Position numbers and translations under genes: made by a program. This document shows positions 1 to 64,000 of a stretch of 64,000 nt of DNA, in pieces. Source of the DNA: Streptomyces noursei ATCC 11455 (GTDB taxonomy: Bacteria > Actinomycetota > Actinomycetes > Streptomycetales > Streptomycetaceae); assembly GCF_001704275.1 (NCBI RefSeq), contig NZ_CP011533.1, forward strand, positions 6,510,001-6,574,000. The letters run 5' to 3'. The first letter of the stretch is position 1. The number at the start of each line of letters is the position of its first letter. The notes below the pieces were generated by a model. It was not told the DNA's origin, did no database searches, and saw only the letters and a program-made list of their open reading frames with translations.

Positions 1-39
1 GTATAGGCCGGTCTCGTCCGCCCCACCTGGGATTTAGTC

Positions 40-79
40 CCGGAAAGGGCCTCTGACCTGCGTCGGAGGCCCTTTCCGG
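40..79. terminator. Strong intrinsic terminator-like hairpin
   Basis: Positions 40-53 and 66-79 are perfect 14-base reverse complements with a 12-base loop. This is a strong stem in an otherwise gene-free stretch at the window edge. It probably ends a transcript (gene or tRNA) lying to the left of the window. Confidence 0.7.
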
Positions 80-108
80 TCTTTCGGGCCCTTGCCCGTT
101 TAGGTAGC

Positions 109-162
109 GGAAAGTCCCCGGAAAGTCCCCCTGACAGACCGGAAAGTCCCCGAAAAGTCCCC
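109..162. repeat. Direct repeats resembling integrase arm sites
   Basis: The 11-mer GGAAAGTCCCC occurs at 109-119, 120-130 and 141-151, with the variant GAAAAGTCCCC at 152-162. Close variants occur at the 3' end of the integrase gene (34074-34095). Reverse-complement variants occur beside the tRNA remnant (31710-31773). Short repeats near attachment sites are typical arm-binding sites of tyrosine integrases; the role here is inferred from these positions. Confidence 0.55.
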
Positions 163-873
163 GGGATGGGCTGCCTGGCGAGCCCTCTGAACAGGCGATT
201 CGACGTATGGCGCCACGGGGGAAGGCACTGTTCGCCGAGAGGCTCGATAACCGGACGGCTGCCGGTCACGTCGCACGTCACACGCCGTGGGAATCAGACG
301 AACACCGGTTGACGAACCGGCGTGCACCGGAACACCGAAACCGCGAGGAGGAGGTGCTCGCCTGTCAGGACGCTGGCCGGCGGCACGACGTACCTGAAGC
401 GCTGACTGGAGCCGCTGCCCGGCAGCGAATGGTGGGCTCCGGCCGACGTGGCCGGGCGCCTGACTCCACCGTTGTCCGGGGGTCGGCAAGTGGAGATTTC
501 ACTGTGGCTGCGCTGTCTGCTCCTCGGCCAGATCGGTGTCCGTGGTGTCTGCTTGCATGGGGCTGCAGCTGCGGCCAGGGCAGCTTGAACATGGGCCACG
601 CCCTCGTGTGTGTCCTGTTCGGCTTCTTCCTGGCGGGGAGTTCCGCAGCGCCGAGCATCAGGGACGGTGTGCAGGGCGCGGTCCAGCTGATCAAAGAGAT
701 CGACTTCTAGACCGACCGTCGGGGCGCTGGCGAGGTTCTGGATCCCCTCCCTTTACCCCTGGGTCCTGACGGTCTTCCACTTCCGGACGTGACGCGAGGA
801 CTCTTGATGAAGCCGATACCAACTGTGCCCCTGAGCCTGGCTGTGGGTACGGCCACCGCCGAGCGAGGGCGTC
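163..873. other. Largely gene-free stretch at island left edge
   Basis: No convincing gene is seen. The open frames here have poor composition and no recognisable product. The only stretch with protein-like character is 591-710 (+), reported separately. The region separates the arm-like repeats from two decayed genes, as expected for degraded DNA at an island border. Confidence 0.5.
591..710 (+). CDS. Possible small hydrophobic protein or gene fragment
   Basis: ATG at 591 opens a 39-residue frame beginning MGHALVCVLFGFFLAGSS, one hydrophobic segment followed by a polar helix-like tail ending EIDF. The hydrophobic run and terminal charges look more protein-like than the surrounding frames. 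There is no clear ribosome binding site and the family is not recognised. It could be the tail of a decayed gene, since the same frame is open upstream with low-quality sequence. Confidence 0.25.
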   Translation: MGHALVCVLFGFFLAGSSAAPSIRDGVQGAVQLIKEIDF

Positions 874-1801
874 GTGAGTCGTAGACCGGCTCTGGACCGG
901 CATCCGGCCCGCGATGACGCTCAGTTGCGGGTGGTGGTCGAGGACGCGGCGATGGGCCGCTGGGAAGGTGCCCGGGGACTGCTGGCTGCAACGGGCGCAG
1001 ACTGGGACCGGCGCATCTTCCGCCTTCAGGTCCTCGCCCGTGTCGGAGCGCGGCTGACGTTTGCTGAAACGTGGGCGCAAGCCGAACCGCAGTCGCCGCA
1101 TGCTCTTGCCCTTCTGGCCCATGTGCTTGCTCTGCGGTCGAGGGCGGGGCCGCAGTGAGGCGATGGAACTGGCATGGGACGCCTGTGACGCAGCCGCCGA
1201 CAGGATGCCGAGCGACCCCTCGCCGTACGTGGTGATGCTCGCATTGACCCGCTTTCACTGGCCTCCCCAGGACCCCGAGCGGCGCGCGACGGTGCGACAG
1301 CTGTGGCAGCAGGTGATCGAGCGCGACCCGTGGAACCGGGAGGCGCACCATGAACTCCTCACCTACCTGTTCCCCTCCTGGCACGGCACCGGAGGGGAGA
1401 TGTTCCACTGGGTGCAGGAACGGTGCACTCACGCCCCGCGCGGCCTGCCGGCGCATGTCCTGCCCCTGGTCGCCCTCGCCGAGTCGCACCGGCAGCGGAT
1501 GGAAGTGGAGGGGCACCAGTACGGACTGACCGTTCACCCCTGGACGGACAATCCGTCGACCTGGCAGGCGTGGGACAACTGGTGGTCCTACCGAGACCCG
1601 AACCGTCCTCACGCCGCATTCCACGAAGACGCTAACTACCTCGCCCACGCACTGTCGTTCGCGAACCGGCATCGCGAAGCCGGTGAAGTCTTCGACGCCA
1701 TCGGCCCGTACGCCACCGACGTGCCATGGAGCTACTGGGGAGACGCCTCAATGCTGTTCAACCGCCACCGCGCCTGGGCTGTCAAAGCCTCCGCGCCGTA
1801 G
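874..1801 (+). pseudogene. TPR-like hypothetical protein, frameshifted
   Basis: Two overlapping frames make one protein. Frame A (GTG 874 to TGA 1158) encodes about 94 residues beginning MSRRPALDR, with a helical repeat-like stretch. Frame B continues from about 1150 to the stop at 1801 with helical repeat-like sequence and Trp-rich motifs. The composite resembles a family of roughly 300-residue Streptomyces proteins of unknown function with tetratricopeptide-like helices. The break lies in the GC-rich run near 1135-1160, where a single-base slip joins LALRSRAG to GRSEAMELAWDAC. This is either a true frameshift or a sequencing slip. The neighbouring permease is also broken, which favours real decay. 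Confidence 0.6.
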
Positions 1802-1871
1802 TCCGCACCGCCGCAACTGAGCCGCAGCCGTCCCATCAGTTAGTGCCGACGAAGATGAAGGAATCACCCGA

Positions 1872-3090
1872 ATGCCCCTGGATATACTGAGCGTTACGCC
1901 TTCGGAAGAAGAGCGTCTCGCCGAACTCGGCATCACCCAGACCCTGGACCGTTCGATGTCCGGGCGTCAGAACTTCGCCGTCTCGTTCACCTTCATCAGC
2001 ATCCTCTCCGGCTGCCTGACCATGTACGGCTTCGGCATGAACACCGGCGGCCCTGCCCTGATCATGTGGGGCTGGGCCATCGTTGGGCTGATGACCCTCT
2101 TCGTCGGGCTGGCCATGGCGGAAGTCTGCTCCAGCTACCCGACGAGCGCCGGCTTGTATTTCTGGGCCCACAAGCTCGCTCCCCACAGGTCGGCGGCTGC
2201 CTGGGCATGGTTCACCGGCTGGTTCAACACCCTCGGCCAGGTCGCCGTCACCGCAGGCATCGAATTCGGCGCCGCCTCATTCCTCAACGCCTACCTGAAT
2301 CTTCAGTTCGGCTACGCCGCCACCCCCGGGCACACCATCACGCTCTTCGGCGTCATCCTGGTGCTGCACGCCGTCGTGAACACCTTCCGTGTGCGCGTCG
2401 TGGGTTTCTTCAACACTGTCAGTGTCTGGTGGCACCTGATCGGCGTGGTAGTGATCGTCGGCGTGCTCCTGCTCGTCCCCGACCACCACCAGTCCCCGAA
2501 GTTCGTGTTCACCGAGTTCGTCAACTCGTCAACAACACTGGCTGGGGCTCTGCCGTCTACGTCGGCTTGATCGGCTTGTTGATGGCCCGGTACACCGTCA
2601 CCGGGTACGACGCCTCCGCCCACATGACGGAGGAGACGAAGAACGCCTCTGTGTAGGGACCGAAGGGCATCGTCCGCTCCATTCTTGTCTCCTGGGCGGC
2701 CGGTTTTGTCCTGCTGTTCGGCCTGACCTTCGCCATCCAGTCCTACACCGGCGCGCTGGAGTCGAAGACGGGGGTGCCGCCGGCGCAGATCTTCATGGAC
2801 GCTTTGGGCAAGAGCGCAGGCAACATGATGTTGCTTATCGTCATCGGCGCCCAGCTGTTCTGCGGCATGGCATCGGTGACGGCCAACTCCCGGATGATCT
2901 ACGCCTTCTCCCGCGACGATGCCCTGCCCTTCTCCAAGGTGTGGCACAAGCTGCACCCGGGGACTCGGACCCCGACCAACGCGGTCTGGCTCGCCGCCGG
3001 CGGCGCCTTCGTCCTCGGCCTGCCCTACCTGTTCAACAGCACACTCGCTGACCACGGCGGCAGCGACGTCCGAGGGGCTCTACGAGGCGG
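1872..3090 (+). pseudogene. Amino-acid permease (APC family), broken
   Basis: The start at 1872 gives about 220 residues of an APC-superfamily amino-acid/GABA permease with several transmembrane segments, including an N-terminal region with SGRQNFAVSFTFISILSG. The frame shifts near 2525. The correct frame continues with YVGLIGLLMARYTVTGYDAS and the conserved MTEETKNAS loop, then meets an in-frame TAG at 2654-2656. It continues with further membrane helices (including NSRMIYAFSRDDALPF) to about 3060, where homology stops abruptly just before the convergent asparagine synthetase gene. A frameshift, a nonsense codon and loss of the last helices mark a dead gene. The abrupt end is a likely junction with the biosynthetic locus. 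Confidence 0.8.
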
Positions 3091-3100
3091 CCGGCTGGCG

Positions 3101-4927
3101 TCAGAGTTTCAGTTCGTGGGTCTCCAGCCAGCTGTTGAGCTGCACCATGAATTCAAGCCCGGTGCGCGACGGCCAGCCGTCCGTATTCTGTCGACCGGAA
3201 CCATCGTGATCGATAAAGGAATACACCGGGACGCTGGGGTCGGCGGCCAGCCGATCGAATTCGGCGCGCAGTGCGGAATCGTAGCGCGGATCGTGGCTTA
3301 TCGGATACGCGCTCTTCTTCCGTTCCACGATGCTGTTCGGGAGTAGATCGCGGGTCGCTGCCCGCAACAGACTCTTTTCTCTTCCGTCGAAGAACTTCAT
3401 CGACCATGGCACATTGAAGGCGTATTCGACGAGCCGGTGGTCACAGAACGGTACGCGTACTTCGAGTCCGACCGCCATGCTCATCCGATCTTTCCGGTCG
3501 AGTAAAAACGGCACGAAGCGGGTGATACTGAGATAGCTCACCTCTCGAATGCGTCGCTCCATGGCATCTTCACCGGGCAGTACCGGTACCTCGGCCAGTG
3601 CTTCGGAATACCGCTGGGCACGGTAGCCTTCGATATCCAGCCCGGCGACCAATCCCGGGTCCAACAACCCTGAGAGCATGGGCATCAGGTCGTATCCGGC
3701 GGCCACCCAGGGGAAGGTGTTCGCGTTGCGCAGCTCCGAAACGTGGAACCATACATAGCCCCCGAACAGTTCGTCGGCTGCCTCTCCGGACAGGGCCACC
3801 GTTGACCGCTCGCGAATCGCCCGGAACAACAAGTACAGCGAGGCGTATCCGTCACCGAGCATCGCGGCGGGCGAATCGTATGCCTTCGGCACTATGGCCC
3901 GGATGCGTGGGTCGGTGAGTTCTTCGAGGTTGAGCACCAGATTGGTGTGGTCAGCGGCCACATGGCCGGCCATCTCGGTGGCGAATGGGGCATCCGGGGA
4001 ATTGTGTACCACGTTCGCGGTGAAATCCCGCTCGTTCCCGGCGAAGTCGACAGAGAACGAACGAACCGGGCCTGCCCCGCGTTCGGCGAGCGAACGGGCG
4101 GCCAGGGCGGTCACCGCGCTGGAATCCAGCCCACCGGAAAGCAGGGTGCACAGCGGGACATCGGCGATGAGCTGACGTTCGATGACGTCTTCGAGCAGCT
4201 CGCGCACCGTCCGCACGGTGGTGTCCACATCATCGGTGTGTTCGCGCGCCTCTAGTGCCCAATAACGCTGGATACGCAATCCCGCGCGGCCGAGGCGGAG
4301 CAGGTGACCGGGGCGGAGTTCATACATGCCATGGAAAATCGCGTGTTCCGGGGTTTTGACGCCTGCCAGCAGTTCGCGCAGCCCGTCTTGGTCCACGACC
4401 GGGCGCACCTCAGGATGCGCGAGTATAGTTTTGGCCTCCGAGCCGAACAGCAGCCCGCGCCTTGTGGGGTAGTAGTACAGCGGTTTGATGCCGAGCCGGT
4501 CGCGCACGAGTACCAGCTCCTCGGTGCGGGCGTCCCAGATACCGAACGCGAACATTCCTTTCAGCTTGTCCGCCATGGCCGCCCCCCATTGCAGATAGGC
4601 GTGCAGGACGACCTCGGTATCGCTTTCGGTACGGAAACGGTGCCCGAGCTGGCGCAGCTCCGCGCGTAACTCGCGGTAGTTGTACACCTCGCCGCTGTAG
4701 GTGACGGCCACCAGCGTGCGGCCGTCGTGTTCGACGGTCATCGGCTGGACCCCGCCTTCCAGATCAATCACCGCAAGGCGCCGGTGGCCCAAGCCGATAT
4801 GGGTGTCTGTCCAGTACCCCTGCGCGTCCGGTCCCCGACAGGCCATCGTGTCGGCCATGTCCCGCAGCACGCCCTGCGCGCTGCTCATATCCCGCTCGAA
4901 ATCCACCCAGCCCGTTATGCCGCACAT
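3101..4927 (-). CDS. asnB: Asparagine synthetase (glutamine-hydrolysing)
   Basis: The gene encodes 608 residues. The N-terminal class II glutamine amidotransferase domain (about 1-210) has the nucleophile Cys2 right after the initiator Met (MCGITGW). RLAVIDLEGG and SDTEVVLHAY follow. The ATP-pyrophosphatase domain carries the PP-loop SGGLDSS at residues 264-270. The family makes asparagine or amidates a carboxyl group through an acyl-adenylate, using ammonia channelled from glutamine. The length is normal for the family. It is last in a minus-strand run after an MFS exporter and a P450, so a tailoring amidation of the cluster product is plausible, but primary asparagine synthesis cannot be excluded. 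The DNA looks less GC-rich than its surroundings, suggesting recent transfer. Confidence 0.9.
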   Translation of the reverse strand: MCGITGWVDFERDMSSAQGVLRDMADTMACRGPDAQGYWTDTHIGLGHRRLAVIDLEGGVQPMTVEHDGRTLVAVTYSGEVYNYRELRAELRQLGHRFRTESDTEVVLHAYLQWGAAMADKLKGMFAFGIWDARTEELVLVRDRLGIKPLYYYPTRRGLLFGSEAKTILAHPEVRPVVDQDGLRELLAGVKTPEHAIFHGMYELRPGHLLRLGRAGLRIQRYWALEAREHTDDVDTTVRTVRELLEDVIERQLIADVPLCTLLSGGLDSSAVTALAARSLAERGAGPVRSFSVDFAGNERDFTANVVHNSPDAPFATEMAGHVAADHTNLVLNLEELTDPRIRAIVPKAYDSPAAMLGDGYASLYLLFRAIRERSTVALSGEAADELFGGYVWFHVSELRNANTFPWVAAGYDLMPMLSGLLDPGLVAGLDIEGYRAQRYSEALAEVPVLPGEDAMERRIREVSYLSITRFVPFLLDRKDRMSMAVGLEVRVPFCDHRLVEYAFNVPWSMKFFDGREKSLLRAATRDLLPNSIVERKKSAYPISHDPRYDSALRAEFDRLAADPSVPVYSFIDHDGSGRQNTDGWPSRTGLEFMVQLNSWLETHELKL

Positions 4928-5040
4928 GAAATCCTCGCTCTCTCCTCGATTTGCGTCAGGCCAGTCGGCGGCGAATCGCCTGAGAACAGTGGCAAAGGTT
5001 TGTCCGGTCGGAAATGCATGGTTCGGAGGTTGCGGGGCTC

Positions 5041-6261
5041 TTACCAGGTAACCGGGAATTCATGGATGCCGTAGATGTCCGCGTCATTCTTGAATGATAA
5101 ATCCTCGGTCGGTATTGCAGAGCGCAATGTGGGGATGCGTCGTAGCAGGGTCGCGTAGACGATTTCCAGCTCCATTCGGGCAAGGTTTTGCCCGAGGCAT
5201 TGGTGTGCTCCGTAACCGAACGCCAGTTGGTGACGGGCTCTGCGCTGTATATCCAGCTCGTTGCCGTCGGGAAATAAAGCAGGATCGCGGTTGGCTACGT
5301 TGCAGAGTGCGACAAGGACATCTCCTTCCTTTATCAGGGTGCCGCCGAGTTCGACGTCCTCGGTGGCCACGCGCGTGGGGATGAACTCGGCGATGGTGAA
5401 ATAGCGCAGGAGCTCTTCCACGGCGACCGGGATTTTACTCGGATCCGCGCGCAGGATTTCCGCGTCGTTCGGGCGATCGATCAGGATCATGGCTCCGAGT
5501 GAGATCATGTTCGCGGTGGTCTCGTGCCCGGCGACCAGGAGAAGGAACGCCATGCGTACCAAATCTTCGTGCCGATATGTGCCTGCTTCGCGTAATTTCA
5601 CGATCTGTCGTCCGAGCAGATCGTCGGTCGGCTCGACCTCTTTCCTGGTGATGAGATCGCTGAGGAACTCAAGGAGTTCATCGAGCGCGCACAGGCGCTC
5701 CTCGGCCGAAGCGCCGCGCAGGAGCAGCTTGTTGGAGCGGGCCTGGAAGAACTCATGGCCTTCGTAGGGCACGCCCAGTTGCTCGCAGATCACCAGGGAG
5801 GGAACGGGCAGTGAAAGTGCGCCGACCAGGTCCACTGGATTCGGTCCGGCCAGCATCGAGTCAATGCGGTCATCCACAATCTGCTGAATGCGCGGCTGCA
5901 ATGCTTTCATGCGTTTCAGGGTAAATTCTCCGGTCACCGAGCGGCGGGCGTCCCGGTGTTCCGTCCCGTCCATGGAAATCATCGTGCGGCGGAAATTTCC
6001 CGGCTGTCCGTCGACCTGGAACGGAAAACCCTGCTTTTCCCGGTCGGCGCTGAACCGGCTGTCGGCGAGCATGGTGCGGATATCGGAGTGGTTGCTCACC
6101 GCCCAGACCGGTGCACCGGGCGCCAGGGTCGCCAAGGTGACCTGGGCGGGGTGGCCCTGCTGCTGGAATCCGATGTGCTGCGCATTCGGGGAGTGTGGGC
6201 AGCTGCGGGCGATTTCCAATTCTTGAACGTGCGCTGTCGAGGCGTGTTTCGAAGTGGTCAC
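5041..6261 (-). CDS. Cytochrome P450
   Basis: The 406-residue soluble bacterial P450 has I-helix AGHETTA at 244-250, the ExxR motif EELLR at 282-286, and haem-binding FGYGAHQC with the thiolate Cys at 355. GTG at 6261 is chosen because AGGGA lies about eight bases upstream; the longer open frame to 6516 has no family similarity. The family hydroxylates or oxidatively couples small molecules using ferredoxin-delivered electrons; no ferredoxin gene is seen nearby. It lies 50 bp after the MFS gene and before asnB, consistent with a tailoring enzyme. Hydroxylation of an aryl or pyridine starter acid is one possibility (inference). Confidence 0.92.
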   Translation of the reverse strand: MTTSKHASTAHVQELEIARSCPHSPNAQHIGFQQQGHPAQVTLATLAPGAPVWAVSNHSDIRTMLADSRFSADREKQGFPFQVDGQPGNFRRTMISMDGTEHRDARRSVTGEFTLKRMKALQPRIQQIVDDRIDSMLAGPNPVDLVGALSLPVPSLVICEQLGVPYEGHEFFQARSNKLLLRGASAEERLCALDELLEFLSDLITRKEVEPTDDLLGRQIVKLREAGTYRHEDLVRMAFLLLVAGHETTANMISLGAMILIDRPNDAEILRADPSKIPVAVEELLRYFTIAEFIPTRVATEDVELGGTLIKEGDVLVALCNVANRDPALFPDGNELDIQRRARHQLAFGYGAHQCLGQNLARMELEIVYATLLRRIPTLRSAIPTEDLSFKNDADIYGIHEFPVTW

Positions 6262-6310
6262 GGGCTTCCCTTTCTCAGGCACGTACGTCGAGGGACACAA
6301 CGCGGCGGAC

Positions 6311-7546
6311 TCAGGATTGGCCGGCCGGCTCGCCGTGGCCCTGCCACGGCCGGGCGAGCGTGAGCAGAGCCACCGCGGAGAGGAGAACAGAGCCCAGCAC
6401 CACGACGGCCGTTGACATGGCGGTGGTGTTGCCCAGAACACCGGGCAGAGGCGCGGCCGCGGCGCCGAGCACGAACTGGGCGCCACCGAGCATGCCGGAA
6501 GCGGCTCCGGGGGCATCGCTACCGACCGCGAGGACGATGGTGGTCGACGCGGGCAGCAGGAGCCCGAACCCGAAGGTGAAGCCGAACAGGCAGGCCCATG
6601 TGGCCGGGAACGTGCTGATGCCGATGCCGAGCAGGGCCACCAGCGTGATCAGGGAGACGACGGTGAGGGCTACGCCGATGGCGAGCAGGGAGTTGAGACG
6701 TACGCGCCCGGCCAGCCGTCCGAATATTGCACCGGCCACCACGGTGCCGACGGCGTTCGTGGCGAAGACGAGGCTGTACGCAGTGGGCGACAGGCCGTAG
6801 GCACCTTCGAAGACGAAGGGCGATCCAGTGATGTACGCGAACAGGGCGGCCAGTCCACACCCCATGACGAGGAGATAGCCGACCATTTCGCGACGCCTGA
6901 GCAGTCCGCCCATCGCGGCGAACACGGATCGCAGACCGCCGGCCCGGCGCCGCTCGACGGGCAGTGATTCGGGAACCCACGCCCAGACCGCGGTCATCAA
7001 CAGCAGCCCGGTCACGGCCAGCGCCACGAACACCAGGCGCCATGAGCCAACGTCGAGAAGGATGCCTCCGGCCACCGGCGCCAGAACCGGCGCGGTCGAC
7101 CCGATCACGCTCAGTGTCGTGAGCTGGCGTGCTGCGCGGGTGCCGGTGAACCGGTCGCTGACGACCGCCCGTCCGATGACGATCCCTGCGCTGCCCGCGA
7201 TCCCCTGCAGCAGCCGGGCCATGTCGAACACGGCGATGGACGGGGCGAGCGCGCAGACCAGGGACAGCACGCTGAACATGCCGCAGCCGGCCAGGAGCAG
7301 GCGTCGCCGCCCCATCGCGTCGCTAACTGGGCCGAGCACGACCTGGCCGACGGCGAGCCCGACGAGGCAGGCCGTCAGGGAGAGTTGGACGTCCGTTTTC
7401 GAGGTTCCGAACGAGGTGACGATCTCCGGGAAGCCGGGCGCGTACATGTCGATGGCGAACGGCGACACCGCCGAGAGTCCGCCAAGGACGATGATCAAAC
7501 GCCCCGTTCCGGTCCGAGGGGGCGCGGTGTCGATGCTGACGGTCAT
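6311..7546 (-). CDS. MFS efflux transporter, Bcr/CflA type
   Basis: The 411-residue, 12-helix major facilitator resembles Bcr/CflA drug exporters: SPFAIDMYAPGFPEI in helix 1 and the loop 2-3 signature GPVSDAMGRRRLLLAG. ATG 7546 starts the family-like sequence MTVSIDTAPP; the upstream open frame is arginine-rich noise. It begins the probable MFS-P450-asnB transcript, 213 bp after the AraC regulator on the same strand. A role in exporting the locus product is likely, because exporters of this family are commonly clustered with small-molecule or siderophore pathways. A second Bcr/CflA gene lies at 62158-63483 in an unrelated context. Confidence 0.88.
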   Translation of the reverse strand: MTVSIDTAPPRTGTGRLIIVLGGLSAVSPFAIDMYAPGFPEIVTSFGTSKTDVQLSLTACLVGLAVGQVVLGPVSDAMGRRRLLLAGCGMFSVLSLVCALAPSIAVFDMARLLQGIAGSAGIVIGRAVVSDRFTGTRAARQLTTLSVIGSTAPVLAPVAGGILLDVGSWRLVFVALAVTGLLLMTAVWAWVPESLPVERRRAGGLRSVFAAMGGLLRRREMVGYLLVMGCGLAALFAYITGSPFVFEGAYGLSPTAYSLVFATNAVGTVVAGAIFGRLAGRVRLNSLLAIGVALTVVSLITLVALLGIGISTFPATWACLFGFTFGFGLLLPASTTIVLAVGSDAPGAASGMLGGAQFVLGAAAAPLPGVLGNTTAMSTAVVVLGSVLLSAVALLTLARPWQGHGEPAGQS

Positions 7547-7759
7547 CGGTCTCCATCCGTGAGTCCTGCGGTGAGGGAAACCTGAGCATGCGGGAAGGCT
7601 GCCCTGTGCCGTGTCGCGGCTGCCGACGCGACCGCGCCGGGGCCGTCGCCGCCACTGGCCGGTGCGGCCGCTACGCGTCACATCGTCGGCGCGGGGCCCG
7701 TGCCGCGGTGTGGAGCAAGGGGCCCGAGGGTGTGGAGAGCGGTGCTTCCGCGGCGGGCG

Positions 7760-8782
7760 TCAGGAGTGCGCCCGCCTGAACCGGGCGGGGGAGACGCCCC
7801 GGTCGCGCCGGAAGGCGTAGCCAAAGTTGGTGGGCGAGGCGTAGCCGACCTCGTGCCCGATCCGGGCCACCGGCCAGTCGGTCTCGACGAGCAGAGCCGC
7901 GGCCCGGTCGAGGCAGCGACGCCGGTGGTACTCCCTTACCGATGTCCCGTACAGCGCGCGGAACCCGGTGGTGAGGCGCCGGACCGACATCGACGACGCG
8001 CGGGCCAGGTCGGCCAGCGTGGGCGGTGCGTGGCGTTGCTGCCAGAGCAGTTCGGGGACACGGCGCAGCGCGGCCACCTCGTGGTCGTCCAGGGCGCGGT
8101 CCCCGGCGCCCGCGGACGGCCCGGTGAGCGTGAGCCCGTCGATCAGTGCGGCCAGCGCCGCCGCGAGCCGGGATTCCATGAACAGCAGGCGCCCCGGGTT
8201 CGACCGCCGGTGCAGGAAGAGCTCCTCCAGGGGCCCGGACACCGGGCGCAGTGCGGCGGACCGGCCCAGATAGCGCTCGCGCGCGACGTTCTCCGGTCCG
8301 ATGGCGGGGAGGGCACCGGCGCCGACGCTTCCGAGATAGGACTCCAACCCGGTCCAGGTCCCGGTGATCGACACCGCTCGGTACCGCTCGCCGTCGCCGT
8401 GTGCGACGACACCCTCGGTGGCGCACCGGGGGCTCAGCGACACCGAGCCGGCGTGCAGGGCGCCGGTGCCGGCGTCGGCCTCGCTGACCTGCATGCGTCC
8501 GTCGACGCAGTGCTCCAGCTCGAAGTGGTCACCAGGGAAGGTGTATCCGACCTGGTGCCCTCCGACGAACGCGACGTCGTAGCGCACTATGTGGAACCCG
8601 CTGCGTAACGACGTCACCTCGATCGTGCCGTCGCCGACCTCCGGCCGGAGCCGGTGCCGGACGGTGCCGTCCCGGCCCTCGTCGGCCTGGGCGATCGATG
8701 CGTAGTACGCCGCGTACGTCGCGTCCAACGCGGTGGAACCGGCCGCGCCGATGAGCTGGTGAAACCGGGTCATAGTGCGCAC
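7760..8782 (-). CDS. AraC-family transcriptional regulator
   Basis: The 340-residue protein has an N-terminal AraC-binding/cupin-like region and a C-terminal double helix-turn-helix (about 245-335) with the typical tail IGHEVGYASPTNFGYAFRR. The overall layout is like AraC regulators of siderophore and iron genes. GTG 8782 has a good ribosome site (GGAAGG, spacing five); ATG 8773 is an alternative. The gene sits between fecB and the exporter-P450-asnB run, all on the minus strand, so it probably controls these genes in response to a ligand such as the siderophore. A partial iron-box-like sequence overlaps its ribosome site (8783-8797). Confidence 0.88.
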   Translation of the reverse strand: MRTMTRFHQLIGAAGSTALDATYAAYYASIAQADEGRDGTVRHRLRPEVGDGTIEVTSLRSGFHIVRYDVAFVGGHQVGYTFPGDHFELEHCVDGRMQVSEADAGTGALHAGSVSLSPRCATEGVVAHGDGERYRAVSITGTWTGLESYLGSVGAGALPAIGPENVARERYLGRSAALRPVSGPLEELFLHRRSNPGRLLFMESRLAAALAALIDGLTLTGPSAGAGDRALDDHEVAALRRVPELLWQQRHAPPTLADLARASSMSVRRLTTGFRALYGTSVREYHRRRCLDRAAALLVETDWPVARIGHEVGYASPTNFGYAFRRDRGVSPARFRRAHS

Positions 8783-8797
8783 GTTAGCCTTCCCTCA
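8783..8797. promoter_or_regulatory. Weak iron-box-like site before AraC gene
   Basis: The sequence CGTTAGCCTTCCCT resembles the actinobacterial IdeR/DmdR operator core AGGTTAGNCTNACCT, with mismatches in the outer half-sites. It overlaps the ribosome binding site of the AraC gene, so it may be coincidental or may act as a road-block operator. Confidence 0.35.
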
Positions 8798-8821
8798 GCG
8801 CTGTGAACATCTACTTCTCTG

Positions 8822-9826
8822 TCAGGCGATACGCGGCCGGGCGTCGGTGAGTGATCTGGTGAGCGAGTCGTAGACCCGCGCCATGCCGTGGTGGCTTAGG
8901 TTGGGCTCCGGGTTCCACGGGCCGAGCTGACCGGCGCGGACGGCGGGGAGGCTCCGCCACAGGCCATTGGCGCTCAAATCCGCTGCCTGAAGGCTGCTGG
9001 AGCGCACGTCGAGGAGGATGAGGTCGGCCGGATAGCGGTCGACGAGCTCCCAGGAGAGCTTTTCCATGTAACGGGTGCCGCCGGTGGGTTTGACGACGTC
9101 CAGGCCGAGGCCTGCGAAATCGCCGATCGACGGGAATCCCGCTTTGCTGACCCTGATGCCGTCCTGGTCGGCCGAGGCGAAGAGGACCCGTAGCCCGGGC
9201 TTGCCGGCGATGGCCCGGCGGGCCCTGTCGCGGGCGGCGGTGTAGGCCGCCTTCCCGCGTCGCAGCTCCGGTGTGGTGAAGTCGGCTCCGAGGGCGGCGG
9301 CGAGGTCGGCGTAACGCCGCACGGCAGTGCCGACCCTGGCTCCGTAGACCTCTATGGACACTACAGGGGCCAGCTTTTCGGTGAGTTCGAGGCTGCTCGG
9401 GTCGATCTGGGGCGCACCGTACTGGAGGGGGTCGACGACGAGCTCCGGGTGCAGCCTCCCCAGCCGCTCGACACTGATATGCCCCCAGGTGGCGCCGACC
9501 GTGGCCACGCGACTCAGGTCCACCTCGCCGAGTACGGTGACGTCCTTGTTGCCCCCCTGCTTCCGTAAGGCGCCATAGACGCCGACCGGGCGGATTCCGT
9601 AGTCCCACAGGGCCGCGGCCGCGGTGGCATAGGCCACGATGCGCCGCGGGCGGTTCGCCAGCCGGACCGTCCGGTGGGCGTCATCTGAGAAGCTCCAGGT
9701 GCTTTCGCGGACCGGGGCGGTCTGTCTACGGCCGGCCTCCGGGGGCGAGCAGCCCGCCGTGCCGAGCGCGAAGAGTCCGAGGGCGCCGGCGGTCAGGAAC
9801 CGGCGACGGTCGGGCAGGGGCGGCAT
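8822..9826 (-). CDS. Siderophore-binding lipoprotein (FecB/FepB-like)
   Basis: The 334-residue periplasmic-binding-protein-like lipoprotein begins with a twin-arginine signal (DRRRFLTAG) and a lipobox ending TAGC, so it is probably exported by Tat and lipid-anchored outside the membrane. The mature part is a class III metal/siderophore-binding fold with RPRRIVAYATAAAALWDYGI, IDPSSLELTEKLAPVVSI and a C-terminal WELVDRYPADLILLD. ATG 9826 is chosen because GAGGAG lies six bases upstream. It is divergent from the permease-ATPase genes across an iron box. It should deliver ferric siderophore to the FecCD permease encoded at 9983-12093. Confidence 0.92.
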   Translation of the reverse strand: MPPLPDRRRFLTAGALGLFALGTAGCSPPEAGRRQTAPVRESTWSFSDDAHRTVRLANRPRRIVAYATAAAALWDYGIRPVGVYGALRKQGGNKDVTVLGEVDLSRVATVGATWGHISVERLGRLHPELVVDPLQYGAPQIDPSSLELTEKLAPVVSIEVYGARVGTAVRRYADLAAALGADFTTPELRRGKAAYTAARDRARRAIAGKPGLRVLFASADQDGIRVSKAGFPSIGDFAGLGLDVVKPTGGTRYMEKLSWELVDRYPADLILLDVRSSSLQAADLSANGLWRSLPAVRAGQLGPWNPEPNLSHHGMARVYDSLTRSLTDARPRIA

Positions 9827-9900
9827 AGGTCTCCTCAGGTCCACGGGGTGTTCACGGCTGGGTGTTCAAGGATTCGAGTGCCGACTCGACTCGAAAGGTA

Positions 9901-9919
9901 ACTAAGGTTAGCCTTACAG
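9901..9919. promoter_or_regulatory. Iron box (IdeR/DmdR operator) in divergent promoter
   Basis: The sequence AGGTTAGCCTTAC at 9905-9917 matches the actinobacterial iron-box core (AGGTTAGNCTNACCT) except for the last two bases. It lies between divergent fecB (start 9826) and the first permease gene (start 9983), exactly where a shared iron-dependent repressor site is expected. It predicts induction of uptake under iron starvation. Confidence 0.75.
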
Positions 9920-9982
9920 AAGTTGGAGCTACCACGTACATCGTGAAGCCGCGAACAGTCAGAGGGAACGGGGGAACCGGAG

Positions 9983-10990
9983 GTGAGGAGCAGCCGCGCC
10001 AAGCTGTTGTCCGGCTTAGGCGCCGCGCTGTTCGCCCTCGTGGTCGCGGCGGCCGTCAGTACGGGCGTGGGCACGCGCGCCATCCCGCTGAGCACCGTCG
10101 CGGACGCGCTGGTCCACTTCGAACCGCACGACGTGAACCACGTGGCCATACGGGAGTTACGGCTCCCCCGCACCGCCCTCGGCGTGCTGGCGGGGGCGGC
10201 GCTGGGACTGGCCGGTGCGGTGATGCAGGGGGTGACCCGCAATCCGCTGGCCGACCCCGGCATCCTGGGGGTGAACGCTGGCGCCGCGCTCTTCGTCGTC
10301 GTCGGCATCGACCTCTTCGGCATCACCGCCCTGTCCGGCTATCTGTGGTTCGGACTCGCGGGCGCCGCACTGGCGGCCTGCCTTGTCCACGCGGTGAGTT
10401 CGCTGGGGCGTGGTGGAGCCACACCCGTCAAACTCGCGCTCTCCGGGGCCGCGGTGAGCGCTGCCCTGACCTCGCTGGTCACCGCGCTCCTGCTGATCGA
10501 TGCGGACACCTTCGACCAGTTCAGGTTCTGGCGGGTCGGCTCGCTGGCCGGTCGGGACGGTGCGGTCATAGGGCAGGCGCTGCCCTTCCTCGCCGCCGGC
10601 GCGGCGCTGGCGCTCGTCTCCGGGCGGCTCCTCAACGCGCTCGCGCTCGGTGAGGACACCGCGCGCTCCCTGGGCCAGCACATCGGCCGAGGCCGCATGC
10701 TGGCGGCACTCTCCGTGGTCCTGCTGTGCGGCGCCGCCACCGCGATGTGCGGACCCATCGCCTTCATCGGCCTGACCGTGCCACACCTGGCGCGCCTGAT
10801 CACCGGTCCCGACTATCGCTGGATACTGCCCTATTCGATGCTGCTGGCACCCCTCGTGCTGCTGGTGGCCGACATCGCGGGCCGGCTGGCGGTACGCCCC
10901 TCCGAGCTGCAGGTCGGGCTGATGACTCCGGTCATCGGCGCACCGGTGTTCGTCATGCTGGTACGCAGGCGCACGCTGGTGGAGCTGTGA
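9983..10990 (+). CDS. Iron-siderophore ABC permease (FecCD family)
   Basis: The 335-residue polytopic protein is of the FecCD/BtuC family: an N-terminal helix, RELRLPRTALGVLAGAALGLAGAVMQ, the coupling-region motif TRNPLADPGILGVNAGA, and CGPIAFIGLTVPHLARLI near the end. These motifs are diagnostic of importers for siderophores, haem or cobalamin. It pairs with the next gene, whose ATG overlaps this stop codon (translational coupling), to form a heterodimeric membrane channel. GTG 9983 follows a purine-rich stretch. Expression probably depends on the iron box just upstream. Confidence 0.93.
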   Translation: MRSSRAKLLSGLGAALFALVVAAAVSTGVGTRAIPLSTVADALVHFEPHDVNHVAIRELRLPRTALGVLAGAALGLAGAVMQGVTRNPLADPGILGVNAGAALFVVVGIDLFGITALSGYLWFGLAGAALAACLVHAVSSLGRGGATPVKLALSGAAVSAALTSLVTALLLIDADTFDQFRFWRVGSLAGRDGAVIGQALPFLAAGAALALVSGRLLNALALGEDTARSLGQHIGRGRMLAALSVVLLCGAATAMCGPIAFIGLTVPHLARLITGPDYRWILPYSMLLAPLVLLVADIAGRLAVRPSELQVGLMTPVIGAPVFVMLVRRRTLVEL

Positions 10991-12093
10991 TGAGCGGCGA
11001 CCCCGCGACCGCACGGGTCGCAGCGGGGGAGCGGGAGACGGCCGCCCGGGAAGCCGCACGGCGGACCGTGGCCGCGGTGCGCCGCCGGGACAGACGGCGT
11101 ACGCGTGCTGTGACCGCCGCCCTGGTGCTCGCCGTGCTGGCCGCGTTCACCGCCGCGCTGGCGCTGGGCGAGTTCGGCGTACCGGTACCGGAGGTCGTCC
11201 GGTCGCTCGCCGGTCCGCTCTTCGGCAGGGCCGCATGGGAGAGCGAGTTCTTCGTCCTCGACGTACGGCTGCCGCGGGTGCTGACGGGCGTACTGACCGG
11301 AGTGGCGTTCGGCCTGTCCGGCGCCCTCTTCCAGAGTCTGATACGCAACCCGCTGGCCAGCCCGGACGTCATCGGCATCACCTCGGGCGCGAGCGCGGCG
11401 GCCGTGGTGTGCGTGTTGCTCCTCGGACTGAGCGGGATGGCGGTGTCCTTTGGAGCGCTCGTGGGTGCGCTGGTCACGGCCGCCCTCATCTATCTGCTCG
11501 CGTGGCGGAGAGGGGTGAGCGGCTACCGCCTCGTCCTCGTCGGTATCGGGATCGCGGCGGTGTTCTCCAGCCTGGTCTCGTACCTGATGACCACCACGCA
11601 GGTCAGCGATGCCCAGCGGGCCCTGGAGTGGCTGACGGGAAGTCTGGACGGGCGCGGCTGGCCGCACGCCGGCACCCTCGCGCTGTGCCTGGTTCCCCTG
11701 CTGCCTGCAACGGCGCTGCTGTCCCGCTCACTGCAGGTGCTGCGGTTCGGTGACGGCATCGCGGCCGGGCTCGGTGTGCGGGTGGAGTCCCGCCGGCTCG
11801 CGCTGCTGGCGGTGGCGGTGGCACTGGCCGCGGTGGCGACCGCTGCGGCCGGCCCGGTCCCGTTCGTGGCCCTGGTCAGTGCGCCGATCGCGCGCGGGCT
11901 GCACCGCGGGCGCGGAGCCGCCTTGACAGCGGCGGCGCTGGTGGGCGCGGTGCTGATGCCCGCGTCCGACTTCCTCGGCCGGCATCTGTTCGGCTCCACG
12001 GAGCTACCGGTCGGTGTGGTGACCGGCGTCGTGGGAGCCCCGTATCTGCTTCTCACACTGGCCAACACCAACCGCTCGGGACACGGCGGTTGA
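10990..12093 (+). CDS. Iron-siderophore ABC permease (FecCD family)
   Basis: The second FecCD-type permease is 367 residues. It has a charged cytosolic N-terminal extension (about 1-45, MSGDPATARVAAGERE) not seen in the first subunit, then RLPRVLTGVLTGVAFGLSGALFQ, IRNPLASPDVIGITSGASAAA and multiple membrane helices. ATG 10990 overlaps the upstream TGA (10988-10990); the longer open frame back to 10726 lies inside the preceding gene and is a shadow. With the first permease and the ATPase it forms the FecBCDE-type importer for ferric siderophore. Confidence 0.93.
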   Translation: MSGDPATARVAAGERETAAREAARRTVAAVRRRDRRRTRAVTAALVLAVLAAFTAALALGEFGVPVPEVVRSLAGPLFGRAAWESEFFVLDVRLPRVLTGVLTGVAFGLSGALFQSLIRNPLASPDVIGITSGASAAAVVCVLLLGLSGMAVSFGALVGALVTAALIYLLAWRRGVSGYRLVLVGIGIAAVFSSLVSYLMTTTQVSDAQRALEWLTGSLDGRGWPHAGTLALCLVPLLPATALLSRSLQVLRFGDGIAAGLGVRVESRRLALLAVAVALAAVATAAAGPVPFVALVSAPIARGLHRGRGAALTAAALVGAVLMPASDFLGRHLFGSTELPVGVVTGVVGAPYLLLTLANTNRSGHGG

Positions 12094-12126
12094 CCATCGA
12101 CGGCAGGAGCCGGAGGACCGGGACGG

Positions 12127-12969
12127 ATGAGTGAACGGCACGTGCTGCGCGCAGAGGAGATCAGGCTGGGTTACAACGGGCGGGAAGTCCTCGGCGGGCT
12201 GTCGTTCGAGGTCCCGCCGGGCGAGGTCACGGTGATCGTGGGCCCGAACGGCTGCGGCAAGTCCACCTTGCTGCGCATACTGGCGCGGCTGCTGCGTCCC
12301 GCCTCGGGAACGGTGTGCCTGGACGGCAGAGACATCCGCACGGTGCCGACCCGGAAGGTCGCCGCCGTACTCGGCATCCTGCCGCAGACTCCCGTCGCGC
12401 CGGCCGGGATACGCGTCAGCGAGCTGGTGGGGCAGGGCCGTTACCCCCATCAAGGCCGGCTGCGGCGGTGGGGGGCCGAGGACGAGGACGCGGTGGCGCA
12501 GGCGCTGCTCGCCACCGGCACCCTGGAGCTCGCCGAGCGCCCGGTGGACGAGCTCTCCGGCGGACAGCGGCAGCGCGCCTGGATCGCGATGGCGCTCGCC
12601 CAGCGTACCGGCCTGCTGCTGCTCGACGAGCCGACGACCTTCCTCGACGTACCGCACCAGGTCGAGGTGCTGGATCTGCTGACCGACCTCAACCGCACGA
12701 ACGGCACCACCGTCGTCGCGGTGCTGCACGACCTCAACCTCGCTTGCCGCTATGCCGACCGCATCGTGGTGATGAACGGCGGCACGATCGTCGCCGAGGG
12801 CCCGCCGTCGCGGATCGTGGACGAAGAACTGATGCGCACAGTTTTCGGCATGGACTGCCGGGTCATCGCGGATCCGGTCTCGGACACCCCGCTGGTCGTG
12901 CCCATCGGGCGCCATCACTGCACGGCCGCGAGGACCGGGCCCGCGGCCGGCGCGGTCAGTCCCCGATGA
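12127..12969 (+). CDS. Siderophore ABC transporter ATPase (FecE/FepC-like)
   Basis: The 280-residue ATPase subunit has Walker A GPNGCGKST at 39-47, Q-loop LPQTPV, signature LSGGQRQRAW near 145, Walker B LLLLDEPT followed by TFLDVPHQ, and an H-loop VLHDLNLACRYADRI. The spacing is that of the siderophore/haem/B12 importer class. It lies 33 bp after the second permease, is transcribed with it, and powers uptake from the cytosolic face. Its last 14 bases overlap the convergent murB-like gene end, so transcription of the two strands may interfere. Confidence 0.94.
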   Translation: MSERHVLRAEEIRLGYNGREVLGGLSFEVPPGEVTVIVGPNGCGKSTLLRILARLLRPASGTVCLDGRDIRTVPTRKVAAVLGILPQTPVAPAGIRVSELVGQGRYPHQGRLRRWGAEDEDAVAQALLATGTLELAERPVDELSGGQRQRAWIAMALAQRTGLLLLDEPTTFLDVPHQVEVLDLLTDLNRTNGTTVVAVLHDLNLACRYADRIVVMNGGTIVAEGPPSRIVDEELMRTVFGMDCRVIADPVSDTPLVVPIGRHHCTAARTGPAAGAVSPR

Positions 12970-13990
12970 AGTCGATCTCGGGCGCGAGCAGGACACCGGT
13001 ACGGTCGAGCACCTGCCGCAGCACGATGTCGACCGCCTCACGAAAGCCGGCCGCGCTTGCCCCGTCGTCGGCGACGAGGGTGTAGTGCACGGACGAGATC
13101 CGGACGCCACAGGTGAGGGAGGCGTTGAGGGCGAAGCCCGCCTGCCGGATGAGCCAGCTCGCGGTGACCCGTGTGGAGCCGTCCGGGAAGCGGGTCACCG
13201 GCGCGCCGAGACCGCGCAGCTTCGAGGCCATCGGGCCACCGACCTCGGGGCTGAAGAAGACACTGCCGATGGAACGGCGGTCGTTCTCGCAGGAGTCCAG
13301 CACCATGCCCTTCCTGCGGCGCACCGCCAGGACCGCCTGGGCGGCCTCGGCCGGGGGCACTTGGCTGCCCAGCGGCACGTCCAGTTCGTCGGCCACGCTG
13401 CGGTAGGTCACCGGACCGCCCAACTCGGCACGGTGCAGCGCGAAGAGGAGGGTCAGCACGGTCCAGCGTCTGGACTTCTTGAACATGCTGGTGCGGTGGC
13501 CCAGTGCGCACTCGGCGGCGTCCAGGGTGATCCGGCGGCCCAGTGCCCAGTCCCACACCTCCACGCTGCGCAGGGTGTCGGAGACCTCCTGCCCGTACGC
13601 TCCCACGTTCTGCACCGGCGTCGCGCCGGTGGTGCCGGGGATGCCGGCCAGCATCTCCATACCGGCCAGTCCTTCGGCGATCAGCGTCTCCACCAGGTCC
13701 CACAGCGGGTGCCCGGCCTGCACCTCGACCAGTACCCGGCCGTCGTCGGCCGGTCCCAGCACCCGTATGCCGCGGGTGGCGATCCGCAGGACGGGCAGGG
13801 AGCACCCCCGGTCGTCGACGAGGACGTTGCTGCCCTCTCCCAGGCATACCGGAGGGGTGGTGCCGTGGTGTACCTCCTGGACGAAGTCCGGGAATTCGGC
13901 AAGGTCGTGGAGTTCGGCCAGGGACGCGGCCGGTCCGCCGATGCCGAGGGTCGTCAACGGGGCGAGCGGCACCCCGCAACTGACATGCAT
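12956..13990 (-). CDS. murB: MurB-like FAD reductase
   Basis: The 344-residue protein is similar to UDP-N-acetylenolpyruvoylglucosamine reductase. It has the N-terminal FAD-binding region (TTLGIGGPAASL, GEGSNVLVDDRG), AGIPGTTGATPVQNVGAYGQEV, and the catalytic C-terminal domain with SIGSVFFSPEV and a terminal APEIDFIGD. GAGGAG six bases before ATG 13990 fixes the start. The housekeeping reaction is NADPH reduction of enolpyruvyl-UDP-GlcNAc to UDP-MurNAc. A copy inside a biosynthetic island, away from division genes, may be a resistant duplicate or an enzyme recruited to the pathway. Comparison with the chromosomal copy would decide. Confidence 0.9.
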   Translation of the reverse strand: MHVSCGVPLAPLTTLGIGGPAASLAELHDLAEFPDFVQEVHHGTTPPVCLGEGSNVLVDDRGCSLPVLRIATRGIRVLGPADDGRVLVEVQAGHPLWDLVETLIAEGLAGMEMLAGIPGTTGATPVQNVGAYGQEVSDTLRSVEVWDWALGRRITLDAAECALGHRTSMFKKSRRWTVLTLLFALHRAELGGPVTYRSVADELDVPLGSQVPPAEAAQAVLAVRRRKGMVLDSCENDRRSIGSVFFSPEVGGPMASKLRGLGAPVTRFPDGSTRVTASWLIRQAGFALNASLTCGVRISSVHYTLVADDGASAAGFREAVDIVLRQVLDRTGVLLAPEIDFIGD

Positions 13991-14221
13991 AGTGGACTCC
14001 TCAGGGACAGTCCTGGAGATCACGAACGTGAGCGCTTCACCGCTGAGCGTGCTCTTCGGCCCGTACGGCAGCGGACTTCCGGCGCGTACCGACCAGTATC
14101 GTCCGCCATTTCGTTGTTTGTCGAAGGACGTGGGCTGTGCTGTCGCCGTACGTTCCGCAACCTCCGGCCGCCCGGTCCGTTCAGGAGCCGGGCCGCCGTC
14201 CCCGCAGAATCCGGCCGGCGC

Positions 14222-15586
14222 TCATCCGCACGTACGGCCCAGCACGTCGTCGGTGAGCTCGACGATCCGCCGGGCATCGGCGGCGTTGTGGCGCTGGAAC
14301 CGTCGGCGCAGATCGGTCAGGCGGGCCTGGCCCCGTGCCGAGGGCACCTGGACGGCGAGGTCCAGTGCCGCCTCGGCGGCCTGGGCCGCGCCATCTAACT
14401 CACCCAGCGACAGCCGCGCTTCGGCGAGCGAGGTCTGGTGCAGCAGGCGGTTACGGGGCTGGCTGTCGTCGAACAGTTCCAGACCGCGGGCCAGGTCGAG
14501 GGCGGCCTCGCCGGGCCTGCCGATCTCCAGCCGGGCCCGGCCGGCGTCGCCCACCAGCACGGCGGGGGTGACCCAATAGGCCCAGGGTTCCTGCCCCCGG
14601 AGCTCGGTCGTCCCCTGCGTGCAGCCGGTGGCCTCGCGGATGGCGGCGGTTTCCTCCAGTGCGCGTTCGCAGCCCGCCAGGTCACCGAGGCTTGCGTGGG
14701 CCCTGGCCTGACGACTGGCCAGCAGTGCCTGTCCGGGGCTCGGGGCCTGGTCGGCGGTGCCCTTGCGGGCGATCTGGATCAGTCGCAGGGCCTCTTCACC
14801 ACGGCCGTGCCACGCGGCTTGGTAGCTCAGACAGGAGATGATGTGCGCGGCCAGCGCGCGGTCGCCCGCGGCGCGTGCGGAACGCAGGGCCTGGAGTAAA
14901 TAGTGCCTGCCGTGGGCCTCGTCACCTAGGTCAGCGGCCATCCAGCCGACAATCTGGCCGAGTTCGGCCACGAGCCGGTGCAACCGGATGCCGGTATCCT
15001 GGTCGTAGGAGCTGGAGTCGGCGAGCCTGATGGCCCACCGCAGGTCCTGGGCCGCCCAGTCCAGCAGCATCCTGCCCCCGTGGTCGTCGTCGAGCCGGCG
15101 GAACTGGGCGATGCGTTCACCGATCAGGTCCAGTACCACGGTGTCGATCCCCTCGCCGCGGAGCTGGGCGGCGGGCGGGACATCGGCGTTGAGCAGCCAG
15201 TCCAGGGCCACGGTGACCGGGTCCTGGACCCCCGCCGCGGTGAGCGGCGCGGACTGGTCCCGCTGTCCTGGCGGGGACGGGCATCCGGCGAGGCAGAGCG
15301 CCGACGGCATCTCCGGTAATCGGTCCTGGCCGGGCCCTAGTGCCGGGGGCGGGAATTTGCCGGGCCACAGCCTGTGGAGCGGCACCGGCTCCCCCAGCCG
15401 TTCGGCGAGTATCTCGGAGACCACACGAGGCAGCCCGTGACGCGGACACGACCCCTTGAGCCAGTTGTACGGCGCCTTGGCGCTGATGGTGCCTGCACCG
15501 CACACCCTGTTGATCTCCCGTGCCAGGCGGTCCGGGGACCAGGACAGTCGGCGCAGGCACTCGGCCAATACCGAGGTGTTGTTCAT
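14222..15586 (-). CDS. XRE-type regulator with TPR-like C-terminal domain
   Basis: The 454-residue protein has an N-terminal Cro/C1-like helix-turn-helix region (SVLAECLRRLSWSPDRLAR, then AKAPYNWLKGSCPRHGLP) and a long alpha-helical tetratricopeptide-like C-terminal region (about 200-440). This is a common Streptomyces regulator layout linked to development and antibiotic production. ATG 15586 is preferred because protein-like sequence begins there (MNNTSVLAECLRR), with a purine-rich GGGGGACGTAAGAGG before it; a longer frame reaches 15667. It lies between the MurB-like gene and an MFS gene on the same strand. Ligand and targets are unknown. Confidence 0.8.
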   Translation of the reverse strand: MNNTSVLAECLRRLSWSPDRLAREINRVCGAGTISAKAPYNWLKGSCPRHGLPRVVSEILAERLGEPVPLHRLWPGKFPPPALGPGQDRLPEMPSALCLAGCPSPPGQRDQSAPLTAAGVQDPVTVALDWLLNADVPPAAQLRGEGIDTVVLDLIGERIAQFRRLDDDHGGRMLLDWAAQDLRWAIRLADSSSYDQDTGIRLHRLVAELGQIVGWMAADLGDEAHGRHYLLQALRSARAAGDRALAAHIISCLSYQAAWHGRGEEALRLIQIARKGTADQAPSPGQALLASRQARAHASLGDLAGCERALEETAAIREATGCTQGTTELRGQEPWAYWVTPAVLVGDAGRARLEIGRPGEAALDLARGLELFDDSQPRNRLLHQTSLAEARLSLGELDGAAQAAEAALDLAVQVPSARGQARLTDLRRRFQRHNAADARRIVELTDDVLGRTCG

Positions 15587-15632
15587 CCTCTTACGTCCCC
15601 CGCCTCGATCTGAACAGTGTTCGGTGGTAAAC

Positions 15633-15663
15633 GCACTCCGTCCCATCGTCCTATCGGGAGTGC
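15633..15663. promoter_or_regulatory. Inverted repeat upstream of XRE regulator gene
   Basis: GCACTCC (15633-15639) and GGAGTGC (15657-15663) are inverted with a 17-base spacer, 47-77 bases before the regulator start. It could be an autoregulatory operator or the end of the upstream MFS transcript. No T-tract is visible. Confidence 0.35.
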
Positions 15664-15783
15664 CCAATACTCAAACGAAAAAGGACGGGATCGAGTTGCC
15701 GAAGCGGTGTGGGACGCGCCACGAACCGGACGGTATGGACACACCGAAGGCGGCGGCGAGTTGGCTGAGAATCGGCACGGAAA

Positions 15784-17091
15784 TTAGTTGAGTAATTTAC
15801 TGGCTTCGCTGGTGTCGGCAGCGGGCGAGCGCTCCGCCCGTAGCGCAGGCCAGTAGAGCAGACCCCCGGCAATCAACACGGTGACCGCGAATCCAAAAGG
15901 TGCGCTGAATGAACCGGTGAATTCGGCCAACCAGCCGGTCAGTAACACCCCTCCGGTTGTGGCGGCCGTATTGGCGAAGTTCATCAGCCCGCCGACCGCG
16001 CCGACCGCGTGCGGTGGGGCCAGGAGCCCCGGCAGGCTCCAGGCCACCGGCGCGGCCACGGCGAGACCGCTGAGGGAGAGGGACATCCAGAAGACCGCGC
16101 CGAGCGGCGAGCCGGCCCCCCCTGCGCAGCCGATGGTGGCGCCCAGCGCCAGACCGCCCAGCAGGACCGGCCTGCGGGCGGCGACGGCGTCCCGGCCGCC
16201 GCGCACCATGCGGTCGACCAGCCATCCCCCGAAGGCGAACTCGGCCAGGGCCGCTACCAGCCACGGCACCATGGCGTACAGGCCGGCCTGGCCCAGTGCT
16301 ACGCCGAACTGCTTCTGGAAGAAGACCGGCATCCAGGTCAGCACCACGTTGATGGTGTAGCCGTAGCAGGCGAAGCCCAGTGATATCGCCCAGATACGGC
16401 GGGAGCGCAGTACGCCACGCAATCCGCCCGGCGTGCCGTGGACGCCCTGGGCATCGTCGCCGCAGACCTCCGCGTGCTCCGTACCGCGCGGTCGGGGATG
16501 CCCGGCCGGATCGCGGTAGCCCCACCACCACGCCACGGCGAACAGCAGGCTCAGCACAGTGGTGAACAGGAACCCGGCCCGCCATCCCCACACGCTGATC
16601 ACCCACGCCAGTGAGGGGAAGGCGAACACGTTGGCCAGCTTCGTGGCGCCGTCGAACAGCGCGGTGGCCCGGCCCCGTTCAACGGCGGGGAACCATGCGG
16701 CGGTCGCCTTCGAGGCGCCGACCATCGACGGTCCCTCGGCCACGCCCAGCAGCAACCGGGCCAGTATGACGAGCCCCAGACCGGAGGCCATGGCCGTCAG
16801 CAGACTCGCCAGGGCCCATAACGGAACGGCGATGCGGTTCAGCCATTGCACCCCGATACGGTCGGCCAACAGGCCGGAGGGCAGCTGGACCAGGCAGTAG
16901 GACCAGTTGAAAGCGGCCAATACCAAACCGAGTTCGCCGAGGCTCAACCCGAACTCCTCGGCGAGCGGGGTGCTGGCCACCGATAAAACCGTACGGTCGA
17001 AGAAGTTGACGACGATTCCACCGGCCAGGAGTGAGCCGATGGCCCAGCGGGCGCGGCCAGGGAGTGTCATGGAATTCGAACCATCCTTCAT
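15784..17091 (-). CDS. MFS transporter, ACS (anion:cation symporter) type
   Basis: The 435-residue 12-helix transporter has helix 1 IVVNFFDRTVLSVASTPLAEEF, loop SGLLADRIGVQWLNR and helix 4 RLLLGVAEGPSMVGASKATAAWFP, the pattern of the ACS subfamily that moves organic anions such as hexuronates, phthalate or tartrate. ATG 17091 gives a short polar leader; ATG 17070 (MTLPGRAR) is an alternative. It sits between the XRE regulator and the cysE/cysK pair on one strand. It may take up a carboxylic-acid precursor or export an acidic product. The substrate cannot be read from sequence. Confidence 0.85.
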   Translation of the reverse strand: MKDGSNSMTLPGRARWAIGSLLAGGIVVNFFDRTVLSVASTPLAEEFGLSLGELGLVLAAFNWSYCLVQLPSGLLADRIGVQWLNRIAVPLWALASLLTAMASGLGLVILARLLLGVAEGPSMVGASKATAAWFPAVERGRATALFDGATKLANVFAFPSLAWVISVWGWRAGFLFTTVLSLLFAVAWWWGYRDPAGHPRPRGTEHAEVCGDDAQGVHGTPGGLRGVLRSRRIWAISLGFACYGYTINVVLTWMPVFFQKQFGVALGQAGLYAMVPWLVAALAEFAFGGWLVDRMVRGGRDAVAARRPVLLGGLALGATIGCAGGAGSPLGAVFWMSLSLSGLAVAAPVAWSLPGLLAPPHAVGAVGGLMNFANTAATTGGVLLTGWLAEFTGSFSAPFGFAVTVLIAGGLLYWPALRAERSPAADTSEASKLLN

Positions 17092-17219
17092 CGGGTCGTG
17101 GGGACACCGTGATTCCGGTGACTCCGATGAAGATCCACACTAAATTCCGCCCCGGCCGCCCCTGCCCCGGGTGGGCATTTACCGGCCAACCGCAGTCGGC
17201 CCCATGGGCCGGACGTTGC

Positions 17220-17861
17220 TCAGGCGCTGTTGTCCGCCCGGGAGATATCCGCCTTCTTTCGTTGACGGGCGACAGTGGGCTCGCCCATGATGCGGCGGCC
17301 GGGCGCCACATCGTCGAGCACCAGGGCGTGCGCACCGATCAGAGCGTCGTCACCGATGGCCAGGGGCCCGAGCACGGTGGCGTTCACGCCGAGCGTGACG
17401 CGGTCGCCGACCTGCGGGTGGCGCCGGTCCCCGCTGGGCCGCAGCTTGTCTCGCCACCACCCCACAGCACCCAGCGTGACCTGCTGGTAGATGGTGACGT
17501 CGTCGCCCAGCACGGCGGTCTCGCCGATCACCACGCCGGTGCCGTGGTCGATGAACAGCCGCCGGCCGATCCTCGCCCCCGGGTGGATCTCGACGCCGGT
17601 CAGCACCCGTGCGGAGCTGGTCAGTACGCGCGCGGCGATCCGGTGACGCCGGGCGTACAGGTGGTGCGCGACGCGATAGATCCACACCGCGGGAAGCGTG
17701 GAGTGGAACACCGCCTCCGCCCGGGAGGCGATCGAGGGGTCGCGGGCCAGCGTCGTGTCGATGTCTTCGAGCATCCGCGACAGCGGACCGTTCCCGGTGC
17801 GCCGGCTGCCGAACGGCACTGCGGCCGCTCCCGGTTTCCGGTCGGGCTTCGACTGGAGCAT
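17220..17861 (-). CDS. cysE: Serine O-acetyltransferase
   Basis: The 213-residue protein has an N-terminal helical segment (LARDPSIASRAEAVFHSTLPAVWIYRVAHHLY) followed by left-handed beta-helix hexapeptide repeats (GVEIHPGARIGRRLFIDHGTGVVIGE, then VTIYQQVTLGAVG). The catalytic His of the HGTGVVIGET motif is present. It transfers acetyl from acetyl-CoA to L-serine, making O-acetylserine. Its start lies three bases after the stop of the CysK-like gene upstream, so the pair is cotranscribed and the product feeds that enzyme. Both copies in an island suggest supply of cysteine or a beta-substituted alanine for the pathway rather than housekeeping. Confidence 0.93.
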   Translation of the reverse strand: MLQSKPDRKPGAAAVPFGSRRTGNGPLSRMLEDIDTTLARDPSIASRAEAVFHSTLPAVWIYRVAHHLYARRHRIAARVLTSSARVLTGVEIHPGARIGRRLFIDHGTGVVIGETAVLGDDVTIYQQVTLGAVGWWRDKLRPSGDRRHPQVGDRVTLGVNATVLGPLAIGDDALIGAHALVLDDVAPGRRIMGEPTVARQRKKADISRADNSA

Positions 17862-17864
17862 GGC

Positions 17865-18890
17865 TCAGTTCCCCATGCTTTCGGCCTTCTCCCAGTCTTC
17901 CTTCGAGCCGGAGTCCGCGAAGACCGTGACCACGATGTCGTCGGGGCCGAGGTTCTTCGCCTTCTCGCGCGCGATCAGCCAGCTGGCGCCGGCCGAGGAG
18001 CCGATCCTGGTGCCGGTTTCCTTCCAGAAGTCGTACATCGCCCGGAGCGCTTCGGGGTGCGAGACCTGCGCGCTCTCGAACTCCGGGAGCAGCTTTTCCA
18101 CGAACGGCTGGCGCATCCCGTAGGTCATCCCGCCGGCGCCGGCGAACTTCGGTTTGGCGTTGGGGGGTTCGGGTGTCCCGTACGGAAGCTCGGCGGGGGT
18201 CACGCCGATGACAGACAGGCCGGGGGCGATGCCCCGCAGCGCCCGCGCCACGCCGGCGAGCATGCCGCCGCTGCCCACCGCCGCCACCACGGCAGCGGGG
18301 TGGGCACCGTCGAGCTGGCCCACGATCTCCCGGCCGGTGAAGAACTGGTGCGCGGCGACATTCGCCATGTTCCGGTGCTGCGCCAGCAGCGTCCAGCTCG
18401 GGTCGTCCGCCGCGATCTCCGAGGCGCGCCGCATGATGGCGAGCGGGAACTCGGACGCCGGCACCAGGTCGATGGCGCATCCCCCCTCGGAGAGATGGGT
18501 CAGCAGGCTCTGGGGCACCGAATCCGGCATCACGGCCCGTACGGGGATTCCCGTGATCTTGCTCAGTCCCGTCAGCGCGCGGGCCATGTTGCCGCCCGAG
18601 CAGTCCACGACCTTTAACGGGCCCTCTTTGTCCGTGTGTTCGTTGATGGCGCGGCAGAGCATGGAGTACCCGGGACGGTCCTTGGCAGAGCCGGACGGGT
18701 TCCGGAGCTCGTACTTGGCCATGATCTTCGCCCCGCCGGGCGGACCGGGCACCTCGACGAGCGGTGTACCGCCCAGGGTGGCCCGGAATTCGCGCAGCCC
18801 CGGATATTGGGCGAGCGCCGTGGTCTCGTCGACTGCCGCATCCAGCGGCTCGGTTACGGAGAGTTCGATCTGAGGCGGTTGTGTCGCCAT
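17865..18890 (-). CDS. CysK-like PLP enzyme (beta-replacement)
   Basis: The 341-residue fold-type II PLP enzyme is of the cysteine synthase/cystathionine beta-synthase family. The Schiff-base Lys is in NPSGSAKDRPG, the substrate-carboxylate loop is CSGGNMA in place of the usual TSGNTG, a glycine-rich phosphate loop VGSGGMLAG follows, and the end reads VFADSGSKEDW. ATG 18890 (MATQPPQIELS) is preferred over the longer frame to 19025. It is coupled to the serine acetyltransferase that follows it. The altered substrate loop suggests a nucleophile other than sulfide, so the product may be a beta-substituted alanine, though plain cysteine is possible. Confidence 0.88.
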   Translation of the reverse strand: MATQPPQIELSVTEPLDAAVDETTALAQYPGLREFRATLGGTPLVEVPGPPGGAKIMAKYELRNPSGSAKDRPGYSMLCRAINEHTDKEGPLKVVDCSGGNMARALTGLSKITGIPVRAVMPDSVPQSLLTHLSEGGCAIDLVPASEFPLAIMRRASEIAADDPSWTLLAQHRNMANVAAHQFFTGREIVGQLDGAHPAAVVAAVGSGGMLAGVARALRGIAPGLSVIGVTPAELPYGTPEPPNAKPKFAGAGGMTYGMRQPFVEKLLPEFESAQVSHPEALRAMYDFWKETGTRIGSSAGASWLIAREKAKNLGPDDIVVTVFADSGSKEDWEKAESMGN

Positions 18891-19060
18891 CGGGCTCACA
18901 GTCCCTTCGCCAATTCGCAGTCTGCGCGGCCAGTTCCGCGCTGCTTCGCGCTCTTCGCGCACATGCACGACCGGGTAGATCGTCAGCGAGCCCGTGAGAG
19001 GTGTCAATGAAACCCAGGTGTTCAAGCAGTCGCCTCAACGGCCGTACGGAGAAAACGAAT

Positions 19061-19095
19061 CGGTGCCCGGCTCCCGGCTTCGGGGCCGGGCACCG
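19061..19095 (-). terminator. Intrinsic terminator after DHA2 exporter
   Basis: An 11-base perfect stem (19061-19071 with 19085-19095) is followed on the minus strand by a T-rich ATTCGTTTTC. It sits just past the exporter stop at 19118 and insulates the exporter from the cysK-cysE genes. Confidence 0.75.
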
Positions 19096-19117
19096 GCGCT
19101 TCGACGGGCCCAGGGGC

Positions 19118-20500
19118 CTATGCCGGCTGGTCGGCGGGTCGCCGGGCTTTGAGCAGCCAGAGCGCCAGCAACCCGCTCCCCAGCCCGACGACGGCCGCGA
19201 CCACGAATACCGCGGACAGCCCGCTCGCGTACTCCGCATGCAGGTCGACGCGGCCCTTGCCGGACGAGAACTGGTGGAATACGGAGCCGAGTACGGCGAT
19301 GCCCAGCGCCAGGCCGAGCTGGCGTGCACAGTTGGCCGCGGCGGAGGCGACCCCGCTCTGTGACGCGGGCGCGGCAGACATGGCGATGGCGGGAAGCACG
19401 GGGGAGACGATGCCCGCGCCGATACCGGTGATGACCAGTCCCGGTACCAGCGCTGCCCAGGACGAGCCGGCATCGACCGTCAGCATGAGGACGTTGCCCA
19501 CGCCCACGGCCACCGTGCCGCCGCCGAGTGTCACGTATGAGGGAAGCCGGTGCAGTGCGCTGCCGACCACGGCGGAGGTGGTGAAGAACGCCACCGGCTG
19601 CACCGTGATGACCAGAGCCGTGGGCAGTGAGGTGAGCCCCACGCTGTCCTGCAGCCAGATCGACATGACTGGCAGCGAACCGAAGCCGGCGAGGTAGTAC
19701 CCCATGGCTGCGACCAGCGTTCCGTTGAACTCCCGCTTGCGGAACAGGGAAAGCGAGATCATCGGGTTGCTGCTGGCCCGCTCGACCAGGATGAACGCGA
19801 TGAGCATCAGTACGCCGACGACGAAGCCGAGCACCGCGGAGGTGGCCCCCCACCCCTGCTCGCCGCCGCGGATGATACCGAAGGTGATGCCGATCGCCGC
19901 GAGGGTGAAGGTGCAGATGCCCAGGTAGTCGATGCGGGTCGAGGTACTGGCGTCGTCGATCAGCACCGCGGCGGACAGCGCCACCGTGAGCACGCAGACC
20001 GGCACCCCGCCGAAGAAGATCCACTGCCAGGACAGGAACTGCGTCAGGATGCCGCCCGCGACATTGCCGATACCGGCGGCGGCACCGGCGACCGCACCCC
20101 AGATCGCGAAGGCCACGCCCTTGTCGCGTCCGGTGTAGGTGAGTCCGATCAGGGGCAGCAGGGTCGAGAACATCGCGGCACCGGCCAGGCCCTGTACCGC
20201 CCGCGCAGCGATCAGTACGGCGACATTGCCGGCTAATCCGCAGACGAGCGTGGAGACGCCGAAGATCCCCAGGCCGGCCAGGTAGAGGCGTTTGCGCCCC
20301 AGGTTGTCGCCGAGCGATCCCATGCCGAGCAGCAGCCCTGCGAGGGCGAGGGTATAGACATCGACGATCCACTGCAGGGAGCCGAAGCTCGCGTGCAGGT
20401 CGTGGGCCATGCTGGGGAGCGCCACCGTCACGATCGTCGAGTAGACGAGCAGCATGAACGTTCCCAAGCAGGTGGCGACCAACGGCAGCCATTTGCGCAT
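19118..20500 (-). CDS. MFS drug exporter, EmrB/QacA (DHA2) type
   Basis: The 460-residue 14-helix exporter has helix 1 LVATCLGTFMLLVYSTIVTVALPSM, loop GSLGDNLGRKRLYLAG, and the antiporter motif C-like AAMFSTLLPLIGLTYTGRDKGVAFAIWGAVAGAA. The family uses proton antiport to expel antibiotics and is often the self-resistance exporter of a cluster. It is divergent from a CGNR-type regulator whose leaderless start is 59 bp away, a classic exporter/regulator pairing. The intergenic CCTTCCGG direct repeats (from about 20511 and 20528) are candidate operators. A strong terminator follows. Confidence 0.9.
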   Translation of the reverse strand: MRKWLPLVATCLGTFMLLVYSTIVTVALPSMAHDLHASFGSLQWIVDVYTLALAGLLLGMGSLGDNLGRKRLYLAGLGIFGVSTLVCGLAGNVAVLIAARAVQGLAGAAMFSTLLPLIGLTYTGRDKGVAFAIWGAVAGAAAGIGNVAGGILTQFLSWQWIFFGGVPVCVLTVALSAAVLIDDASTSTRIDYLGICTFTLAAIGITFGIIRGGEQGWGATSAVLGFVVGVLMLIAFILVERASSNPMISLSLFRKREFNGTLVAAMGYYLAGFGSLPVMSIWLQDSVGLTSLPTALVITVQPVAFFTTSAVVGSALHRLPSYVTLGGGTVAVGVGNVLMLTVDAGSSWAALVPGLVITGIGAGIVSPVLPAIAMSAAPASQSGVASAAANCARQLGLALGIAVLGSVFHQFSSGKGRVDLHAEYASGLSAVFVVAAVVGLGSGLLALWLLKARRPADQPA

Positions 20501-20510
20501 GGTTGTACTT

Positions 20511-20558
20511 CCTTCCGGGGCCTGGAGCCTTCCGGAACAAGCCTGCTGTAATATCCTT
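20511..20558 (+). promoter_or_regulatory. Leaderless promoter and candidate operator
   Basis: TAATAT at 20549-20554 is an excellent -10 hexamer lying only four bases before the ATG at 20559, and no ribosome site is present, so the regulator mRNA is probably leaderless. CCTTCCGG occurs twice just upstream (from about 20511 and 20528), the second inside the palindrome TTCCGGAA. This suggests an operator for the divergent pair. Confidence 0.6.
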
Positions 20559-21110
20559 ATGCAACAGAACCCTTACGGGGAGGATCCCGTACGGCTCATC
20601 CTGGACCTCGCCGCCGCGCCACCGCGTTCCCCCGGGGAATTCGCCGAACGCTGCGTCGCGGCGGGCATGGCGATCGACCGGGCGGTGGGCGACGAAGACC
20701 TGGCGGAGATCCTGGAGTTCATCCCGCGCTGGCTCGCGGTGGTCGACGCCGATACCCCCGAGCGGCGCGCCGCGCTGCTCAACGAACTGCTGACGACCTC
20801 GTCCGCGTACCCGCGGCTGACCGACCACGCCGACGGCGGCTGGCACATCCACTACCGTGCCGATGGCCTGGGCCTGGCGGGGGTGGTGCGGGCAGTGGTC
20901 AGTGTGGGCACCGCTCTGCACCTGACCAGCCGCGGCATGGACCGCCTCGGCCGCTGTGCGCTGGCCGAGTGCGGCCGGGCGTACGGCGACTTCACACGGG
21001 GCGGCCGACAGCGCTACTGCTGCCACACCTGCGCGAACCGCGACGCCGTACGTCGCTTCCGCACCCGGCAGGCCGGCACAGAACCCGTGAGGCCGGCGGC
21101 GAGGGGGTGA
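20559..21110 (+). CDS. CGNR zinc-finger transcriptional regulator
   Basis: The 183-residue protein has an N-terminal ABATE-like ligand region (about 1-125) and a C-terminal CGNR zinc finger: RCALAECGRAYGDFTRGGRQ, then YCCHTCANRDAVRRFR, with four Cys placed to bind zinc. The family acts as small-molecule-responsive regulators, often of stress or efflux genes. ATG 20559 follows a -10 box by four bases (leaderless). A longer upstream frame to 20454 overlaps the divergent exporter and is not supported. Likely target: the DHA2 exporter next door. It converges with the polyketide synthase gene, with 31 bp between the stops. Confidence 0.85.
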   Translation: MQQNPYGEDPVRLILDLAAAPPRSPGEFAERCVAAGMAIDRAVGDEDLAEILEFIPRWLAVVDADTPERRAALLNELLTTSSAYPRLTDHADGGWHIHYRADGLGLAGVVRAVVSVGTALHLTSRGMDRLGRCALAECGRAYGDFTRGGRQRYCCHTCANRDAVRRFRTRQAGTEPVRPAARG

Positions 21111-21141
21111 CCGCCGACCTCACGGGTCGTCACAGTGGCAT

Positions 21142-24100
21142 CTACGGCGACTCGGCCGGTCCGGTCGCCGGGGTCGCCTCGGCGTCCGTGACGACCGCAG
21201 TGAGCTTCGCGGGCGTCGGATGGGACAACAGCTCCCGCAGGGACACCGTCACCCCCAGCGCCTCCTGTATCCGGTTCGCCAACTGGGTGCCGAGCAGGGA
21301 GTGCCCGCCCAGCTCGAAGAAGTCGTCGTGGACCCCGATGCCCTCGAACCCGAGGGACTCCTCCCACAGCGCCACGATCCGTTTCTCGGTCTCGTCGCGC
21401 GGGGCGGTGTAGCCGGACCGCAGTCCGGCGGGCCGTGTCGAGCGCTCCTCGGCGGCTGCCTTGGGCACCGGGGCCACGGGCCGTGTGTCGCCGGCTTCCA
21501 CGGGCAAGTCGGCCGTCCCGGCGCCCTGCCTCCCGCTCGGCCCGATCCAATGGCGCTCCCGCTGGAACGGGTAGCCGGGCAGCGTGGCCCGCTGCCGTGG
21601 TCCGTCGTGCAGTGCGGGCCAGCGCACCTCGCCGCCCGCCAGCCACAGGTCCCCGACCCCGCGCAGCAGCGTCTCCATGTCGTCGCCCGCCTCACCGGGG
21701 CGGCGCATCGTCCGGACGGTGGAGATCCCCCGGCGACCGGCCAGGGCCGCCCTGGACAGCGTGGACAACGCGGTGCCGGGCCCAACCTCGACCAGCACGG
21801 TACGGCCCTTGGCCGCCGCCGTACGGACCGCGTCGGCGAAGCGCACCGGCCGACGGGCGTGGCCGCCCCAGTACGCCGGGTCCATGGCCTGCTCGGGGGT
21901 GATCGGCTGCCCGGTCACTCCCGAGACGAACGGCCGCTCGCACGGAGCGAGGGCAGCGCCGCGTACCGCCCCGGTCAGCGGGCCGACCACCGGGTCCATC
22001 ATCGCCGAGTGGAAGGCGTGCGAGGTGTGCAGACGCCGCGTCGCCACCCCGGTGCCGGCCAGTTCACGTTCCAGTGCGGCCACGCCCTCCTCGGGACCGG
22101 CGGCCACGCACAGGGCCGGGGCATTGACCGCAGCGACGGACACTCCTGCCGGCAGCAGCGGTACGAGCGTCTCCTCGGACGCCTCGACCGACAGCATCAC
22201 CCCCGGGGGTTGCTCGCCCATCAGCCGGCCGCGCAGCGCGACCAGGCGCAGCGCGTCCTCCAGCGGCAGCACCCCGGCCAGGCAGGCGGCAGTGAACTCG
22301 CCGACGCTGTGGCCCACCATGTCATCGGGCTCCACACCCCAGCGCAGCAGCAGCCGCGCCAGCGCGTATTCGGTGGCGAACAGCGCCGGCTGTGCCACCT
22401 CCGTCGAAGTGAGCCGCTCGGCATCGGCGGCCGTGCCGTACAACACCTCGCGAAGGTCGAGGCCGAGATCGGCGCGCAGCAGCTGGGCCGAGCGGTCGAT
22501 GTCGGCGGCGAAGCCCGGATCCGCCGTGTAGAGGCCGTGGCCCATCGCGGGGAACTGTGTGCCCTGGCCGGGGAACAGGAAGACCGTACGCGGCCGACCG
22601 GTGCCCGCGTCGCCCTGGCGTGCGCGGTCGGGGTCTGTGCCACCAAGCAGCGATGCCGCGCGCGCCGGGTCGGGGGGGACGAGGACCGCGCGGCGGTGGC
22701 GCATCGGCCGCCTGCCGGTCTGCAGGGTGTACGCGGCGTCGGCGACCGCGGGGGCGTCCGGCCCGGCCAACCGCCCAGCCAGCCGGTCCGTCGCGGCCTC
22801 CAGCGCCTGCGGCGTCTTGGCCGACAGCAGGAGGAGCTGCGGCCGGGGAGCGGCGGACACTAGCTCGGGAGCCGGGCATGCGGTCGGAGCCTCTTCGAGG
22901 ATCACGTGGGCGTTGGTGCCACCGATACCGAAGGAGCTGACACCGATGCGGCGCGGGACGTCACCCGGATTCCAGGCAACCCGTTGGTCGTTCACCCGGA
23001 ACGGCGTCGCATCGAAGTCGATTCGCGGGTTGGGCGTACGGAAGTGGAGGCTGGGAGCCAACTCCCGGTGCTGCAGCTGCAGTACGGCCTTGATCAGACT
23101 CGCGATGCCGGCCGCGGACTCCAGGTGCCCGATGTTGGACTTCACTGAGCCGATGGCGCAGTAGCCGGTGTCCTCGGTGAAGTGCCGGTGGGCGCGGGTC
23201 AGCGCGTTGATCTCGATGGGGTCGCCGATGGGGGTGGCGGTGCCGTGCGCCTCGACGGCGGTGACGGTCCGGGCGTCCACCCCGCCCGCACGCAGCGCCT
23301 GTAGAACCACCCGCTCCTGTCCCGTGACGCCGGGCGAGGTGTAACTGACCTTGTCGGAGCCGTCGTTGTTGACCGCGGAGCCCTTGAGTACAGCCAGCAC
23401 CCGGTCGCCGTCGGCCACCGCGTCCGTGAGCCGCTTCAGTACGACCACGCCGACGCCGCTGCCGAAGACGGTGCCCCGGGCCTCGGCGTCGAAGGGGCGG
23501 CAGTGCCCGTCCGGCGAGTAGATCAGACCGCGCTCGTAGCGGTATCCCACCCGGTGCGGCACCCGTACGCACACGCCGCCGGCGAGCGCGACATCGCATG
23601 CCCCGGTGCGCAGCGACTGCGCCGCTTCGTGCACCGCGACCAGCGACGTGGAACAGGCCGTCTGCACCGACAGCGCGGGTCCGGTGAAACCGAGTTGATG
23701 GGCGGCGCGGGTCGCGAGGTAATCCTTGTCGTTGTGGATCTGCAGCTCGAAGACGGCCGAGTCGAGCACGATCCGCCGGCCGCCCAGCAGGTTTGACATC
23801 AGGTACGCGGGCATGTTGGCGCCCGCGAAAACCCCGCCGGAACGCACCGCCGCCGGGTCGATACCGGCATGTTCCAGGGCGTGCCAGGCGCACTCCAGGA
23901 ACAGGCGCTGCTGCGGGTCCAGGAGGGCCGCCTCCCGCGCGCTGAAGCCGAAGAACCGCGCGTCGAAGAGGTCCACACCGTCCAGGAGCGGGGCGGCCGG
24001 CACGTACTCCGGCCGTTCGAACTCGGCCCGCTCGATGCCCTCGGCGAGCAGGTCCGCTTCTTCCAGCCGCGTGATGGACTCGACGCCGTCCCGCAGATTG

Positions 24101-24210
24101 CGCCAGTAGGCGTCGATGTCCTCGGCGCCGGGGAAGCGGCCCGCCATCCCGACGACGGCGATGTCGGTGGCAGCCGGGTCCGTGGTGGGGTCGTCGTCGC
24201 GCAGGGTCAT
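21142..24210 (-). CDS. Type I polyketide synthase, single KS-AT-ACP module
   Basis: The 1022-residue minimal module has a ketosynthase (about 15-440) with Cys186 in TACSTS, His322 in EAHGTATP and His362 in NIGHLES; an acyltransferase (about 545-830) with Ser635 in GHSVGE and HAFH at 731-734, the signature for malonyl-CoA; the linker LPGYPFQRERHW; and a carrier domain with phosphopantetheine Ser971 in GGHSLL. There is no ketoreductase, dehydratase or docking domain, so one condensation should leave a beta-keto acyl chain. ATG 24210 overlaps the preceding oxidase stop. It is last in the biosynthetic run and probably extends the starter held by the free carrier protein at 27987. Iterative use cannot be excluded. 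Confidence 0.95.
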   Translation of the reverse strand: MTLRDDDPTTDPAATDIAVVGMAGRFPGAEDIDAYWRNLRDGVESITRLEEADLLAEGIERAEFERPEYVPAAPLLDGVDLFDARFFGFSAREAALLDPQQRLFLECAWHALEHAGIDPAAVRSGGVFAGANMPAYLMSNLLGGRRIVLDSAVFELQIHNDKDYLATRAAHQLGFTGPALSVQTACSTSLVAVHEAAQSLRTGACDVALAGGVCVRVPHRVGYRYERGLIYSPDGHCRPFDAEARGTVFGSGVGVVVLKRLTDAVADGDRVLAVLKGSAVNNDGSDKVSYTSPGVTGQERVVLQALRAGGVDARTVTAVEAHGTATPIGDPIEINALTRAHRHFTEDTGYCAIGSVKSNIGHLESAAGIASLIKAVLQLQHRELAPSLHFRTPNPRIDFDATPFRVNDQRVAWNPGDVPRRIGVSSFGIGGTNAHVILEEAPTACPAPELVSAAPRPQLLLLSAKTPQALEAATDRLAGRLAGPDAPAVADAAYTLQTGRRPMRHRRAVLVPPDPARAASLLGGTDPDRARQGDAGTGRPRTVFLFPGQGTQFPAMGHGLYTADPGFAADIDRSAQLLRADLGLDLREVLYGTAADAERLTSTEVAQPALFATEYALARLLLRWGVEPDDMVGHSVGEFTAACLAGVLPLEDALRLVALRGRLMGEQPPGVMLSVEASEETLVPLLPAGVSVAAVNAPALCVAAGPEEGVAALERELAGTGVATRRLHTSHAFHSAMMDPVVGPLTGAVRGAALAPCERPFVSGVTGQPITPEQAMDPAYWGGHARRPVRFADAVRTAAAKGRTVLVEVGPGTALSTLSRAALAGRRGISTVRTMRRPGEAGDDMETLLRGVGDLWLAGGEVRWPALHDGPRQRATLPGYPFQRERHWIGPSGRQGAGTADLPVEAGDTRPVAPVPKAAAEERSTRPAGLRSGYTAPRDETEKRIVALWEESLGFEGIGVHDDFFELGGHSLLGTQLANRIQEALGVTVSLRELLSHPTPAKLTAVVTDAEATPATGPAESP

Positions 24211-25415
24211 GCCACGATCCCGGACGGTCCGGCGGGGGTGAGAGCGTGCCGGCCGATGTCGTACGCGGTGGTCCCGTCGAGGGCGAGATCGGCGCAGATC
24301 TTCCCCCACAGCGGGGTGAACTTGAAGCCCCAGCCGGCCACGGACACCACGACGTTCTCGCCGCCGTTCACGAGCGCGCCGGCGTCACCGAGGAAGAACT
24401 GCCGGGCGGGGTCCTTGGGCAGCATCGCCAGGCAGGTGGACAACTCCGTCGGCCGCGGGTCGGCCCAGGGCATGTGCGCGGTGGCCCAGTCGGTCACCCG
24501 CTCCACCGGCCGTGCGGCCGGTATGCCCTTCGCTTCGTCGGCGTGGTTCAGCGCGTCGACCTCGAAGACCGGGCCGAGCCGGATGTCGTCGCTGGCCGAC
24601 CACGGGTTGGGCGGGAAACCGTAGAACAGGTTGGTGTCCTCGTCCGTGGGTTGCTGGAAGGCGAACCAGAACGGCCGTCCGGGATCGGCCCGGCGCTGGT
24701 TGAGGGTGACCAGCGGCAGCTCGTACAGACCAACGTCCAGCTTTGAACCCCACGCTCCCAGAAGGTCGTTGGCGTGGGCACCGTTAGTGATCACGACCTT
24801 GTCCGAGCGGTAGGTGCGCTCCTCCGTCCGGACGGTGACGCCGCCGGAATCCGGGTTGACCTCCAGCACCCGCTCGTTGCCGCGCAGCACCGCCCCGTGC
24901 TGCTGGGAGAGCTGGAAGACCGCGCCGATCGTGCCGCGTACGTCGATGGCGCCGCCGTCCCGCTGGAGGAAGCCCTCGTAGTGGCCCGGGAGGCTGGTGA
25001 AGCCGTAGCGGCGCTCGATCTCCGCGGCGGTCAGCCACTCGTAGGGCACGTCCATCTCGTCCATGGCACGTGCGGTCCCGGAGATCTGGCCCTCGTTGGT
25101 CTTCACCTCGGTGTCGCCGAACCACAGGCTGCCCACCTCATGGAGGAGCTTGCGGCCGGTCAGCGACTCCAGCTCCCGCCACATCGGCAGGGCCTCAAGG
25201 GTCAGCGCGAAGATGTCCCGCTCGGTGTACTGGAGCCGCCAGTGCCGCTCGGCGCCGCTCGTCCCGCCCCGCTCGTTCATGAAGCCGTACCGCTCCAGGA
25301 CGAGTACCTTGCGGCCGCCGCGCCGGGCCGCCTGCCAGGCCGTGGACAGGCCGATCGGCCCGCCGCCTATCACGATGAGGTCGTAGTGCTGGTTGTAGTC
25401 GCTCATGTGCGTCAC
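24207..25415 (-). CDS. Sarcosine-oxidase-like (NikD/MTOX type) flavoenzyme
   Basis: The 402-residue amine oxidase is of the monomeric sarcosine oxidase family. It has the N-terminal dinucleotide fold DLIVIGGGPIGLSTAWQAARRGG, a Trp/Arg-rich region with SGAERHWRLQY, and Cys in ELSTCLAML near residue 310, where this family links FAD covalently. Relatives oxidise N-methyl amino acids or, as in NikD, desaturate piperideine-2-carboxylate to picolinate. With a DegT aminotransferase, an aryl-AMP ligase and a carrier protein in the same run, picolinate formation is an attractive inference. GTG 25415 is used; ATG 25406 is equally plausible. The stop overlaps the polyketide synthase start. Confidence 0.88.
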   Translation of the reverse strand: MTHMSDYNQHYDLIVIGGGPIGLSTAWQAARRGGRKVLVLERYGFMNERGGTSGAERHWRLQYTERDIFALTLEALPMWRELESLTGRKLLHEVGSLWFGDTEVKTNEGQISGTARAMDEMDVPYEWLTAAEIERRYGFTSLPGHYEGFLQRDGGAIDVRGTIGAVFQLSQQHGAVLRGNERVLEVNPDSGGVTVRTEERTYRSDKVVITNGAHANDLLGAWGSKLDVGLYELPLVTLNQRRADPGRPFWFAFQQPTDEDTNLFYGFPPNPWSASDDIRLGPVFEVDALNHADEAKGIPAARPVERVTDWATAHMPWADPRPTELSTCLAMLPKDPARQFFLGDAGALVNGGENVVVSVAGWGFKFTPLWGKICADLALDGTTAYDIGRHALTPAGPSGIVA

Positions 25416-25471
25416 TCATTTCTTCACGGGAGAGGGGGCCGGGGTCTGGGGCCCGGCGGAGGGCGGGGGCG

Positions 25472-26230
25472 TCAGCGGGCCGGCAACGCGAGCAGCTCGG
25501 AGACCGCGGCTACCGTCTCGGTGAGCCGTTCGCGGGGGTAGAAGTGCCCGCCGTCGAAAATCCGGTCCGTGAAGCCGGCCCGGGTGAAGGCCGCCCATTC
25601 GCGCACGTCCCGCGGTGTCACCGCCGGGTCGTCCGCACCGCAGAACGCGGTGACGGGCAGGTCCAGCGCCGGGGTGTCGGCACCGAACCGGCAGGACTCC
25701 AGCACCTGGTAGTCGTTGCGCACGACCGACACGATCATCCGCACCAGCTCCGGGTTCTCGGACACGCCCCTGGGGACGCCGCCGAGCCGGACGAGCTCGT
25801 CGAGGACACCCTCGTCGTCGTGCCGCAGAAGGTCACCGGCGTGGATCCGAGGCGGGGCGAACTGGCTGGAGACGATCAGCCGGTCCGGCGTCGGGTAGCC
25901 CGACTCCTCCCACCGGCGGGCGATCTCGTACCCGACGGCGGCCCCCATGCTGTGGCCGAAGAACGTGAACGGCAGGTCCAGCGCCGGGGCGAGCTCGGCG
26001 GCGAGAAGACCGGCGAGCTCGTCCATGTCGTCGATGAGCGGATCGTCGATGCGCTCCTCACGACCGGGGTACTGCACCGCCAACAGGTCGATATCCGAGG
26101 GGAGTTCGTCTCGCCAGCGGCGGTAGAAGGAGGCGCCTCCGCCGGCGTACGGGAAGCAGACGAGCTGGTGGCGGGGCGGTGAGGCACCGGCGGCGTACTT
26201 GATCAGCGGGGTCGTGCGCCCCAGATACAT
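25472..26230 (-). CDS. Type II thioesterase
   Basis: The 252-residue alpha/beta hydrolase has HQLVCFPYAGGGASFYRRW at the N-terminus, nucleophile Ser in GHSMGAA, the acid Asp in FCGADDPAVTP and a catalytic His near GGHFYP. These are hallmarks of stand-alone editing thioesterases that clear stalled or mis-primed carrier proteins; with no terminal TE domain on the synthase it may also release the product. It follows the AMP-ligase by 65 bp and precedes the oxidase by 56 bp on the same strand, consistent with one operon. Confidence 0.92.
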   Translation of the reverse strand: MYLGRTTPLIKYAAGASPPRHQLVCFPYAGGGASFYRRWRDELPSDIDLLAVQYPGREERIDDPLIDDMDELAGLLAAELAPALDLPFTFFGHSMGAAVGYEIARRWEESGYPTPDRLIVSSQFAPPRIHAGDLLRHDDEGVLDELVRLGGVPRGVSENPELVRMIVSVVRNDYQVLESCRFGADTPALDLPVTAFCGADDPAVTPRDVREWAAFTRAGFTDRIFDGGHFYPRERLTETVAAVSELLALPAR

Positions 26231-26295
26231 GGATTCACCTCATGGTGGTATGCGGGTGTGGGGATACGGCATGCGCGGACCGCGCGCGGGTGGGC

Positions 26296-27990
26296 TTAGT
26301 GCGCTTCAGAGGCGAGTCGGCCGGCGATGTCCTCCCGCAGAGCCTTCTTGTCGATCTTCCCGATGCCGGTCAGCGGCAGGGCGTCCACGACTTCCAGCCG
26401 CTCGGGAAACTTGAAGCCGGCCAGGCCTTGCTGTTCCAGGAACCGGCGCAGCTCCCGCAGCCCGACCGTGCCCTCGCCGTCGAGGACGGCGTACAGGCAC
26501 ACCACCTCGCCGTAGAGTTCGTGCGGCATGGCGACACCGGCCGCCTGGACGATCCGCGGGTGGCGCTGGGCGATGGACTCCAGTTCCTCCGCGGAGATCT
26601 TCTCGCCGCCGCGGTTGATGGAGTCCCGTACCCGGCCCTCCAGGACGACGTTGCCGCCGCTGTCCAAGCGCACCAAGTCGCCGGTCCGGTAGAAGCCGTC
26701 GGGTGTGAACGCCGCGGCGGTGGCCTCGGGATTGCGGTAGTAGCCGGCGACGGTATAGGGGCCGCGGGTCAGCAGCTCACCCATATCGCCTTCGGCCACC
26801 GGCTTGCCGTCGGCGTCGACGACCCGGAACTCGTCCGCCGCACTGGCCGGTCTGCCCTGAGTGGTGTGGACGACGTCGTCAGGGTCGTCGAGGCGAGTGA
26901 AGCACAGCAGTCCCTCGCTCATGCCGTAGCACTGCTGGAGCGTGGCGCCCAGCTCGGTGCGGACCCGGGCGGCCGCTTCGGCGCCGGGCCGGGCGCCGCC
27001 GACCTGGATCACCTCCAGGCTGCTCAGATCGGCCCCGGACTCCGGCGCGGCGGCCAGCCACTGAAGCATCAGGGTCGGGACGAGGGTGCAGTGGGTCACC
27101 CGCTCCCGCTCGATCAACTCGAAGGCGGAGCGAGGACTGTTGGGGTTCGCGAGCACAACCCGGCCGCCCGCGATCAGCGTGCCGAGCACCCCCGGGCAGT
27201 TCATCACGAAGCCGTGGGCGGCGGGCATGACCGCAAGGTTGACCGACTCCGAAGTGATTCCCGCGATGCCGACAGCGGTACGGATCATGTAGCCGTAGCC
27301 CTCGTGGGACCGCGGGATCGCCTTCGGCAGCCCGGTGGTGCCGCCGGAGAGCAGGAAGACGGCGGCATCCCCGGGAGTGGCACCGGATGCGTCCGCGTCG
27401 GTACGACGGGTGTCCGGCGCGGTGCTGCCGGGCTCGGGTCGGCACAGCCGCGCCAGATCCGTCTCGCCCTCGGCGAGTTGCCCCGCTCCCCGTATGAGGA
27501 GATGGCGCAGGCCGGGGTGCCGGTCCCGCAGCGTGCGGGCCAGCCCGAGCAGACCTGCGCGGCGGGTTCCGGCGTCCACGGCCAGGGCGACGGGCCGGGT
27601 GACGGACACGATGTGGTTCAGCTCGTGTTCCCGGAACGCCGGAAGGATCAGCACCGGCGGCGCCCCCACATGCAGCAGCGCCAGCACCAGGACGACATAC
27701 TCCAGGCAGTTGGGCAGCTGTACGCAGACCCGGTCGCCGGGGGCGATGCCCTGGGTGCGCAGTCGGCCGGCCGCCTCGTGCACCGCCCGCGCCAGTTCCG
27801 CGTAGGTCATCCGGCGGTCACCGTCGACGAGGGCGCAGCGATCGGGCTGGGCCCGGCACCGGTCGAGCACGAGGTCGCTGACCAGCTCCTGCCGCCACAG
27901 CCCGGCGTCGCGGTAGGCCGCGGCGCGGTCGGCGGCGAGGGCGATCACCTCCGTGTCCAGCGCGGCGCGCTCGCTGACCGGCGCCGTCAT
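26296..27990 (-). CDS. Aryl acid-AMP ligase (EntE/DhbE-like)
   Basis: The 564-residue ANL-family adenylating enzyme has core A3 LSGGTTGLPKAI, A5 YGMSEG, A7 GFYRTGDLVRLD and A10 PLTGIGKIDKKAL with the catalytic Lys. The layout is that of stand-alone ligases for dihydroxybenzoate, salicylate or hydroxypicolinate. In the substrate loop MPAAHGFVMNCPG, Gly replaces the Asn of the HN(Y/F) motif that contacts the 2-hydroxyl in DhbE/EntE, so the substrate probably lacks that group or binds differently. ATG 27990 overlaps the stop of the carrier-protein gene (ATGA), so the two are translationally coupled and the ligase likely loads that carrier. Confidence 0.9.
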   Translation of the reverse strand: MTAPVSERAALDTEVIALAADRAAAYRDAGLWRQELVSDLVLDRCRAQPDRCALVDGDRRMTYAELARAVHEAAGRLRTQGIAPGDRVCVQLPNCLEYVVLVLALLHVGAPPVLILPAFREHELNHIVSVTRPVALAVDAGTRRAGLLGLARTLRDRHPGLRHLLIRGAGQLAEGETDLARLCRPEPGSTAPDTRRTDADASGATPGDAAVFLLSGGTTGLPKAIPRSHEGYGYMIRTAVGIAGITSESVNLAVMPAAHGFVMNCPGVLGTLIAGGRVVLANPNSPRSAFELIERERVTHCTLVPTLMLQWLAAAPESGADLSSLEVIQVGGARPGAEAAARVRTELGATLQQCYGMSEGLLCFTRLDDPDDVVHTTQGRPASAADEFRVVDADGKPVAEGDMGELLTRGPYTVAGYYRNPEATAAAFTPDGFYRTGDLVRLDSGGNVVLEGRVRDSINRGGEKISAEELESIAQRHPRIVQAAGVAMPHELYGEVVCLYAVLDGEGTVGLRELRRFLEQQGLAGFKFPERLEVVDALPLTGIGKIDKKALREDIAGRLASEAH

Positions 27991-28247
27991 GACCCGCTCC
28001 GCTGCTCGCCGACGAGCTCGGCCAGCTGGCCCAGCGTGTAGTCGTCCTGGTCCCACAGGTCGACCGTCACACCGAACCGCTGCTTGAGCGCGAGCTGCAG
28101 CTCGGTGGTCTCCACCGAGCTGAGCCCGAGCTCGGCACGGAGCTTCCAGTCCGTGGTGGCCTCCGCCAACTCCGTTTCGTCAAGGCCTATTTCGACCAGC
28201 GTGGCGGTCACCGCGCTAAGCAGGTCGGCCGTCTCATGCATCGACAA
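27987..28247 (-). CDS. Stand-alone acyl/aryl carrier protein
   Basis: This small protein (84-86 residues) has four-helix carrier topology and the phosphopantetheine site in ELGLSSVETTELQLAL, where Ser replaces the usual Asp before the attachment Ser. A TTG at 28247 is preceded by GGAGG nine bases away, which is better than the ATG two codons later (28241, giving MHETADLL). The longer frame to 28301 is not needed. It is overlapped by the AMP-ligase start and should receive the activated starter acid and hand it to the ketosynthase of the one-module synthase. Confidence 0.88.
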   Translation of the reverse strand: MSMHETADLLSAVTATLVEIGLDETELAEATTDWKLRAELGLSSVETTELQLALKQRFGVTVDLWDQDDYTLGQLAELVGEQRSGS

Positions 28248-28349
28248 GGGAAAATGCCTCCAACATCCGCTGTCATCCGGGGGTGCGAGGGCGCCTGGCA
28301 ATACCGGGGATACGACGGCGCCCTGGGTGAGGTGTTCCGGCCTTCGGGT

Positions 28350-29483
28350 TCAGCGCTCCGGGGCGCGTGCGGTCATCTCGCGTGCGAACTCCTGCCATAT
28401 GCGGGCGCATTCGCCCGCTACGTCGGCCACCGCGCGGGCGCAGTGCGGGGGGACCCCGCCGACCAGGGCCTGCCAATGGGTGAGCGGGATCTCATGGGAG
28501 CTGAGCAGCCGGAGCAGCGCGCGTCCCATGTCGGTAGAGCGCAGTGCGGGGTCCTGCTTCAGGACGCGCACCCGCTCCGGCAACGGCGGACGCCGCAGGT
28601 CCGAGCCGGTGCCCGGGGACGGAGGCATGAGGCGGTCATCCCCGGCACCGTCATGGGCACCGTCGACACCGCCCGAGCCGCCGGCGTCATCCCTGCCGCC
28701 CGCTCCGCCCTCGATGCGCCATGAGACGAGGGGGGTGCGGGGAGCTGCGCCGACCGCCCGGTGTCCCTTGCCGCGCGGCGCGGGCACCGGATTCTGGCCG
28801 TTCTCCAGCCGTTTGCGCACGTCCTGGGCAGTGCCCAGAGATATCCCCGCCGAGCTGGCGATCTCCCGCAGCGAGGCGTATGGCCGCTCGCTGATCAACT
28901 TGCTGGCGTAAAGCCGACCTTCGGCCACGCTGGCCGGGTGCGTCCGGCCATCCCGGCCGAGCCTATCCACCCCGTTCAGCTGAGGATCTTCCTCGGCTGA
29001 ACGGCGCCGGATGACGCCCACGGTCTTCGGGGACAGCCCCGACACCGATCCGATCGACCGATCCGACCACTGCGGGTAAGCGTGCAGTATGCGGGCGGCC
29101 GCCGCCTTGCGGTCGCTCAGCGACAGCGGCAGTCCGTGAGCGACGTTCGAGCGGACAGCGAGGACGAAGCTTTCCTCTTCCGTGCCTTCGAAGAACTCCA
29201 CACGGATCTGCGTGCCGCCGCGCAGGAGTTGAGCGCGCACCCGGTGCGTCCCGTCGAGTACGCGCATCGTCGGGCGGTGCACCAGGACGGGCGGCAGCAG
29301 CGAGGGGTCCAGCACGGCCAGCGCCCTGACGTGTTCCGGATCCTGGCCGCCGCTGCGCAGCGGGCAGGACATGTCCAGTGCGCTGATCGGTACGGTTACG
29401 GCCCGGCCCCGCCGCGCGGCACCGAGGCCGGGAGCGGCCTCCGGTACCCGTAACGCTGACTCGACGGTCATCCCACCACTCAC
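28350..29483 (-). CDS. StrR-type (ParB-like) pathway activator
   Basis: The 377-residue protein has an N-terminal ParB/sulfiredoxin-like domain (PPVLVHRPTMRVLDGTHRVRAQLL and VEFFEGTEEESFVLAVRSNVAHGLPLSLSDRKAAA) and a central helix-turn-helix (DRSIGSVSGLSPKTVGVIRRR), the arrangement of StrR, NovG and Tei15*-type pathway-specific activators. A second HTH-like stretch, YASLREIASSAGISLGTAQD, lies near residue 215. The C-terminal part is longer than in StrR and Gly/Asp-rich. GTG 29483 has AGGGA upstream. It is in the biosynthetic run, 15 bp after the aminotransferase, and probably switches on the cluster. It is not a partition protein: there is no ParA or parS context. Confidence 0.85.
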   Translation of the reverse strand: MSGGMTVESALRVPEAAPGLGAARRGRAVTVPISALDMSCPLRSGGQDPEHVRALAVLDPSLLPPVLVHRPTMRVLDGTHRVRAQLLRGGTQIRVEFFEGTEEESFVLAVRSNVAHGLPLSLSDRKAAAARILHAYPQWSDRSIGSVSGLSPKTVGVIRRRSAEEDPQLNGVDRLGRDGRTHPASVAEGRLYASKLISERPYASLREIASSAGISLGTAQDVRKRLENGQNPVPAPRGKGHRAVGAAPRTPLVSWRIEGGAGGRDDAGGSGGVDGAHDGAGDDRLMPPSPGTGSDLRRPPLPERVRVLKQDPALRSTDMGRALLRLLSSHEIPLTHWQALVGGVPPHCARAVADVAGECARIWQEFAREMTARAPER

Positions 29484-29498
29484 GTTCGTCCCTGCAAG

Positions 29499-30782
29499 TC
29501 AGCCGGCCGCCAGCGCGGCACCCAGCCTGGGCGTGTCCGTACCGCTCGCCATGGCCTGGACCTCGGCCAGCGACTCGTCCAGTGCTTCGACGAGATAGTC
29601 CACCTGTGAGGGCCGCAGTTCGGGGTGGCAGGGGAGGTTGAGGTGCTGGTCGAACCACATGCTCTCGGCGACCGGGCACTCGCCGCGACCGTGGCCGCGG
29701 TGCCGCCACTCGGGGGTCAGATGCAGCGGGAAATAGCGCAGCTGGATCTCCACCCCCCGCCGGTCCAGCGCCAGCAGCAGCTGGTCACGCAGGGCGCGGG
29801 TGTCCGCGAAGCAGGTGTAGAGGTGGTAGGCGTGACCACTGTGCGCGGGTGCCTGTTGGGGGCGTACGAACGGATAGCGGCGCAGCACCGCATCGAGCCG
29901 CGCCGCGATCGAGCGCCGGGTCGCCTGAAGGGTATCCAGCCTGCCGAGCTGCGCCAGGCCGACGGCCGCCGCGGCCTCGGACATCGTGGCATTGGTGCCG
30001 GCCCGCCGGATCAGGGTGACTCGGTCGCTGTAGACCGCGGCGGAGTACTTCATCCACGGCAGCACCAGCGGCTCGTCGGGATCGATCCGCTCCTCTGGCT
30101 CGATCTGCGCGTCGACATCGTTGCCACGCAGCCGCTCCAGACGCACGGCCCAGTCGTCACGGTCGAAGGTGACCATGCCGCCCTCGCCGAGCGTGGTGAT
30201 GTTCTTGGCGTTCTGAAAGCTGAAGGTGCCGATGTCGGCCAGCGAACCCGGCCTGCGCCCGCGGTAGTCGGCGCCCAGCGCGTGCGCGCAGTCCTCGACG
30301 ACGAGGATGCCGTGACGGCGGGCGATCGCCATGATCTCGTCCATCTCGGCCGGGCAGCCGCCGTAGTGCACCAGAAGCAGTGCCTTGGTGCGCGGCGTGA
30401 TCAGCGCCTCCACCGCGGTCGGGTCGATGTTGAGGGTCGTCGGATCGATGTCACAGAAGCGGACCGTCACCTCGCGGTCCAACAACGGCATGACGGTGGC
30501 CTGATAGGTCTGGGGAGTGGCGATGACCTCGTCGCCGGGCCGCAGGTCGAGGAGCTGGATCGCCAGTTCCAGTGAGACGGTTCCGCTGGTGGTCGTCATC
30601 GCGTACCGGCTACCGACCAGCTGAGCGAAGGCCCGCTCGAACCGGTCGCGCCAGGTACCCAACGACAGTGGGGCATCGCCCTGCACCAGTTCGGTGAGCT
30701 CCCTGACCTCGACCTCGCCCAGTACACTGCCCCGTTTCGCACAGGGCACTACATAGCTCCTGTCCAACATGCGTCCCATCAA
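29499..30782 (-). CDS. DegT/DnrJ/EryC1-family aminotransferase
   Basis: The 427-residue fold-type I PLP enzyme has TTTSGTVSLELAIQLLDLRPGDEVIATPQTYQATV, Asp in VVEDCAHALGADYRGRRPG and the Schiff-base Lys in SFQNAKNITTLGEGG. The family includes sugar aminotransferases and also enzymes acting on amino acids. No sugar-nucleotide genes lie nearby, so an amino-acid role, for example lysine alpha-transamination ahead of the NikD-like oxidase, is inferred. It is the first gene of the minus-strand biosynthetic run. ATG 30782 is the longest start; ATG 30770 (MLDRSYVVP) is an alternative. Confidence 0.85.
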   Translation of the reverse strand: MMGRMLDRSYVVPCAKRGSVLGEVEVRELTELVQGDAPLSLGTWRDRFERAFAQLVGSRYAMTTTSGTVSLELAIQLLDLRPGDEVIATPQTYQATVMPLLDREVTVRFCDIDPTTLNIDPTAVEALITPRTKALLLVHYGGCPAEMDEIMAIARRHGILVVEDCAHALGADYRGRRPGSLADIGTFSFQNAKNITTLGEGGMVTFDRDDWAVRLERLRGNDVDAQIEPEERIDPDEPLVLPWMKYSAAVYSDRVTLIRRAGTNATMSEAAAAVGLAQLGRLDTLQATRRSIAARLDAVLRRYPFVRPQQAPAHSGHAYHLYTCFADTRALRDQLLLALDRRGVEIQLRYFPLHLTPEWRHRGHGRGECPVAESMWFDQHLNLPCHPELRPSQVDYLVEALDESLAEVQAMASGTDTPRLGAALAAG

Positions 30783-30825
30783 AGCCCGGACCGTTCATAC
30801 GGGGTAAGGGCCGACAGCGGTCAGC

Positions 30826-31356
30826 TTGGTCAGGGCACGGTCAGAATGGTCAGACTTACTGCCTACGACCGGTGCGCCGCTCAGTGACCGGTGGCTTGGT
30901 TCGCTTTCACGGCCGGTGGGCGAGGCGAAGCTGGTTGCGGGGCTTTTGGCTGCACTCGACACCACCCACCCAGAGCACCAGGCGGCAAACGAAGCGACCA
31001 TGGCAGCGGGCCTCCTGGTCATGTCCCCGCTGCTGCTCGCCGAGATCGACCACGTGGCCACGCGCGAACTTGGCCGCGAAGCCGCCATCAGCGCAGCCGA
31101 TGACATCCGGCACTGGATGCGCCGCGGCCGCATCTCCGTACCGGAGATCACTGAGGACCACTTGGCAGCCGCGCAATCCCTGCGTGCTCGCTACGCCGGT
31201 CTCGACCTCGATCTCGCCGACGCGGTGAACGTCGCCCTGGCCTCCGACTACGACACAGCCGCCGTCCTCACCCTCGACCGCCGCGACTTCCGTGCCGTGC
31301 GCCCCCTCGGCCGCCACAAGGCATTGCGGATTCTCCCCGATGGCCTCCCGCTCTGA
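30826..31356 (+). pseudogene. PIN-domain toxin (VapC-like), 5'-truncated
   Basis: From about residue 35 the protein matches VapC-type PIN ribonucleases: LLAALDTTHPEHQAANEA, acidic Glu in SPLLLAEIDHVATREL, Asp in DLDLADAVNVALA and Asp in VLTLDRRDF. The first strand, which should hold the catalytic Asp (DTS before LLAALD), reads LVAG, and the sequence before it is unrelated. No antitoxin gene precedes it. The gene was therefore probably cut at its 5' end by an insertion or deletion at the island edge. The GTG at 30916 could start a shorter, probably inactive protein of about 146 residues. Confidence 0.7.
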
Positions 31357-31622
31357 ATCCGTGACGACGATGGTCGGGGCGGTGGCGGCCGCGTTCTGTC
31401 ATGCCTGTGCTGTCTCCACAAATTGAGCCACCGTGGTGCTGTTGACGGGCGGCGCAAGCAAGTGCGGCGCTTCGTCGGCGGTGGGGGAGCGCAAGGGGAG
31501 CGTGGACGCCTTTGGACGGTGCAACACGGGACGCGAAGAGCGGGACCGTGGCATGGGTTCTGATCAGGGAAGACGGGACCTCGGGCTACGGCGCGGCACT
31601 GGGCGGCACGATGTCTACCGGC
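31357..31622. other. Intergenic junction sequence
   Basis: No gene is recognised between the PIN remnant and the tRNA remnant. It contains a GC-rich stretch with no hairpin that I would call a terminator. By position it is the element-side flank of the attachment site. Confidence 0.4.
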
Positions 31623-31666
31623 CTCGTAATGCGTAGGTCCCGGGTTCGAATCCGGTCGCCTGCACC
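31623..31666 (+). pseudogene. 3' half of a tRNA-Thr(CGT)-like gene (attachment remnant)
   Basis: CTCGTAA (31623-31629) is an anticodon loop with CGT. It is followed by TGCGT (3' anticodon stem), AGGTC variable loop, a T-arm with TTCGAAT, and TGCACC. The five bases before the loop do not pair with TGCGT and no D-arm or 5' acceptor strand exists. The T-stem has lost a base. This is the usual footprint of integration into a tRNA gene, with the crossover in the anticodon region. A matching full tRNA should lie outside this window. A hairpin (31658-31664 with 31672-31678) overlaps its end. Confidence 0.7.
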
Positions 31667-31709
31667 GCCGATGCAGGCTCGACCGCCCTGGTCGGACCGC
31701 TCCGAACCA

Positions 31710-31773
31710 GGTACTTTCCAGGGATTTTTCAGGGACTTTTCAGCTCTGTCCCAGGGACATTCCAGGGACTTCC
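31710..31773. repeat. Imperfect repeats next to tRNA remnant
   Basis: Five 9-10-base variants of GGGACTTTCC occur: GGTACTTTCC (31710), GGGATTTTTC (31721), GGGACTTTTC (31732), GGGACATTCC (31754) and GGGACTTCC (31765). They are the reverse complement type of the repeats at 109-162 and 34074-34095. Their position beside the tRNA remnant suits integrase or excisionase arm sites. Confidence 0.55.
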
Positions 31774-32017
31774 GTTGAGTGGGAGGGAAAGGACCTGACA
31801 GCTCCGAAAGGTGCAAAGCGCCAGGCCAGGGCCGGTTTCTACCAGTTGATGGCGCTCGCCAAGTGGTGTCTCGTGCTGATCACGCAAGCCGCACGATGAT
31901 GTGCGGGCGAGGGCTTGGTGGGCACCGTGAGAGCTACCCCGCGACGGCACCGCCGGAGGCGCTGTTTCGGGCGAATTCGCCCTTGAACAGCGCCAGTTGG
32001 CGGCGTCGCCGCATGCA

Positions 32018-32128
32018 TCAGTACGGGTAGAACCCCGACCCGGACTTCCGCCCCAGACGCCCCGCGTCCACCATCCGCTGGAGCAGTGGGGAAGCGGCGT
32101 ACAACGACTCCTTGTACTCCTCGTTCAT
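32018..32128 (-). pseudogene. 3-hydroxyacyl-CoA dehydrogenase, C-terminal fragment
   Basis: The minus strand reads [22 protein letters not shown] then [12 protein letters not shown] and a stop at 32018. This matches the C-terminal end of 3-hydroxybutyryl-CoA dehydrogenases, whose last residues are typically RLGRKSGRGFY. An in-frame TAG lies five residues upstream, and no further homology follows. Only about 36 residues survive, so this is a scrap left by integration or deletion at the element boundary. Confidence 0.75.
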
Positions 32129-32371
32129 GTCGGCCTACGTCTCCCTTGACGCTCTGATGGATGCGTCCCGGGAGACGTAGTACCCGCCGGGCCGATCAGG
32201 TGGCCTGCCGCTACGAGCGGCTGTCTAGCACTTAATCGCGGCCGGTCCAAACCGGCTTTTCTCCGGACACTGGTCTCGCCTGCCAGGAGCAGCCCGGACG
32301 TCGCCGCTGCACAGCTGGTGGGAGACCGGCGCGGCTGCCGGTACGTCGAAGTCCTCACCCGGAGATATCCA
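32129..32371. other. Region upstream of excisionase gene
   Basis: No protein-like frame is seen. It probably contains the promoter of the excisionase-integrase genes; GGAG before the ATG at 32372 is the only clear signal. Confidence 0.4.
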
Positions 32372-32650
32372 ATGAGTCATCAGAAGCAGCCTTTCGTCGA
32401 GACAGCGTTCCTGAACGTGGAGAACGCTGCTACGTACCTCGGTATCTCGACGAACACTTTGTACGTCTGGCGTCACCGGCGGCAGGGGCCGCTCAGCTTC
32501 CGTATGGGCCCTGGTGGGCGGGTCATGTATCGCCGGGATTTGCTCGATGCATGGCTTGCGGAACAACAGGAAGCCGATTCGCGTTCGAACCCGGCCCTTA
32601 GCCCGATGAACAGGGCGCCGCAGCGGCGTTCGCCACGCACCGTGTCCTGA
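32372..32650 (+). CDS. xis: Excisionase-like helix-turn-helix protein
   Basis: The 92-residue protein has a MerR/excisionase-type winged helix (FLNVENAATYLGISTNTLYVWRHRRQGPLSFRMG then GRVMYRRDLLDAWLAEQQ), as found beside tyrosine integrases in actinobacterial integrative elements. ATG 32372 follows GGAG by nine bases. It binds attachment-site arms and steers the integrase towards excision. The integrase gene follows 172 bp later on the same strand. Confidence 0.88.
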   Translation: MSHQKQPFVETAFLNVENAATYLGISTNTLYVWRHRRQGPLSFRMGPGGRVMYRRDLLDAWLAEQQEADSRSNPALSPMNRAPQRRSPRTVS

Positions 32651-32822
32651 TGCGGAATACCGGTCTTGCAGTTGGACCGGTCAGGGCGGGTTGTGGCCCA
32701 GGGCCGGCGGGTTGAAGAAGTGGACGATACGCGGAATTTCGTGCAGACGAAGGTTGTCTGTGTGCTGAGCATGGCGCGGGATGCGCCTTGTGAATTTGCT
32801 CTCCGACCTTAAGGGGCTTCAT

Positions 32823-34076
32823 ATGGCGGGATACATAGAGGACAGGTGGCTCAAGAAGCGGCCGAACAAGGAGACCGGCAAGCGAGAGCGCACCGAACTC
32901 TGGGGGAAGCGCACCCGCTACCGAGTGAAGGGGATCCCCGGAGTTCAAGACCGCTCCTTCGACACGGTCGCGGACGCCAAGGCGTGGCTCGCCGAGGCCC
33001 AGACCGACTCGCGCCGCGGCGAGTTCGTAGACGCCCGCGACGGCGAGATCACCTTCCGCGAGTATGTCGAGAAGCACTGGTGGCCGTCGCAGGTCCACCC
33101 CGCGCAGACGCGGGAGAGCATGCACTATCGGATCTGGGGACACGTACTGCCATACCTGGGGGAGACCCCGCTGCGGGACATCGGCACGGCAGAACTCCGT
33201 AAGTGGTCCGCCGACGTGCAGCGCGCGGTCGGAGCCGGCACGGCGCACATCGCCTGGATCTACCTGAAGGCGATCATGCAGGCCGCGGTCGAGGACAAGC
33301 GTCTCTTCCGTAACCCGTGCAAGGGCAGCAGCACGATCAAGCCGCCCAAGAAGCCCGAGCGGAGGGCGCGCTCCTGGACGCAGGGCCGAGTCCACGCGGT
33401 GCGGGCTGAGCTTCCCGATCGGTACCAGATCACAGCTGACCTCGGCGTCGGGTGCGGCTTGCGGCAGGGGGAGGCATTCGGGTTCTCTCCCGATGATGTG
33501 CGGGGCGACTTCATCCACATTGAGCGGCAGATCCTGCGGTACAAGTCGCAGCTCTACTTCGGTCCACCGAAGGGCGGCAAGGAGCGCGACGTACCGGTGA
33601 CGGAGGCCCTGGCCAAGCGGGTGCTGGTGCACCAGGAGCAGTTCGAGACGATCGAGGTGACCCTGCCGTGGCTCGATCCTGAAGAGCCGGACGTGCCCCG
33701 GGACAAGCGCCGCAAGGTGACGGTGCCGTTGCTGGTCACCACGACCCGCGGTGGAGCAATCAACCGGACCACATGGAACACCAAGGCTTGGAAGCCAGCC
33801 CTGGCCAAGGCTGGGGTGATTCCCCCTCTCCCGAAGCAGGAGGAGGGGGAGAAGACCACGCGTGTGTGGGAGCCGAGCCGGGAGCACGGATTCCACGTCC
33901 TGAGGCACACCTATGCCTCGGTGATGCTTGAGGCGGGCGAGTCGATCGTCTCGTTGGCCCAGTGGCTCGGTCACTCCGACCCGGCCTTCACCCTCCGCAC
34001 CTACACTCACTTCATGCCGCAGGCCGGCGCCCGCGGACTCTCCGCCATCGAGGCGTGGTTCACCGCTGTCGACTGA
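32823..34076 (+). CDS. int: Tyrosine integrase
   Basis: The 417-residue site-specific recombinase has an N-terminal arm-binding AP2-like part (about 1-70), a SAM-like core-binding domain (about 75-180), and a catalytic domain with Arg in GCGLRQGEAFGF, HVLRHTYASVML, LGHSDPAFTLRTYTHF with the nucleophile Tyr, and a C-terminal tail. ATG 32823 has AAGGGG seven bases upstream; the frame back to 32781 is weaker. Catalytic residues are intact, so it may be active. Its stop codon lies inside a GAAAGTCCCC-type repeat (34074-34095), as when integrase sits next to its own attachment site. A tRNA target is inferred from the remnant at 31.6 kb. Confidence 0.95.
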   Translation: MAGYIEDRWLKKRPNKETGKRERTELWGKRTRYRVKGIPGVQDRSFDTVADAKAWLAEAQTDSRRGEFVDARDGEITFREYVEKHWWPSQVHPAQTRESMHYRIWGHVLPYLGETPLRDIGTAELRKWSADVQRAVGAGTAHIAWIYLKAIMQAAVEDKRLFRNPCKGSSTIKPPKKPERRARSWTQGRVHAVRAELPDRYQITADLGVGCGLRQGEAFGFSPDDVRGDFIHIERQILRYKSQLYFGPPKGGKERDVPVTEALAKRVLVHQEQFETIEVTLPWLDPEEPDVPRDKRRKVTVPLLVTTTRGGAINRTTWNTKAWKPALAKAGVIPPLPKQEEGEKTTRVWEPSREHGFHVLRHTYASVMLEAGESIVSLAQWLGHSDPAFTLRTYTHFMPQAGARGLSAIEAWFTAVD

Positions 34077-34095
34077 AAGTCCCCGAGAAGTCCCC
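34074..34095. repeat. Arm-like repeats overlapping the integrase stop
   Basis: TGAAAGTCCCC (34074-34084) and GAGAAGTCCCC (34085-34095) are tandem copies of the repeat seen at 109-162. The first contains the integrase TGA. No attachment core with tRNA similarity follows, so the matching boundary may have been lost or lies in unrecognised sequence. Confidence 0.55.
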
Positions 34096-34113
34096 GCGGG
34101 CCCAAGAGTCCGA

Positions 34114-34151
34114 AACGATCATGCAAACGTGCAGGTCAAAGCATGATCGTT
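34114..34151. terminator. Hairpin after integrase
   Basis: AACGATCATGC (34114-34124) and GCATGATCGTT (34141-34151) are perfect 11-base inverted repeats with a 16-base loop, just past the integrase stop. It is probably a terminator for the integrase transcript; it could alternatively be part of the attachment region. Confidence 0.6.
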
Positions 34152-34205
34152 GCCGCGGGGGGCGGAGCCCGGCGTACAGGCCGACTCGTCCGCCATTACC
34201 GTTCC

Positions 34206-34225
34206 GACCAGGGGTTTCCCTGGTC
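34206..34225. terminator. Hairpin after HNH endonuclease
   Basis: GACCAGGG (34206-34213) and CCCTGGTC (34218-34225) form an eight-base stem with a GTTT tetraloop downstream of the minus-strand HNH gene, between convergent genes. Confidence 0.6.
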
Positions 34226-34318
34226 GTTCCGACGGACGTCGTCGGGTTGGGGCGGCAGCGGACCACGACGCGGCCACGGATGCGGACGCACGCCCCCCCC
34301 GCCCCGCAGGGCCGGCTG

Positions 34319-35239
34319 TCACATGGCGTGCACGGGGCTGCCCACGGATGTCCGGGCCGGGCCGTGGAAGACCTGTCGGTCGTGCCACTCGCGGTGTCGT
34401 GTCGCGACCTTGGGGGCGTCCGCCTGCGGGCCGATGACCGGGCGGCCGGCGAGGTCCAGCACGTGCTGTCGGCTGGCCTCGCTGCGGCCGACGAAGCGTT
34501 GCGAGACCAGGATGCGGTGGTTCTCCCCGACGCCCAGGACCCCCTTGTCGAAGAGTTTGTGGTGCAGCGAGCACAGGCACAGGCCGTTGTCGACCTCGTC
34601 CGGCCCGTCGTGGGACCACCAGCGCACATGCGCGGCCTCCAGCCCGACCGGGCTCGCGCCGAGTGCCCCGTCGTATCCGCAGAACGCACAGCGGAACTCG
34701 TAGGCCGTGAGTATGAGTTCACGCATCCGTCGATCACGCCCCCGTCGGGCGGCGGCGCCCGCGCCGGGCCCGGGTTCGGTCTCGGCGAGCTCCAGGTCGA
34801 GACCCACGGCTTCGCACAGATCCCCGTGCAGGGACGGCGGGAAGTGGCTGTCCAGCAGCACCCTGGTGAGCCGGCCCAGCAGCGACGGCTCCTTGGCGAG
34901 CGCGGCCCGTAGGGCGGGCGCGAGCCGCCCGGTGGCACCGCTGGAGCGAAGGAGTCCGACCCCGCTTCCGGGGCTCCCCGGCCCCTGGTCGGTTCTGACC
35001 TCCCACACGCCGTCACTGACGAGGTGATGGAAGGGGTACGCGGGGGTCGTCGGGTGCGAGGGTCCGTACTCGGCCAGCAACCGCTTGAGCTCGTCCTCGA
35101 CCGCGCTGTAGCGCAGCTCGCCGTCGGCATCCCGCTGATAGCCGCCGAGCGCGTACAGCAGCAGCAACGGCTTGTGCGGAGCCCGAAAGCCGTTGCTCGT
35201 CCAACGCCGCAGTCCCGCCACCCGATCAAGCCAGTCCAT
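34319..35239 (-). CDS. HNH endonuclease, phosphorothioate-DNA restriction type
   Basis: The 306-residue protein has an N-terminal region (RWTSNGFRAPHKPLLLLYAL, then PTTPAYPFHHLVSDGVWEV) like the sulfur-binding domain of ScoMcrA-type type IV enzymes. A C-terminal HNH nuclease follows: CAFCGYDGAL with paired Cys, LEAAHVRWWSHDGPDEVDN, then CLCSLHHKLFDKG. The family cuts DNA carrying phosphorothioate or methylated bases. ATG 35239 starts the domain, but a TTG at 35248 has GAGGAG eight bases upstream and may be the true start. It lies just outside the integrase, a usual place for defence genes. No dnd modification genes are seen, as expected for a restrictor of foreign modified DNA. Confidence 0.8.
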   Translation of the reverse strand: MDWLDRVAGLRRWTSNGFRAPHKPLLLLYALGGYQRDADGELRYSAVEDELKRLLAEYGPSHPTTPAYPFHHLVSDGVWEVRTDQGPGSPGSGVGLLRSSGATGRLAPALRAALAKEPSLLGRLTRVLLDSHFPPSLHGDLCEAVGLDLELAETEPGPGAGAAARRGRDRRMRELILTAYEFRCAFCGYDGALGASPVGLEAAHVRWWSHDGPDEVDNGLCLCSLHHKLFDKGVLGVGENHRILVSQRFVGRSEASRQHVLDLAGRPVIGPQADAPKVATRHREWHDRQVFHGPARTSVGSPVHAM

Positions 35240-35397
35240 GGGCCGCAAGGGTAGTTCTCCTCGCGGACGTCGCGTCAGGTCCGGTCGGACAGTCAGGGGC
35301 GGGAGGGAGTGGAGAGGGGATTCCGTCAACAGGGGAATCATCAAGAGATCGTTGGTATTCTGCCAGGAAGTAGTAAATTCGAGGGTGAGGGAAGGGT

Positions 35398-35865
35398 ATG
35401 TCGTCCAAGACGTCCGTCGATCCGGGGGAACTGCGAGCTGCCGCTCATGCGGAGGACTCGATATCCGACGACATGAGGGGCAGGAGCGACAAGGCGATCG
35501 GCGCCACCAAGGACGCCGCGGCGGCGCTCAAGGGCTGGACGCTGTCGCAAGCGCTGGAAACGACTGCCGCGACCTGGAAACCGTCCCTCGACGGGATGCG
35601 TTCCCGGGCCTCGACTGCGGCGGCCAACCTGCGGACTTGCGCCACTGGGCACGAGTGGAACGACGCCGCAGCATCCCAGGATTTCGAGAACGCCGATGCT
35701 CGGACGCAGTCCGCGCCCGCTGTCATGCCCGCTGTCGCGCCCGCCTTCGTGAACCGTGACAACACGTCGGATCCCGGCCGTGATCCGCGCGCTGCGCGGA
35801 CTCCCGACGAGATGCGGAACGCCGGACCCGTGCACACCACGACCTCGGATTCCCCCTTCGGCTGA
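35398..35865 (+). CDS. EspC/WXG100-like helical protein
   Basis: The 155-residue protein is predicted largely alpha-helical in its first 100 residues (SSKTSVDPGELRAAAHAEDSISDDM then AAALKGWTLSQALETTAATW) and disordered at the tail. It contains a GWTLSQALE motif placed like the turn of EspC-type proteins that accompany type VII substrates. GAGGGA precedes ATG 35398. The next gene is a DUF1023 hydrolase with its own WXG-like N-terminus, a frequent Streptomyces pairing. No secretion ATPase is in view, so export by type VII is an inference. Confidence 0.55.
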   Translation: MSSKTSVDPGELRAAAHAEDSISDDMRGRSDKAIGATKDAAAALKGWTLSQALETTAATWKPSLDGMRSRASTAAANLRTCATGHEWNDAAASQDFENADARTQSAPAVMPAVAPAFVNRDNTSDPGRDPRAARTPDEMRNAGPVHTTTSDSPFG

Positions 35866-35925
35866 GGGGGCGGTTCGAGGGAGTGATTCTGGCAGCCATT
35901 TGATTTCTCCACGGGGGATTGCGAA

Positions 35926-37545
35926 TTGACCAGCGGCTACTTGCTCCTGTTGAAGCAGGATTTCTCGGACTGCGAGGAGGCTTCGACTGCTTGGCACAAG
36001 CTGTCCACGCACATGGACGAGCTCGGCGATCGGCATCGAACAAAAGTAACCGGCCCGCTGCACGCCAACTGGTCCGGGGACGACGCTGCATCCGCGCTGT
36101 ACTACCTGGAGAACCTCGAAAGCAGATTCGGGATCGTCCGCACCGAAGCGATGGCGATATCGGAGGCCATCGCGCAAGCCGTCGCCAAGATGTTCCTGGC
36201 CCAGAGTCACCTGCGGGAAACCGTCAAGGAACTTGAGGGTGAAGACTTCTACGTGGATGACGACGGCGCCGTCCATCCGCCCAAGGATCGCGAATACCCG
36301 CAGGATGGCGAGACCCGGCAGGACCGGTTCGACTTGTTCACCAAGCTGGAAAACTACCAGACGGCAATCAACGGGTGCGTCGAGCGGGCCCAGAATGCCA
36401 GCGATGAGGCGGCCCGCGCCCTGGGTGTGCTCGGCGGCGATATTCTGACGGGAAACATCGACGACGCCGCGGGTGAGGCGCGCGAGGACGTCAAGCAGGT
36501 TTCGAAAGCCCTGCACAACGACATCGGCAAGCCCTACCCGCCGAGCGATCCCAAGGATGCTGCGGAATGGTGGAAGAACCTCCCGGAGGGGCAGCGGGAA
36601 ACGTATGCGGCGCTGCATCCCGAGATCCTCGGCAAGACCGACGGGTTGCCGGCCGGCGTGCGGGACGACGCCAATCGGCTCGCCCTGGAGCAGGAGCTGA
36701 GCGCGATGGAAAACTACGAGTACCACGACAAGTTCTCCACGGACGAGTACAACAAGCGGCTCAATAATCTGCAGACGCTGCAGGCGGAACTGGACAAGCG
36801 GGACGGCGCCACCGGAGAGAAGCAGATCTATATGCTCGGGTTCGACTCGAAGGGCGACGGGAAAACCGTCATCGCCCTGGGGAACCCGGATACGGCCGAC
36901 AACGTCGGGGTGTTCGTCCCCGGAACTTCCACGACCGTTTCGGACTCCACCGGCGGCAATCTGAGCCGGATGGACAAACTCCAGAACGCGGCCGGGGACG
37001 CCGACCACGACGCCAAGACATCCATGATTTTCTGGCTTGGTTACGACGCTCCGGAGATTCCCGGGTCCCAGGCGGGAAACCTGGACGTCGCGGGCACGGG
37101 GCGTGCCGAAGGAGCGGCGCCGGACCTGCGGCACTTCACCCACGGGCTGAGGGCTTCGCACGAGGGCGCGCCGGCCAATCTGACGGTGCTGGGGCACAGC
37201 TACGGTTCGACCGTGGTCGGAGCCGGCGCCTCCGGGGGCGGGGGCCTCGACGCGGACAACATCGCCGTGGTCGGCAGCCCCGGAATGACGGTCGACAAGG
37301 CGACGGAGCTGAACATCGACCCCGACCATGTCTATGTCGGTCTTGCCGAGGACGACGGCATCAGTGCGGCAACCGACCTGACCCTCGGCGCCGACCCCTC
37401 GGAGAAGTCCTTTGGCGGCCACCGATTCAAGGTGGACACCCACGAACACAGCGGTTACTGGGACATGACCCCGCAAGGGCCCAGCCAGAGCCTCGCCAAC
37501 CAGGGCAAGATCATCGCTGGGGTCAAGCCCACGCTGGCCTCGTAG
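35926..37545 (+). CDS. DUF1023 alpha/beta hydrolase with helical N-domain
   Basis: The 539-residue protein has an N-terminal helical domain (about 1-180; ASTAWHKLSTHMDELGDRHRT, then ANWSGDDAASALYYLENLE, WXG-like) followed by a DUF1023 alpha/beta hydrolase with VGVFVPGT, nucleophile Ser in LTVLGHSYGSTVVG and an acidic loop GSPGMTVDKA. The catalytic His may be in FKVDTHEHSGYW. Start is TTG 35926, behind GGGGGA. The preceding gene probably encodes its helical partner. The family is thought to be envelope-associated lipases or esterases; substrate unknown. No classical signal peptide. Confidence 0.78.
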   Translation: MTSGYLLLLKQDFSDCEEASTAWHKLSTHMDELGDRHRTKVTGPLHANWSGDDAASALYYLENLESRFGIVRTEAMAISEAIAQAVAKMFLAQSHLRETVKELEGEDFYVDDDGAVHPPKDREYPQDGETRQDRFDLFTKLENYQTAINGCVERAQNASDEAARALGVLGGDILTGNIDDAAGEAREDVKQVSKALHNDIGKPYPPSDPKDAAEWWKNLPEGQRETYAALHPEILGKTDGLPAGVRDDANRLALEQELSAMENYEYHDKFSTDEYNKRLNNLQTLQAELDKRDGATGEKQIYMLGFDSKGDGKTVIALGNPDTADNVGVFVPGTSTTVSDSTGGNLSRMDKLQNAAGDADHDAKTSMIFWLGYDAPEIPGSQAGNLDVAGTGRAEGAAPDLRHFTHGLRASHEGAPANLTVLGHSYGSTVVGAGASGGGGLDADNIAVVGSPGMTVDKATELNIDPDHVYVGLAEDDGISAATDLTLGADPSEKSFGGHRFKVDTHEHSGYWDMTPQGPSQSLANQGKIIAGVKPTLAS

Positions 37546-37582
37546 CGCCCGCGTCGCTCGCCCCTACGGATCGGATCCCCTC

Positions 37583-38125
37583 GTGCCGCTGACCATTCAC
37601 CGCAAGAACGGCCTGCGTGCCGTGGCGCTGACAGCCCTGACCGCCCTCCTCACAGGAGCCTGCATGTCCCGACCGACCGACGACATCAACGCCCCGCTGC
37701 CACGCAAGAGCAGAGCGGACACGCTGGCCTGGGCCAAGCGGTACACCGCGACCATGGCGCACTTCGCGGGGGTCGACCTCGCCCATGGGCCCTCCCCCCG
37801 CACGCACTTCGAAGACTGTGTGGGGAAGGGGGACGAGGTGGCCACCGACGGCAGATTCACCCTCACCTACGCCGCTTATGCGCATCTTCCGGCCGGGGAG
37901 CACATCGCGGCGGTCAGGAAACTCCGGGACGCGCTGAAGGGCCACGGGGTGGACGTCTCGGACTACACGGAGGACCAGGACCAGCCCGCGGTCACGCTGT
38001 ACGGGAGGAACACGACGGAGCGCTTCCTGATCATCGCCGACACCGTCAAGCCGGCGGATACGCTTCGGCTCTCCGTCAGCACCAGCTGCTTCCTTCCGCC
38101 AGGTGCCGAACAGCAGAAGTTCTGA
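37583..38125 (+). CDS. Putative lipoprotein
   Basis: This 180-residue secreted protein has a signal peptide (RAVALTALTALLT) and lipobox LTGAC, so it should be lipid-anchored. The mature domain contains TDGRFTLTYAAYAHLPAGEHIAAVRKLRDALKGHGVDVSDY, resembling small Streptomyces envelope proteins of unknown function. GTG 37583 follows the hydrolase stop by 37 bases and may be cotranscribed with it. The final Cys-containing STSCF may form a disulfide with Cys in HFEDCVG. Confidence 0.7.
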   Translation: MPLTIHRKNGLRAVALTALTALLTGACMSRPTDDINAPLPRKSRADTLAWAKRYTATMAHFAGVDLAHGPSPRTHFEDCVGKGDEVATDGRFTLTYAAYAHLPAGEHIAAVRKLRDALKGHGVDVSDYTEDQDQPAVTLYGRNTTERFLIIADTVKPADTLRLSVSTSCFLPPGAEQQKF

Positions 38126-38139
38126 ACGATCCGGCGGAC

Positions 38140-38163
38140 GACGGCTGTTCGTCGGCAGCCGTC
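38140..38163. terminator. Hairpin terminator after lipoprotein gene
   Basis: GACGGCTG (38140-38147) and CAGCCGTC (38156-38163) form a perfect eight-base stem 15 bases after the lipoprotein stop. It lies 11 bases before the palindrome arm invaded by the IS element. Confidence 0.6.
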
Positions 38164-38190
38164 CCTCCCGCCCGTCAGAAGCGCCCTAGG

Positions 38191-39257
38191 TGTTCTGTCC
38201 GGGGAGGTTGTGGACGGGTGAGCCAGGTCTCGGCTGGGGGATCTTGAACGGGTGAGGGCCTTCCGGTTCGGTGTGGATTGCGACGTCTACACCGACAGAA
38301 AGGCCCTCATGCCCCACCGTAATGCACCCCTGACCGAGACCGGACGCCTGCGCCTGGCCCGCTGTGTGGTCGAGGACGGCTGGCCCCTGCGCAGGGCAGC
38401 CGAACGTTTCCAGGTCTCCCCGACCACGGCCCAGCGATGGGCAGACCGCTACCGTCAGCTCGGCGAGGCGGGCATGGCCGACCACTCCAGCCGCCCGCAC
38501 CGCAGCCCGGGACGAACCCCGACCCGCACCGAACGGCGGATCATCAAGGTCCGCCTCCTGCGCCGGTGGGGCCCCGCCCGCATCGCGGGCCTGCTCCACC
38601 TGGTGCCGTCCACCGTGCACCGCGTCCTGACCCGCTTCGGTCTGGCCCGCCTGTCCCACCTCGACCGTGCCACCGGCCGTGCGATACGCCGCTACGAGCG
38701 TGAACGACCAGGAGAGTTGGTGCACGTGGACATCAAGAAGCTCGGCAACATTCCCGACGGCGGCGGCCACAAGGCGCTCGGCCGGCAAGCAGGCCGCAAG
38801 ACCCGCTCGAACGCCGGCTACAGCTACATCCACACCGCCGTCGACGACCACTCCCGCCTCGCCTACAGCGAGATCCACACCGACGAGCGCAAAGAGACCG
38901 CCACCGCCTTCTGGCAACGCGCCCAGGCGTTCTTCACCCAGGCAGGGATCACCGTCGAGCGGGTCCTGACCGACAACGGCTCCTGCTACCGCTCACACGA
39001 CTGGCGGGACGCGCTGGCAGCGGCCGGGATCACCCACAAGCGCACCCGGCCCTACCGACCCCAGACCAACGGCAAAGTCGAACGCCTCAACCGCACCCTG
39101 CTCGACGAATGGGCCTACGCCCGCCCCTACCGCTCGGAAACCGAACGACGCGAAGCCTTCCCACAATGGCTACACACCTACAATCACCACCGCGGACACA
39201 CCGCACTCGCAGGCCAACCACCCGCCAGCCGCGTCCCCAACCTCACAGGGCAATACA
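38191..39257. mobile_element. IS481-family insertion sequence with 6-bp target repeat
   Basis: A 1067-bp element begins TGTTCTGTCC and ends GGGCAATACA. The 28-base terminal inverted repeats match at about 21 positions, including a shared GAGGTTG-GGACG core. Both ends are flanked by CCTAGG (38185-38190 and 39258-39263), matching the NCTAGN target known for IS481. The perfect target duplication means the insertion is intact in structure. It contains one transposase gene. Confidence 0.9.
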
Positions 39258-39262
39258 CCTAG
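38309..39262 (+). CDS. IS481-family transposase
   Basis: The 317-residue DDE transposase has an N-terminal helix-turn-helix (GWPLRRAAERFQVSPTTAQRWADRYR), a middle HTH (WGPARIAGLLHLVPSTVHRVL) and an rve core with catalytic Asp in HVDIKKLG, Asp in VLTDNGSCY and Glu in NGKVERLNRTL. ATG 38309 (MPHRNAPLTETGR) is the likely start. The stop codon TAG (39260-39262) lies in the flanking target duplication, not in the element, so the protein is completed by host sequence at the NCTAGN site. All catalytic residues are intact. Confidence 0.94.
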   Translation: MPHRNAPLTETGRLRLARCVVEDGWPLRRAAERFQVSPTTAQRWADRYRQLGEAGMADHSSRPHRSPGRTPTRTERRIIKVRLLRRWGPARIAGLLHLVPSTVHRVLTRFGLARLSHLDRATGRAIRRYERERPGELVHVDIKKLGNIPDGGGHKALGRQAGRKTRSNAGYSYIHTAVDDHSRLAYSEIHTDERKETATAFWQRAQAFFTQAGITVERVLTDNGSCYRSHDWRDALAAAGITHKRTRPYRPQTNGKVERLNRTLLDEWAYARPYRSETERREAFPQWLHTYNHHRGHTALAGQPPASRVPNLTGQYT

Positions 39263-39425
39263 GGCGCTTCTGATGGATCTCCGCGGCGTCGCGGCGCCTG
39301 CCACGCACGCTCGCGGCGTTGCCGAAATGCCCCCATAGCTCCGCTATGAAGACATCCCGGCGCCTTGCGATCGCACGCACCAGGCGCCGCTCCTTCTTCC
39401 ACGGAGATCCATCAGAAGCGCCCTA
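39260..39425. repeat. 166-bp MITE-like element with 24-bp inverted ends
   Basis: The ends (39260-39283 and 39402-39425) are perfect 24-base inverted repeats. Inner arms extend the pairing (GCGGCGCCTG with CAGGCGCCGC), and a small CATAG/CTATG hairpin lies in the middle. No protein is encoded. Size, ends and lack of genes fit a non-autonomous miniature element mobilised by a transposase elsewhere. Its left end abuts a second inverted copy of the terminal 13 bases, between which the IS481 element has inserted. Its right end overlaps the LCP stop codon. Confidence 0.8.
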
Positions 39426-40472
39426 ACCCCCGTGCGCCGGCGACCTCTTGGAGCCGGCGGGGACGGGGCGGTCCTCGCGCAGGGCCTTCCACAGGTCGCG
39501 TGCCTGGGGCTCGGCGGCGACCACGCGGTTCGGGTCGGTGGTGTCGTAGTCGACCGGGAGCATCACGGTCTCCATCGTCGAGGTGTCCAGGCCCTTGAGG
39601 GATCTGGCGAAGTCGGCGAGCTTGGGGAGCGAGCCCAGTTCGGAGTCCGTGGTGAGCGCCTTGGTCGCGGCGTCGGCGGTCTTGTAGAGCTTGGCGGGGT
39701 TGCCGAGCACGTTCTGGCGTTTCAGCTCGGACAGCAGCGCGAGGATGAACTTCTGCTGGAGGCCGATACGCCCCAGGTCGCTGCCGTCCCCGATGCCGTG
39801 CCGGGTGCGGACGAAGGCCAGCGCGTTGGTGCCGTCCAGCCGGTGCGTCCCGGCCGAGAGGTCCAGGCCGCTCTCCTTGTCGTGGATCGGGCGGTCGAGG
39901 GTGACGGGCACTCCGCCCAGGGCGTCCACCAGGCCCTTGAAGCCCCTGAAGTCCAGCTCGACGTAGTGGTCCATGCGCACGCCGGACATCGACTCGACGG
40001 TCTTGACCACGCAGGCCGGACCGCCGCTGGTGTAGACCGAGTTGAACATCACGCGGTCCGCGGCGGGGAGCGCGGAGCCGCTCGCCGTGGTGCAGGCGGG
40101 GCGGCTGACGAGGGTGTCGCGCGGGATGCTGACCGCGGTCGCCCGCTTCCGGCCCTGCGGGAGGTGGACGACCATCGCGGTATCCGAGCGGGCCGTGCCG
40201 CCCGTGTCGCCGCCCGCCAGGTCCTTGTTGGCGCCCGAGCGGGAGTCCGATCCGAGGATCAGGATGTTGCGCGCACCGTCGTCCACGTCCTTGGGACGGT
40301 CCTTGCCCAGGGCCTGGTTGATGTCGACGGTGCTGAGGTTGTTGGCCAGGTGGGTGTAAGCCCAGTAGCCCAGTCCGCCGCCGACGACCACGAGGGCCAG
40401 GACGGTCCAGCCCAGGGCCCGGCGTATGCGCGCGCCGCGGGTGCGCGGCTTGCGGCGGGTCTGCTTGCTCAT
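39423..40472 (-). CDS. LytR-CpsA-Psr (LCP) family wall polymer ligase
   Basis: The 349-residue protein has a cytosolic basic start, one transmembrane helix (about 20-45, ALGWTVLALVVVGGGLGYWAY) and an extracytoplasmic LCP catalytic domain with NILILGSDSRSG, RSDTAMVVHL, ATAVSIPRDTLV and RTRHGIGDGSDLGRIGLQQKFI. The family transfers undecaprenyl-linked glycopolymers to peptidoglycan. Its stop TAG (39423-39425) is formed by the end of the MITE, so the original C-terminus has been replaced by a short tail. It is the first of the surface-glycan genes and may attach the polymer made by the Stealth proteins. Confidence 0.93.
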   Translation of the reverse strand: MSKQTRRKPRTRGARIRRALGWTVLALVVVGGGLGYWAYTHLANNLSTVDINQALGKDRPKDVDDGARNILILGSDSRSGANKDLAGGDTGGTARSDTAMVVHLPQGRKRATAVSIPRDTLVSRPACTTASGSALPAADRVMFNSVYTSGGPACVVKTVESMSGVRMDHYVELDFRGFKGLVDALGGVPVTLDRPIHDKESGLDLSAGTHRLDGTNALAFVRTRHGIGDGSDLGRIGLQQKFILALLSELKRQNVLGNPAKLYKTADAATKALTTDSELGSLPKLADFARSLKGLDTSTMETVMLPVDYDTTDPNRVVAAEPQARDLWKALREDRPVPAGSKRSPAHGG

Positions 40473-40540
40473 GCGGTCGGTGTCCTTAGGGGGTGCGACG
40501 AGGTGGCTGGTGTCCCGTGCTCACGAGGGTCGGCGGCCCC

Positions 40541-43402
40541 TCAGGCGGCGCGCCGGTACGCGTTGCCGAGGCGGGCGTTGCGGGCGCTGCCCCGCTCGAA
40601 CTGGCTCGCGACGGGGAAGTAGCTGGGCAGGAACGCCGCCAGGATGGCGCTCTGTTCGTCGGCGGGGACGTCCCCGTCGTGGTAGTCGTTCAGGCAGAAC
40701 ACGTCGTGCGGGCGGCTGATGAGCAGCCGGTTGAGGCGGGTGTGGTGCTCGCGCAGACCGACGTTGACGAAGCCGCAGTTGATGCCGCCGGGCACGCTGC
40801 GCCCGGTGTGGTAGCCGAGGTAGTGGTGCAGCGAGGAGGCGATCGAGATGTCGGTGTGGCTGCGCAGCTGGTTCGCCGCGGTCCGCGCCCATGCCTGCGG
40901 GTAGTACGCCGCCACGTCCGCCAGGACGCTGCGCCGCAGGGGGTGCGGCGTGTGCAGGAAGGCGTGGGTGAGGGTGCGTCCGAAGACCTGCTCCAGCAGG
41001 GCGCGGTTGTTCTTGGCCGCGCTGATGTTGAAGTCGTCCTCGGTGGAGACCGGGGTCATGGGGACGGGCGTGGGGGACAGGAAGTGCTTGGCGACCCCGT
41101 TGCCGTGGAAGAACAGGTGGGGCTGGAGCGGTCGGCCCAGGAACACGTCGTCGTTGAAGTAGAGGAAGTGTTCCGACAGGCCCGGGACGCGGTGCAGTTG
41201 GCTCTCGATCGCGTGCGAGTTGAACGTCGGCAGCGCGCCGTCCTCGCCGAAGATCTCGCTGTGGTCCACGATGCGCACCCGCGGGTGGGTGAGGTCGAGC
41301 CAGCTCGGTACCTGACGGTCCGTCACGATGTGGATGGTGCGGATCCACGGCGCGAACATGTCGAGGGAGCGCAGCGAGTAGCGCAGCTCGTCGCGGTCGC
41401 GGAAGCGCGCGGAGTCCGTGGCGGCCACCGCCGGGGCCAGCCCGCGCGCGGACAGCACCGCGTTCTTGCGCGCCAGCCAGGCGGGGTCGTTGCCGTCCAC
41501 CCATGTGTAGACCGCGTCGACGGGAAAGCCGACGTCGTCGGTGAGGGTGCGGGTGTAGGGCTCGATGGTGCCGTAGCTGCGGCCCGCCACCGTGGTCCGG
41601 GCCCGCACCAGCGCGTCGCGCGGCACGGTGTCCCCGATCCGGGTGCGGGTCGGGGAGCGGAAGACCGCGGGGTCCTCCGGGTCGTCCTCCCAGAAGGCGA
41701 TGTCGCAGCCGTAGACCGTCCCGTAGCGCAGGGTCTGCGAGGGCGTGGTGACGGGCTGGTAGACGCGTACCAGCGGGTGCTGGGGGCCGACGGCCCGCTC
41801 GGCCAGGTTCGCCAGGGCGGTGCTCTGCACGGCCTGTCGGGCGTTGAGCGCCGCCACGTAGACCGCGGCGTCGCGGTGGTGCGCGGCGAGCGCGGCGAGC
41901 ACCGCCTCACGCTGGGAGGAGTGCACCGCCACGGTGTGGCGCAGTGCGTTGTCCCGTACGAGCAGGTGCGGGACGCCCGCGGATTCCAGGGCGCCCACGA
42001 CCAGGTCGAGGTTGGCCTGCATGACGTCGAAGGGTGTCGCGGTCTCGGTCGGTTTCGCCAACTGCCCACCGCTGAGGACCAGTTCCGGGTGGCGTCGGGC
42101 CACCCGCTCCTGGTGCGCACGCTGTTCGCGCGGTGTGACGCCGGTGGGGGTGACCGGCGCGGTCTGCGGCATGCCGCCGGTCCCGGCCGTCGCCGCCTGG
42201 AGCGCCTGCCGGTCGGTCTTGGCCGCGGCACCCGGCCCGCGGCGCGCGGCCAGCAGTTCGCGGAAGAGCGCCTCCCAGCGCTCCGTGACGGCCGATTCGG
42301 AGATCCGGTGGACGTGGCCGGCGGCGGCCCGGCCCATCGTGTGCCGCAGCGGGGCGTCCTCGATCAGCCGCAGCAGCGCGGCGGCCACGCCCTCGATGTC
42401 GCCCGGCGGCACCAGCAGGCCGGTCTCGCCGTCGGCGATGATCTCCCGCGGACCGTTGGGGCAGTCGTAGGACACCACGGGCACGCCGGCGGCCTGTGCC
42501 TCGCCGAGCACCAGCGAGTACGCCTCGTTGCGGGAGGTCAGCAGGGCGACACCGGCCTTGGCCCACTCCTCGGCCATGTGCGGGGAGTTGCCGTTGAGCT
42601 GGACGCAGTCGTGCAGCCCCAGCTCGTCGATCTGGCGGCGCAGCAGTCCGCTGGACGGGCCGTCGCCGAAGATCCGCAGCGTCCACAGCGGCTGCTGCCG
42701 CGCGACGACGGCCCATGCCCGGAGCGCATGGTCGATCTGCTTCTCGGGGACGAGCCGGGCCGCCAGTACGACGGTGCGCGACTGGCGGCTGGACTGCGGT
42801 CGGTAGCCGGCGGGCAGCGCGTTGGGGATGACGTCCAGCCGCGGTGCCCACTGGCCCAGTACCTCGACGAACCAGTCCTTGGTGCGGTGGGTGAGCAGCA
42901 CCAGCGCGTCGAGCTGGGAGGAGAACCGCAGCAGCGGCTCGCCGGAGCTGCCGCGCAGTTCGGAGACGCGGTGCTCCTGGTGGACGGTGACCACGTGGGG
43001 CGGCGCGAGCTGGACGGCCAGGGCCATCAGCGCCGGGGTGGTGGAGACCAGGATGTCGGTGTCGGTGTGGCGCAGCGCGTGCTGGAGCTCGAAGTCGGTG
43101 AGCCGGTTGAAGGCGGCCTCCCAACTGTGGTCGACGAGTTGGCTCGGCTGGGCGGCCAGCGCGGCGCACGCCTCCGCGGACAGCTGCGAGGGCCGCAGCA
43201 CCCGCGGGGTGGCGCCGCTGGTGTCGACGAGGTGCTCGATGCGCACCCGCGGGTCGGCGTCGAAGAACCGCTCGGCGGAGGTCTTGAAGACGCTCAGCAC
43301 GCGTACGTCGTGCCGGCCGGCCAGCGCGCCCGCCTGGTTGAGGATGGCCCGCTCGGTGCCGCCGATGGCGTCCGCCGATGTCAGAAGAAAGGTGATCTTC
43401 AC
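40541..43402 (-). CDS. Glycosyltransferase 4-Stealth phosphotransferase fusion
   Basis: The 953-residue protein has an N-terminal GT4 glycosyltransferase (about 1-390; ITFLLTSADAIGGTERAILNQAG, VVLAARLVPEKQIDHAL, EAYSLVLGEAQAAGVPVVSYD), a linker (about 470-610) and a Stealth phosphotransferase with CR1 VYTWVDGNDPAW near 626, CR2 [49 protein letters not shown], and CR3/CR4 (RSVLADV; FCLNDYHDG). Stealth enzymes move sugar-1-phosphates from nucleotide sugars to make phosphodiester-linked capsules. GTG 43402 overlaps the previous stop (GTGA); the longer open frame to 44452 is a shadow. It pairs with the all-beta protein gene upstream. Confidence 0.92.
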   Translation of the reverse strand: MKITFLLTSADAIGGTERAILNQAGALAGRHDVRVLSVFKTSAERFFDADPRVRIEHLVDTSGATPRVLRPSQLSAEACAALAAQPSQLVDHSWEAAFNRLTDFELQHALRHTDTDILVSTTPALMALAVQLAPPHVVTVHQEHRVSELRGSSGEPLLRFSSQLDALVLLTHRTKDWFVEVLGQWAPRLDVIPNALPAGYRPQSSRQSRTVVLAARLVPEKQIDHALRAWAVVARQQPLWTLRIFGDGPSSGLLRRQIDELGLHDCVQLNGNSPHMAEEWAKAGVALLTSRNEAYSLVLGEAQAAGVPVVSYDCPNGPREIIADGETGLLVPPGDIEGVAAALLRLIEDAPLRHTMGRAAAGHVHRISESAVTERWEALFRELLAARRGPGAAAKTDRQALQAATAGTGGMPQTAPVTPTGVTPREQRAHQERVARRHPELVLSGGQLAKPTETATPFDVMQANLDLVVGALESAGVPHLLVRDNALRHTVAVHSSQREAVLAALAAHHRDAAVYVAALNARQAVQSTALANLAERAVGPQHPLVRVYQPVTTPSQTLRYGTVYGCDIAFWEDDPEDPAVFRSPTRTRIGDTVPRDALVRARTTVAGRSYGTIEPYTRTLTDDVGFPVDAVYTWVDGNDPAWLARKNAVLSARGLAPAVAATDSARFRDRDELRYSLRSLDMFAPWIRTIHIVTDRQVPSWLDLTHPRVRIVDHSEIFGEDGALPTFNSHAIESQLHRVPGLSEHFLYFNDDVFLGRPLQPHLFFHGNGVAKHFLSPTPVPMTPVSTEDDFNISAAKNNRALLEQVFGRTLTHAFLHTPHPLRRSVLADVAAYYPQAWARTAANQLRSHTDISIASSLHHYLGYHTGRSVPGGINCGFVNVGLREHHTRLNRLLISRPHDVFCLNDYHDGDVPADEQSAILAAFLPSYFPVASQFERGSARNARLGNAYRRAA

Positions 43403-44577
43403 CGTCGTACCTCGTGCATCTCGGGCATCTGCTCGCAGGTGAAGCGCAGCGTGCCCGCGGTCGTGTAGCGCGGCTGTACGCGCATGATCCGGCCCTCGCC
43501 GACCGCCATCACGATGTGCCGGATGGCGAAGACCCGCAGCGGGTTGCGGACGTCGTGCAGGCGGCGGCCGAGCGCGACGCGCGGCCCGCCCTTGATGGGG
43601 CGGGCGTAGAGCGTCCAGTTCTCCTTGGGCCGCCGCGGGAACATGTCCTCCACGGGCAGACTGACGCGCAGCAACCCGTCCCCGAGGTGCGCGGCGCGCC
43701 GCGTCAGGCTCCGACCGCCCGAGGCGAACTCCACCTCCCAGCGCGACCGCCGGGTGCCCAGTACCCGGAACTCCACGTCCGCGCCGGTGTAGCGCAGTTC
43801 GGTACGGGCGACCTCGGCCTGCGCGGCCGGCGTCGCGCACACCAGCCGCAGGCGCCCGGTGACGGTGCGGCCCGCGCGGTGCCGCATGCCCGTCCGCGGA
43901 CAGGTCGTCATGGGCCGGGTGGGGCCGCCGTACGGGGGCGGCGGCACGGCGAGCGCGAGGGGTATGTGCTTGCGCCCGCGCGGTCCGCGCAGCACGAGCG
44001 TGAGCCGCCAACGCCCCGGCCGCACCGGCACGCCGTCGAGGTCGGAGCCCAGCAGCACCGTGGCGTCCATGACCAGGCGGCTGTCGCGGTCGCGGTAGAC
44101 CCGGACCGGAACCCGGTGGCGCTTCCCCCTCCGGGACACGGTCAGTTGGGCCGCGCGGCCCTCGACGCCCTCGCGCACGCCGGGCGGCAGCACGGCGTGC
44201 AGGCTGAGCGTGTGGCCGTCGAGCACGGCTGCGTACCGCACGGTGGCGGACCAGCGGGAGCGCACCGGGTAGCAGACCTTCGCGATCAGCCGGGCGCGGG
44301 CCGGCGCGAGCGCGGCGATCAACCTGCGCCGGGCCGCGCGCGGCAGCGCCGACGGCTTCCTGAGGTGCTTCACGGCAGCCGTGGCACGGGACTTGGAACT
44401 CAATGGGCCGTATTCGTCGTGGGGGTGGGGGCGGATGAACAGTCGGGCGCAACCGGCGACCTGGCGGCGCGCGGCGACGGCGACACCGCCATGGAAAGGG
44501 GCGCGGCGCGGGGCCGCGCCGGCGTGGAGCGGGGTGGACGGCGAACGAGCGATCAGTTGCCGATCAATGCCTCTCAT
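43399..44577 (-). CDS. All-beta protein of unknown function, paired with Stealth
   Basis: This protein has up to 392 residues. The first about 60 look poor, so the true start may be an internal TTG or GTG. The rest is arginine- and valine-rich beta sequence with repeated immunoglobulin-like strands (RWRLTLVLRGPRGRKHIPLAL, LRVSLPVEDMFPRRPKENWTLYARPI) ending GRRLHDVRNPLRVFAIRHI. It is paralogous to 53443-54438 (compare ARRLTDVRRPKKVFRTPFR), which is likewise coupled to a GT4-Stealth gene. Coupling by a GTGA overlap suggests the two proteins act together, perhaps as substrate- or polymer-binding partner. No known family is recognised. Confidence 0.65.
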   Translation of the reverse strand: MRGIDRQLIARSPSTPLHAGAAPRRAPFHGGVAVAARRQVAGCARLFIRPHPHDEYGPLSSKSRATAAVKHLRKPSALPRAARRRLIAALAPARARLIAKVCYPVRSRWSATVRYAAVLDGHTLSLHAVLPPGVREGVEGRAAQLTVSRRGKRHRVPVRVYRDRDSRLVMDATVLLGSDLDGVPVRPGRWRLTLVLRGPRGRKHIPLALAVPPPPYGGPTRPMTTCPRTGMRHRAGRTVTGRLRLVCATPAAQAEVARTELRYTGADVEFRVLGTRRSRWEVEFASGGRSLTRRAAHLGDGLLRVSLPVEDMFPRRPKENWTLYARPIKGGPRVALGRRLHDVRNPLRVFAIRHIVMAVGEGRIMRVQPRYTTAGTLRFTCEQMPEMHEVRR

Positions 44578-44821
44578 GCGTCCAACACGTCATCCATCGG
44601 TCAAGGAGTCGTCTGTTCTACGTAAACCCGTGAAACCCTAACAAGGCCCTTATTGGAACCTAATTATCAATTCAGGCAAATCGGACGCCGTGTAGGTAAC
44701 GAATGAGGATCAGCTGTATCAAGTCGGAGTGACCCTGCCATCGGTGACGAGAGGAGCAGAAGCGACATAAGGGGGGAGGGGGGTGGGGCGCGTCGGCCCC
44801 GTCCACTGCCTCAGCCGACCC
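44578..44821. other. AT-richer promoter region before Stealth operon 1
   Basis: The stretch 44635-44710 is clearly less GC-rich than its surroundings and contains TATCAATTCAGG- and CTAATTATC-like sequence suited to promoters, followed by a purine-rich GGGGGGAGGGGGG tract (44771-44783). No gene is seen. Confidence 0.4.
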
Positions 44822-46837
44822 TCAACCGACCCTCAGCCACGGCGAGAACACCGGTGCCGCCAGGGTGGTCTGCCGGGCGACGTACAGATGGGCATCGGCG
44901 CCGATCGCGCCGACCATGCCCCGCCCGAGGGAGTCCGTGCTCACCGACGGTGCCCCGATCAGGCCGCCCGCGATGCCGTCCAGGTCGAGGTCGGCCCAGT
45001 TCGCCCCGTCGGGGGTGAGGACCGCGCAGCTGACCCCGCCGAAGTCGTTGCGGGCGGCGAGCAGCGCACAGTCCTCCATCCCGCTGGTCGTCAGGGCGGT
45101 GGCCGCGACCGGGCCGTAACCGCCGCGCCCGCCCCGGCTCTGCGGACCGTGCGGCCAGCCGCCGCCCGGGTCGCCCTGCCGTCCGACGAGCGTCACCGCG
45201 CGCTCGGGCTTGCGGTAGATCGCGATCACCCGCCCGTTGGCCTGTACCGCGCTGCCCGTCGCCCCCGCGGGCGTGGACAGCTTGAAGCGCGGCGTCAGAC
45301 GCAGCAGCGGCCCGTCCTCGTCCTGGACCCAATGGGCCACCCGGTCGCGGGCGGGCGCGAACAACTCGATCCGCCCGTCGTGATTGACCGCCGCGCTCAG
45401 CCCCTCCTGGAGCTGCGAGCCGCGCAGATCGATCCACTCGCTCCAGCCGCCCGCCGGTTCCAGCACCCGAGAGCTGACGCCCTTGCCCCAGTTGCGCGCG
45501 AACACATGCAGCCGGCCCTGCCCGTCCACCGCCGTCACCGGCGCCCCCAACTGCCGTACGCGGTGCGCGGAGTCGGCCGGGTTGCCCAGGTCCCGCCACG
45601 GCCCGAACGCGCCGCCGGGCTCGGTCTGCGCCAGATGCACGAGCTGGCGGCGGTGCGCGTCGGCGCCCGCCCCCAGGGCCGCGTACCGCAGGCCGACGAC
45701 GTGCAGCCGCCCGTCCGGGGTGGCGCACACGGACAGCTGGGGCGCCAGCGGCCCGCCGCCCAGCCGCCACGGGCCGCCCCACTGCCCGGTGCCCGGCCCG
45801 GACTCCTGCCACATCACGGCCTCGCCGCCCAGCACCCCGAAGGCCGACAGCCGCCCGCCGGCGTCGCGCCGGAGCCAGTCGGTGCCCCCGGCGTACCGGT
45901 GCGTGGTGCTCTGCACCCAGCCGGTGCCCCGCGCGCCGAACCCGACCGAGTAGTCGCCGCTGCCGGCCGGGTCGCCGCAGTCGTAGCCGTCGGCGGCGCC
46001 GTAGACGTTGAGGTAGTGCTCCTTGCACGAGCTCGCGTACACACCGAGGTTGTGCGGCCAGCGCTCGTTGTAGTAGCCGCGGTAGGACGTGACGGTGAAC
46101 GGCCGGGCCGTCCCCGAGGAGCGGTGGCGCTCGATCGCCTCCAGCGAGAACAGCGCGGCGTAGGTGTGGTCCTGGTGGTCGGAGTGGTCCCCGTAGTCGT
46201 GCCGCTGCGGGAACTGCGCGTTGTGCTCTTGGTGGTCGGGGTCGGGATCCATGATGCGGACGGCCGTGGGGCGGAAGTGCTCCAGCAGTCCGGCCAGCAC
46301 GTCGATGAGCGTGTCCCGGTCGTAGCCGCACTCCGCCTCGACCGCGCCGCCGGTCGGCACGATGGTGCGCAGGGACGGGGCCTGCCCCGTCCACAGCGTG
46401 CGCAGCCGCACCTGGGGGTCCTCGGGCGCGTACTGGCGGAGGTTGAGGAAGACCAGCGTGACGTGCGGGGCGCGCTCCAGCCGGCACATCTCCAGCACCG
46501 TCTCGTGCGGCCCGCGTAGCGCGGTGCGCGTCCACCGCGCGGTGCGGTCGGCCAGCGCCATCGCGGCGTACGCGCCCAGCAGGCCGTTCTGCCGCGCCTT
46601 GGCGTACGCCGCGCGGTCGACCGGCACCTGGTCGCGCGGCTCCCACGGGTGCGGATTGCGACCGTCGGACTCGCCGTTGGTGAGATAGACGCTGGTCGTG
46701 GGCGCCCCCGAGCGGATCGCCTGCAGGACCTCCGGGTTCATGAAGTACAGGTCGTCGTCGGGGTGCGCGAGGACGCTCAGGTGCGCCGCCCGCAGCGAGG
46801 GCCGGTCGTCGGGGTGCGCGTGCGGGTGCGAAGACAT
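44822..46837 (-). CDS. PIG-L-type deacetylase with C-terminal propeller-like domain
   Basis: The 671-residue protein begins with a LmbE/PIG-L metalloamidase (about 15-290): HLSVLAHPDDDLYFMNPE with the zinc-binding AHPDD, and DHSDHQDH supplying the second His motif. The C-terminal 350 residues hold repeated WQ-, GPWR- and GRLHVFARN-type blades like a beta-propeller or lectin. It removes acetyl groups from N-acetyl sugars; the C-terminal half may bind the glycan. No signal peptide is evident, unlike its paralogue at 56566. It is transcribed towards the Stealth operon but separated by 244 bp. Function on a surface polymer is inferred from context. Confidence 0.88.
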   Translation of the reverse strand: MSSHPHAHPDDRPSLRAAHLSVLAHPDDDLYFMNPEVLQAIRSGAPTTSVYLTNGESDGRNPHPWEPRDQVPVDRAAYAKARQNGLLGAYAAMALADRTARWTRTALRGPHETVLEMCRLERAPHVTLVFLNLRQYAPEDPQVRLRTLWTGQAPSLRTIVPTGGAVEAECGYDRDTLIDVLAGLLEHFRPTAVRIMDPDPDHQEHNAQFPQRHDYGDHSDHQDHTYAALFSLEAIERHRSSGTARPFTVTSYRGYYNERWPHNLGVYASSCKEHYLNVYGAADGYDCGDPAGSGDYSVGFGARGTGWVQSTTHRYAGGTDWLRRDAGGRLSAFGVLGGEAVMWQESGPGTGQWGGPWRLGGGPLAPQLSVCATPDGRLHVVGLRYAALGAGADAHRRQLVHLAQTEPGGAFGPWRDLGNPADSAHRVRQLGAPVTAVDGQGRLHVFARNWGKGVSSRVLEPAGGWSEWIDLRGSQLQEGLSAAVNHDGRIELFAPARDRVAHWVQDEDGPLLRLTPRFKLSTPAGATGSAVQANGRVIAIYRKPERAVTLVGRQGDPGGGWPHGPQSRGGRGGYGPVAATALTTSGMEDCALLAARNDFGGVSCAVLTPDGANWADLDLDGIAGGLIGAPSVSTDSLGRGMVGAIGADAHLYVARQTTLAAPVFSPWLRVG

Positions 46838-47127
46838 GGAGTGGACGTCCTGGAGGTACGAGCCCGACGACCCGCGGCACGAGGGCGCACGGGGCGCGGT
46901 CCGCGCCCGTCGGCCGAGCGGTTGCTGTCGAATCGCAAATCATACAGAACGCCCTCCGAAGGTGAATTCGGATATTTGGGGTTCTCGTCCGTCGCTCGTT
47001 GCTGAGGTGCTCGGCGTCCGGCGTGCGGCCCCGGAGGCGGCGAGGGTGCGCCTGCCGCAAACATGGACAGAGTGCATGAGTAGAACTACTCATGACCGGC
47101 GTCCGCACTGCAGGACAAGATGGCCGC

Positions 47128-47712
47128 ATGGCCATGACCAGGAATACCGGAGCGCGGATCGGCTTACTGTCGATAGCGGTGCTGTCCCTGCTCACCGCGG
47201 GATGCGGAACCGAGCGGCCCGGACACGACGTCGCCGCCGGCGCCCCTTCGCGCGCCGCGGCGTCCGAGCCGAGCAGGCCGAGCGCGCCGGTGGACTTCCC
47301 CTGTCCCGGCGAAAGCCCCAGCAGGGCTCCGGCGCACACCGCAGGTACGTCGGGACCCGCCACGCCCCCTTCCGACCACTACGCCGAGAACCACGGCTTT
47401 CGGGACCCGTTGCCCCTCCACGGCCAGGGCCGCTGCGACGGAATCGCCGCCGTCGCGCGCATCAGGAACGCGCTCGAACCCCTGCGCACGCACAACGACA
47501 TCAGCGCGGACAGCACCCGCCGCGCACTCACCGCTCTCGGCTACCCCGCCGCGAAGGCGGAGTCCTACGCCGTTGATCCCGGCGTCGGATTCCTCGTCGA
47601 CGGATCCGCTCTGTGCATCGAGGGCAAGGTCAACCCCCACTTCATCGAGGCGAACGCGTTCGCCGGATACCCCGACGGCACCGACTGCAAGCCCCCCAGG
47701 GGAGGGCATTGA
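47128..47712 (+). CDS. Putative lipoprotein, small
   Basis: The 194-residue protein has a signal peptide (GARIGLLSIAVLSLL) and lipobox LTAGC. A proline/serine-rich linker (SRAAASEPSRPSAPVD) leads to a compact domain with four Cys (FPCPGES, GRCDGIAAV, ALCIEGK, GTDCKPP) that could form two disulfides. ATG 47128 (MAMTRNTG) is used; ATG 47092 and 47134 are alternatives. It is divergent from the PIG-L gene across about 290 bp. Family unknown. Confidence 0.65.
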   Translation: MAMTRNTGARIGLLSIAVLSLLTAGCGTERPGHDVAAGAPSRAAASEPSRPSAPVDFPCPGESPSRAPAHTAGTSGPATPPSDHYAENHGFRDPLPLHGQGRCDGIAAVARIRNALEPLRTHNDISADSTRRALTALGYPAAKAESYAVDPGVGFLVDGSALCIEGKVNPHFIEANAFAGYPDGTDCKPPRGGH

Positions 47713-47919
47713 CGGCCCGTGCACAGCAGCGGTCCTCTACTGGCGGCATGGCGTCGACGACCGGCGTGGCCGCCTGGGCGAGCGGCGACGGCGGCTCCGT
47801 CACCGCGTCGCACCGGGGGGGGCGAGGGCCCGCAGGCAGCGAGCGGCGGAGCCGTCCATGTCGAAGTCGAAGCCGAGCCACATCACGTGATGACGTCCCG
47901 GTCGCTCGCGCTCGGTGGG

Positions 47920-48651
47920 TCAGGCAGCCGGCCCCGGCCCCCGCAGTGCCTTCTCGTGCTGCATGCGCGTGAGGCGCAGCACGAAGAACACGGCGAGAAC
48001 GGCCGCCGCGAGGTCGACGAGGTCGCTCGCCATGAGCCCGGCGACCGCGCCCCTGATCTCGTCCAGGCCCTCGGCCCGTGCGTAGAACCGACCGGCGACG
48101 CGCCCGAAGAGCAGATTCGCGACCCACAGCGCCCACCACCAGTTGAGCAGGGCCGTGGAATGGGAGTTCCGGTCGGCACTGGCGTCCCAGATGTCGAGGG
48201 CTATCCGTCGGGGGAACCACAGGTTGACCACCGGCACGAGCCAGCCCCAGATCGCCCAACCGCGTTTCTTCTCATGGCCGTCGGGGGCGAAGACCTCGGC
48301 GTTGACGCGGGTCCGGTGGAACCAGACGACGAAGAGCACGGCGGTCGCGACGGACGCCGCGTCCTGCATGATCCCGGAAGCCCGGTACAGCGTGTCCGCC
48401 GCCGAGATCTCCCGCGACGTGACGGAGCCGAAGTCCTGTAGGAGCCGGCCGCTCAGCCGGTACCAGTGGTTGCCCTGCCACACCGCGAACGCATCGGTCA
48501 CGATGACGAGGCCGAGCAGGATCATCACGGCCTTGGAGAGTCCGACGGGCGAGCGGAGAACGGCCTGTGGGGCGGGTGGAGCAGGTGGGGCGGACCAGCC
48601 GGGCGGCGGTGGTGGCGGCGACGGCGATGGTGCGCCGGGCAGGTGGGACAT
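47920..48651 (-). CDS. DUF4328 membrane protein
   Basis: The 243-residue protein has a proline-rich cytosolic start (SPSPPPPPPGWSAPPAPPAP) and five or six predicted membrane segments, with WFHRTRVNAEVFAPDGHEKKRGWAIWGWLVPVVNLWFPRRI, the conserved core of DUF4328 proteins. Function unknown. It is monocistronic. Its promoter would lie in the 48652-48760 interval. Confidence 0.8.
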   Translation of the reverse strand: MSHLPGAPSPSPPPPPPGWSAPPAPPAPQAVLRSPVGLSKAVMILLGLVIVTDAFAVWQGNHWYRLSGRLLQDFGSVTSREISAADTLYRASGIMQDAASVATAVLFVVWFHRTRVNAEVFAPDGHEKKRGWAIWGWLVPVVNLWFPRRIALDIWDASADRNSHSTALLNWWWALWVANLLFGRVAGRFYARAEGLDEIRGAVAGLMASDLVDLAAAVLAVFFVLRLTRMQHEKALRGPGPAA

Positions 48652-49339
48652 GCGAAATCCCCCGTGGATTCAGGTTCGTTGCGTTGGCGTGCGCAGGGGC
48701 CGCCCCCGAGGCGGCACCTGCGCATAAGGAACCTACGTGCCGTAGTTGATCTTGTCCATTCAAAAAGGGACAGATGTGATCGTCATTCCCTTCATGTCTC
48801 AACCGCCCCTGAATGAGGGGAAGTTGCCCGGACGCTCCCTCCGGCGCCCCGGCGGCAACCGCTCGGTGCCCGCCCCGCCCCCGCCTCCGCCCGGCGGATC
48901 GAGTGCGTCGAAGGGCGTCATGGAATTCATGGGCGCGGGTGTCAGCGCGGGGACGGGAATGGGAATGGGAATGGGGACGGGGGTGGAAATGGGTGCGGGT
49001 GACCGAAGCGATATCCACATTCCTGCCCCTGGGGAGATTGGGGAAAATCAGTCGCCCCAAAGAACTGATGCCGGTCCGGCTGGAGTTGGGCGGTCGTTCC
49101 GGGCCGTGCGGTGGGTGCCGGTCCGGTCGAGGCGCGCGGAAAAAAGGAGGGGGCGGAGTCCGGAACGCCCGTGTGCGTTCAGTATTCGCGCTGTGGTTTT
49201 TGCCACATGGAACGGGTGTTGGCCGTCCTGTGGTCTGTGTAAGCATGAAAAGTGGACAACTCGCTCACCGGTTGACCGGAAGTGGTGAGCTACTTCGACC
49301 ATGGGGCGCCCCTGACCTGGGCGCTACGGGGGATACGCA
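48652..49339. other. Gene-free interval with short tandem repeats
   Basis: No convincing gene in 688 bases. It contains a hexanucleotide run of GGGAAT repeats within 48955-48977, continuing in GGGGACGGGGG, and a good ribosome-like AAGGAGG at 49143-49149 with no start codon at a useful distance. AT-richer sequence at 49195-49280 probably carries the acyltransferase promoter. Confidence 0.5.
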
Positions 49340-50527
49340 ATGGCCGAGCGTCGCATAGGGAACAGGCTTGCCGTACTGGACGGGCTGCGGTTGCTTGCCG
49401 CGCTGATGGTGGTCTTCTACCACTACGTCGCCCTGGCCCGACCATGGGGCCACGGCACGGACACGATCTTCCCGACCGCCCACCGGCTCGCCCAGTACGG
49501 GTGGTTGGGCGTGGAGGTCTTCTTCCTGATCAGCGGCTTCGTCATTTGCATGAGCGTGTGGGGCCGCACGCTGGGCGAATTCGCCGTCTCCCGTCTGACC
49601 AGGCTGTTCCCCGCCTACTGGGTCGGGATTCTGCTCACCGTCCTGGTGGTGAAGATGTGGCCGGAAGTCGCTTCTCTCCGTGGCTGGGACACGGTGATCA
49701 CCAATCTGACCATGCTGCAGGGCGGCAACAACACGCCGAATGTCGATCCGGTGTACTGGACGCTCTTCGTGGAGCTCAAGTTCTACCTGATCATGGTCGT
49801 GGTGGTGCTGTTCGGCGTCACCTACCGCAACTGCCTGATCCTGTGCGGAGTATGGACCGCGGCCGCCGCGCTCGCCCCGGTCATGAACACACCCCTGCTC
49901 ACCGCGTTCGCGATGCCGCAGTACGCGCCGTTCTTCATAGCCGGTATCGCCTTCTATCTGATGCGGCGCTTCCGGCCGAACGCGATCCTGTGGGCGATCG
50001 TGCTCCTGCAACTGCTGCTCGCCCAGCGCTATATCGACTACCGCCTGGCCACCAACCTCGGCAAGGCCGCCGTGGACGCCCTGCCCACCTGGCCCGCCCG
50101 CTTCCTGATCATCGCGGCCTTCGCCGTCGTCGGCGCGATCGCGCTCGGTGCCTTCGACCGCATCCAGTGGAAGTGGCTCACCACCGCGGGAGCCCTCACC
50201 TACCCGCTCTACGTCATCCACATGAACATCGGCATGACCCTCATCCACCACTTCCGGAACAGGATTCCCGCGCCGGTCCTGGTGGCCTCGGTGGTCGCAC
50301 TCATGCTGGTGGCCGCCTGGTTCATCCACCGCTTCGTCGAACGCCCCCTCGGCAAGTGGCTGCGCACCACGATGCGTCGAGGCATCGACGACGTCCGCCG
50401 GAACGTCGCACCGCGCCGCCGGCACGCCCGGCCCGCCACCACCCCGCCCCCGCCGCAGCCCGCTGTGGCGCACGCCGCGCAGGACGAGCGGACACCGGAG
50501 CACGCCCGGGCGGCCGACTCGGCCTAG
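49340..50527 (+). CDS. Acyltransferase 3 family (OafA/YrhL-like)
   Basis: The 395-residue integral membrane O-acyltransferase has about ten helices, with LDGLRLLAALMVVFYHY (catalytic His in FYHY), GVEVFFLISGFVICMSVWGRT and RLTRLFPAYWVGI, then VYWTLFVELKFYLIMV. The C-terminal tail is long and Pro/Arg-rich in the cytosol. The family adds acetyl or other acyl groups to sugars of surface polymers or macrolides. It sits between the Stealth operons and converges on Stealth 2, so decoration of the same polymer is inferred. Confidence 0.92.
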   Translation: MAERRIGNRLAVLDGLRLLAALMVVFYHYVALARPWGHGTDTIFPTAHRLAQYGWLGVEVFFLISGFVICMSVWGRTLGEFAVSRLTRLFPAYWVGILLTVLVVKMWPEVASLRGWDTVITNLTMLQGGNNTPNVDPVYWTLFVELKFYLIMVVVVLFGVTYRNCLILCGVWTAAAALAPVMNTPLLTAFAMPQYAPFFIAGIAFYLMRRFRPNAILWAIVLLQLLLAQRYIDYRLATNLGKAAVDALPTWPARFLIIAAFAVVGAIALGAFDRIQWKWLTTAGALTYPLYVIHMNIGMTLIHHFRNRIPAPVLVASVVALMLVAAWFIHRFVERPLGKWLRTTMRRGIDDVRRNVAPRRRHARPATTPPPPQPAVAHAAQDERTPEHARAADSA

Positions 50528-50539
50528 GGCCTGTCCGGC

Positions 50540-50587
50540 CTGTCCGACCCTGACCCGTCGGACAGCCCCTGGTGCGTGTCCGACGGG
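50540..50587. terminator. Overlapping alternative hairpins between convergent genes
   Basis: Hairpin A pairs CTGTCCGAC (50540-50548) with GTCGGACAG (50557-50565). Hairpin B pairs CCCGTCGGACA (50554-50564) with TGTCCGACGGG (50577-50587). They share the middle arm and are mutually exclusive. Placed between the acyltransferase (+) and Stealth 2 (-) stops, they form a two-way terminator. Confidence 0.65.
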
Positions 50588-50611
50588 TGGGCGGACGGTC
50601 GGAGCGGCGGA

Positions 50612-53443
50612 TCAGGCCCGTTCGAACGGCGAACGCACCGGGAAGTACGCGCTGAGGAAGGCGCGCAGCACGCGGTCCTGCTCGTCGGCGGGCACCTCCG
50701 CGTCCGCCGACTCGCCTATGCAGAACACGCCGTGGCTACGGGTGGCCAGCATCCGGCTGAGCCTGGTGTGGTGGGTGTAGTCGCCCGCGTTGACGAACGA
50801 GCATGACAGGGACGCCGGGGTGGAGCGCCCCGTCAGATAGCCGTAGTGGTGGTGCAGCGAGGACGCCACGGACAGGTCCGTGGTCGCGCGGAAGCGGCTG
50901 GCCGCGGTGGCCGTGATCTCCTCCGGGAACTTCTCGGCGATCTCCGCCAGCACGCTGCGCCGCAGCGGGTGCGGGGCGTGCAGGAAGCCGTGGGTGGCGG
51001 TCCGTCCGTACTCCCGCTGGAGCAGGCCGCGGTTGTTCTTCGCCGCGGCGAAGTACCCCTCGTCGTCCTCGGCGAGCGGGCTGGGCGGGACGGCGGTGGG
51101 CGAACGGAAGAAGTACGCCATGCCGTTGCTGTCGAAGAACGAGCGCGGGGTGAGCGGACGTCCGAGGAAGACGTCGTCGTTGAAGTAGAGGAAGTGCTCG
51201 GACAGGCCGTCGATGCGGTGGAGTTGGCTTTCGATGGCGTGGGAGTTGAAGGTGGGCAGCAGCGCGGGGTCGTCGAAGATCTCGCGGTGGTTGACGACCT
51301 TGATGCCGGGCCGGGAGGTGTCCAGCCAGGCGGGGGTCTGGTCGTCGGTGACGAGGTAGACGTTGCGCACCCACGGGGCGTACATCGCCAACGACCGTAG
51401 CGAGAACCGCAGTTCGTCGCGGTTGCGGAAGCGCACGTCACCGCTGTCCGCGCCGCCGTCGGCGAGTCCCGCGGCGCGCTTGGCGGCGTCGCGGCGCGCG
51501 CGCCACTTCGGGTCGCTGTCGTCGACCCAGGTGTAGACGACGTCGACGGGGAAGGTGACGTCCCACATGAGGCGGTCGGTGAAGCCGGCCAGGGTGGGGT
51601 GGTCGCGCTCGCCGACGCGCAGGGTCGCGTCCGCCTCCAGCGAGGGCAGTCGGGGGCCGAGGAGGGTGGAGCCGCGGGGGGTGCTGCGCCAGCCGGGCAT
51701 CTCCTCGTCCTCGGCGTTCTCGGTCCAGAACTCCACGGTGCAGCCGAACGCGGGTCCGTAGCGCAGCGTGCGGCTCTCGGTGGTCAGCGGCTTGAAGACG
51801 CGCAGGCCCGCCACGTCGCCGGCCTCGCGCAGCCGTTCGGCGAGCACGGCTCCGGGTGCCGCCCCGCGCGGAGTGATCAGTTCCGCGTAGACGGGCTTGC
51901 CGTGGAGCTCCGCGGCGAGGGCTTCGAGGACCTGCTCGCGACGCTCGACCTCGACGGCGACGCGGTAGGAGGTTCCGCCGTCGCGCAGCAGGACGTAGGG
52001 GATGCCGTGCGCGGCCAGCGCGGAGGTGGCGATCTCCAGGTTCCACTCGGCCATGCGCGGCGCGAGGACGTCGTCGCGCACCTCCGCCAGCCGGCCCGCG
52101 GAGCGCACCAGGGCGCCGGTGCGGTCCTGCGCCTGGAGCAGCACCTCGCGCGCCTTCTGCTCGTCCGCGGAGCCGGAGAGCACGCTGATCGGCGCGGCCA
52201 CGTTGAAGCTGCGGCTGCCGCCGGCCGCGATGCGGCGGGCGGTGCGGTCGGCGCGGTCGGCCAGCCGTCGGGGATCCTCGCGACGGGCCACCAGGCGGGT
52301 GAAGAGCTCCTCCCAGCGCGCGGTGATCAGCTCGGCCGAGAAGCGCTCGTGGACGCCCTCGCGGGCGGCCCTGCCGTAGGCCCGGCGGGTCTCGTCGTCG
52401 CCCATCAGCTTGTCCATGGCGACGGCGAGGGAGTCCTTGTCGCCGGCCGGGACGAGCAGGCCGTCGACGCCGTGCCGGACGATCTCGGCCGGGCCGGTGA
52501 CGATGTCGTAGGCGATGACCGGCACACCGGCGGCGAAGACCTCCAGCAGCACCAGCGGGAACGCCTCGTTGCGGGAGGGCAGCAGGGCCAGGCCGGCCTT
52601 GGCCCACTCCTGCTCCATCTCCGGTGAACGGCCCAGGAGCTCGACGCGGTCGTGCAGGGCCAGGCCGTCGATGATGCGCCGCAGCCGCACTTCCTGCGGT
52701 CCGTCGCCGAAGATGCGCATCGTCCAGTCGGGGTGCTGGTCGGCGAGGGTGGCGAACGCCTCGATGGCGTGGTCGAGTTGCTTCTCCGGCGTCATGCGGG
52801 CGGCCAGCACGATGGTCTGGCCGTCCAGGTCGGAGCGGGGCCGGAAGCCGCTGGGGACGGCGTTGGGGACGACCGCCAGCTCGGGAGCCGTGGCGCCGAG
52901 CGAATCGGCGAACCAGTCGTTGGTGCGCTCGGTCAGGGAGACCAGCGCGTCGATCCGGGGCGCGTACACCAGCAGCGGTTCGCCGCTGACGCCGCGCAGT
53001 TGGGACGCGCGGTGCTCCTGGTGGACCGTGACGACGCGGGAGGGCACCAGCTCGGCCGCGGCGGCCATCAGCGCGGGCGTGGTGGTGACCAGCACATCGG
53101 TGTCCAGCGAGCCCAGCGCGGCGGTCATCTCGATGTCGGTGAGCCGGTCGAAGGTGGCCTCCCAGGCCGGCTTGATCAGTTCGCTGGGCAGCGAGGTGAG
53201 CGTGCGGCACGCCTGCTCGTCCAGGCCGCTGTCGCGCACCGGGCGGCCGTACGGGCCGGTGCGGTCGACCAAATACCGGCGCGGGATCGCGCGCCCGGCG
53301 GTGAAGAAGGGTTCCTCCCGCGTCTTGAGGACGCTCAGGACCTCGACGTCGTGGCGCGGCGCCAGATGTGCCGCCTGGGTGTAGGTGGCCATCTCGGTGC
53401 CACCCATCTCGTCGCCCCAGGTGAGCAGGAACGTGATCTTCAT
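50612..53443 (-). CDS. Glycosyltransferase 4-Stealth phosphotransferase fusion
   Basis: The 943-residue paralogue of 40541-43402 has a GT4 domain (about 1-390; ITFLLTWGDEMGGTEMATYTQAAHL, IVLAARMTPEKQLDHAIEAFATL, EAFPLVLLEVFAAGVPVIAYD), a linker and a Stealth domain (CR1 VYTWVDDSDPKW near 633; [71 protein letters not shown]). ATG 53443 overlaps the preceding stop (ATGA). It has an all-beta partner gene upstream, as in Stealth 1. A 255-bp tract (51162-51416) is almost identical to inverted Stealth 3 sequence. Confidence 0.92.
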   Translation of the reverse strand: MKITFLLTWGDEMGGTEMATYTQAAHLAPRHDVEVLSVLKTREEPFFTAGRAIPRRYLVDRTGPYGRPVRDSGLDEQACRTLTSLPSELIKPAWEATFDRLTDIEMTAALGSLDTDVLVTTTPALMAAAAELVPSRVVTVHQEHRASQLRGVSGEPLLVYAPRIDALVSLTERTNDWFADSLGATAPELAVVPNAVPSGFRPRSDLDGQTIVLAARMTPEKQLDHAIEAFATLADQHPDWTMRIFGDGPQEVRLRRIIDGLALHDRVELLGRSPEMEQEWAKAGLALLPSRNEAFPLVLLEVFAAGVPVIAYDIVTGPAEIVRHGVDGLLVPAGDKDSLAVAMDKLMGDDETRRAYGRAAREGVHERFSAELITARWEELFTRLVARREDPRRLADRADRTARRIAAGGSRSFNVAAPISVLSGSADEQKAREVLLQAQDRTGALVRSAGRLAEVRDDVLAPRMAEWNLEIATSALAAHGIPYVLLRDGGTSYRVAVEVERREQVLEALAAELHGKPVYAELITPRGAAPGAVLAERLREAGDVAGLRVFKPLTTESRTLRYGPAFGCTVEFWTENAEDEEMPGWRSTPRGSTLLGPRLPSLEADATLRVGERDHPTLAGFTDRLMWDVTFPVDVVYTWVDDSDPKWRARRDAAKRAAGLADGGADSGDVRFRNRDELRFSLRSLAMYAPWVRNVYLVTDDQTPAWLDTSRPGIKVVNHREIFDDPALLPTFNSHAIESQLHRIDGLSEHFLYFNDDVFLGRPLTPRSFFDSNGMAYFFRSPTAVPPSPLAEDDEGYFAAAKNNRGLLQREYGRTATHGFLHAPHPLRRSVLAEIAEKFPEEITATAASRFRATTDLSVASSLHHHYGYLTGRSTPASLSCSFVNAGDYTHHTRLSRMLATRSHGVFCIGESADAEVPADEQDRVLRAFLSAYFPVRSPFERA

Positions 53444-54438
53444 CAGGCGGAATCCTCGGTGGTGGGGAAGGTGGCGCAGCTGACCGCGAAGGTGCCGGCC
53501 GCGGAGAGGTGGGCGTGGACGCGCAGGAGCGCGCCGTCCTCCGTCGCGATCGTCCGGAAGGGGGTGCGGAAGACCTTCTTGGGGCGGCGCACGTCGGTCA
53601 GTCGACGCGCGATCCTGATGCGGGTCCGTCCGCGGCGCAGCTGGAAGTCCCACATGCGCTGGGGCGCGACGCCGCGGGTCATGGCGGCGAGCGGCACGTC
53701 GAAGACGAAGCGGTCGCCGTCCCAGACGGGGGTGATGGCGAGGACCGTTCCCGAGCCGCGGCGCACCGCCTCCACCGCGTAGTCGTCGGGCGGTGAGCCG
53801 GCGGCGATCAGGCGGCCGTGCACGGTGACCCGGTCCCAGCGCAGGTCGAAGCGGATCAGCTCGGCGTGCTCGCGCGGCCCGGTCACCTTGAGCATGGCGT
53901 GGCCGTCGAGGGACCGCACGGGTCGGAAGGAGGCACCGCTGGTCGCGCTGGGCGGGGAGGGGAGCGTGGGGCCGTCCGAGGCCGGCACGTCGGGTGCCGC
54001 GATCCCGTAGCGGGTCTCCTGCCCGTCGGCGCCGATCGCCGCGACGGTCAACCGCCAGATGCCGTCGTCGAGTCGGGGGCCGGGGGCGGCGGTGTCGTCG
54101 TGCCGTGCGTGGCGCAACGGCGCGGTGGCGGTGAGCAGGAGCCGGCCGTCCGGCTGCGGTTCCCGTTCCAGGGGGATGCTCTGCCACCGGCCCCGGCGCT
54201 CCAGTACGAGGCGGGCCTCCGTCACGGCGGCGGCGCCCGGAGGCCAGGGCACCGCGAGGTTGAGGGTGCGGCCGACGAGTACCGAGAGGTGCGCCGGGCG
54301 GAGGGCCGGTCGGGGGCGGGCGCGTGCGCCGAGCACCGGGACGGTGTTGATCTGCTCCACACGGCGTCGGACCCGGCCCGCGGTGCGGCGGGCGCGCTTG
54401 GCCGCCGCCACTGCATGGGACAGCAGGGCTTCACTCAT
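53443..54438 (-). CDS. All-beta protein of unknown function, paired with Stealth
   Basis: The 331-residue protein begins MSEALLSHAVAAAKRARRTAGRV (basic helical start, no signal peptide) and continues as beta-rich repeats (LSVLVGRTLNLAVPWPPG, IWRLTVAAIGADGQETRYG, FVFDVPLAAMTRG). The C-terminal ARRLTDVRRPKKVFRTPF matches its paralogue at 43399-44577. Its stop overlaps the start of the GT4-Stealth gene. The same gene pairing twice in one locus indicates a functional unit. No family is recognised; a carbohydrate-binding or acceptor-presenting role is a guess. Confidence 0.7.
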   Translation of the reverse strand: MSEALLSHAVAAAKRARRTAGRVRRRVEQINTVPVLGARARPRPALRPAHLSVLVGRTLNLAVPWPPGAAAVTEARLVLERRGRWQSIPLEREPQPDGRLLLTATAPLRHARHDDTAAPGPRLDDGIWRLTVAAIGADGQETRYGIAAPDVPASDGPTLPSPPSATSGASFRPVRSLDGHAMLKVTGPREHAELIRFDLRWDRVTVHGRLIAAGSPPDDYAVEAVRRGSGTVLAITPVWDGDRFVFDVPLAAMTRGVAPQRMWDFQLRRGRTRIRIARRLTDVRRPKKVFRTPFRTIATEDGALLRVHAHLSAAGTFAVSCATFPTTEDSA

Positions 54439-54536
54439 GGCGCTTCGTCATCTCTCCTCTCGGCGCGGTGGCCGGCGCCCAGTGTCGGGCATGTGCATGG
54501 CGACGGCAAAGAAATCACCTGATTCACCAGGATCAC

Positions 54537-54550
54537 GTGATTCGAATCAC
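54537..54550. promoter_or_regulatory. Perfect 14-base palindrome in divergent promoter
   Basis: GTGATTCGAATCAC is a perfect palindrome in the AT-richer interval between the divergent Stealth operon 2 (start 54438) and Stealth 3 (start 54689), with a half-site TGATTCACC 20 bases to the left. It is a good candidate operator for co-regulation of both transcripts. Confidence 0.5.
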
Positions 54551-54688
54551 TCGCACCAGATGCATCCACATCGCCCGATTCGCCCTCTTCCGTGACGGTG
54601 AAGCAAGATCACCTTACCGTTCATTTACGTTTCGTGCTAAAGGTAGTGTACTTGTAAAGATTACGTCATTTGCCGCAAAACGGTCTTC

Positions 54689-56548
54689 GTGGCCGGGGGA
54701 TTGCAAGAGGGAATGAAGCAGATCGAGAGCGTGCGGCCCACGGAGCAGCGCGCAGCAGCAGCCGGACGCCAGCCCGAGCCGCGCGCGACCGGCGCGGTTC
54801 CCGGCGGCGACGGCGGGGTCAACACCGAGGCGTCGCCCGTGGTCGCCGTCTACCGCAAGGTCGTTCCCACGCGGATGCGGCGCGCGATAGCCGGCCGGTA
54901 CTCCCCCGAAATGCGGCGCAGCGTCAAGCGGTTCGTCAGTGCCGCGGCCGTCGGCCGCAGCGTCCAGCGGGTGGGTTGCGCCGGCCACGCCGTCCAGCAC
55001 CGCGTCCTGGTCGAGGCTTCGGAAGGTGTCGTCCTGGCCGTGGACGGCCGTCCGCGGATCGCCTGTGTCGAGGAGCGGCTCTCGCCGGAGACGGCCCGCC
55101 GCGCCAACCTGGGCGCGATCACCGCCGCGTTGGAGGCCGCGGACGTCGACCACTTCTGTGTGCGCGCCGAGTCCGGCGGGACCACGGTGGCGGTCTCCGC
55201 CGAGGACCGGGGGCGCGTGCTGCGGGCCCTCGCCGACCTCTGCCGGACGCGCCCCGTGTACTTCGGCCCGCGCGGCGAGAGCGGCGGGCGCGTCATGCCC
55301 GCCTACCGGCTGGCGAGTTGGCGGCGCTACGCCAAGGCCACGTCGCTGCGCCTGTTCTGGTACCGCACCGACCCGGCCCACCGCCTCGTGCTGGGCCCGG
55401 AACACGGCTGCGACATCGAGTTCTGGAAGCGCGAGGGCGACCGGCTGACCGCCCCGCGGCGCAATGCGATCACCGACTCCGTGCCAGTCGAGGCCCCCTA
55501 CCTGCGGGTCTCCATGACCGACTTCACCGCCCCCTTCGGGACCCGGGACACCTCACCGGTGCGGGTGCGCACCCGTCAGGAGTTCACCACGGCGGTGCCC
55601 CAGGACATCACCTTCCCCATCGACGTCGTCTACACCTGGGTCGACGGCGCCGACCCCGCGTGGCAGCGGCGCCGGGCCGGGTTCGCCGGCGCGGCGTACC
55701 ACGAGGAGGCGGCCAACGCCGCGCGCTACGCGGACCACGAGGAACTGCGGTTCTCGCTGCGGTCGTTGGCGATGTACGCCCCGTGGGTGCGCAACGTCTA
55801 CCTCGTCACCGACGACCAGACCCCCGCCTGGCTGGACACCTCTCAGCCCGGCATCAAGGTCGTCAGCCACCGCGAGATCTTCGACGACCCCGCGCTGCTG
55901 CCCACCTTCAACTCCCACGCCATCGAAAGCCAACTCCACCGCATCGACGGCCTGTCCGAGCACTTCCTCTACTTCAACGACGACGTCTTCCTCGGCGCCG
56001 AGCTGGCCCCCAAGGACTTCTTCCTCGCCAACGGGCTGACCAAGTTCTTCCCCTCGCCCGCCCTCGTCCCGCTCGGACCGCCCTCGCCGGAGGACGTACC
56101 GGTCTCCGTCGCGGGGAAGAACAACCGCGCGCTGATACAGGAGCGCTTCGGCACGACCCCGGTCCGCAAGATGCGCCATGTGCCGCACGCGCTGACCCGG
56201 AGCGTCCTGGGCGAGATCGAGCGGGAGTTCGGCGAGCAGCACCGCAGGACGGCCGCACAGCGGTTCCGCAGCGGGACGGACCTGTCCATCCCGTCGTCCC
56301 TGTACCACTACTACGCCTTCCACACCCGGCGGGCGCTGCCCGGCGACGTGGAGTACGCCTACCTGGACGTCGCCCACCCCAACACCGCCAACCGGCTCGA
56401 CCGGCTCCTCCTCCGGCGCGACAAGGGGGTGTTCTGCCTCAACGACACCCTCTCCACGGATGACGACCTGGAGCGGAGCACGGCACTGCTGCGGCCCTTC
56501 CTGGAGTCGTACTTCCCGGTGCCCAGCCGCTACGAACTACCCCGCTGA
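54689..56548 (+). CDS. Stand-alone Stealth phosphotransferase
   Basis: The 619-residue Stealth protein lacks the GT4 domain of the other two. The N-terminal region (about 60-300) includes a [19 protein letters not shown] segment like the linkers of the fusions. CR1 [12 protein letters not shown] lies near 312, then [69 protein letters not shown] and [11 protein letters not shown] 54689 is the longest start; ATG 54713 is possible. The PIG-L gene follows by 17 bp, so they are cotranscribed. The middle of CR2 (55741-55995) is nearly identical to inverted Stealth 2. Confidence 0.9.
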
Positions 56549-56565
56549 CCCACAAGAGAGCTCCT

Positions 56566-58614
56566 GTGCGACCACAGCCCACCCGCCGCACCCTCGTCGC
56601 CGGCCTCGTCGCCCTCACCGCGGCGGGGTGCAGCGGCGCCACGCGGACGGCCTCCCCGCCCTCCGCCGGACGCGGCGCGGTGGCGGCCGCCGACGACGGC
56701 CGGAGCGGCAGCCGGGTCATGCAGATCCTCGCCCACCCGGACGACGACCTGTACTTCATGAACCCGGAGGTACAGCAGACCATCGGGGCCAACGACCAAC
56801 TCGTCAGCGTCTACCTGAACTGCGGCGAGACCGGCGGCCTCAACAAGGTGCCGGGCCAGCCGCGGCCCAAGCCCAATCTCGCCATGTACGCGGGCGCCCG
56901 CCGCCAGGGCCTGCGCCAGGCGTACGCGCTCATGGCGACCGGCGACCCGCACGCGGGCTGGGGGGTGCAGGCGCTGGCCCTGCCCGACGGCACGCTCATC
57001 GAGGTGAACACCCTCGCCGGCCACACCGGCGTCCAGCTGGTCTTCCTGGGCGTGCACCAGCACTTCGCCGCCGGGCGCGGCCGCAAGCGCGGCCTGCCGG
57101 ACCTGTGGGCGGACCCCACGATGGTCACCAGCACCCTGGTCAGCACGGGATCCCCGGTCCGCGCCGCACAGAAGATCACCCGGTCCCGGCTGATCGACGT
57201 CCTCGTCCAGCTCCTCGACCGGTACCGGCCCACGCTGGTGCGGACCCTGGACCCCGACCCGGACATGCAGGTGCACGACGGAGCGCACCGGCGCCACCAC
57301 GACCAGGCCGGCTACTCCGACCACCCCGACCACACGGCCGCCGCGCTGTTCACCTACGCCGCCCTGGCGCGCTACAAGGGCCCCGGCGACGGCCGTCTGC
57401 ACGCCGTCATGGCGTACCGCGGCTACTACAACGAGCGCTGGCCCGACAACCTTCCCGCGCAGCTCGTCCGCGACAAGGCCGAGGCGCTCAACGCCTATGG
57501 CGGAGCGCCGGATTCCTGCGACTTCCCCGCCGGCTGCGGAGACTACGACGTCGGCCGGAACCGCTCCTACCGCACCGGCTGGCTCCAGCGCACCAGCCTG
57601 CGCTATCCCACCGCCGCCCCACAGGTGCGGCAGGGCCCCGACGGCCGACTGACCGCCTTCGCCGTGCTCGCCGGGCAGGCCGTCAGATGGCAGCGGACCG
57701 GCAAGGGCGACGGCACCTGGACGACGCCGGAACCCCTGGGCGGCGACGGGCTGCTGCCGGGGCTGTCCGCCACCCTCACCGAGGACGGCCGCTGGCAGTT
57801 GTTCGCCGAACGCATCGCCGCCCTGGGCCCCAGGGCGGCGGACAACCGCCGCGAGATCGTCATGGCCGAACAGCCGCGCCGGGGCGGCCCGTTCCGCCCC
57901 TGGGCCTCGCTCGGCACCCCCGACCGCACCCCCGACCACGGCCGCCGGGTCGGCGGTCCCGTCGTGGCCCGGGGCGCCGACGGCACGACGTGGCTCTTCG
58001 CCCGCAACTGGGCCAAGGGCGTCTCCGCCCGTCAACGGCGCGCCGACGGCACCTGGAGCGACTGGACGGACCTGGACCCCGCCGAGGTCCAGGAGGGGCT
58101 TTCCGCCGTCACCGACGGCAAGGGGTGCGTCCATGTCTTCGGGTCCGGGCACAACACCGTCCACCACTGGCGGCAGGAGCACCCCGGTGGGAGGTTCTTC
58201 CTCCGCCGTACCGGCCTGCCGAGCCCCGCGGACCCGCCCACCGCGCTGGCCCGGCCGGACGGTTCGCTCCTCCTCGCCTTCCGCGAGGCCAAGTCCGCCC
58301 GCCCGCTGGTCCATCGGCTGCCGGCCGGCGGCGCGACCTGGCAGGGCGAGCACGTCGGTCTGGTCGCCCGCGGCTACGGGGTCCTCGCCCTGCATCCCGT
58401 GGCCGGCGACGTGCTCCTGGCCGCCGGCAACAACGACGGCACCACCAGCCTGGCCACCCTGGGGGCCGGGCACGCCCCGCGGTGGCAGACCCTCACCGGC
58501 GCGGTGGTCGGCGCCGCCGCCCTGGCCACCGATTCCGCCGGCCGTCCCGTCCTCGCCCGCCTGGCGCCGAACGCGACGCTGACGACCTCACTGGTACCGC
58601 AGAACCGCCGCTGA
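56566..58614 (+). CDS. Exported PIG-L deacetylase with propeller-like domain
   Basis: The 682-residue protein has an export signal (TRRTLVAGLVALTAAGCSG: twin Arg and a lipobox-like end, so probably a Tat lipoprotein). A LmbE/PIG-L amidase (about 50-330) has MQILAHPDDDLYFMNPE and DHPDHTAAALF for metal binding. A C-terminal repeat domain follows with WQRTGKGDGTWTTPE, GRWQLFAERI and TTWLFARNWAKGVSARQ blades. It parallels the gene at 44822-46837 but is exported. GTG 56566 starts 17 bp after Stealth 3, in the same transcript. It likely deacetylates the finished polymer outside the membrane. Confidence 0.9.
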   Translation: MRPQPTRRTLVAGLVALTAAGCSGATRTASPPSAGRGAVAAADDGRSGSRVMQILAHPDDDLYFMNPEVQQTIGANDQLVSVYLNCGETGGLNKVPGQPRPKPNLAMYAGARRQGLRQAYALMATGDPHAGWGVQALALPDGTLIEVNTLAGHTGVQLVFLGVHQHFAAGRGRKRGLPDLWADPTMVTSTLVSTGSPVRAAQKITRSRLIDVLVQLLDRYRPTLVRTLDPDPDMQVHDGAHRRHHDQAGYSDHPDHTAAALFTYAALARYKGPGDGRLHAVMAYRGYYNERWPDNLPAQLVRDKAEALNAYGGAPDSCDFPAGCGDYDVGRNRSYRTGWLQRTSLRYPTAAPQVRQGPDGRLTAFAVLAGQAVRWQRTGKGDGTWTTPEPLGGDGLLPGLSATLTEDGRWQLFAERIAALGPRAADNRREIVMAEQPRRGGPFRPWASLGTPDRTPDHGRRVGGPVVARGADGTTWLFARNWAKGVSARQRRADGTWSDWTDLDPAEVQEGLSAVTDGKGCVHVFGSGHNTVHHWRQEHPGGRFFLRRTGLPSPADPPTALARPDGSLLLAFREAKSARPLVHRLPAGGATWQGEHVGLVARGYGVLALHPVAGDVLLAAGNNDGTTSLATLGAGHAPRWQTLTGAVVGAAALATDSAGRPVLARLAPNATLTTSLVPQNRR

Positions 58615-58804
58615 CCAGGAGGTTCGTGGGGGAGGGCAGGGGCTTCGGGCGTTCGGGCGCACGCTCGGCCCGGTCCCGGCGTGTGTGCCGACGCGTCCGC
58701 CCCCTCTCCGTCCTGCGCGCCGCACCGGTGGGGATCGGGCGTGTCCGGGTGCGCAGCTCATCGTTCTCATCACACAAGCACATCTCATTCCTTGAGGAGC
58801 CTTG

Positions 58805-59341
58805 ATGCGACGAGTTCTGACGGCAGTGGGCATGGCCGCGGCTGCGATGACGCTGGGGTCGGCTGCCGGAGCCCACGCCGCCGACGTACCGAAGACCCCC
58901 GACCTGGGCGGGCTGAGCAACGTGGACCCCGGGGCCCTGGGGAGTGTGGCGGACGGGGCCGCGCAGCAGGCCACGCAGGTCGCGGGCGGGGTCCAGGGCA
59001 AGGCCGTCGACAAGGTGGTGCCCGCGGAGACCACGGCGGTCGGCGGGGCCGCGGCCAGGGTGACGCCGCCGGCGGCGGAGACGGCGGGCGCGGCGGCCGG
59101 TGCGGCCGGGGACCTGCTGGGACAGACGGCGCAGGCGGCCACCGCCGACGGCGGACTGCTCGGCGGACTGCCCACCGACGCGCTGCCCGGGAAGGGCGGC
59201 CAGGGGCTGACCGACGGGCTGCCGGGGAAGGGCGGCCAGGGGCTGACCGGTGCGCTGTCGGGGAAGGCGGTGACGGACGCGCTGTCCGGGAAGGCGGCGA
59301 CCGGCGCCCTGTCCACCAAGGGGCTGCCCGGCCTCGGCTGA
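58805..59341 (+). CDS. Secreted Ala/Gly-rich low-complexity protein
   Basis: This 178-residue protein has a signal peptide (MRRVLTAVGMAAAAMTLGSAAGAHAAD) and a mature part of short Ala/Gly/Val-rich repeats (LPGKGGQGLTDG and LPGKGGQGLTGA are near-identical neighbours, then LSGKAVTDA and LSGKAATGA). GAGGAG is five bases before ATG 58805. Such proteins occur in Streptomyces walls, and function is unknown. It is encoded 190 bp after the PIG-L gene, with its own probable promoter. Confidence 0.7.
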   Translation: MRRVLTAVGMAAAAMTLGSAAGAHAADVPKTPDLGGLSNVDPGALGSVADGAAQQATQVAGGVQGKAVDKVVPAETTAVGGAAARVTPPAAETAGAAAGAAGDLLGQTAQAATADGGLLGGLPTDALPGKGGQGLTDGLPGKGGQGLTGALSGKAVTDALSGKAATGALSTKGLPGLG

Positions 59342-59566
59342 CGGCGGGTGCCGTTCCGGCCCCGTTCCGCCCCCGCCTGCTCAGGGGGTCGGAGCGGGGC
59401 CGTTGTCATGAGGAGGCCGGTCGCCGTCTCCGCGGCCGTGCCGGTCACCGGGCCGCCGGGTGTCCATCGGGGCGGGCGGGCCCGTTGCCGGCACGGGCGG
59501 GCGCCGTGGGCGCCGGCGGGCAGTACCCTCGTGGCTTCCCGTGCAGTCACACGAGGGGGAGCCGAG

Positions 59567-59935
59567 GTGCTGAAGCACTACTACCGGCTGGTGTATTGGA
59601 AGAGACGGATCGCGCGGGCGCTGGGGCGGCACCGCGGTCCGGGGACGAGGACGCGGGCGGGGACGGTGCCGGGGAGGGGCGCGGGGGGCCGGACGGCGAA
59701 CCGCGGGCCCGGCCGGGTGCGTCAACTGCTGGTGCGGGCCCGGCCGTTGCTGATCTTCGTGGTGCTGGTGCTGATAGTGGTGGTGGCGTCGGCGCTGCTC
59801 GGATGGCGGGACGACACCTTCGGTGCGGGGCACCGGGAGGGCGGGGCGGGCGGTGGCACCGGGCAGAGCGAGATCACGGTGTCCTGTGAGCCGCGGTGCG
59901 GGGGGCCGGGAGGGGGCCTGCCGGGCGCCGGGTGA
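59567..59935 (+). CDS. Small single-pass membrane protein
   Basis: The 122-residue protein begins MLKHYYRLVYWKRRIARALG (strongly basic), has one membrane helix (about 65-84, ARPLLIFVVLVLIVVVASALLGW) and a short outer tail with two Cys (TVSCEPRCGGPG). GTG 59567 follows AGGGGGA. The longer upstream frame (from 59348) is arginine-rich and not credible. Family unknown. Confidence 0.55.
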   Translation: MLKHYYRLVYWKRRIARALGRHRGPGTRTRAGTVPGRGAGGRTANRGPGRVRQLLVRARPLLIFVVLVLIVVVASALLGWRDDTFGAGHREGGAGGGTGQSEITVSCEPRCGGPGGGLPGAG

Positions 59936-60016
59936 GCGCGCGCCGGGCCACCGCGTTCGCCCCGCACCCGCACCCGCACGCCCCGGCGCCGGTCCGCGCC
60001 CCGGGCCCCCGCGTCC

Positions 60017-60919
60017 TCAGGCGTCCGTCGCCGAGATCCGGGTGGCGGTGCCGCTGACGTGCGAGCGGGGGTCGCCGGACCGGAGGTCCACCGTCAACAG
60101 GCCGGGGCGGCCGAGGTCGTGGCCCTGGTGGAGGGTGAGCGTCACCGGGGCGGTGACCAGGCCCAGGGCGCGGGTGTAGGCGCCGAAGGCGGCGGCCGCG
60201 GCGCCCGTCGCCGGGTCCTCCACCACGCCGCCGACCGGGAACGGGGCGCGGACGTGGAAGACCGTGTCGCCCTCCCGCCACACCAGCTGAAGGGTCGTCA
60301 GGTCGAGCCGGTGCATCAGGGCGGCCAGCCGGTCGAAGTCGTAGTCGAGCTTGCCCAGTCGCGCGCGGGTGGCGGCGCCGAGGACCAGGTGGCGCGCGCC
60401 GGCGTAGGCGATCCGGGGCGGCAGGGCCGGGTCGAGATCGGCGGCCGGCCAGTCCAGCGCGGCCAGCGCCTCGGTGAGGTCGGCCGGGGCGATCGGCTCG
60501 ATGCGCGGCTCGACGCTGGTGAGGGTGGCCCGCAGGGCGCCGTCGTGCCGGACGACGGTGACCGGGACCGGGCCGGCCTGGGTGGCGAAGACCAGGTCGC
60601 CGGGGCCCTGGCGCTCGGCCAGCGCGACCGCGGTGGCGACCGTGGCGTGGCCGCAGAAGGCGACCTCGGCGAGCGGGCTGAAGTACCGGATGGTGAACGC
60701 CCGACCGGGCTCGCCCAGCCCCTCCGGCGGCGCGGTGAGGAACGCGGTCTCGGAGTAACCCAGTTCGGCGGCGATGGCGAGCTGGGCGGCGTCGTCCAGC
60801 CCGGTGGCGTCCAGGACGACCCCGGCCGGATTGCCGCCCGCGGGGTCGGCGGAGAACGCGGTGTAACGCAGGATCTCGGGAGTGCGGGCCGGGCCCCCGG
60901 CAGCGGTGTCGAGTGTCAT
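60017..60919 (-). CDS. PhzF-family isomerase/epimerase
   Basis: This 300-residue protein has the PhzF/DapF-like two-domain fold: PEILRYTAFSADPAGGNPAGVVLDA, then AELGYSETAFLT with the catalytic Glu, YFSPLAEVAFCGHATVATAVALA, and VEDPATGAAAAAFGAYTRALG near the end. The family isomerises cyclohexadienes or acts on amino-acid-like acids by proton shuttling. It neighbours an SDR gene but no phenazine genes, so it is a general-metabolism member. The longer frame to 61372 lies inside the SDR gene. Confidence 0.9.
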   Translation of the reverse strand: MTLDTAAGGPARTPEILRYTAFSADPAGGNPAGVVLDATGLDDAAQLAIAAELGYSETAFLTAPPEGLGEPGRAFTIRYFSPLAEVAFCGHATVATAVALAERQGPGDLVFATQAGPVPVTVVRHDGALRATLTSVEPRIEPIAPADLTEALAALDWPAADLDPALPPRIAYAGARHLVLGAATRARLGKLDYDFDRLAALMHRLDLTTLQLVWREGDTVFHVRAPFPVGGVVEDPATGAAAAAFGAYTRALGLVTAPVTLTLHQGHDLGRPGLLTVDLRSGDPRSHVSGTATRISATDA

Positions 60920-60972
60920 GGCCGGGGAACCATCCGCCACCGCCCGGCTATTCCCGGGCGGCCCGCGGTGCG

Positions 60973-61905
60973 TCAGCCCCGTCCGACGTAGGGCATCGCG
61001 GTCGCCATCACCGTCGCGAACTGCACATTGGCCTCCAACGGGAGCGCCGCCATGTGCGCGACCGTACGGGCGACGTCGGCCGCGTCCATCACCGGTTCGA
61101 TCTCGGTGCGGCCGTTGGCCTGGAGGATCCCGGCCTGCATCCGGCCGGTCATCTCGGTGGCCGCGTTGCCGATGTCGATCTGGCCGCAGGCGATCCGGTA
61201 CGGACGGCCGTCCAGGGACAGCGACTTGGTGAGGCCGGTCATCGCGTGCTTGGTGGCGGTGTACGCGATCGAGTGCGGCCGGGGCACATGGGCGGAGATG
61301 GAGCCGTTGTTGATGATCCGGCCGCCCTGCGGGTCCTGTTCCTTCATCGCCTTGAACGCGGCCTGGGCGCACAGGAAGGCGCCGTTGAGGTTGACGTCGA
61401 CCACCGCCCGCCAGTCGTCGTAGGAGAGTTCCTCCACCGGGACCGGGGGGCCGAAGGCGCCCGCGTTGTTGAAGAGCAGGTCCAGCCGGCCGAACCGGTC
61501 GCGGATCGTGGTGAAGAGGGCGCCGACCTCCTCGGGGCGGGTGACGTCGGTCGGGACGGGAAGCACCGCGGGGCCCTCGATGCCCGCGTACCCGACCTGG
61601 CGGGCGGTCTCCTCCAGGGCGTCGGGGCGCCGGCCGGCCAGGACCACCGTCCAGTTGTCGGCGACCAGCGCCAGGGCGACCGCCCGGCCGATGCCCGAAC
61701 CCGCGCCGGTGACCAGCGCCACCTTGCGGCCCGCCGCGCCGTCCCCCCTGGCCTCCTGCGGCAGCGCGGCCGTCCGCGGGGACCGGCCCCGGGAGGAGGG
61801 CGCCGGGAGCGTCGGCCGGGCCGCGGTCGCGGTACTGCCCACCTGCCCGGCCCGTGCCACCGGTGTCGCCTGTGCCGCCCCTGCCCGCTCTGTGTCATAT
61901 GCCAT
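60973..61905 (-). CDS. Short-chain dehydrogenase/reductase
   Basis: This 310-residue NAD(P)-dependent oxidoreductase has [29 protein letters not shown] and an active-site Tyr and Lys in AYTATKHAM, with the Ser in [10 protein letters not shown] low-complexity N-terminal 55 residues ([14 protein letters not shown]) suggests a later start, perhaps just before GRKVALVTG. Four copies of an 11-bp repeat (61931-61974) lie just upstream. Substrate unknown. Confidence 0.88.
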
Positions 61906-61930
61906 GCCGGCAGAGTAACGGCGGACGAGG

Positions 61931-61974
61931 CGCGAACCGGGCGCGAACCGGGCGCGAACCGGGCGCGAACCGGG
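61931..61974. repeat. 11-bp tandem repeat, four copies
   Basis: CGCGAACCGGG is repeated four times without error in the promoter or leader of the SDR gene. It looks like a length-variable minisatellite. Confidence 0.85.
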
Positions 61975-62157
61975 CGGCGTCCGTCAGGAGCCGCGGATCG
62001 GGCGGTAGTTGACGGCGGCCCGGCCGGGCGGCGGGCGACCGCGGGCGGGGGCCGGTCCGACGGCGGGCTTAGGACCAAAGGACTGCGTCCGGGCGCCCCG
62101 GGCGGCGTCCGCCGCGTGCCACCATGGTGCCGCCATCACCGACTCATGGAGACGCTC

Positions 62158-63483
62158 ATGACAGAGTCCGGCGCCCCCGCCGCCGAGACCCGGGACGACG
62201 CCCCCGGTCAGCCCGCCATATCCGGGCGGGACGCGCCCGCCGCTCCGGTCGCCGCCCGCCGCACCAGCCTGCTCGTCACCCTCGTCCTCGGTGGTCTCAC
62301 CGCGGTCCCGCCGCTCTCCATGGACATGTACCTGCCGGCCCTGCCGCAGGTCACCGCCGCCCTGCACAGCCCGGCCGCCACCGTCCAACTCACCCTCACC
62401 ACCTGCCTGGCGGGCATGGCCCTGGGCCAGATGATCGTCGGCCCGATGAGCGACAAGTGGGGCCGCCGGCGCCCGCTGCTCATCGGCATGGTCGTCTACG
62501 TGCTCGCCACCGCGCTGTGCGCGGTAGCCACCAACGCCGAAGTCCTCATCGCCTTCCGCCTGCTCCAGGGGCTGGCCGGCGCGGCCGGCATCGTCATCGC
62601 GCGGGCGGTGGTGCGCGACCTGTACGACGGCGTGGCGATGGCCCGCTTCTTCGCCACGCTGATGCTGATCTCCGGGGTGGCGCCGGTCGTCGCCCCGCTG
62701 ATCGGCGGCCAGATCCTCCGGGTCACCGACTGGCGCGGCGTCTTCGTCGTGCTGACCGTGGTCGGGGTGCTGCTGACCCTCCTCGTCTGGCGCCGCCTGG
62801 ACGAGACGCTGCCGCCGGAGCGCCGAGCGCCCGGCGGCCTCGGCCCGGCCCTGCGCACCATGCGCGACCTCCTCGCCGACCGGGTCTTCTCCGGCTACCT
62901 CCTGGTCGGCGCGTTCGCCTTCGCCGCGCTCTTCGCCTACATCTCCGCCTCGCCGTTCGTCGTCCAGGAGATCTACGGCGCCTCCCCGCAGACCTTCAGC
63001 CTGCTCTTCGGCCTGAACTCCGTCGGGCTGGTCGCGGTCGGCCAGATCAACGGCAAGCTGCTGGTCGGCCGGGTCGGCCTGGACAAGGTGCTGGGCGTCG
63101 GCCTGGTGGCGATCGCGCTGGCCGGCGCGGCCCTGCTGCTGATGTCGTCCGGGGTCTTCGGCAAGGCCGGGCTGGTGCCCGTCGCCGCCGGGCTGTTCGT
63201 GCTGATGTCCGCCATGGGCCTGGTCATGCCGAGCACCAACACCCTGGCGCTGCTGCGCACCCCGCACGCGGCCGGCTCCGCCTCCGCGCTGCTGGGCACC
63301 TCGACGTTCCTGCTCGGTGCGGTGGCCTCGCCGCTGGTGGGCATCGCCGGCGAGCGGACGGCCGTTCCGATGGCCGTCGTGCAGTTGTCGTGCGCCGTTC
63401 TCGCGCTCGTGAGCTTCCTGGGAATGTGCCGTCCGTGGCAGCGTAAGGGGGAACGCACCGCCGGCGAGAGGACTGGGCTCTGA
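62158..63483 (+). CDS. MFS efflux transporter, Bcr/CflA type
   Basis: The 441-residue exporter has a polar N-terminal 38 residues, then LVTLVLGGLTAVPPLSMDMYLPALPQVT and GPMSDKWGRRRPLLIG, RLLQGLAGAAGIVIARAVVRDLYDG and a C-terminal CRPWQRKG. ATG 62158 has GGAG seven bases upstream; ATG 62146 lacks one. It is followed by an overlapping hydrolase gene. It is paralogous to 6311-7546. A multidrug role is likely. Confidence 0.92.
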   Translation: MTESGAPAAETRDDAPGQPAISGRDAPAAPVAARRTSLLVTLVLGGLTAVPPLSMDMYLPALPQVTAALHSPAATVQLTLTTCLAGMALGQMIVGPMSDKWGRRRPLLIGMVVYVLATALCAVATNAEVLIAFRLLQGLAGAAGIVIARAVVRDLYDGVAMARFFATLMLISGVAPVVAPLIGGQILRVTDWRGVFVVLTVVGVLLTLLVWRRLDETLPPERRAPGGLGPALRTMRDLLADRVFSGYLLVGAFAFAALFAYISASPFVVQEIYGASPQTFSLLFGLNSVGLVAVGQINGKLLVGRVGLDKVLGVGLVAIALAGAALLLMSSGVFGKAGLVPVAAGLFVLMSAMGLVMPSTNTLALLRTPHAAGSASALLGTSTFLLGAVASPLVGIAGERTAVPMAVVQLSCAVLALVSFLGMCRPWQRKGERTAGERTGL

Positions 63484-64000
63484 ACGCACCGAACGCCCCG
63501 AGACTGAAGCCCGGCACACCGGCCGCGGCGGGACTGCACCCCGCCTGGATGGATCGGCTGGTCAGCGGCGTGCGGGCACTGCCCGAAGGCCGTCCGCCAT
63601 GGTGCGCCGGAGCGGTGGTGCTGGCCGGCCGGGGCCCGGTGGTCGCCGCCGAGGCCGCCGCCGGCTGGGCGCTGCGCTACCGCGGCTACGACCCCGAGCG
63701 GGACCGGGGCCTGGACCTGCCCCGCGACCTGTGGGAGCCGATGCGGGTGGGCACGGTCTTCGACCTCGCCTCGCTCAGCAAGCTCTTCACCGCGATCGCC
63801 GCGGTCCAGCAGGCCGAGCGGGGCCGGCTCGCCCTGGACGCGCCGGTCGCCGCCCACCTGCCGGCCTTCGCCCCCGGCATCACCGTCCGGGACCTGCTCC
63901 GGCACACCTCCGGCCTCGCCCCCGAACTGCCCTTCCACGACCACCGGGCCCGCGCCGACCAACTGGCGCTGCTGTGGGCCGAGGCCGCGGCCCCCTCCGG
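63480..64000 (+). CDS. Serine beta-lactamase-like hydrolase, partial
   Basis: The gene runs off the window. The frame reads LKPGTPAAAGLHPAWMDRLVSG and has the class C beta-lactamase/DD-peptidase motif FDLASLSKLFTAIA with Ser and Lys of SxxK, then VRDLLRHTSGLAPELPF. The family hydrolyses esters or peptides. The conserved N-terminal LKPGTP lies before the first ATG (63549), and the only available initiator is CTG 63480, which has GAGAGGA seven bases upstream and overlaps the MFS stop as CTGA. Translation may start at this rare codon, or at the ATG with a shortened N-terminus. Confidence 0.75.
   Translation, partial: MNAPNAPRLKPGTPAAAGLHPAWMDRLVSGVRALPEGRPPWCAGAVVLAGRGPVVAAEAAAGWALRYRGYDPERDRGLDLPRDLWEPMRVGTVFDLASLSKLFTAIAAVQQAERGRLALDAPVAAHLPAFAPGITVRDLLRHTSGLAPELPFHDHRARADQLALLWAEAAAPS

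Follow-up and report, generated by a model that had tools for sequence, protein, structure and literature searches.

What would be made by a small gene cluster of Streptomyces noursei ATCC 11455 that combines a mini-polyketide synthase with an aryl-AMP ligase, a carrier protein, a NikD-like oxidase and a DegT-fold aminotransferase? The locus lies in a window of 64,000 nucleotides (NZ_CP011533.1, 6,510,001-6,574,000), and all coordinates given here are positions in this window. As set out below, the cluster very probably serves to produce, export and re-import a pyridyl-pyrroline chelator of Fe2+, so that a previously unassigned Streptomyces cluster gains a likely structure class, a mass and a colour test. 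Among the open-access papers listed, none describes such a cluster in Streptomyces, and among 72,556 plasmid records no oxidase reached 60% identity (best match 42%).

Extent and gene content of the cluster

The original prediction covered positions 17,220 to 30,782 and named five minus-strand genes, for the aminotransferase, carrier, ligase, oxidase and PKS. All five were present with the coordinates and strand claimed, each with a Pfam match (Table 1); the range, however, omitted the left part of the cluster at 3.1-17.2 kb, and the type II thioesterase at 25472-26230 had gone unmentioned. The left part holds the AsnB-like, P450, MFS, AraC, FecCD uptake, MurB-like, conserved-protein and second MFS genes, which we assign to the cluster because they are kept in the loci of relatives. 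The resulting gene set of roughly 28 kb (about 3.1-30.8 kb) most likely constitutes one iron-regulated cluster. Its gene content, homologies, clades, motifs and iron box are read directly from the DNA.

Table 1. Features of the cluster in the S. noursei window.
Feature	Position	Strand	Evidence
Asparagine-synthase-like amidotransferase (AsnB-like), predicted carboxamide maker	3101..4927	-	Asn_synthase E 9.7e-88; asn_synth_AEB
Cytochrome P450, predicted tailoring oxygenase	5041..6261	-	p450 E 3.8e-25; start inferred
Third MFS transporter	6311..7546	-	MFS_1 E 3.4e-44
AraC-family regulator	7760..8773	-	HTH_18 E 3.3e-19
Periplasmic-binding-type iron-chelate lipoprotein	8822..9826	-	Peripla_BP_2 E 3.5e-10
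Candidate DtxR/IdeR-type iron box	9903..9921	.	15/19 match; divergent promoter gap
Two FecCD permeases and ABC ATPase, predicted iron-chelate uptake	9983..12969	+	FecCD E 4.6e-87 and 1.2e-76; ABC_tran E 6.6e-33
MurB-like FAD enzyme, paralogue of housekeeping MurB	12956..14023	-	FAD_binding_4 and MurB_C
Cluster-conserved protein, regulator-like by eye	14222..15586	-	no Pfam match or family
Second MFS transporter	15784..17091	-	MFS_1 E 2.5e-52
CysE-like serine O-acetyltransferase	17220..17861	-	cysE/EpsC profile match
RosC-type CysK-like PLP enzyme	17865..18899	-	PALP E 2.9e-45; open frame extends to TTG at 19025
DHA2-type MFS exporter	19118..20500	-	MFS_1 E 2.5e-42
CGNR zinc-finger regulator	20454..21110	+	zf-CGNR E 1.1e-8; beside MFS gene in relatives too
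KS-AT-ACP mini-PKS, malonyl-type AT (HAFH), RosF orthologue	21142..24210	-	KS E 1.6e-70, AT E 7.4e-54, ACP E 2.4e-16
NikD/RosE-type FAD oxidase, predicted piperideine-2-carboxylate to picolinate	24207..25415	-	DAO E 4.6e-38
Type II thioesterase (RosB-like)	25472..26230	-	Thioesterase E 1.5e-48; GHSMG; 32-36% to ros genes
Aryl-AMP ligase, predicted picolinate-activating	26296..27990	-	Pfam E 2e-72; EntE/DHB-AMP-ligase family
Stand-alone acyl/aryl carrier protein	27987..28247	-	PP-binding E 5.8e-5 (weakest of the named-gene matches); LGLSSVE serine motif
ParB/StrR-like regulator (by eye)	28350..29483	-	HTH_23 E 1.4e-4, below cut-off
DegT-fold aminotransferase, predicted L-lysine 2-aminotransferase (NikC-like)	29499..30782	-	DegT E 2.6e-95

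In 504 kb of resampled sequence no site matched the iron box at 14 or more positions; the box is absent from four of the 14 loci. Relatives of the DHA2-type exporter (50-93%) were found in the eight other loci with the oxidase-PKS core, while the second MFS transporter is conserved in Streptomyces-type loci and has no match in A. bartoniae, G592 and G605. The ParB/StrR-like protein has relatives of 44-85% in clusters, with none found in A. bartoniae, and the conserved protein has relatives of 35-94%, some over partial length. A second MurB, 43% identical, is encoded in the genome at G000:C1:5237777.

Comparison with the ros and sid pathways

According to the original prediction, no described pathway with exactly this set was known. 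Two described pathways do share its logic (PMC11481915, PMC9650351), though neither corresponds to the exact gene list. Proferrorosamine A, a chelator of Fe2+, is the product of the ros cluster in Erwinia rhapontici P45 (Born et al. 2016, as presented in PMC11481915 and PMC9650351); these sources describe a proposed route to it from picolinate, a malonyl unit and O-acetylserine. E. rhapontici, E. persicina and a Pantoea sp. have the enzyme set of the window core in their ros loci: picolinate AMP ligase (47-48%) plus carrier (35-40%), listed as RosA, type II thioesterase, the CysK-like RosC (46-48%), NikD-like oxidase RosE (48-50%) and KS-AT(malonyl)-ACP protein RosF (41-45%). Iron uptake genes, identified by eye, stand beside the ros cluster too. 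Unlike ros, the window has a NikC-like aminotransferase, its own CysE, the AsnB-like enzyme, the P450 and the ParB, AraC and CGNR regulators. By these likenesses the cluster is most likely an actinobacterial version of the pink pigment pathway of Erwinia, whose extra genes would lead to a new derivative.

Two ros enzymes have no counterpart here. RosG, an ELFV dehydrogenase for which the three ros loci alone gave hits at E<1, is not in the window, and its place seems to be taken by the NikC-like aminotransferase. RosD, an AOC-like barrel protein that occurs in ros as well as in three actinobacterial loci, had no match in the window at E<1, and the AOC protein of G036 gave only two matches there, at E 0.73 and 0.96. 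With RosD missing, a step may be done differently in this cluster. A weak RosD match in the flank of the CT34 locus (L081, 23 residues, E 0.01 / 0.001) was taken as chance, as it fell in a long proline/arginine-rich frame.

The siderochelin (sid) pathway of Amycolatopsis WAC04611 is described as using a 3-hydroxypicolinate starter, methylmalonyl, discrete PKS proteins and the cupin SidB (PMC11481915). Shared with it are the lysine aminotransferase, the AMP ligase, the serine acetyltransferase and the RosC homologue; an AsnB-like gene also occurs in two of the three loci that we call siderochelin-type by their architecture. The window differs in its picolinate and malonyl signatures, single KS-AT-ACP protein, NikD-like oxidase and P450; neither a methylmalonyl acyltransferase nor discrete PKS proteins of the sid kind were found in it by Pfam and AT motifs, and no SidB-type cupin matched among the scanned cluster genes, which hold a P450 instead. 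By way of intermediate forms, the cluster connects the proferrorosamine pathway of Erwinia with the siderochelin pathway of Amycolatopsis.

Proposed formation and extension of the starter unit

The aminotransferase is 54-55% identical to the gene in the NikC position of three nikkomycin-type loci. In the tree, for which seven of 12 DegT paralogues were kept and those with coverage below 60% left out, it formed a clade (99/99) with the NikC-position enzymes apart from these seven; on this grouping we rejected a sugar role. The oxidase is a NikD relative (58% identity) and, among solved structures, scored E 1.6e-152 against NikD (2oln) and at best 4.8e-26 against sarcosine oxidase. It was placed inside the NikD/RosE clade (100/100), with the ros enzymes (93/94) and not with the SolA-like enzymes compared (L004 from G014, L005 from G068 and L006 from G023). 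On the 2oln score and this clade we rejected a sarcosine oxidase or SolA role. The groupings that the original prediction had named as refuting it, of the oxidase with sarcosine catabolism enzymes and of the aminotransferase with sugar enzymes, did not appear among the enzymes compared. Residues E101, Y258, C321 and W355 of NikD are kept, and D276 is replaced by valine; the Asp276 position is occupied by isoleucine in two nikkomycin-type loci. Aminotransferase, oxidase and ligase are 53-58% identical to the NikC-NikD-NikE picolinate module of nikkomycin, from which the cluster differs in that no nucleoside genes were seen in it and that a carrier and a PKS accompany the ligase.

Ligases for salicylate or DHB and those of the siderochelin type carry Asn at the point where the signature of this ligase reads His-Gly. 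His-Gly is common to all 15 picolinate-type loci (nine cluster, three ros and three nikkomycin-type), all three siderochelin-type loci have Phe-Asn, as does a fourth related ligase (G153:C4), and His-Asn was read in the three solved salicylate/DHB ligases that were compared out of the 13 listed. On the presence of His-Gly, not Phe-Asn, we rejected a 3-hydroxypicolinate starter, and the scan of the cluster genes (3.1-30.8 kb) gave no match to a flavin hydroxylase. His-Gly versus X-Asn may serve as a short residue rule to tell picolinate ligases from those for ortho-hydroxy aryl acids.

The PKS is the best RosF match of the genome (699.7 bits, versus 487.7 for the next of 51), and its AT motif HAFH is that of the cluster and ros PKSs, with VASH in the three siderochelin-type loci. 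The absence of an NRPS module and a ketoreductase claimed earlier agrees with the Pfam scan, in which no KR or condensation domain matched in the genes at 3.1-30.8 kb. Homologies, clades and motifs also support the predicted series: transamination of lysine, oxidation to picolinate by a NikD-type enzyme, its activation and loading, and extension by one malonyl unit.

The CysK-like enzyme

In relatives, the CysE-like gene adjoins or lies near the CysK-like gene. The start of the latter is probably near 18899 and not at the TTG, because in CT34 the sequence upstream is in a different frame, and in S. ferralitis it is interrupted by a stop. The tree was built from 34 of 37 loci (matches spanning fewer than 170 residues were left out) and one PDB segment; in it, the CysK-like enzymes and RosC formed one family (100/100) apart from housekeeping paralogues, within which it was not separated whether the cluster enzymes and RosC are nearest kin. 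Because the ros and siderochelin precedents use O-acetylserine logic, CysE and the CysK-like enzyme most likely supply a C3 amino-acid unit and attach it through a C-C bond, rather than provide cysteine. Members of the family also occur in seven Streptomyces loci that lack a NikD-like oxidase and a KS-AT-ACP protein in the 20 kb read, and family membership is therefore no proof of C-C bond formation. The family is worth testing as a source of C-C bond-forming biocatalysts.

Proposed pathway and product

In the pathway that we propose, the DegT enzyme would convert lysine to the 2-keto acid/piperideine-2-carboxylate, the NikD-like oxidase would turn this into picolinate, and the ligase would form picolinoyl-AMP for loading onto the carrier. 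The carrier-bound picolinoyl group would be extended by one malonyl unit on the KS-AT-ACP protein and freed by the thioesterase as picolinoylacetate. CysE would deliver O-acetylserine, from which the CysK-like enzyme would form PLP-aminoacrylate; attack on the latter by the (decarboxylating) picolinoylacetate carbon would give 2-amino-5-oxo-5-(2-pyridyl)pentanoate, which would close by itself to 2-(2-pyridyl)-1-pyrroline-5-carboxylate. Likely amidation of the carboxylate by the AsnB-like enzyme and hydroxylation by the P450 would lead to C10H11N3O2, [M+H]+ 206.092. We infer all of these reactions, and most of all where and in what order AsnB and the P450 act. The small acyl-beta-keto compound expected earlier as the product is probably an intermediate; the end product should be a pyridyl-pyrroline, which we predict to be a hydroxylated carboxamide.

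It is unlikely that the pathway ends instead at plain proferrorosamine A, the carboxylate, with AsnB and the P450 serving another product or acting elsewhere. The core would be enough for this compound, and it occurs alone in A. bartoniae, with neither gene in 31 kb, and in S. ferralitis, where the flanks, about 8 kb to one side and 5 kb to the other up to the contig end, hold no AsnB, P450 or AraC gene; the sole AsnB match in the S. ferralitis genome is a 61% fragment of residues 2-115, which slightly lowers the odds of the two tailoring steps. Against this, the AsnB and P450 genes stand side by side and accompany the core in five loci of two families, and are likewise kept at the second loci of both genomes with a split cluster (see below), and in S. 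albospinus AsnB directly adjoins the aminotransferase. The AsnB-like orthologues (76-94%) stand beside the P450 in relatives, and P450 orthologues (63-92%) were found in six loci. Deletion of the AsnB-like sidA is described as stopping amide formation in siderochelin (PMC11481915); direct orthology to SidA was not supported, the S. noursei protein being 53% identical to the siderochelin-type AsnB versus 61% to its own paralogue.

Two further alternatives concern the C3 unit, for which cysteine or a beta-substituted alanine had been envisaged. The caerulomycin and collismycin pathways also start from picolinate, and their 2,2'-bipyridine clusters carry an NRPS module for cysteine. That the CysE and CysK homologues likewise supply cysteine, for a picolinoyl thiazoline or a bipyridine of this kind, is suggested by their homology but very improbable: the scanned genes gave no match to a condensation, cyclisation or NRPS adenylation module, the CysK-like enzyme falls outside the housekeeping clade and has the loop SGGNM versus TSGNT in a solved cysteine synthase, and the ros precedent speaks against it. 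We rejected cysteine on the missing NRPS and the loop; a beta-substituted alanine, formed by a C-C bond on the O-acetylserine-derived aminoacrylate, is likelier. We see scarcely any chance that the two enzymes make a free beta-substituted alanine of the 2,3-diaminopropionate type as a separate precursor. SbnA does score in NCBIfam, below its cut-off, and other clusters hold related CysK-like genes, several of them together with what by eye is an ATP-grasp-like gene. The scanned cluster genes, however, gave neither an SbnB-like nor an ATP-grasp match, and both in Erwinia/Pantoea and in two actinobacterial families the CysK-like gene accompanies the NikD-like oxidase and the PKS.

Split loci

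In two Streptomyces genomes (G036 and G048) the genes lie in separate loci with complementary content, a CysE-CysK-AsnB-P450 half and a half with the aminotransferase, oxidase, ligase and PKS. The idea that these strains make a different product without O-acetylserine was dropped, given a 90% CysK-like gene at the second locus. A wider reading falls somewhat short of probable: the cluster may represent a third, undescribed branch of pyridyl-pyrroline Fe2+ chelators, in which picolinate, malonyl and O-acetylserine, followed by AsnB amidation and P450 oxidation, would give a desmethyl, non-phenolic siderochelin-like carboxamide, and in the two Streptomyces a pair of distant loci may carry out the pathway in trans, following clean losses that complement each other. 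The split genomes offer a natural experiment on how a cluster comes apart while keeping nearly all its parts.

Gene content and known counterparts

The source genome of the window, a Streptomyces to judge from its named relatives, comprises 9.8 Mb in one contig, of which the window is bases 6510001-6574000. All five genes in which the original prediction saw the making, activation and loading of a picolinate-type acid and its extension by one malonyl unit were found in the window and are coding. Two more genes lie within their block, one for a type II thioesterase and one for a ParB-like regulator, and the extended cluster includes CysE, a CysK-like enzyme, two MFS exporters and a CGNR regulator. 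Leftward it gains an iron-uptake set (ABC ATPase, two FecCD permeases, binding lipoprotein), which lies between genes for a MurB-like paralogue and a conserved protein on its right and for an AraC regulator, a third MFS transporter, a cytochrome P450 and an AsnB-like enzyme on its left.

According to PMC11481915, proferrorosamine A of Erwinia rhapontici is proposed to arise from picolinate extended with one malonyl by a type I PKS, after which the PLP enzyme RosC adds O-acetylserine and the ring closes spontaneously. Siderochelin is proposed to be built up alike from 3-hydroxypicolinate and methylmalonyl, with its amide requiring sidA (PMC11481915). The rosA-G genes are reported in PMC9650351 for every E. 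persicina and E. rhapontici strain of that study. The compared locus L044 is ordered ligase, thioesterase, CysK-like, AOC-like barrel, oxidase, KS-AT-ACP and ELFV dehydrogenase, and these seven genes were assigned to rosA-G by order. The claim that the pathway is undescribed holds only in part: the proferrorosamine/siderochelin kind is already known, but the cluster is a new variant of it, whose predicted product should differ from both.

Picolinate supply and activation

The predicted picolinate origin gained support. In the aminotransferase tree, the cluster, nikkomycin-type and siderochelin-type enzymes form one clade with three more (99/99), separate from seven DegT paralogues from the searched genomes. 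The NikD/RosE oxidases likewise form a clade (100/100), in which the cluster and ros enzymes unite before nik (93/94); the SolA-like and siderochelin-type oxidases, three of each, fall outside it. Of five NikD active-site residues, the window oxidase keeps four; Asp276 is replaced by Val, and by Ile in two nikkomycin-type loci. The ligase site that is Asn in DHB/salicylate ligases, where it sits near the ortho-hydroxyl, is Gly in all 15 picolinate-type loci, and Asn in all three siderochelin-type loci, one other A. bartoniae ligase and the three compared solved salicylate/DHB ligases.

Among other oxidase relatives, four Staphylococcus plasmid matches (H2, H15-H17) encode an FAD oxidase 33-34% identical to that of the window (E-values 2e-78 to 2e-69, much better than the SolA-type matches listed). 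Another NikC/NikD-like pair (47-49%) adjoins, by eye, cyclodeaminase-like and NRPS-like genes at L111 and L112 (genomes G345 and G437), probably another picolinate or pipecolate-type cluster.

Chain extension and the CysK-like enzyme

The window PKS has the KS Cys and, like its relatives and ros, the malonyl-type AT motif HAFH; the three siderochelin-type loci have VASH. Searched against this genome, RosF gave 51 matches, with the window PKS on top (699.7 bits; next 487.7). In the CysK-like tree, an 18-row family is separate (100/100) from 17 other rows, which comprise a solved cysteine synthase and otherwise housekeeping paralogues. Within it, a 99/99 branch places the window enzymes, RosC and A. 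bartoniae, whose mutual branching order the tree does not settle, opposite seven enzymes from other clusters and one long-branched paralogue.

Seven loci of other Streptomyces (L104-L110) carry CysK-like relatives (43-49%); in the 20 kb examined per locus, six have a CysE-like gene, none has a NikD-like oxidase or KS-AT-ACP gene, and one has a KS-like gene at the edge. By eye, several also have an ATP-grasp-like gene and MFS.

Distribution

A pattern scan with the oxidase over 84,980 species, which detects close relatives only, recovered 10 loci. The cluster is present in S. albospinus, Streptomyces sp. CT34 and Streptantibioticus ferralitis (proteins 77-96% identical), and its core in Amycolatopsis bartoniae. 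Three of the loci are from Enterobacterales (E. rhapontici, E. persicina, Pantoea sp. A4) and combine the oxidase and PKS genes with those for ligase, carrier, thioesterase and a CysK-like enzyme. The oxidases of S. acidiscabies, S. eurythermus and S. niveiscabiei are 87-98% identical to NikD with neighbours in the nik order, NikC-NikD-NikE, and these loci were taken as nikkomycin-type.

Among 392 genomes of the genus, the oxidase occurs in nine (E<1e-60), the CysK-like gene in 11 (E<1e-50) and both in four, a chance overlap of 4e-5 (hypergeometric test, kinship ignored). The CysK-like gene occurs in 9 of 390 genomes of the A. bartoniae family, where A. bartoniae has a cluster form of its own. 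Genomes G592 and G605 have a window-type cluster, with no match to the MurB-like, ABC ATPase or second MFS genes; G563, G658 and G612 have discrete KS and acyltransferase without a NikD-like oxidase and are provisionally named siderochelin-type by architecture; the remaining three have neither oxidase nor PKS within the 20 kb examined. The G592 and G605 clusters (L151-L154) each hold two distinct CysK-like genes, about 50% and 41% identical to the window enzyme, one adjoining iron uptake genes and the other CysE and PKS.

A proposed split pathway in two genomes

In G036 and G048, a first locus carries aminotransferase, ParB, carrier, ligase, thioesterase, oxidase, PKS, CGNR, two exporter, RosD-like, conserved protein, MurB-like, FecCD and binding-protein genes (46-76% to the window), and no CysE or CysK. 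Their sole close CysK-like gene (90%; next 35%) lies elsewhere, at a second locus that also has CysE, ParB, AsnB, P450, MFS and AraC, most at 81-91%; the ParB there is at 71% in G048, and in G036 its match spans residues 1-238 of 377. The second locus aligns at the DNA level with the S. albospinus cluster across two large gaps, one taking out the aminotransferase and the other carrier through exporter. ParB is the one compared gene that both loci carry, and the ABC ATPase orthologue the one that both lack. The loci are thus complementary in gene content, and the simplest reading is that they now work together; the split may stem from one shared event.

Tailoring genes and predicted product

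The window shares the AsnB-P450 pair with S. albospinus, CT34, G592 and G605 and with the second locus of both G036 and G048; at the loci of S. ferralitis and A. bartoniae neither gene was found. A G048 contig stretch (G048C41) has a 42% P450 11 kb beyond the cluster end, adjoining another PKS. RosD occurs in ros, in A. bartoniae and at the first locus of both G036 and G048, and in no stretch with AsnB apart from one chance-like 23-residue match. From this distribution the predicted product is an amide carrying an extra oxygen, C10H11N3O2 (205.0851). AsnB would form the amide by analogy with SidA, its sequence not singling out this step. A dehydrogenated (pyrrole) ring is another possible outcome of P450 action.

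Iron box and neighbouring features

With the consensus as quoted in PMC11481915, its centre allowed to be G or C, a single 15/19 match was found in the window; it falls in the 156 bp that separate the divergently transcribed binding-protein and FecCD genes. A further two matches, of 13/19, directly precede the AraC and third MFS genes, a strength reached 0.4 times per whole window in shuffles. Matches of at least 14/19 occur in 10 of 14 related loci (not in G036C1, G048C41, G153 or G563) and none in 504 kb of resampled sequence.

Positions of individual features in the window
Feature	Position	Remark
Iron box	9903-9921	15/19
MurB-like paralogue	12956-14023
Integrase gene	32790-34076	tyrosine-recombinase type (by eye)
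Large gene	40541-43402	look-alike pairs
Large gene	50612-53443	look-alike pairs
Large gene	44822-46837	look-alike pairs
Large gene	56680-58614	look-alike pairs

In Streptomyces-type clusters the MurB-like paralogue is kept beside iron uptake genes; the stretches of G592, G605 and A. bartoniae gave no match to it. Its role could be that of a pathway reductase or of a self-protection copy. About 2 kb separate the integrase gene from the cluster's right end, and neither it nor two tested neighbours matched the related stretches. The large genes form two pairs, glycosyltransferase-like and PIG-L-like by eye, which suggest a duplicated surface-polysaccharide block.
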